Shown: in pieces, positions 1 to 33,845 of the stretch | Numbering within the stretch: the stretch's first letter is position 1 | How the letters are laid out: each line of letters begins with the position of its first letter | From: Porphyra umbilicalis | Lineage: Eukaryota > Rhodophyta > Bangiophyceae > Bangiales > Bangiaceae | DNA: 33,845 nucleotides | Direction of reading: 5' to 3' | NCBI GenBank assembly: GCA_002049455.2 | Contig: KV919277.1 | Span: 1-33,845 of the forward strand | Notes under the pieces: model-generated | What the model saw: only the letters and a program-made list of their open reading frames with translations | What the model was told of the DNA's origin: nothing | The model's database searches: none | Translations under genes and position numbers: made by a program

Positions 1-850
1 GCACCCAGATGAACACCTCCATGCCGGCCGTGACGTTCTGCAGCAGCGGCCGCTGCACAGAGCCGCCGAACAGCTGCGGCCCGATGGCTTCCCACAGCAG
101 CAGGTTCGGCTGCGGGTACAGCGAGCCGTTGGCGCGGTGCAGCTCGGCACCGATGCGCACCGCGTCAGGGGCCGCCGCAAACGGCGTGTCCGCCAGTGCC
201 ACTGTGGAGAAGGCCCACTCGAACTCGAAGAAGCCGCCTGGAACGTCTTCGTCTGCCTCCCAGTTGGCGTTGAACAGGTCAGTGTACGTCTGCTGGTCCA
301 GGTCGGGCCCAGAGATGCCGTCCTTCACCCGCGAGATGCTGGGCGGCGTCGCGTCCAGCCACACGCCGTTGCTGCAGGACACGTTGGAGGCCAGCCCCGC
401 GCCGTTCACAGCGGTGACGCACACCACTGCGTGCATGCCCTGCGTCATGCCCAGCGCATGCAGCGTGACGTTCTGCCGCGTGCCCACGCTGGTCCAGTCC
501 CGCACCACGACGCTGCTGTTCGCGTCGTGCACGCGCACCAGGAAGTCCGCGACCGCGGACTCGAAGTCAGCAAAGTCGGACCAGGACGCCTGCAGCGTGT
601 TGAAATCGGAGCTGTACTCCACGTCCGCTGCGTCCACCCCGCCAACGTCAGCGTCCGAGTCGCCGTTGTCCAGCGCCAGCCCGTCCACGACAAGGCCGGC
701 GCTGGGGGGCGTCCAGTCCACGCGGAACACGCGGGACACGGACAGCGCATCCTTCCCTGTCAGCGTGACGGCCTTGATGTCGATCTGGTAGTCCGCGCCA
801 AGCACCAGGGGCAGGTCGCCCCAGGAGCCGCTGAACTGCGCCTGGCCCTC
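1..850 (-). other. Terminal FN3-like repeats, continuing beyond the window
   Basis: After the Cys-rich motif the 'DxTPPxxGxVxDG' repeats resume (DWTPPSAGLVVDG near 690; DATPPSISRVKDG near 330). At least two units are present and the frame is open at position 1. The end of the protein, and any membrane anchor, are not visible. Confidence 0.65.
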
Positions 851-3800
851 CGCGACGCAGGTGCGCCCCGTGCAGGGCACGCACACGGGGTCGGCGCCGC
901 CGTGCGAGGACTGCCCCTCGGGGCACGCCTTGCAAGCGAAGGGCAGCGTCGTGCTGCGCGCGTGCGCCTTGGCATTCCCGGGCTGGCACCACGTCGCCGC
1001 GTACACAGCGCCGGTGCCTGCGGCGCCCTGCCAGGTCAGCGCGCTGGGCGCGCCCGCCAGCAGCAGGCCGCCAGCGCCCGGCGCGAACAGCAGTGAGCCG
1101 CCCGCACCCGATGACACGCCACCCGGCGCGCTGCCTGACACCGTGGCCGTTGCGTGCGGACGCAGCGTGCTGACCACGCGGCACCAGGGCGCGGCGTGTG
1201 ACGCCTCCGGGGACGTCATGCCGTGCACCTGCCCGGCCGCTGCACTGTCCCACTGGGACGCGTCCACCTTCACCACGAACACGGCCGACAGCCCGGGGGC
1301 GCCCACCGCGAACAGCGTGTCGCCCCCGTCGTCGTGCCGCGCCGCTACAGCAGCACCCAGCTGGGAGCCCGCCTCGCCACTGAACAGGCACAGGGCGCGG
1401 CCCGTTGCGACGTCCTGCACCGCCAGCAGGCCGCTGCCGTCGCCTTCCACGAGTGCCACGGCGCGCAGCCCGGCAGCCGCGTCGTGGGCGCCAGCACTCA
1501 CACCAAGTGTGTCCAGCCCCGCCACTGCAAACGTGCTGGTTTGCGCCTGCGCGCCGCTGGCATCCAGGGCCCACGCGCTGGCCAGGCCGCTGACCACCAT
1601 GGGCGCACCGCCCGCCGCCTCGGCCGCCAGGATGGCAGGCTCGTCCACCAGGGACTCCACAAACGTCACAGCGCAGGCGTCCGCCACGTCCAGGCGCACC
1701 ACGTAGGTGAACCCGTCCACAGCAGTCACCAGCAGCGTCACCTCCTCGCCTGCCATGGCAACGCCACCCGCGTTCACGGCGCCCAGGGAAGAGCCGCCGC
1801 CCGGCAGCGTCAGCGCCGTCACTGTCACGTCGCACACCAGCTCAGTGGTGGTGAGCACCGCGCCTGGGGTGACTGTGTGCACCTGCAGCGTGTCGGGGCC
1901 AGCAGCAGCCAGCAGCTCCCGCCCGCTGCCCGCGCTGCCTGCCACGTGCACAGCGGCGCCGTCAGGGTGCTCCACGTGCGCCGCGGCCCAGACGCCGCCG
2001 TCTGCCGGCAGCAGCGCCACGCCGCCCGCCGCTCCGGCAGCCAGCAGCCCGGACGGCAGCGACGCCAGGGAGCCGCCCATGGCCGCCGTGCCCGAGGTGG
2101 ACTTCCACACCCAGTCGAAGGGCGCGTGCGGCGCCAGCATCTCGTTGTAGCTGGAGCAGCAGGCGGACCAAGCGGATGCGACAGCAGGACCAGTGGCCTC
2201 CCACGGCACCACCACTGCGGTGCGCGACTCAGTGTCGGCTCCAAATGCCAGCAGGTTGGTGTCGTTCGTCACCCCCGTGTCATTCAGCCGCAGGTCCGCG
2301 GTGGAGTTGGCGAACACAAAGTCCTCGGCCGTGGCGTTCACGAAGGGCGTCGTGAGGTTCACCTCAGGGGTCACGCTGCTCGCGTTCTTGAACACCCGCA
2401 GCTGCCACTCGAAGAACGCGATGGGCGCGGCAGGCACGGTGAAGTCAGCTGTCACGTTGTCGGCGGCGCCCACCTGGGTGCCGTCTTCCGCCACCTGCGC
2501 CACGCAGGCGCTGGCGTTGGGCGCGTCGTGCTCCGGGTCCACCACAGCCACCCAGGTGGCCGCCAGGCTGTCCTCAAAGGGCATGTACTCCACGTCCTCC
2601 AGCGGGTCTGCGCCAATGCTGACATTGCCAATGCAGGGCTGTCCGTCGTCAATGGTGAAGCCGTCAGACACAGTCTCGGCGCACAGGCCCGCGCCGTTGC
2701 AGCCCCGCACCGCGACGCGGTACCGGTACTCCACCTCATACACCAGCCCGTCGAAGTAGGCGTTGGTGGCGTTGCCCACGGGCACCCAGTCGAACAACTG
2801 CACGCGGTTCAACCACTCGGGGTCCTCCCCGCCCACCTGCACCGACACCACGGGCTCGTTCCGGCTCTCGCCAAACACCGTCCACTCGTACTCGGCCACG
2901 CCCGACTCTGCGTCGACAAAGGGCTGCCATGCCGCCGTCAGCTGCGCCACGGTGCTGCGCACGTAGTCCACGTCCACGCCCGTCACGTTCCCGCTGGCCT
3001 CGTCCACCACCTCCCCCGCCAGAGGCGGCGTCACGTCCACGCGCATGCCGGGGCTGCCCGCCAGCACCAGCCGCCCGGTGGAGGTCACCGCCGCCACTGC
3101 GGCGTGGTACTCTGCGCCGTGCTGCAGCGTCAGCGCGGACGTGGCGGCAGACAGACTCTCTTCGTCCGCGTGCAGCGTCAGCGGCCACACGTCCAGGCGC
3201 GGCCAGGGCGCAGCGCCGCACGTGGCGGCGCCCGCACTGGCACCGCATTCTTGCAGCCACGCGGCGTGCGCATCCAGGGCCGCCTCCAGCTGCCCCGGTG
3301 ACACCACGCCCCAGAAGTACGCGAGGATATCTGCGTCCGGGTCGGCCCACGGCGTCCACCGCACGCGCAGGTCAGACTGCGACGTGCTCCACAGGCTGTG
3401 CAGCTCGTCGGTGAAGTTCAGCGGCAGCGTGGAGTTGGCGTCCAGCGTGATGGGCGGCGGCGGCTGGGTGCCCACCGCAGCCACGTCACCCGGCACGGGG
3501 TCGCTCACGTCCACCACCGCCTCGCCGCTGGGCACCGCCACGGAGTCCCCGGCGCCGTTGGTGAACCACACCGTTGCAAAGACACCAATGGTGGTGGTGG
3601 CCGCGTTTTCCGTCAGGAAGCGCTCCAGCTGCGGCGGCAGCGGCAGCGCACCGCTCTGCAAGTGCCGACGATGCGGCGTGTCTGCGGACACCGCGTGCAG
3701 CCGGCGCAGGGCGGCGCCGGTCTGGGCCGCCGTCAGGTTCAGCGCAAAGCCGCCCGCGCCCAGCGCGGCGATGCGGGCGCCCTCGCCCAGCTCCGTGGCC

Positions 3801-6800
3801 GCCACAACGCTGCAGTCACGAGGCTCCAGCCCCACGCACCACGTGACGTTCACCAGGCCGCTGTGCACGTCGGAGATGCCGGAGAAGCGCAGCGCCAGCA
3901 GGGACAGCGACGCCACGGGGATGTCGGCCCCCTCGGCTCGCAGCACGTGCGTCTGCAGCGCCTCCACGGCCTCTGCGGGCCAGCCCGGCAGCACGGCGCT
4001 GCTGATGCGGGGCACCAGGCGCACAGAAGGCGCTTGCAACTCGGGGCCCGTGGTGTCCACCAGCCAGGGGGAGGAGCGCCCCACAGCGCTCAGCCCCGCC
4101 GCGTCCGTGGCCCGCACCGCCGTCACATACCGCACGCCGTCGGACAGCGCCAATTCCGACACCTGCGCGTACAGCTGCGTGCCCGTGCCGCGCCACGTCG
4201 TGTTCACGCTGCCGATGCAGGCCCACACAGAGTCGGCTGCGCACACGGCCACCTCGTAGGTCACCGGCTCGGCGCCAACGGCAGAGCTCGCAGCGCCCCA
4301 CATGAACAGCGCGCGGTCGTCCTGCCCGTGCACCTCCCGGGGTAGCAGCGGCCACGCAGCCTGGTACGCCGCCAGGGCGGTGCTGTTGGGCGCGGGCACT
4401 GGCAGCACCACAGCCGCAGGGGCGCTGGGCGCGTGCAGCGCCACAACCGCGCCGTTGGAGGTGGCCTGCGCAAACAGGCCCTGCGGGCTGTACGCCCGCA
4501 CTCGCGCGTACACCGTCGCGTTCGCCCACGGCCACAGGTCCACGTTGCTCACGCGCGCCTCCGTGCCGGCGCCCACCCACACCTCGCCCTGCACATCGTC
4601 TGCGCCGGGGCTGCTGCCCCACGCCACCGCGTACCGCAGCTCCAGGTCGTCATCGCCGCCAGCGTGCAGCACCGTGGGGTCTGCGGGGCCGAAGCCGCCC
4701 CACGAGGCAGCCAGCTCAGTGGGCGACGTGGCCCAGTCCCCGTCCAGCACGCCCACGCCGTCCTTCACGTCTGCCGCGTCCACAGCGGGCGCGTTGGGGC
4801 GCACCAGCACATGGTTTGCGACCGTGGAGCTGGAGAGGCCCGCACGGGAAAGCGCCGTCACGCGCACAAACGCAAACCCGGCCTCATCGGCGCCACCCGC
4901 CAGCGCCGCGGCGTTGAAGTCACCAGCCGCGAACTCGTGCACCACCGCGCCTGGCGGCAGCGTCACCGGCGCGTACACGTCGCACTGCCCCGGCGTGCTG
5001 CCGACGCACACAGACAGTGCCTGCAGCCCGCTGTCGGCGTCGGTAAAGCCGTCCCAGGCCGCCACGAAGGGCACCCACGCCGGTAGCGTCACCGTCTCGG
5101 GCGCAAAGGCGCGCACCAGCACCGCCTCCAGCGCGGCGCCGTTGGCAGCGCACGTGCCCAGCGCGGATGTGCATGCCGTGCCGTTGCAGGCTAGGGCCTC
5201 GGCGCAGTCCAGCACCAGCTGCGGCGCCACGGCAGTCACGCCGCCTGCAGTGGGCGGCGTGTCGTCAATGTAGAAGCTGCCCGGCAGCTCCCGCACGGCC
5301 GAGCGGCCCAGCGCATCCACCAGCCGGCCCGCACGCGGTAAGCTACGCCAGGCACAAAGTCCAGCAGCTGGAACGCCACGGGGCTCGCGGTGCCCACCTC
5401 CGTCCAGCTCAGCGGGCAGGCGAACGCGGGCGCGTCCTCGCCGTGGTGCGCCACGTCGCATGCCGACAGCGCAATGCCAGCCACGCCGGAGCCGCCGTTG
5501 TCGCTGGCCGTCAGCGCCACCGTCAGCGTGCCAATGCTGGACACCGGCACGCTGGGGCCGTCGCCCACCGCCGCCGTGGAGTTCTCCTCGCTGGCCACGT
5601 GCACCGCCGCCAGCGCCAGCGAGGGCGGCAGCGTGTCCACCACCACGCCGTTAGAAGACGCCGTGACACTGTTCCCAGCGGCGTCAGTGGCGGTCACCGA
5701 GGCGTACACTGTGGCGCCGTTGGCCAGCGCGAGCCCTCGCACAACACTGCGGCGCGCCAGACCCATGCTGCGCGCAGGCGCCACGTCGCAGGCGCCGGGT
5801 GTGCGCCCCCAGCACACGCTGTACTCCGCAATGCCGCCCGCCAAGTCGTCGAACTCCGTCCACGCAGCCTGCAGCACGTCACCCGTGCTGATCAGTGCCA
5901 CATCCACCATGGCGCCAGGCGCCGGCTCCGCAGCCAGCGTCACGTTGGCGTCCACGTCCAGCACCTGTCCCGCTGCAGGCGGAACGCTGTCCACAAAGCA
6001 GCCGTCAGAGAAGGCGACCGCCTCCAGCCCCGCTGCGGTGCGGCCCGTGACTGTGACGAAGTACGCCCGCAGGGTGCGGGAGCCAGCAGCGGCAGCGGCG
6101 CTGTCAGCCGCCAGCTGCGCCGCCAGCGTGGACGCGTCCAGCGCCACGCTCACGTGCGTGCGCAGGCCAACGTCCTGGCAGGGCGCCAGGTCCTCCAGCC
6201 CCGGCGAGCTGCCGAAGCAGACGGTGTACCCCACAATGGGCGCGTCCGCGTCCACCCACGGCGACCAGTGCGCCGCCAGCTGCACCCACGAGTCAGCCAG
6301 GTCGGCGTCCCGTGTGGCAGCGCCAGTCTGCCCCGTCAGGAACGGCGGCAGCCCGTCAAACACGGCGCCCGGCGCGGGGGCGCTGCTGTCCACGTGGAAA
6401 GGCGCCGAGGCAGCCATGCTGCCCACGCCGGCGTCAGACACGGCCCGCGCGTACACGGCGTACGCAACGCCGTCAGTCAGCCCCACGCCCGGCAGACTCG
6501 TCTCCTCCGCCACCACGGGCGCCCAGTCAAAGGCGCACAAGCGCGTGACGGGGCCGAACTCGTCGCCCGTCACATCGCCCGGGAAAGCCAGAGCCACAGC
6601 GTCGCTGCCGGCGTCAGTGCTGGCCCGCAGCGGCAGCACACGGCACACGGCCATCTGCACCTCCACTGGCAGCGCATGCGAGCCCTGCCCGCTGGCCACG
6701 ATGGAGGCGGTCACGCTGGCGTTCACAGCGTTGAAGGCGGCAGACACGGCCAGAGCCACCCCGGTGGGGGGCGTGGACACCAGCTGCACGCAGGCACCCT

Positions 6801-9800
6801 GCACGGGGGCGCTCCACAGGCCTGCGCTGTTCTGCAGGCGCAGGGCGGGGCAGTACTCGCCGTCCTGCAGTGCCAGCTGCTCCACCACCGCGTCGCGGGC
6901 GCCGGCGTCCAACTGCACACGGGCTACCTCCACCGCCCCAGCCGTGCGCGTCCACACCAGCTCGCCGGCAGTCACGTCGGAGTGCGGCTCCAGCCCGGCC
7001 CGCACGGCCCAAGAGGCGCTCAGCACACTGGCATCGAAGGACACAGGAACGTTGGCCTGCGTGCCGCTGTTCCACAGCGTTACAGCGCTGGCGTTGGGAG
7101 CCGAGGCGTCCAGCACCAGCTGCAGCGACACAGCGCTCACGTTCAGGCCAGCGCCGTTCACGGCAGTCACAGTCGCGAACAGCACCGTGCCGTCGGGCAG
7201 GGAAGCCGCAGGCAGCGCCGCCGACAGGCCCTGCACGCTTGTCAGCAGCACGTCACTGGCCAACGCCTGCGTGCCCACTGCGAGGGTGTACTGCACCAGC
7301 CCGCTGTGCTCGTCGCCAAAGCCCGACCACTGCACCCACGTGCCGTTGGTCTCGGGCGCCACGGCAGCCTCCTGCTCGCCCACTGCGAAGGCCACATTGC
7401 CAGGCTCTGGTGCAGACGCGTCCACGAGGGCCCACAGTGTCGCCTCGCTCGCCACACCCGCCGCGTTGGTGCACGCAAGTTGCACCTCTGCGCTCTGCCC
7501 GTCCGTCATGTTCAGCGCCGGCAGCGCCAGCACGTGCGCGCCAGCCGCGAACGTGCCAGCCACGCTGCCGACGGCGCTGCGGTCCACAGACACTGCCGCC
7601 GTGCACGCGACGGGGGCGCTCTGGCCCTCATCCACCGTCAGCTCCAACGCCACGTCACGCCCGTGGGGGAAGTGCGTCGCGGAGGATGCGCCTGCCTGCG
7701 CCAGGGCCGCAGTCAGCACCGGCGCAGTGGCGTCCAGCACGAAGCCGTCAGAGACGCCCAGCGCCGTCTGCTGCGCGGGGCTGGTGGCTTGCACCACGGT
7801 GTACAGCGGAACTCCTAGCGGCACGCCAGCAGGGGTGGCAGCCACGCCCTGCAGCGCTGCGCCGGCGGCCTGCAGGGGCAGCACGTCGCACACAAGCGCC
7901 CCCGCAGGCTGCACCACGGCGGTGGACACGCACCACGAGTAGGCAACCTCGCCCGCCTCGAAGCGCGGGTCCACAAAGTCGGCCCAGTGTGCGTGCAGCT
8001 GCTCCTCCGCCACCACGTAGCCGGCATCGGCGCCCACAGGGCCGTCAAACACCGCGCCGGGCGTGAGGGTGCGCGTGTCCACGCGCCGGGAGGCGCTCAC
8101 CACAGGGGAGCTGGCCACGCCCACGCCATTGGTGGTGGACACCACTGCCAACACGCTGGCGCCGTCGTACAGCGGCACGCCGTGACCTCTGCCAAGAAGA
8201 AGCCTCCTGGCGCAGGGGCGGCCACGATGCCAGTCGCAATGCTGGTGCCCACGCCGTCGGGCAGGGACGCAGCGTCCCACATGAGGTCCACCCGCCCCGC
8301 CGCCACGCCAGAGTGCGGGTCGTCAAACCCGAAGAAGCGCACGGACACCGTGCCGCCTGTCACGTTGGCGGGCCACGTGGGCTGCGCCGTCATGCCAGCC
8401 GGGTACGTGATGCTGGGCCGCGCCGCCGTGGTCACAGCCGCGCTGGCCGCGGGGCCCGAGGCGTCCTTCACGGCGCCGTTGCTGGAGGCGCGAGCGACCA
8501 TGCCCGCCCCGTTGGTGGCCTCAAACACGGCGTAATACGTGGCGTCCGGCAGCGCTGAACCGGCCTGGAAACGGCAGCTGAGCGTGCCGCCAGCCGGCGT
8601 CACAGGAGCCAGCGCCGCCACGTCGTCCAGGCCAGGAGCGCTGCCAAAGCCGCAAGAGTAGCTCGCGACACCGCTCTGGCCGTCGCTCCACGCCTCCGCA
8701 GTTGCCACCAGCGTGTCGGCGGACGAAATGACGTCAGCGTCCTGCACCAGCAAGGCACCGTCCACCACAAGGCCCGGTACCGGCGGCGTCAGCTCCACCG
8801 CCACGCCGTCAGTGGCCGCCACGGTGGCCAGCCCGTGCTCGTTGGTCACACGCACGTGCGTGATGTACCGCGCGTCCACCGCGACGTCCACGCCCGCGCT
8901 GGTGCCGCACTGACCCGCACGCACGCGGCGCCAGGGCTGCACCTGCGTGGCATTGCCGTCCACGCGGAACACAGCCGTTTCGAACAGCACGATGTCGCTC
9001 TCGTCCTCCACGCAGGTCCAGCAGGCCGACAGGAAGCCGCGGCTTGTCTGCCACGCCGCGTCCACGCCAGGCGTCGTGCCGTCCACCACGTCGCTGCAGG
9101 CAGGCGGCGTCGCGTCCAGCGTCACGGGCGGCGACAGGAACGTGGCGCTGAGCCCGGCGCGGTTCACAGCCGTCACTTCCACCGCGTACCGGCTGCCGTG
9201 CACCATGGGCGTGCCAGCGTCAGTGCGCACCGTGTGCCCCGCCGCCGCGTCACCCTCCACAGCCACCGCAGTTGAGAAGGGCGTGGCTGCGCCGCTGCCC
9301 GGCGCGATGGCCATGATGCGCACAGTCAGCGACGCCACGCCGCTCTCGTCATCCACGATGCCGCCGCTCCAGGACAGCGCAGTGGCGTTGCCCACAAAGT
9401 CCACCGGGCTGGCGCGGGAGCCCACCAGGAGCGGCAGGCGCTCCGCTGGCGGAGAGGTGTCCACCACCACGCCGTCCGACACGCAGGTGACGCGGCGGCC
9501 CGCCTCGTTCACCACCACCACTGTGGTGAACACCTTCCCGCCCGCGGGCAGGATGATTCCAGGCTCCACAAACAGCGCTGCGGCGCGGTCGCCCGCATCT
9601 GCCTCCGTGAAGGACAGCAGGTCGTCCACCCCCGGCACACGCCCCATGCCGTACTCCACGCTGCGCAGGCCTGACTGCACGTCCCCTGCAGTCCACTGCA
9701 CATTGGCCAGGATGTTGGAGGTGAAGTCCACGTCGGCGTCCAGCACGCTGCCGTCCGTGACGGCGCAGTCGGGCGGCGTCAGGTCCACGGTCACGGGCGG

Positions 9801-12800
9801 CGTGGCCACGGTGTGCGTCAGCCCGATGGCGTTCACGCCGCGCACCAGCCCCTGCACCGTATCCCCGTGCGCCAGGTCCAGGCCCACCACCACGCCCTGC
9901 GTGCCCAGCGTGCCGCGCGCGAAGAACTGCACGTCCGCCACGCTGGCGCCCGTGCCCACACCGATGTCGTACCGCATAAGCCCCGTCTGGTTGTCCGCGA
10001 AGCCCTCCCAGAACAGCGGCAGGGTCGTGCGAGACGCAATGAACCGCCCGCTGCCGTAGGCGTCAGAGCCGCGCAGGCCCACGCGCGCAAAGGCGGTGCC
10101 ATCCACGGGCCCAGTGTCGTCAATGTACACGCCATCACTCCACACAGACACGCTGAGTCCCATGGCGTCCACAGCAGTCACCCGCAGGTAGTAGCTGCTC
10201 TGCACGGGCAGCGGAGAGTCCACGAATGACAGCACGCCCCAGTCAGAGCGCCCCATGTTGGCATCGGGGTGCACATCGCACTCGCCGCCGGGCGCCGAGC
10301 CCGCACACAGCAGGTACCGCACGATACCAGTCTGCAGGTCGTTGAAGCCACGCCAGTTGCCCACCAGGGTGGTGGAGCTGGGCTGGAAGTCAGCGTCCTG
10401 CGAGCCAGGGATGCCGTCAAACACCACGCCAGGGAAGGGCGCGATGCGATCCACAGTCACGGTGGCGAAGGCATCCAGAGTGCGGTGCCCCAGCGCAGTG
10501 TTGCTGCACCGCACGTGCGCATGCAGCACGCCCGCCTCGGGCAGCTCGCCGCCAGTCAGCGTCACCCAGTGCTCAGAGGAGACGCCCACTGCGTAGCCTG
10601 AGGGCCGCGCAGCCACCAGCTCTTGGAGCGTCAGCCCTTGCGCAGCAGGGGGCGCTGCGAGGTGCAGCGGCCCCGCGGTGGGGAACACAGCGAAGCTCGC
10701 GGCCGTGGCGGGAGCAAGCATGCTCCACGGGTACACCACCGCGTTGTCCACCAGGTCGGTGCCTCGGAAGTACGTGCCCAGCGACAGCCGGCACGCCAGC
10801 AGCTCGCTGTCTGCCTCCGTCGCCTCCCAGTGCATGACCAGCACGTCGCTGCTGTCCGAGATGGACAGGAAGCCAGCTGTGCTGTTCGTGACCAGCGACA
10901 GCGTGCCAATGGAAGGCGGGCTTGTGTCCACACGCACGCCGTCGCTGGCGGCGCGTTGGCGCAGCCCGGCGGCGTTCTCGGCCTCCACCACGAACTGCAC
11001 CGTCTGCCCCTGCGTCAGTGTGTCCAGGGTGGAGATGGCGGCCTCCAGATTCCCGGCGCGGCGGGGGGCCGCCAGCGTGAATACTTCCGTGACGCGCTCG
11101 CCGCTGTCTGCGTCCTCGGCCCACACACGGTACCGGCGGATGGCGGACTCGGGGTCTGTGGCGGGCGCCCAGGTGCCAAACGCCGCGGCATCCTGACGCT
11201 GCACAGTCAGGTCCAAGTCGGCCGCCCCGGGATCCACGTTGGCCAGCCCGCCAGCTGCGCTGTGCCCGTCCAGCACAACGCCTGGCAGCGGCGCCGTGAT
11301 GTCTACCGTGACGCCAGAGGTGGACGCCCAGCTAGACAGCCCCGCCAGGTTGGTTGCGCGCACCGTGGTGTAGTACGTCACGCCGTGCTGCAGCGGCACG
11401 CTCAGGTTCCGCCACGAGTGCACCGACAGCTGCCGGCTGACGCGCACCGGCCCCACGACATCGAAGAAGGTGGGGTCGTCCAGCACCCCCGCGCAGCTGC
11501 CATCCTGCACAGTGCGCAGGATGTCCAGCTGCCGCTGCTCGTCCAGTGCGAACACCTCGTTGGGGATGTCTCCGCGCTGGTAGCCCACGCTGTCCGCGCA
11601 GCGGCTGACGGTGCCGAAGAACGGCGCTGTGCCCAGGAACACGTCGTAGAAGGCGACAAAAGAGTGTGGGTCGAAGAATCCCGCCGCCCAGGTGGAGGAC
11701 AGTCGATCGGTGGCTGTCTGCGCGCTCACGTCGCGCAGCGGGTTGCACGCCTCCGTCACGGGGTTGCAGTCGAAGAAGCGGTAGGGGCGGTCCTTGATGG
11801 GCGGGGAGACGTCGTAGATCATGCCGTCCGACACGGCCCACTGCTCCCCCCTGGCGCCGTTCGTGACGCGCAGAGTGACAAACGCCGGCAAGTGCTCCCG
11901 CAGAGTGACATCGCGAAGCACGGCCTCCTGCTGGTTGCGCAGCGGCAGCGGCGTCCAGTCCACGATGTCAGAGCCACCCGGCGTGATGCCCACGCCCAGC
12001 AGAATGCTCTCCACGCCGCTCAGGTCGTCCCAGCTCTGCCACGCCACGTGCAGAAGCGAGGCGTCTGACACAAAGTCCAGCTCCACATCTCGGTACTGCG
12101 ACGGCAGCAGCGCAGTCTGCTCTGCGTGCGGGTCTGCCTCGCGCGGGTCGCTGCGCAGCGCCACGTAGTCCACTGATGGGGACAGCTTCAGCTCCCGCAC
12201 GTTCAGCACGCTGGCGTGCGTGGCGTCCACGACGAAGCCGTTGGAGAAGCTCTCTGCGTGCACCCCCCCGCGTTGCGGGAGATGATGCTCCACCGGTACT
12301 CTGCCCCCTGCCGCAGCAAGCCGTCCAGCGGCAGCGTGTAGGCCCACTCGCGAGCCCGGCCCACGTGCACGTGGCGGCTCTCGTCGCTGAACCGCGTGGG
12401 CACGATCATGTTGCTGGAGCGGACCTCCTCCAGGTTCACCCAGTAGTCCGTCGTGGGCGTGTTCTCGGCGTCGAAGAAATTGCCCCAGGACACCCCCAGC
12501 CGCTGCGCAGAGGGCCAGAAGGTCACGTCCTCCTCCTCCCCCCACGCCAGCCGCCCGCCACTCTCGGAGATGTGCGTGGCCACCGAGCCGGTGGTGTCGA
12601 TGAACAGCGCGTGCGAGCTGTACACGCCGCGCAGGCCCAGGTGGTTCAGCGTCTCCACGTTGGCCCACACGTAGCTGCCGTGCTGCAGGTCCAGCCCGCT
12701 GGCCTCGGCGTAGTACCAGTCTGCAGACTTGTTGCCCATCTTCTCCTCTTGCCCCACGTCTGCCAGCGGCGCCACATCACTCACCCCCGGCTCCGTGCCT

Positions 12801-15800
12801 AGCCCGAACTGCACAAGGCTGATGTTGCTCATGGGCGCCGCCTCAACCACCTTGAACCGCATGTACACCTCGTCCGTGATGTTGGTCACCTGGAAGTCCC
12901 CGAACCGCACGTACTGACCAGAGATGCCGTCAAACACCTCCATGTCCAGCACCTCGGGGCCGCTGTTGTCGCAGATGAAGCGCGTCGCGATGCCGCTTTC
13001 CAGGCCCTCCACGTTGGCCGCCATCACGGAGCCGTAGATGGGCTTCTTCTCCCCGGGGCAGCTCACCAGCGTGAACGTGAAGGAGGAGATGTCTGTGCCC
13101 TCGTAGTACTCCCCTACGTCTTGCCGCATGGGCGCCGTGCCCAGCGCCACCGCGAAGTCCCGTACATAGTTCTCCTTGTCCTCAAACCCGCCCCACGCCG
13201 TCTCCACAGTGGTCGCGTCTGTCTGCGTGATCTCCAGGGTGGCGCTGCCCGTCAGTGGCGGCGTCTCGTCCGGCGGAAGGGTGCAGATGTCGAACAGCTC
13301 GGTCGAATGCCACTTGCTCCGAACGGGGCCCACTTCATCAGCCGCTTCTTTCGCTCCTTGCAGAAAGTGATGCGGCACCGAGGGAGCTTGATGCGAATGA
13401 ACCCAATCTTGATGCGGATGGGACAGCACGTGCACTTGATGCAGAACCTAAAAGCGTAGAATGCTTCCACTCTGATGTCTGGATACTTGAGAGCCACCTC
13501 CATCTTCAAGCACAGCCGGATGGCACCGCCAGGCGTGATGCCGAGGGACAGCGTGGGCACCACCGCCATGCTGAACAGGCGCACAACGGCCCGCACGCCG
13601 GCGTAGCCGATGCCAAACTCCAGCCGGACGCCAGCAGAGAAGAAGGGCGTGAAGGCAGGGACGACAGTGGCTGTCAGCAGCTTCTCTTCCAGCAGGAAGT
13701 TGATGATCAGGTCCACCTGCACGTCCACGCCGGCCTCAATCACGAGGAACAGCGGCACGATAGGCACGGGAATGGGAAACTTCAGGCTGAAGAACACGTA
13801 GCTCTGCGTCAGCAGGGTGCTTTCGCTGACGATGGCTTCGTCAAACTTGGGGTCCTGCGCGGACAGCCCCTCCACCTGCGTTTGCAGCGCCCTCCCGTGT
13901 GCCGGCGAGCCGCTAGGTGACTTCGTCACACGCCGGCTCGTGGCGGCAGCACGAGACACCAGCGGCACCGCCTTCCATGCCATGAGCGCCAGCGCGGGGT
14001 CATGCAGGTGCGCCGGGTGCACGCGCAGCTGGCGCCCGTCCGGGGCTTGCACCACCACCGGCGGCGCATGTGGGTCGTGCTCAGCGCCTGGCAACGTCGC
14101 GGCCAAGTGCCGGCCAACAGCAGCCAGGGGCGCTGACTCGGCATCCTCGCCCTGCGACAGCTGGCGGATGACGACTGGGGGCATTGCGCCTGCGCCGGCC
14201 AGGCGCCGGTTGAGACTGAACTTGGGCATATCTCGCACGCTCTTGCACAGGTCGTCGTCACAGGCAACAGGCACCGCGGCCCGATGTAGGAATACAAGTA
14301 GAACGGCGGTTTGTGCTGGCGCACCTTGAAGTACAGGATGTTCTCCACGATCTGCGGGTTCAGGTTGCGCACCGTGGGCAGCCCCAGCTTGTACGCCGCG
14401 TCGTCCGTCAGCGCGCCGATCTTCTGCACCTGCTCGAAGTGCTTGCTGTGCCCCGTGCTGGTGAGCACCATGAAGAACGTCACGTCTGTGCCGTCGTAGA
14501 AGGACAGCGACTCGAGTCCAGCAGGGGCGCGCATCCTCATGGTGGCCGTGCCCTTGTCCTGCGGCTGTGTGCCAGCGACGCCAGGGGCACCAGACTGTGC
14601 ACGCGCCTTGGGCTTGCGCCGGGCGCTGCTGCCCTGCGTGCCCTTTGAGCGGCGCTTCTTGGAGGACTCGCTCTCAGGGGCCGCCTGCAGCACCCACTGC
14701 CCCACCGTCAGCTGGTTGGTCTTGTCCAGACTCAGCAACGCAGAAGTAACGGAAGCGCTGGGCAGGGACAGCTGCTTGGAGCGGGAGGAGTCCAGCAGCT
14801 GGTGGAAGTCCAGCTCGCAGGAAGAGCCCTCGCGCCCGTACGTGCAGCGGCTGAGCACGATGTTCAGGAAGCCCAGTTGATTGAACAGGAACATGCCCTT
14901 CACCCGCGCTCCCGACTGCACGATCAGATTCGGCGCCAGCACAGTTTCCTCGTCCACGGTGTACTTCAGCCCACCCGCCAGCGTCAGCGCCTTGGGCATG
15001 CCGTCCAGGTCCAGGGAGTACCCGATGGTCCACCCCTTGTTGCAGTTGCGCCACTCGTTCTTGGCGTCTGGGCCGGATGTCTTGGAGCCAGTGCCGTAGG
15101 AGTATTGCCCAAAGGCGCCGTCACTGCACTTCCCCGTGTGCTGCCCGTTGACCTTGTGGTGGCTGGCAACATCCAGCGTGTACGTGTAGGGGCTGATCTC
15201 GGCTTCCTCGTCGGCAGTGCGGTTCAGCGGCGCCTCGCCATCGTCTGCAGCAGCAGTAGGCTCCGGCGGTGGCCGGCCAGAGCGCCTGGACCGAGTACCG
15301 CTGCGCTGCCCTGTTGTGGAGCCTGCAGTCTTGGCGCGGCCAGTCGACTCCAAGTCCCCAGGCTCGTAGTACTCGCCCACCCACAGGATGCCCTCCGCGT
15401 CGAAGGAGGTGCGGTCGTAGAACAGCTGGTTCGGCTTGGCGTCCACCCGGATCTTGTCGCTCGTGGCGGTCATGGCGCCCACGAGGGAGCCGTCTCCGAT
15501 CTGGTCCTCCAGGTCGCTCAGCTTGAAGGCCAGGATGTGGTTGTCGCGCAAGTCCGAGCCCAGCGCCCGCTTCTCTGTGTCCGCCAGGCTCAGGTCCCCC
15601 GCGTCGCTGCAGGTCCACAAGACGTCGTGGTCGCGGTCAATGGCCACATCAGCCGCGCTGCCGGTCCACGGGTTGCCGTCCTTGTCGAACAGCTCCACGA
15701 TCTTCATCACCTCCTCGTCGTCGTTCATGACCACAAGGATGCTGGGCTGCCCCTCGTTGTCCCCGATGCCGTGGTAGCTCATGATGAACCGCCGGTAGCT

Positions 15801-18800
15801 GAGCGCCTCAATGCCTGCGGCAGCCAGTCCTCGAACAGGCCCGGCACTGTGAATGTCCACTTGTCGCCCCTGCAGGGGTACCCGAAGATCTGACAGGAGC
15901 CAAAGGCGGGCGGGAAGTTCTGGTACCAGAAGTGCGTGTACTTGAGCGCCATGAAACCCTGGTAGATGCTGGACCGGCGCGGCACCACATGCAGGCACGG
16001 CACCCCTGGGTCGCAGGGTGGCTCCAGCGTGCTCGGGTCAACGACACCATTCGGTGTGCCTCGGCCCAGCAAGTCCCTGGCCTTGTTGCTGAACTCGTCC
16101 ACCTTGTCCACCACGTTCTCCAGCGTGTCGCGGAAGGGACGAATGAAGTCCAGCACGCTGGCCGCACCCTGCAGCACCGTCAGCGCGAACTTGGGGATGC
16201 GCAGGAACTTGTCGCGTGCCAGCAGCGCCAGCTGCCGCCCCAGGGTCTTGGCGAACTCCACCACCGCGTTCAGCTTGTCGATCACCACGGTGCGGAAGGT
16301 GATGAATGCCTTCAACGCGATGCGCACAGGCGTGAGCAGGAAGTGCGCCAGCTCCTCCAACCGCGCTGCAATCCACTTGCCGGGGTTGAAGTCCACTAGG
16401 AACTGCACCACGGTGCGAATGCCGCGCGAAATTGGGGACAGGAAGGAGGACACGCGGTGGATGATGTCCCGCGCGAGAGTGACCGCGTCCACCACAAAGT
16501 TGGCGAACTTCAGCGCGAAGCCCGAGACGGAGGCCAGGAAGGAGCGCAGGCTGGTGCGCCGCGGCAAGGGCGCGAGGGCGCGGGAGGCAGGCGGGGCCGC
16601 ATCCAGCGCAGTCATCAGCCGGCGCGTGCCAGCGCCAGGGTTGAACAGCAGCTGCACGTTGGTGACAATGTCTTGCCCCGACTGTACCAGCGAATCCCAC
16701 ACGTTGCGCACGCTGGACACGAGCGCCTTGCCCGATGTCTTCACCTCCTGCACAAATGCCAGCACGCCCTGGATGCCGGCGCCAAGCGCCGTGGTCTCGT
16801 CCAGGAAGTTGTCCAGCGTCAGCTGCAGCAGCTTCTTGATGCACACCGTGCCAGAGACGCACACCTGCAGGTCCAAGGATCCCACCAGCGCGGGCAGGCG
16901 CTCCTTCAGCAGCTGCAGCTGCTCCTTGTGCGTCTCCGTGTCTGCCAGCACGATGCGCGCGTTGCGTGCCGTGTCGAACAGCGTCAGCGCCGTGCCCACA
17001 GCGTCGCGGATCTGCAGAGGCACTGCCTTGACGGCCTCCATGATGGTCACAATGTCGCCCAGGATGTCTGCAATCGTGAACCGCACGTCCAGGAAGTCTG
17101 CGGCCGCCTGCGCCGTGTCCACCACGCCCTCCACCTTGCGGGCCATGTTGGCGATGAAGTCAAACACGCCCGACAGCTTGTTCAGCACAAAGGAGAGGAA
17201 CTTGGAGAACAGCTCGTTCAGGAAGGCCTGCCCCTTGTCCAACAGGTTGAGGATGGTGTCCGGCACGAAGTTCGCGAAGCGCACCGCCCACGTGCGCAGC
17301 TGCTCCACCCAGGAGCTCGCCAGCTCGCCCAAGCGGTCAATCAGGTTCTGCACCACCACACGCAGCGTCTCCATGATGCCGCCATTGTCCACGATCTTGG
17401 CTGCAAGCTTCTGGATCTGCGACGCAAAGCTCAGGATCTTCTTGGCCTGGGTGGCGATGTACACCAGCCCGCCGCCGCCATCCCGCATGAGCTTGCCCAC
17501 GGGGCCCGGGGTAGTCTGTCCCATGGCGCGCGTCGTCTGTCCCACTTGCAGCACAACCTCCACGATGGGTGCCGCCTTTCCGATCAGCGTCTCCGTCACG
17601 TTGGCCACCACCTCGATAATCTCGTCGGCTTTCTGCAGGAAGGGGCTGTCCCGCGTGAAGGCATCCACCTTGTCCAGGATCACGATGGACGCGTTGCTGA
17701 TCTTCTGCACGCCAATGTCCACGATGTCCTGCACCTTGTCCACCAGGCGGTTGGCCAGGTTCACCAGCGTCTCCCGCAGGTCCTCCACCACGTTGTCCAC
17801 CAGGTCCCGCGCGCGCTGGATCAAGTCCGCCACCCGCGGCTCCACCTCGGCGGTGATAAACTCCACGATCTTGTCGCTGTCCGTGAGCACGTCGAACACG
17901 GAGCGAGCAATGTCAATGTACGCGTTCATGCGCGTCTGCAGGCGCTCCATGGCGCTGCCCACCCTGTCGGACACGCTCTGCACGGACGTGATCCAACCTT
18001 TCAGCGTGGTCACCACTGGCTCCAGCAGCACCTCCAGCGTGTCCGCCGCCGTGATCAGGCTGGGCTCCAGCGACAGCACCACGTCAACGATAGCCAGCAG
18101 TGGCGCGGGTGTGGGGATGTTTGCCACCACACGGTCCAGCACGTCCTCTGCAGCCGCCACCACGCGGTCCTTCACAGACAGGATGCTGTCGCCCGCCGCC
18201 GCCACCAGCGCGTCCACTTCGTCCCGCGCCAGCGCCAGCTGCTCACTGGCGGGGGCCCCCGCAGCAGCCATCTGGGAAAGCTGCCCCAGGCGTGCATACG
18301 CCTCGGCCAGCGCGTCTGCGTCAACCAGCGTGGCAGCGCTGACATCTGCAGGCTTGGCAGCAACGCCAGTCAGCAGGGCAACGGCCAGCTCGTCCACAGG
18401 TGCCTGCAGGGAGGGTGCAGCTGTGGTCACCGCCGAGAATGTGGCCAGCAGCGTGCTGCGCAGAGCGGCGGCAGCTGCGGCGGCTGGCAGGGAGGGCAGC
18501 TGTTCGCCCTCCACTGCGTCCTCGCCGAATAGCACTTCCTGCAGCGTCGTAAGGGGGACAGCAAGGGCAGCAACTGCCGCTGCGTCGTCCTCGCTCAGCG
18601 ACGAAGCCAGTTCCTCGGATGCCACCAAGCTGTCGGCCACAGTAATGAGCGCCGCCTGAGAGGCGTCGGGGTCAGCCAGCAGCCCCTGCAGGCCATCCAC
18701 GGCCACGCCCGCCTCCGCGGCAGCGGCGGCTTGGACAGCCTCCGTCGCGCTGCGCAAGGCGGCGAAGGATGCCAGCGGGCTGATGCTCGTGTCCGTGATA

Positions 18801-21800
18801 CCCTGCAGCGCCACCAGCACGTCTGCTGCGCGCCCAGCTGCCGCCGCGTTCTCGCTCCATACAGTGGCTTGCCGCCCCACCAGCTCACGGGCCAGTGCCA
18901 GCGTGACGGCGCGCAGCTCGCCCTGCAGCGCCTCCAGAGCCTCAGTGCCAGCTGGCGCCTCCGTCACGATGTCAACGACGCCAGACAGGGAGCTGTCCAT
19001 GTCGGTGATGCCCTGCAGCGCCAGACGTGCCGCAGAGGAGGGCAGCGCGGCTAGCGGAAGCTCCGCGTCGGGCAGTGCCGCCACCAGGGAGGCTGCAGCG
19101 CTGGCCGCTGCGCTCAGGCGCACAGCGTCCACGTCAGCCGTCCCAGCCGCCATGATGGCCAGCTGGCCTCAGCACCCTGCGCCAACAGCCGCAGTGTCCC
19201 GCAGTCCACAGGCGCTTCCGAGCGGTGCGCACTCGCGCCCAGAGCCAGCGCAAGGGCGGCGTCAGACCCAGCGTCAGAAATGGCAGGCTCCACGCAGCAG
19301 TGGCCACGTCGCCAGCAGTGTTGGCTTCGCCCAGGGCAACAAACGGTGCCGCCAGGGCCTCGTTTCCGGCTGCACTGGCGGCCAGAGCCTGCGCCGTCAG
19401 CTCCGTCAGCGCGTCTGCCGGCGGCAGCGCCATGCCTTCCATGCCGTGCACCGCGCCCAGCGGCTCCGCAGCCGCCATGCGGTGCAGCAGCACCGCGCCC
19501 AGCGCTGCGTGCTCGTCTTCGCAAGCCGGCAGCATGCGAGGCAGCGCAGAGGCTGCCTCGGCCAGCGCATCCGCGCCCAGCTCGTCGCTGCCAGTGGTCT
19601 CCCGGGAATCCAGCACCGCACCCAGCCACGTGGCCAAGGCGTCCCCAGTGGCCTCGCTCGTCCACGCCGTGGCGTCTGCGGCGTCGCCGCCCAGAGCGAA
19701 CAGCACCGCAGGCGGCACGTCAGGCACCCCTGCAGGCGTGACGGCGGCTGCAGCCGCCTCAATCGCCCCCGCAGTCACGATAGTGGCAGTTGTGACCAGG
19801 TGCGCGCCAGCCGCGGCAGCAATGCTGCAGGCGCTGGCGCCCTCTGCAGTGGCCACGCCCACCATGCCCAGCGTGAAGGAGGCAGGCAGGATGCCGGCCA
19901 CAGTGTCCCGCATGGCCTGTACCTGCGCGTACCGGTCTGCCGCCACTCCAGCCGTGCGCTGCGCTGCCACAGCGTCGCGCTGCGCGGGCTCCGCGCCCGG
20001 CACATCGGCGAGGCACGTCTCGGCCTCGCCCGTGTACGTCACGAACGTGGCGGGGTCAGGCCCTGGCGCTGTCAGTGTGGGCTGGATAGCGAAACGCTGC
20101 CCGCACAGGGCGTTGCAGGCGCCCACGTCGGTGCAGGCAGCCGTCAACGCCAGCAGCTCGGCTGACGGCAAGGTGCGAATGGGCGCAGCGGTTTGCAGCA
20201 GGCGAGCGCCCTGCGACGCGGAGAAGTGCGCAGCGGCGCCCGTAGCGGCCACCAGCAGCGCGGACGCCTGTCCGCTGCCCTCCACGCCGCCCAGCGTCGC
20301 GGCTTCCAGCTCAGCAGTGAGCGTCGCGGACAGCTCCAGGGCGGCGTTGGCCAGCGCGAGGTCAGCCTGCGCCGAAGCCAGCACGCTGGAAGTCTGTGCC
20401 ACAGCGGACGCATCCAGAGTCAGCCGCTGCGCGGCCACTGCCAGCGCGCCCAGCGTGGCGCCCTCTTCCGGGAAGGCGTCCACGACAGCCGTCTCCAGGC
20501 CGTCGTACTCGGCGGCCAGCAGCCCCAGGATGACGTCGTTGGCAGCGCTCAGCGCAGAGACGCGGGCCCAGTGCTCCTCCGCCGCGAGGCACTGGCCCAG
20601 CTCGTACCGCAGCGCAGACACCGCATCGTCAGGCACGGCGCTGGTGCCGCGCAGGCCCTCAAGCGTGGCGCTGCAGAGCGCCGCAGCGCCAGAGGCGCCC
20701 ACGTCCAAGGCAGTCGCGTCCGCGACAGCGGCAGCCCAGGCTTCGCCGCCCTCCACCAGCACAGCAGTCAGCGGCGCGGCAGCTTCATCCACCAGTGCGG
20801 CTGCCGCAGCGATGGCGTCAGACTTGTCCCCTGTCACGCCCCCGGCCGCGACGAGCGCCTCCGTCAGCGATGCCACCGCCTCGCCCGCCACAGCAGTGGC
20901 GTCGATGCTGACCTGCAGCTCTGCGGCCAGGGCCACGGCCGCCTGACGGGCAGCAGGCAGCGTGGGCGGCATGCCCGTCTGCCACCAGCCCGCGGCGTCC
21001 GAGGCAGCAGCCGCCATGGCTGCGTGCGTCAGCGCCGCGCTGTCCGCCACGCCGGTCTGAGGCGCCGCGTCCTCTTGGTCCATCCAGGCACCCACAAGGG
21101 ACTGCGGCAGGCGCGCCACCCAGGAGGCGCTCAAGCTGTCCAGTTCCGTGAACTCACCAGCACAGGTGCACTGTGCGACCGCGGAGCGGAACGTCGCCAT
21201 GCCAGCAGCAAAGGCGGGCGCCCCCTCTGGCAGTGTGCCCAGGGCAGCCAGCGCCGTGGCCAGGGCCACGCGGCAGTGCGCGTCCGCGCAGTCGCCCAGC
21301 GAGCCCGCCGGGCGGTACACGGACCACACATCTGCCCCCTCCACAGCCGGCACGGCGGTGGCGTTCACAAAGCCGCCAACAAAGAATGGCGTGTTCTCAG
21401 GCAGCACGGCGCCCGCGGCGTCCAGCAGTCCGCTGGTGTCCCTCACGCCAGTCCAGTCCACGGTGGATGTGGCCACCTCGCCCAGCGCCACCAGCAGCGC
21501 GCCCAGCGCCGCGCTGCTGCGGGCGGCGGTGCGCCACTCTGGCTGCACTGCGTCCGGCCGCATTGCGTCCAGGGCGGCCATGGTGCTTGCTGCCGCCTCT
21601 GCAAAACAGCCGCCTCCCCGGCCTGCACGCCCCAGGGGCTGTTCAGCCCGCCCCACGCGACCAGCGCCTCCTGCATGGCGGCAGCGGCGTCCGCTGCCTC
21701 AGCGGCACCTCCCTCCAGGTCGGCCAGCAGGCTCGTGCCCGCGGCCAGGCTGCCCACGGAGATGGTGGCCTGCTGGCGGTGCCACAGGTCGCCCACGGGG

Positions 21801-24800
21801 CCGAAGAACGCCTCGCATGCTCCCGCACGGCAGCGGCAGGCCCCGGGCCAGACGCCCAGAACTCCACCACTGCCCGCGCTGTGTCTGGCAGGATGCCAGG
21901 CAGCGCTGCCGTCTGCTGCAGCAGCTGCGCAGCCGAGTTCGCGCCCAGCTCCGCCAGGCAGGTCGCGCTAGCAGCGGCGCTGGCTGCAAACACAGCCGCG
22001 CCGTGGGCCTGCACGTGCCGCGTCAGGCGGCGAGACAGCGTTCCCTGCACGTCCTCTGCGGCGCAGCTGGGGGCGCCGCCGGCACGAGTCGCCAGGAATG
22101 ACGCCGCGTGGTCCGCCAGCGTCTCAAGATGTGCCGCTGTCGTGGGGTTGGTCACGGGCGGCGTGCCGATGACGCCACCGCAGGGCAGGGAGCCCACAGA
22201 GGTGTCCAGCCAGTCCACAACGCCAGCAGCGGGCGCCACTGCGTCCAGAGCCGCCAGCAGAATGTCGCTGGCGTCCAGTTGCAGCGACACTGGCACCACC
22301 GTGCCGTTCGGGTGCGTTGCCTCGAATGCCACAGGCACAGCGCCCGCTGCAATGCTGCGCAGCCAGGCGGGCAGCACGCTGCCGTCAGACACGCCGTCCA
22401 GGCTGCCCACAGTGGCAGCGTGCCGGCAGACGCCCTCCGGCAGCGCGATACGCGTGGCGCACACGCCGGCATCACAGGTCTCATCGGGCACCAGAACTGC
22501 GCGCAGCGGCGCGTCCGTCCAGTGCCGCACGTGGGCGCCAGCAACTGCCCACGCCCCGTCCACGCCAGCGCAGTCCTCCCAGCCCTCCACGTCGCCCAGT
22601 GCCAAGAAAGCGCCCAGCGGCAGCTGCAGGAAGGCGCTCAAGTCCACGCGAGCAGAGGGCGCGGGCACGCCCTGCAGCGCAGCGGCAGCAGCCTCAGCGG
22701 CGCACAGCGCTGTCGCGTACTCGTCAGAAGTGCTCGCGCCAGCGCCGCCTGCCTCTTGCAGCGGCTCGGCTGCCTCTGCCACGACTGCGACGGCGTCCAG
22801 CGTGGCCAACGTGCGAGCCAGGGGCACGGACCCAATCACAGTGCCCGCCCGCACGGGGCTGGCGCTCGTGTCCGCCTTCAGTGCAGCCGCCAGCGCCGCC
22901 ATGTCGGGCGCTGCCGCAGCTGCGCCCGGCATGGCGGCGTGGGGCAGAACGATGGAGTCGCTCAGGTGCTCCACGGCCCACTCTGCGGCCGCAAAGTGCG
23001 CCGCGGGCAGCGCCTGCATGACGTAGGACACGCCCACCACCGACTCCATGCTGCTCACTGCTGCGCCCGCGGCAGCCAGCAGCGCCTGCTGCAGCGCCAG
23101 GTTCACGGCGTGCGTGGCGCAGTTGTCGCAGTTCACCAGGGCAGACGCGACAGATGTGCTGAGCACGCTGCTGGCTGCGCCAGTGCCGTCCACAAACGCC
23201 TGCAGCGCCGCCATCTGGGACGCCACACCGTTGGCGCCCGCGGGGTGCGCCACCGCCAGTTCCATGGCAGCCTGCGCCGCGGGCATGGCCACCTCGTGCA
23301 TGCGCAGCCACAGCGCGGTGCCCTGCGCGGCAGCCAGCACGGCGTTCACAGAGTCCCGCTCAAACGCCCAGTTCACGTCGCCCAGCGCCTGCAGCGCGGT
23401 CCACTGAGACAGCAGCCCATTGCCCAGGTCATCGGCGCCCACCCCCGGCGCCAGCGCCTCCAGCGCCACGGTCAACGGGTGCGGCACGCCGGCGTCGGAA
23501 GAGGACGCCACGATCCACTGCAGCGCAGCACGGGCCGCGGCGCTGAAGGTCAGCGCCGGCACGCCGTCGATGCTGCTGGCAGCGACTGCAGCAGGGATGG
23601 CCACCCAGGCCAGCACGACGTGCTGCCCCTCGGCCACACCAAACGCGGCGCCAGTCAGTGCGTACTGCGCCGCAGAGAGCACCTCTGGGCACAGCAGCGA
23701 GGCGCCGCAAACAGCCTCGTCGATAGCGTTCACTTCGGCGGCAGCGGCAGCCAGCAAGGCAGGGGAGCCCTGCGCCGCGGCCTGCAGCGGACCAGCAGAC
23801 ACCTGTGGGATGAGCACTTCCTCGGCCCACGCACAGGCCACCTCCTTGGCGCCGCGCATGACGGGGTAGGCCGCCACCACGGCGGCAAACTCCTGCGCCT
23901 CCACGCGGTCTTCGCACTCCAGGCTCGCCTCCACGGGGTGCAGGTCCACCTCTGTGAGCCCGGGGAGCCGTAGTCTACAGTCGCGGCCTCACCATCCTTG
24001 TACACGCGCTCGCAGGCGCGGTCGTCAGGGGAGAACGCTGTCACCAGCCGCAGCCGCTCGGTGGTGGTGGTCAGCAGCTCGCACGTGTCTGCGCGCGGCG
24101 CAGAGGCCGCCGCCTCCATGGCGCTCAGCGCCGCAGTCACGGCCTGGGCCGCGTCTGTCGTGTTGAAGGCGGCGTTGCGGGCAAGCCAGCCCGCAGACGC
24201 CGCCAACGTCGCCTCCGCCATGTCGTTCCGCACAGGCAGGGCGTCTGCCGCCTGCAGCACGGAGTGCACTGCGGCACTCACGAAGTGCGCCTGCTGCACG
24301 GCGATGGCGCTCACGGCGGGCATGCCGGCGCCAGCTCCCGCCAGCGCCACCCGCATGTCCACGGCAGGCAGGGCTGACACGCCTTCCAGCGCGCCCAGCG
24401 CGGCAGAGCTCTGCAGCAGGAACTCCCGCGCCAGCGCGTACTGGCTGGGCGGACGCAGCGTGGAGGATGCCAGCGGCATGTTGGCAGCCAGCACACTGGC
24501 TACAGCGCCAATGTGCCCCGCAGGCCCGCTGCAGGAGGCGCTGTCGCGGCACAGCACGGAGGCCGCGATCAGGCGCGCCAGGGTGTCAGCAGTGGCCGCC
24601 GGGTCCGCCGCGAACAGACTGCTCACGGCGTGCACGGGCCACTGCGCCGCCTGCAGCGCCTCGCCCGCGCTGCTGCGAGAGGACAGGCGGCTCGTGGCCA
24701 GCACCGCCGCAAACGCGTGCGCAGAGGTGAGCGCCCCCTGCGCGGCGGGCAGGAACTCCGCGCCGCAGGAGGCGCAGGGGGAGGGCGTCGTCAGCGCCGC

Positions 24801-27800
24801 GAACAGCTCCTCTGCAGGCCCGCGCTTGCCGTCCAGCGCGTCGTACACCGCAGGTGCCACGGCGGGGTGCGCCGCGTGCGCTGCAGCCGCCAGGGCCGCA
24901 GGCACCGCTGCGACCTTGTCTGTGAACGCCCGCACCTGGCCCGCACCCTGGCTGCGGATGCTGAACAGCGCGTAGCCCTCGTCGCAGCTGCCGGTGCAGG
25001 GGAACGCAGAGTTGGCGGCAGCGCGGGCGTCCGTCACCGCGGAGCACGCCGCGGTCAGTGCCGCCGTCATGGGGGCGTGCCCTGCCGGCAGCCCCGAGTT
25101 GGCCACGCCTCGGAAGCGGTCGCTGACCAGCTCGTTCAGCGCAGTGCAGGACTCGTCCAGCGCCTGCAGGTGCTGCCGCAGCCCGCCGGCGCTGAGCTGT
25201 GCCACGACACCGGTCACCGCGTCGGGCAGGCGCTCCTTGGCCAGCTTGCTCAGCACCTCGGCCGCCCAGGTTGGCATGGAGGTGGGCAGCGGCCGGACGG
25301 GGGAGCCGTCGATGGCCCGCATGGCCGCGGCGTCGGGGATGGAGGCCAGGCCACGCTCCAGCGCGCCCATGGCAGACAGACGCACCAGGTGCAGCTCGCT
25401 GTCCAGGTTGGGCAGCGTCGCGGGCATGCCCAGCTGCCCCGCCCTGTCACCCAGCACCACGCCGCGCACCCAGTCGGGCAGCGTGCTGTCGTTGTGCGCC
25501 AAGGGCAGCGTGTAGGACACGCCGTCGGGCACCACACCGCTGCCCAGCAGGTACGCAGCAGCCACCACGTCCCCGGATGCCAGCGTGCCCTGCGCCGTGC
25601 TCGCGGCGGCGTCAGCGTGCCCCGCCACGGCTGTGGCCAGCACAGAGCCGGGCGCCACGCCCAGCACTGCGCCAGGCATGCGCTGCAGGTGCAGGCGCGC
25701 CGCCGTCTGGGAAGCGGCGGCGTCTGCAGAGCCCGCGCCCAGGGTGCTGGCGGCAGCCAGCACGCCCTGCTGCTGTGCAAGGCTGCCGCTGCCCAGCAGC
25801 TCCTCCGCGATGTCAACGGCCACCAAATAGGGGAATGCAGTCTCCACTGCGGTCAGCAGGGCGTTGCTCGTCAGCACCACGTCGCTGAGCGGCGTGGCCA
25901 GGTCTGGCTCGCCAGACAGCACCGGCAGCAAGGGGTCGGCGCCGACGGCCCGCAGTCCCTGCGCGTACAGCGCCGGCAGGGCGCCGTCGCTGGCGATGTC
26001 CGCCAGGTCCCCGCTCCAGTCTGCAGGTGCAGACGCAGCGGCCCGCGCAAACGTCGCTGCGGCCTCCAGCGCGTCGGTGGGATGCAGCACGCCGGCGGCA
26101 GCCAGCCCTGCGGGCAGTGGCAGCACAGTCGGGCCCGGGCCTGCAGCCCCCGCCACGTGCGCCTCGCCTGCAGCGTTCAGCGCGAAGGCGTACGCGAACG
26201 CAGCATCTGCAGCGGGCTCTCCGAAACTGCTCCAGGTCGCGGGCATGGCGGTCGCCGCGGACTGGGCCGCGACGTCGTCCAGGGTCAGCTGCGCCGACGC
26301 GGCATCGTACGCCAGCGGCGCGCCAAAGTCGTCAGAGCAGGGGAATGCAGCCAGGACCGGCTCCAGGCCCGCGGAGAGCGCCTCCAGCTCAGCCACGCCG
26401 ACGGAGGCGTTCACCCAGGTGGAGCTGGCGCCTTGCAGCGGCGCAAGGGCGGCAGTCCACGCCCACGCGGCGTCTGCCAGCTGCAGCGCAGAGGCCGCCA
26501 CGTTGGCGTGCGCCCCCGACGCGCTCTGTCCCGCGCAGGCGGTGGCCGCGGCCTGCGCCGCCGCCAGGTCTGCCGCCAGGGTGGTGCAGCTGGAGGACTG
26601 TGCGCAGGTGCGCGCAGTCTGCGCCGCAGCGCGGGCTGCGCTGCAGGCCGTGCCAGCGGCGGAGATGTCACTGGCAGTCTGCGCGTCCAGCTGCGCGGCC
26701 GCAGCCGCCATGCCCGCCGCTAGGGCAGAGTGGCCAGCCTGCCCCCCCGCAGCGCTGGGCGGCACCCAGCGGCTCGTGTCAGAGGCAACGCTGCTGGCGT
26801 GCCAGGACAGCGTGCTCATGCTGGAGCCCAGCGCCGTCAGGGCCGTCAGTGCGTCCAGCGTGGCGTTGATGGCGACTCCGGCAGGCGCAGGCGCCGCGCT
26901 GCCAGGGCAGCGGTACGGGCCGCCTCCCAGGGCCCCGCCAGAGCAGCCAGGTTGGCGGACCGGAACGCTGTGGAGCGCTCCTCCTGGCAGGCGGTGGTGA
27001 CGCCCAACACTGTCAGGGCGGGCGCCAGCACGGGGGCGCTCTCCTCAGACATGACAGCCCAGGCGTCAAACGTGGAGCACAGCTCCTCGCCGCCCAGCTC
27101 CAGCGCCGCGGCGGCCCTGCGCACATCCAGGCACGCCAGGCCCTGCAGCACATCTGTGGGCACTGCCTCGCAGCGCAAGTTCGCTGTGTGGGACGCAGTG
27201 GCGTTGGGCAGCAGGGCAAACGGCAGCGCCATGCCCGCAGCTGTGGGGCCAGTCGTGGCCAGCGCCCGCAGGGAGGCCGTGGCGGCGTCCACCACCGTGT
27301 TGAGCGGCTGCCACGCGGCGGCCATGGCGGTCAGAGGGCCCGCGTCCGCGGTCGCAGTCATGTTCACAATGGCGGGCACGGAGTAGAAGGCCACGGGGCG
27401 CCAGGGGACGAAGTCTTCGGGCAGAGAGTTGATGGCCGCCAGGGGCGCCGCGTCCCGCAGGTGCGCCGTCCACTCCGGCGCCAGCGAGTTCAGCCTTGAC
27501 AGCGCCGCGGCACCAAGTGTGCCAGTGCCGTCTGCCAGCGCCAGGGCAGCGGGCGCGGGCAGCCGCGCCAGCTGCGCCACCGCAGGCACCACTTCGGCGT
27601 GCAGGCGCAGGTGCTCCTCCAGCACGCTCATCTGCCACACCCAGTGCACCATCATGACGTCGTCGTCGGTGAGGCGCAGCCCATCCGGGGGCCACGAGTC
27701 CACGGCCCCACCCACCAGGATCTCCAGGTAGAAGCAGCCGAAGCGGCTGGCCAGGTGCAGCTCCATGGCCTTGCAGGCCAGGAAAGTGCTGGCGCCGCCG

Positions 27801-30800
27801 GAGCCCGAGGCCAGCCCCTGCGCGCACGCAATGGCGGCGTGCTGCACCGCGGGGTTGTCTACGAACAGCTCCACGGCGCACTCCTGCAGGGGCTGCGAGA
27901 TGTTGGCGTCCAGGGAGGAGTTGTCCAGGGCCGCGTACCGCACGGCGCCCCACAGGAACTCCGCCACGTCCACCTCGGGCGCCTGCGCCGGGAACAGCTG
28001 CGCCATGAGGGGGCCCACGGCTGCCGTTGCGTTCTGCAGCGCGTCCAGCAGCTCATCGTGCCGCACGGGGTCAGAGGTCAGCACCACCCCCTGCTCCGTC
28101 TCGGGGCGCAGCATGCGCGTGCTCTCCAGGGCTGCGCCTGCCAGGCGCAGCTGCAGCACCAGGCGTCGGCAGACGAGGGAGGTGCACACGCCCTCCACAG
28201 CGTCCGCGGTGCGCCTGGGCAGCATGTTCAGCGCCAGCAGCGTGGATGGCCCGGAGTCCCCGTCCACGATGTCATCCAAGTCCTTCACCAGCTGCAGCTG
28301 GCTGGAGGTGCCGAACGTCGCGCCCACAGCACGCCCAGCCAGGTCTGCTGCCGCAGTGGCCAGGGGCACCGTCTCATTGCGCCCGTTCAGCAGATCGTTC
28401 ACGCCAGACACGGTCGTGTTCACTGCGGCCGAAGGCACGGAGGCCGCCGCCGCGACCCACTGCGCCGCAGCACGCTCCAGAGCACCGTTCATGCGCGCAG
28501 CCTCGAACGAAAGGCCGGCAGCAGGGTTGGCCCACTCGAAGGCGCCCGTGGCCCAGTGCTTGGCGACTGCGACAGCGCGGTCAGCGGTGGCAGTCAGCCG
28601 CGCCGACAGGTCTGCGCCCTCCTCCACCAGTTCCGCCACAGCCGTGATTGCGTGCTCGCCAGCTGCGGCGCGCGGACCGCACGCCGCGCTGGGCAGCTGG
28701 AACAGGTGCGCCGCGCTCTTGGCGGCAGCTAGTGGGGGTGCCAGCGAGGCGGCCACAGCCGTGTCGCGCGCGCCCTGCGCGGTCCGCCACGCCTGCAGCG
28801 CCGCAGCCACGACGTGCGCGCCCAGGGCGCCCCGCGCAGCCACGAGGGCATCAGCTGCCGCTTGCGCCGCAGTGCCCATGGCGGCCGCATCGCCGGCGCT
28901 AGCGGAAGCCACAGCTGTGCCGTTCAGGGCGGCCTGCAGCTCGGCCGCGGCGCTGTGCAGGCGCCGGCTCAAGCGCTCCGTGCTGATGGCGCTCAGACCA
29001 CCCAGCACGTCCGCTGCCAGTGCGTCCGCCTGCGCCGCAAAGGACTCCACGGCAGCGCCCATGTCGTCCAGCGCTCCGAAGAAGGCGTCCTGCGGCACGG
29101 AGGTGCCACTGAGCGCCGCCAGCAGCGTGCTCTCCCAGACGCCCGCGGGCAGTGCGCCACCCGGCAGCGCGCCGTCCTCCAGCAGCGCCGCCTGCAGCGC
29201 CGCCAGCGTGGCGGCAAACGCTGGCGTGAAGCGGGCCGTGATGTCCGCCGCCAGGGCGGCACTGGGGTTGCCAGCGATCTCTTCTGCAGAGCCCTGCTGC
29301 AGCGCCACGGCGTGGCCTGTGAGCTCCGCGGACTGCACGTCCAGCTCCGCGCCCAGCGCCTCAAACGCGCCCGCGTACTCGTCCAGGGCGCCGTCCCCGG
29401 CGCCGTTGAGGGCGTCCAGTGCAGCAGACACGTCGTCATCCAGCACGGCGGACAGGGAGGCCGCGAAGGAGTCCAGCAGGGAGTCCGACCCGCTGAGCAC
29501 GCCGTGCACCAGCTTCACGGCATTCCGGATCAGCGTCGCGTTGGTCACCAGGTCGTCCGAGAACTGCTGCCCCTGCAGGATCACGCCGTCCACCACGTCC
29601 AGCACGTCGATGACTTGCTCGCCGTAGCCCTTGAACTGCCCGTACCAGTCGTCCAGGCGGTCCAGGTACTCCTGGATGCTCTCGATCACGGGGGGGTCCG
29701 CCAGGTACTCCAGCCGCGTCTGCACCCAGCCCAGCCGCTCGTCCACGGCGTCGATGAAGTCCTGCACCTTCAGGAAGTCCAGCGCCTGCTCCATGTACCC
29801 GTCCACAAAGGCCAGGAAGCCCTCTGTGTCCTCTAGGAACGCGATGAACTCCGTCACCTTCTCGATGTACCCCTGCAGCGTCTCGTCGATGAGGTCGAAG
29901 AAGGAGATGCCCTTGCGCACCAGCGCCACGCCCTGGTCCACGATGCCCAGCAGCCGCTCCGCAATGGTCTTGATGCTGGTGATCAGGTTGTCTGCGAACG
30001 CGTTGAAGCGGTCCAGCATGTCCCGCGGCACCAGCCCCAGGGAGGAGAACCCCAGGTTCAACGCCGCCTTTACGTCCACGAATTTCAGCTCGAAGCGCAG
30101 GATGTAGGCTGACACGCGGGCCGTGTTGAACACGTCCAGCTCGAACAGGGCGCCGAACAGGGACAGGTCCAGCTCCACGCTGTTGCGCAGCTTGAAGCCC
30201 AGGTAGGCGCCGATGTAGGTGGAGCCCAGCAGGTACTCCGCCCCGTCGTCGTTGCCCAGCTTGAAGTAGATCTTGGTGTTGGAAGGGGACAGAACCTCGA
30301 TAATGCGGTCCCAAATGCTCGCCAGGCTGCGGCGCCCCGTGGCCAGCTCTCGCGCCGCGCCGCGCGCGTGCCCCCAGGCGCCCGCGCTGGGCACCAGCGC
30401 CGTCGCCTGTGCGCTGGCCGCTGCCTGCAGTTCTGCACCCAGCGTGTCCTCCCGCTGCGTGATGGCGCCAGAGGGCGCCGGCAAGTGCTTCGCCAGCACC
30501 CGCGCCGCGCCCTGCAGCTTGGCCTGATCGTGGGTGCAAGACAGCGTGCACTGCCGCTCGCAGCGCGCCGCGTCGCGCTCCACGCAGGGCGCGGCGCACA
30601 GGTCCACACAGTTGTCCCAGTCCCGCATGGCGCCCGCGTCCAGCAGCACCGCCAGCGCCGCCAGCGTGCGCTTGCTGACGGCGCCCACCGGCATGGCCTC
30701 CAGCGCCGCCAGCGCCGAGGCCACCTCCGTGGGATCCGTCTCCTCGTCCAGCAGCAGCCGTCGCATGTGCGCCTCCACGCGCACCGCCGCCGCGGGCCAC

Positions 30801-33201
30801 GAGTCCAGCACGCTCATGGCGTGGGAGCGCAGGGAGCGCCGGGGGTGCTCCAGGAACGCCAGCACGCGGCCCTCCCGCCCCGGGGCGCGCATGTTCCCGT
30901 ACGCGTGCAACAGCGTCACCAGCCCGCCTGCGCCGAAGCCCGCCTGCGCCGCGGCCGCCGCCACCTGCTCCAGCGGCACGTCCGCGTCGTGCGCGGCGCG
31001 CGCCTCCTCCACGGGACTGCGCTGGGACGCGCGGCGCAGGAAGTGCCCCGTCTCCGCCGCCGTCTGCGGCGCGGCCCGGAAGGCTGCCAGCTTCTCCTCC
31101 ACGCAGGCGCCCAGGGACAGCGTGGCCAGCAGGCGCGGGCTGCTGCCTGCGGGCAGGGACACGTTGCGCCAGGTGCCGGGCTGCCCCGCCAGGGCCGCCT
31201 CGCACACGGCGTGGGCGGCCTCCGCCAGCCCCGCCTCCCGCAGCGCCTCGTCGTCCGCCAGCTTCAGCTCGGCAGCCACGGCCTCGCGCAGCTCCCCGCG
31301 CCAGGCGACGCGCTCCGCGGGCGTGGCGTGCTCCCACGCCTCCGCCGCGGCGTGCGGCGAGTTCCAGTGCCGCATGCCCATGATCCAGGAGTGCAGGTCG
31401 CTGTGCGACAGGCGCTCCAGCGCGGCGTCCGCCGCCGCCGTGTACTTGCTCCACGCCGCGTCCGTGTGCGCGTGCAGCGTGGACACCACGGCCCACTCGT
31501 CGTCCAGAGCGCCCAGGATGCGCCGGTGCAGCGCGTGGGAGGGCGCGAACTTGGAGCCCATGGCACCCGCCGCCAGCAGCAGGCGGGAGCGGTGATACCA
31601 GTCGAAGGCCTCGCGGTCCAGCGCCGCCAGCAGGCGACGCACGGCGTCCTCGCTGGGCTCCTGCACCTGCATCAGCGCCAGCGCCAGGTGGTTCACGCCC
31701 TCGTCCCCGGAGCCGTCCATGAAGACGCGGTGCTCCAGCAGCCGCAGCAGCGCGTCCTGCGCTGCCTCGTCGCCCAGCGTGGCAACGCCCGCCATCAGCG
31801 AGTGCGCCACGCCGCCGGGCAGCGCCAGCATGGCGCGCCCGTCCACCACCAGCGTCAGCGCCTCGTTGCGCAGGGGCGCGTGCAGGCGCATGGCCAGGGG
31901 GAAGTACGTGGCGCACTGCGCGGCGCCCATGTACCCGTCCCCGCCCCCGTTGGCGTGCGCGGCCGTGGGCGGCGGCCCCCGGGGGTCTGCCTCCCGGGAA
32001 CCCGCCAGTGCGAAGCAGTCCAGGTAGAAAGACAGGTCGATGTCCCCCCGCAGCACGCCGTCGATGTGGGGCTGCGCCCCGTTGGGCACAACCAGCTCGG
32101 GGTCTCCAAATTCCGCGGGTAGCCCCACCTCGCGCAGCGCCACGGCGTGCGCCTCAGGGAAGCCCACCGCGTGCAGACGCCGCGCCCCGAGGCGGCCGCC
32201 ACCATCTTGCACCGCCAGGATGGGCTCCGCCAGCGCCTCCAGGTACTCCTCCGGCACGGCGTGCATGGCGCGGCTCAGTGGTGCCGCCGCCACGCCGGCG
32301 TCGGAATGCAGCAGGTGCGCCTCCACCGTCATGCGCCAGGGGCGCAGGAACTCCGGGCTCTGCCCAGGCGTGGGCATGCTGTGCTGCCGCCAGTCACTCT
32401 GGTGCGGCCGCTCGCCTTGGTGGTGCTCTTGCGCCGCCTCGTGCAGCGTGCCGCCGCCCAGCACGCGCGCGTGCGCGTGCGTGAGCACCCATCCCGCCTG
32501 GGTGCGCACCAGGGTGCTGCTCACGTTCTTCTCCAGCAGAAGCCCCTCTGCGTGCTGCGGCAGGCTGCCTGGCAGTAGCCGCCGGTGCAGCGCCACGCCG
32601 CCCTCAGCGCCACGCGCCGCCGTGTACGCCCACGCGCCCGCGCCGGCGTCACAAGCCTCCTCCGCGTGCCACGCGTCCTCCACGGCATGCCGCCCAGCCG
32701 CCTGGGACGGCGGGAACAGCAGCGCGGCCATGCTCCTCTTCCTGCGTGCGGGGCGGGGTAGTGCGTGCTTGAGTGACGGCGCGAAACGCCGCACGCGCGG
32801 CGCACGCACATGTTGACGCTAGGCAGCGCTTCGTCAGCGGGCACCAGCATGGAGTGCACCTCGCCGTGCAGCAGCAGGGCAGGGGCAGGGTCAGGCGTGG
32901 CGTCCTCGGGCAAGTCGCCGCCGACCCTGATCCAAACTCCGCCGTTCCGCCGCTTGACAGGGGCGCAGTCTGACACGTGCAGCGCCTTTGATGGGCCCAC
33001 AACGGGATCCAGTACGTTCTCCTCCGCATGAGCGCTCACAGGGACCACGCCGACGCGGCAGGTGATGCCAAAGTCCGTGGACGCTGAGCCGCCGCTGGCG
33101 CCGTCCCGCCCGTACTTGGCCGTGAGCTGGTACACCTCTGCGCCGCGCACAGCCGGCGTCAGGCAAGCGGCCAGAGCCAGTAGGGCGTACACCGTCCTCA
33201 T
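1..33201 (-). CDS. Giant secreted multidomain protein with N-terminal vitellogenin/LLTP-type lipid-transfer module (3' end outside window)
   Basis: This single gene fills the window and continues past position 1; roughly 11,040 codons are visible. The start is the ATG at 33201. It is the first in-frame ATG, has A at -3, and opens a signal peptide. The order of parts is LLTP-like module (residues about 21-860), Cys cluster, hydrophobic beta block (about 940-1035), helical and Ala-rich region (about 1035-5690), beta-propeller-like domain (about 5690-6280), second beta block (about 6440-6590), about 29 Ig/FN3-like repeats (about 6615-10310), FG-GAP propeller (about 10330-10730) and further FN3-like repeats. 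One intron is secure (32742-32809). Twelve further -1 frame transitions are listed separately; most look like single missing bases. The first 5.3 kb of the window is one uninterrupted frame with no stop. Known LLTPs (apoB, MTP, vitellogenin, apolipophorin) carry lipid in secreted particles; that role is inference here. A chain of adjacent separate genes is the alternative, but no frame ends in a stop between coherent domains. Confidence 0.8.
857..934 (-). other. Small Cys-rich motif after the FG-GAP propeller
   Basis: The pattern C-x2-C-P-x-G-x(10)-C-x2-C-x4-C lies between the propeller and the next FN3-like repeat. It resembles the short 'C-x2-C-x2-G-x-S' motifs of EGF-like/ephrin-receptor-like (GCC2/GCC3) repeats. 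A single copy is seen. Confidence 0.5.
950..2150 (-). other. FG-GAP/integrin-type beta-propeller
   Basis: About 400 residues carry repeated glycine-rich blades. The clearest are GSQLGAAVAARHDDGGDTLF followed by AVGAPG (about 1291-1368), which fits the FG-GAP pattern 'G-x-x-[LV]-x-x-x-x-D-x-[DN]-GD-x-x-x-[LV]-x-V-GAP', and LLLAGAPSALTWQGAAG followed by AVY (about 1000-1065). Weaker blades lie at about 1750-1800 and 1980-2080. FG-GAP propellers of integrin alpha chains bind ligands and cations. The single strong blade keeps the Asp-rich loop. Confidence 0.6.
2253..2545 (-). other. Dense cluster of N-glycosylation sequons
   Basis: About eight N-x-[ST] sequons (NAS, NVT, NAS, NLT, NAT, NST, NDT, NDT) occur within roughly 95 residues just before the FG-GAP propeller. 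This is far denser than elsewhere in the protein and suggests a glycan-shielded hinge. Confidence 0.6.
5322..5330 (-). other. Frame break L (-1)
   Basis: Upstream ..VPGVAYRVRA joins RLVDALGRSAVRELPG with one base missing in GGGCC|GGCT. The joined text restores the 'Y-x-V-x-A-x-x-x-x-x-G' strand of an FN3-like repeat. Confidence 0.65.
8178..8184 (-). other. Frame break K (-1)
   Basis: Upstream ..GGFFLAEVT joins GVPLYDGASVLAVVSTTNG with one base missing at ACG|GCGTG. The join lies inside a single FN3-like repeat, so a gene end here is unlikely. Confidence 0.65.
12263..12269 (-). other. Frame break J (-1) in a seven-base homopolymer
   Basis: The run of seven C (plus strand) needs to be eight for ..SIISRNAGG to continue as VHAESFSNGFVVDATH within one FN3-like repeat. 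This is the clearest homopolymer undercall in the window. Confidence 0.75.
13324..13329 (-). other. Frame break I (-1) in a C run
   Basis: Upstream ..KKRLMKWAP joins VRSKWHSTELFDICTLPP if the four-C run were five C. The join leads directly into the first FN3-like repeat. Confidence 0.65.
13360..13815 (-). other. Second hydrophobic beta-sheet block with cysteine cluster
   Basis: About 150 residues are strongly hydrophobic and strand-like (YVFFSLKFPIPVPIVPLFLV, VDVQVDLIINFLL, GVRLEFGIGYAGVRAVVRLF, AIRLCLKMEVALKY). They end in basic Cys-containing strands (FCIKCTCCPIRIKIGFIRI, RCRITFCKERKKR). No segment is a clean transmembrane helix, because Pro, Gly and charged residues break every run. A lipid-contacting beta sheet like that of apoB-type proteins is the best reading. 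The preceding 150 residues (13815-14270) are a low-complexity linker with one C-x5-C loop. Confidence 0.5.
14276..14282 (-). other. Frame break H (-1)
   Basis: Upstream ..PPFYLYSYIGP joins AVPVACDDDLCKSV with one base missing at GGGCC|GCGG. An 83-nt GT-AG intron (donor GTGCGC after ILYFK) is a phase-compatible alternative, but it would remove protein-like sequence. Confidence 0.55.
15282..15293 (-). other. Candidate furin-type cleavage site RSRR in a propeller insertion
   Basis: The sequence T-R-S-R-R-S-G fits the proprotein-convertase consensus R-x-[KR]-R. It sits in a Ser/Thr/Pro/Gly-rich, presumably exposed linker. Insect vitellogenins and apolipophorins are cleaved at such sites; cleavage here is inference. 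Confidence 0.4.
15815..15822 (-). other. Frame break G (-1)
   Basis: Upstream ..TVPGLFEDWLP joins AGIEALSYRRFIMSYHG, the first propeller strand, with one base missing at CTGCC|GCAGG. No GT donor is close enough for an in-phase intron. Confidence 0.7.
16060..18240 (-). other. Amphipathic helical region 2 (apolipoprotein-like)
   Basis: About 720 residues of long amphipathic helices, less Ala-rich and richer in Val, Ile, Phe, Lys and Asp than the preceding stretch (for example DRVVAAAEDVLDRVV, RVADLIQRARDLVDNVVEDL, LVDKVQDIVDIGVQKI, DTLENVVDKVDEFSNKARDL). Aromatic-rich helices (for example FLNELFSKFLSFVLNKL) suggest membrane or lipid-surface contact. One C-x5-C loop lies near 16855. It resembles lipid-binding helical regions of apolipoproteins in style only; no homology can be claimed by eye. 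Confidence 0.6.
19162..19170 (-). other. Frame break F (-1)
   Basis: Upstream ..LRLLAQGAE joins QLAIMAAGTADVDAV in the next frame with one base missing in GAGGCC|AGC. No GT-AG pair of reasonable length explains it. Confidence 0.6.
19279..19285 (-). other. Frame break E (-1)
   Basis: Upstream ..ATAAWSLP joins AISDAGSDAALALALG in the next frame with one base missing at CTGCC|ATT. The new frame is used for only about 115 nt before break F. Confidence 0.6.
21597..21603 (-). other. Frame break D (-1)
   Basis: Upstream ..QAGEAAVLQ is followed in the next frame by EAAASTMAALDAM. One base is missing at TTTTGCA|GAGG. The CTGTTTTGCAG just before it looks like a splice acceptor, but no donor gives the right phase with that exact AG. 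Confidence 0.55.
21812..21817 (-). other. Frame break C (-1)
   Basis: The upstream frame ..PAAAVREHA continues as EAFFGPVGDLWHRQQ in the next frame if one base is missing at CATGC|GAGG. Only a 17-nt or a 56/59-nt GT-AG excision would be an alternative. Confidence 0.6.
23952..23992 (-). other. Candidate 41-nt intron (or a single-base frame break)
   Basis: Donor GTGAGG and acceptor GGCTCACAG fit well. Splicing joins ..Y-K-D to E-V-D-L-H-P in frame. Within it several codons end in A or T (GGT, ACT, GTA), unlike the surrounding coding sequence. The alternative is one missing base near 23953, which would also give a coherent reading. Confidence 0.55.
26876..26884 (-). other. Frame break A (-1)
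   Basis: The upstream frame reads ..ALAARRLRL and meets a stop soon after; the next frame reads GVAINATLDALTAL. One base missing at CTGCC|GGAG joins them smoothly. A 62-nt GT-AG intron at 26899-26960 is possible, but its donor (GTCCGC) is weak and it would remove helix-like coding sequence. Confidence 0.6.
29430..30030 (-). other. Amphipathic helical region 1
   Basis: About 200 residues of long charged amphipathic helices (for example DMLDRFNAFADNLITSIKT, IDETLQGYIEKVTEFIAFLE, VIESIQEYLDRLDDWYGQF) follow the first beta block. The pattern of hydrophobic i, i+3/i+4 positions with Glu/Asp/Lys on the other face is like exchangeable apolipoproteins. It could also be plain coiled coil. Confidence 0.6.
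30030..30320 (-). other. First hydrophobic beta-sheet block
   Basis: About 95 residues of alternating polar and hydrophobic positions suggest six or seven beta strands (for example KIYFKLG, TYIGAYLGFKL, VELDLSLFGALFELDVF, ARVSAYILRFELKF). It lies where LLTPs carry their lipid-binding beta sheets, just after the helical superhelix. A lipid-facing amphipathic sheet is inferred from this position and pattern. Confidence 0.55.
30536..30610 (-). other. Six-cysteine cluster after the superhelix
   Basis: Six cysteines occur in 25 residues with spacing C-x3-C-x3-C-x7-C-x3-C-x3-C. They follow the last helical pair directly and precede an Ala-rich linker to the beta block. The symmetric spacing suggests a helical hairpin held by disulfides. 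I do not recognise a named family. Confidence 0.7.
30620..31820 (-). other. Vitellinogen-type helical superhelix
   Basis: Residues about 440-840 are a series of paired helices typical of the vitellogenin/MTP superhelical domain. Features include 'SLMAGVATLGDEAA' (family: AL...G...), a long helix ending in a Pro-rich turn, 'RLLLAAGAMGSK' (family: LALGSLV.K), and near the end 'LLHAYGNMRAPGREG' followed by 'RSLRSHAMSVLDSW'. The last pair matches the family's 'ALGN.g....' and 'vR.aA..AL' turns. A general HEAT/ARM solenoid is the alternative, but the barrel upstream favours an LLTP module. Confidence 0.68.
31820..33141 (-). other. LLTP/vitellogenin N-terminal beta-barrel-like domain
   Basis: This covers residues about 21-440, interrupted by intron 1. 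Mature sequence begins with strand-like EVYQLTAKYG. Before the intron a 'G-E-V-H-S-M' strand and an acidic segment lead to S-V-N-M. After splicing the text is N-M-K-R-S-M-A-A-L-L, which matches the N-[IL]-K-R-G-[IL] segment that follows the 'G-x-V' strand in vitellogenin and MTP N-domains. An E-x-A-C-D-A-G-x-x-A-Y segment follows, like the family's 'E-x-D-V-x-G-x-C-x-T-x-Y'. In known family members this barrel contacts partners or receptors and begins the lipid cavity. The assignment rests on motif order and not on an alignment search. The boundary with the helical part is approximate. Confidence 0.68.
32742..32809 (-). other. Intron 1 (68 nt, GT-AG)
   Basis: Donor GTGCGTG follows ..AACAT and acceptor CACGCAG precedes GAAGAGGAGC. 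A C-rich tract lies before the acceptor. Splicing joins frames in phase 2 and creates N-M-K-R-S-M, the expected LLTP motif at this point. This is the best supported intron in the window. Confidence 0.85.
33142..33201 (-). other. Signal peptide of the giant protein
   Basis: The first 20 residues read MRTVYALLALAACLTPAVRG. This is a short basic start, a Leu/Ala hydrophobic core and a small-residue A-x-x-G end, followed by mature sequence starting AEVYQL. It predicts entry into the secretory pathway. The exact cleavage site is inferred. Confidence 0.8.
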
Positions 33202-33316
33202 GGTGCCCTGTCCGGCCGCTGGGCGCGAGAGGGGGCGCTCCGCAGCGTCCCGCTGCAGCCGCTCCTCACGAAAGGCGCAGCGTCTGGAAACGCAGGCCTT
33301 GAAAGCCGCGCACGCA

Positions 33317-33328
33317 CGCACGCGTGCG
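33317..33328. repeat. Perfect 12-bp palindrome CGCACGCGTGCG
   Basis: This perfect inverted repeat lies in the divergent intergenic region and is embedded in a CGCA repeat tract. It could be a binding site for a dimeric regulator, or simply chance in GC-rich sequence. Confidence 0.5.
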
Positions 33329-33336
33329 AGGCAACC

Positions 33337-33350
33337 GTGATCTGTGATCT
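33337..33350. repeat. Tandem heptamer GTGATCT x2
   Basis: Two exact head-to-tail copies of GTGATCT lie nine bases right of the palindrome. The element has lower GC than its surroundings. Confidence 0.5.
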
Positions 33351-33687
33351 CAGCGCCGTCCACTTTGTAGTGGGCGAGTGAGCAGTGCGCAAAAGCCGGC
33401 ACTGCGCGGGCCTGGCGGCAAGGGGAGTGCTGCCGTTTTCTCGTCAAAGTGCGAGGTACCTGCCGCTGCACATGGAGCTGCACGGCACTCTGAGCTGTCT
33501 AGCGCAGCGGGCCACAACGACTGCCTTCCGTTGCAGCGCCTGCCGCTGCTGCTGTTGGCCGCCTGCGCCCTCCGCGTGAGGGACGCGCTCCGAAAGGCGC
33601 CGCGCGCCCTCCACGCCGCCGGCTGCCGCGTGGGAGACGGCGCCCCGCGCCCGGCTTGCGCGCCCTGCGCCAAGTCACCCCAGCGTC

Positions 33688-33821
33688 ATGCGGTCCACCA
33701 GCATGCGTCTGCTAGCCCTGGCGGGCGCGGCAGTGGCCGCCTGCGCTCTGCTGCCTGGCGCACGCGGCGACGTGCCGCCCCGCGGCCCCTCAGGCGTCCC
33801 TGTCGGCGCCTTCTCCGCCCC
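33688..33821 (+). CDS. First exon of a divergent secreted-protein gene (partial)
   Basis: The ATG at 33688 opens MRSTSMRLLALAGAAVAACA, followed by LLPGARG and then a Pro/Gly-rich mature start (DVPPRGPSGVPVG). This is a textbook signal peptide: basic start, Leu/Ala core, A-R-G end. A second ATG at 33703 is a possible start and keeps the signal. The coding text stops at 33821, immediately before GTGAGT, a strong splice donor; read through, the frame would end at a TGA overlapping the donor, giving only 45 codons. The gene lies head-to-head with the giant gene, so co-expression is plausible. No function can be given from one exon. Confidence 0.6.
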
Positions 33822-33845
33822 GTGAGTGTGCCCCGCCGCCCTGTA
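33822..33845 (+). other. Start of intron 1 of the divergent gene
   Basis: GTGAGTGTGC matches the donor style of the other introns here (GTGCGT, possibly GTGAGG). The intron runs off the window. Confidence 0.55.

Follow-up and report, generated by a model that had tools for sequence, protein, structure and literature searches.

The large lipid transfer proteins (LLTPs), namely MTP, apoB and vitellogenin, are regarded as an animal family. Within this family, apoB is built of helix domains and beta belts. No report of a non-animal LLTP was found by title among the literature matches listed. One article (PMC4219131) cites an LLTP study. Here we describe a locus that resembles these proteins in part. 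The window, i.e., the whole stretch of 33,845 nucleotides that was analyzed, is a contig (KV919277.1, designated C517) filed as Porphyra umbilicalis in an assembly of 83.8 Mb and 665 contigs (GCA_002049455.2). Its minus strand appears to encode a giant secreted or surface protein, and the reading to which we give somewhat better than even weight is that the first few hundred residues (the head) are related, with extensive divergence, to the N-terminal barrel-plus-superhelix module of LLTPs. The features of the gene are as follows.

32810–33201, minus strand: exon 1 (392 bases, residues 1–130), starting with the ATG at 33201 and coding for the leader and the beginning of the barrel-like domain
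about 33142–33201, minus strand: putative signal peptide in exon 1, a hydrophobic leader judged by eye
32742–32809, minus strand: 68-bp intron, GT-AG
1–32741, minus strand: exon 2, a giant open reading with ten one-base frame slips, running past the contig end
near 26876, 23957, 21676, 19168, 15827, 14282, 13354, 12268, 8178 and 5323, minus strand: frame slips, one base each
32711–32865, minus strand: core motif G-E-V ... N-M-K-R-S-M-A-A-L-L of the barrel-like domain, residues 113–140, split by the intron
31496–31933, minus strand: alpha-alpha solenoid, residues 400–545, predicted with moderate confidence
30341–31495, minus strand: further predicted helices, residues 546–930, low confidence
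30026–30298, minus strand: strand-like stretch, residues 945–1035, by eye only
29441–30025, minus strand: amphipathic helix cluster 1, about residues 1036–1230
15980–18091, minus strand: amphipathic helix cluster 2, from residue 5000 to about residue 5720 when the in-frame pieces are joined
3–13339, minus strand: fn3-like extracellular repeat region, with PF00041 and D-x-T-x-P-type matches

Summed over its pieces, the gene contained 11,001 in-frame residues with no stop inside the pieces, in agreement with the sequence-only reading, which had the head fused to more than 10,000 further residues. The giant frame was not closed at the contig end, where the gene runs off. The first frame of exon 2 started at 32741 and was open to 26849, with ten frame changes beyond. 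We read these ten slips as assembly indels within one gene, because each was an immediate one-base frame switch without a spacer (8 of 10 were of one kind) and because codon bias was common to all 11 segments (CTG, 0.73–0.90 of Leu; GTG, 0.73–0.86 of Val). The same continuity of coding speaks against several separate genes having been joined into one giant frame, a very improbable explanation even though the frame changes are as many as ten and the fn3-like and Ala-rich parts are unlike the head. Homolog searches at three length ranges (7,996, 447 and 7,989 scored candidates sharing most words) returned only P0001, which is Porphyra umbilicalis BU14_0797s0003, a mis-framed database model of 587 residues from the window's own contig; it agreed with the head over a run of 126 residues beginning at residue 135, after which it followed another frame.

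The sequence-only reading had quoted a series of short strings from the head, and all of them were present, in the order given, in the spliced reading: GEV from residue 113, NMKRSM from residue 130 and EEAC with Cys161, followed by SLMAGVATLG, LLLAAGAMGSK and LLHAYGN. The N-x-K-R motif (here N-M-K-R) was formed across the splice junction. These strings had been taken as the LPD_N/Vitellogenin_N arrangement. The barrel strings were above chance; the superhelix strings did not rise above shuffles. Because weak matches are hidden by the filters of HMMER and sequences diverge strongly among LLTPs (human MTP as a single query against PDB at E≤1 listed neither apoB nor lipovitellin), residues 21–180 were scored directly against the lipovitellin, apoB and MTP barrels. 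Against the MTP barrel, the score was 53, equaled by 1 of 2,000 shuffles; against the apoB barrel it was 38 (45 of 2,000), and against the lipovitellin barrel 29 (634 of 2,000, i.e., no match above shuffles). As a yardstick, the apoB and MTP barrels scored 54 against each other. Among 272 windows covering the whole protein, the best places for both the MTP and apoB barrels were at the N-terminus (first 180 residues), and the top four places for the lipovitellin barrel were elsewhere in the giant protein. Decoys were 1,296 sequences of 160 residues, drawn from ORFs in all six frames of the window and of 66 loci, and a set of 1,299 that included three head pieces gave the same result. None of the 1,296 reached the MTP score (decoy maximum 46 vs. 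53), 6 reached the apoB score and 218 the lipovitellin score. A barrel-only profile placed the head, in register, at the top of 1,034 sequences (a set that includes one decoy containing a head piece) with 4.1 bits and E 1.9, the next sequence having 1.3 bits. Other comparisons gave no such signal. With a three-LLTP profile of barrel plus helices, the head scored −1.1 bits and came fifth, behind four shuffles, in a set made up of the query, its reversed sequence and 300 shuffles; hhalign gave a probability of 0.8%; and end-free global alignment brought none of the three barrels (lipovitellin, apoB, MTP) into register.

Spacing within the barrel-like domain was also compared with the known proteins. 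From the first Tyr to the motif Asn, the head had 106 residues, compared with 101, 103 and 113 in three LLTPs; the G-x-V ... N-x-K/V-R motif of the head falls in the range of about 100–113 residues after the first barrel Tyr, a range derived from three LLTPs only. A Cys was located exactly 31 residues past the motif Asn, as in lipovitellin and apoB, but the LLTP Cys pair was incomplete: its other member, at +57 in those two proteins, was missing from the head, which had only four Cys in residues 1–300, one of them in the leader. The large subunit of MTP (PDB 6i7s_G) matched the head around H-G-x-V ... N-x-K-R, with 29% identity over 48 ungapped residues, at the equivalent place in the barrel, whereas its chain has 884 residues, its Cys are at +27 and +47, and the remaining barrel and helices were not alignable here. 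ApoB-100 (PDB 9bd1_A) is like the head protein in giant size, N-x-K-R spacing and the +31 Cys, and differs in having the +57 Cys. Lamprey lipovitellin (PDB 1lsh_A) has the Tyr-Asn spacing and the +31 Cys in common with the head, although its barrel, as described above, was not matched above shuffles. The barrel evidence thus consists of a number of weak signals, independent of one another in part, that point to the same place.

A Pfam PF01347 match had been proposed as a check of the sequence-only reading, and hmmscan at E≤10 returned no PF01347 row for stretches of 1,105, 1,990, 243 and 498 residues. Likewise, PF01347 was not found in six frames of the assembly, where the control gave no signal anywhere either. 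Pfam, NCBIfam and PDB sequence searches with the head yielded no useful match, and tblastn in plasmids found nothing. Because the formal PF01347 profile test gave no match, the head was not filed under Vitellogenin_N, and membership in this family is not shown. An LLTP-like head is plausible but unproven.

The helical part was examined using a fold model of residues 380–1041 predicted without relatives. Its overall quality was low (pLDDT 47.6, pTM 0.31), and one segment, predicted with moderate confidence, was an alpha-alpha solenoid matching generic HEAT-like repeats. HEAT-like alpha-alpha solenoids (e.g., 7cun_G, 6iur_B) share this generic arrangement and are non-specific evidence. In two fold searches with the model, LLTP chains were absent among the 50 matches listed for each, which does not count against an LLTP fold. 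When the whole 900-residue head was used, the best local score was reached by 349 of 1,000 shuffles for lipovitellin, 276 of 1,000 for apoB and 12 of 1,000 for MTP, and the best local stretch for MTP was the barrel motif. Long second and third beta-sheets were not seen; with regard to the C- and A-sheets that line a lipid cavity in LLTPs, only the short strand-like stretch was noted by eye, and there the low-confidence model had no strands and Pfam gave no match.

Behind the head, the two helix clusters were strongly amphipathic as judged by helix moment, and we liken them to the helix domains of apoB. Cluster 2 included a sub-threshold match to Apolipoprotein A1/A4/E (PF01442) at about 17720–17980, with 24.9 and 24.2 bits against a curated cut-off of 90 bits. 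Where apoB has beta belts, this protein has fn3-like repeats and an Ala-rich tract. PF00041 was detected in two frames with E values of 4.3e-5 and 1.2e-4 (24.1 and 22.6 bits, below the cut-off of 25), and ten D-x-T-x-P-type matches were found, the first eight of which were spaced by 107–159 residues. A search for fn3 in the gene's own genome gave no match, none even in the window, and is therefore a blunt search. Three other parts of the minus strand were also inspected. The region 18100–29440 (~3,700 residues) was mostly Ala-rich and probably helical, and its scanned frames had no family match; 14285–15824 had lower GC, the look of a beta-propeller by eye and no Pfam match; and 13360–14268 was hydrophobic and strand-like with a Cys-rich end, the scanned part having no Pfam match.

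If the LLTP reading is correct, the leader would direct the chain into the endoplasmic reticulum, and the head would consist of a barrel-like domain with the N-x-K-R helix followed by a helical solenoid, as suggested by the weak motif evidence and the partial model. Lipid might then be taken up near the head and, much as in apoB, be retained by the two amphipathic helix clusters behind it, as suggested by the helix moment and the sub-threshold apolipoprotein matches, and the long Ala-rich and fn3-like parts may serve as a spacer or extracellular scaffold. A lipid function of the giant protein is what we infer from its sequence. A different explanation is that a protist makes this giant protein for its surface or matrix, that the solenoid near the start is an ordinary HEAT-like one, and that the first 180 residues resemble LLTPs by chance. 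This explanation is consistent with the lack of profile or PDB matches, the generic solenoid matches, the fn3-like C-terminal part and the occurrence, on a sister contig (C643, see below), of parts of another giant extracellular protein (TIG, Kelch, LNR, TRP-type); however, it would need motif, register, Tyr spacing and the +31 Cys to coincide right behind the leader, and it does not account for the strongly amphipathic helix clusters. We regard it as rather doubtful, though a serious possibility. The broader proposal, that a non-animal organism (a GC-rich protist or alga) has an LLTP head on a polypeptide of >11,000 residues with apoB-like amphipathic helix clusters, an independent giant lipoprotein-like carrier, is tentative, and we place it somewhat short of an even chance. 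If true, the LLTP module and lipoprotein machinery would predate animals or would have been acquired by gene transfer, and a very large single-chain lipid carrier would become available for study.

The owner of this DNA was assessed by composition, for which 64 contigs of the assembly were sampled. The dinucleotide signature of the window was unlike that of 63 of the 64. Distances from the window to 18 first stretches were 0.19–0.30, whereas those 18 differed from one another by 0.08 on average and by 0.186 at most. For 4-kb pieces, the distance was at least 0.17 to 58 pieces of 24 contigs vs. at most 0.093 within the window, and the window's own 2.5-kb pieces were at 0.05–0.10. The sole matching contig was C643, at a distance of 0.07–0.11, the next nearest being at 0.15. 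Codon use followed the same pattern: in the window, CTG and GTG shares were 0.86 and 0.84 vs. 0.31 and 0.42 in frames from 18 other contigs, where real and spurious frames are mixed, as they are throughout the 18 to 24 contigs sampled for codon use. When 305 frames from 24 contigs were considered, CTG did not exceed 0.79 in any frame with at least 25 Leu, and GTG in the frame with that value was 0.25. Four frames of C643 showed a bias like that of the window (CTG, 0.73–0.88; GTG, 0.82–0.93), and C643 introns resembled the intron of the gene by eye (GTGCG... donors and ...CCGCAG acceptors). Since signature, codon bias and intron style agree, both contigs probably derive from one foreign GC-rich eukaryote that contaminates the Porphyra umbilicalis assembly, and the attribution to a GC-rich eukaryote made by the sequence-only reading holds. 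A genuine red algal (Porphyra) gene of odd composition would fit the deposition of the window as a contig of this assembly and the Porphyra name of P0001, which comes from the same contig, but the distance to the 58 pieces, CTG and GTG use far from that of the other sampled contigs, and the finding that 1 of 64 contigs, C643, resembles the window in signature and also in codon bias and intron style make this explanation unlikely. Even if the head is not an LLTP, the contig suggests that foreign eukaryote genes are present inside the Porphyra umbilicalis reference. On C643, three stretches (L045 944–4999, L043 2–1609 and L046 3308–4999) code for parts of giant extracellular proteins, with TIG and Kelch repeats, an LNR match just under the cut-off and a TRP-type membrane domain, and for an EF-hand-like gene, apparently with short introns.
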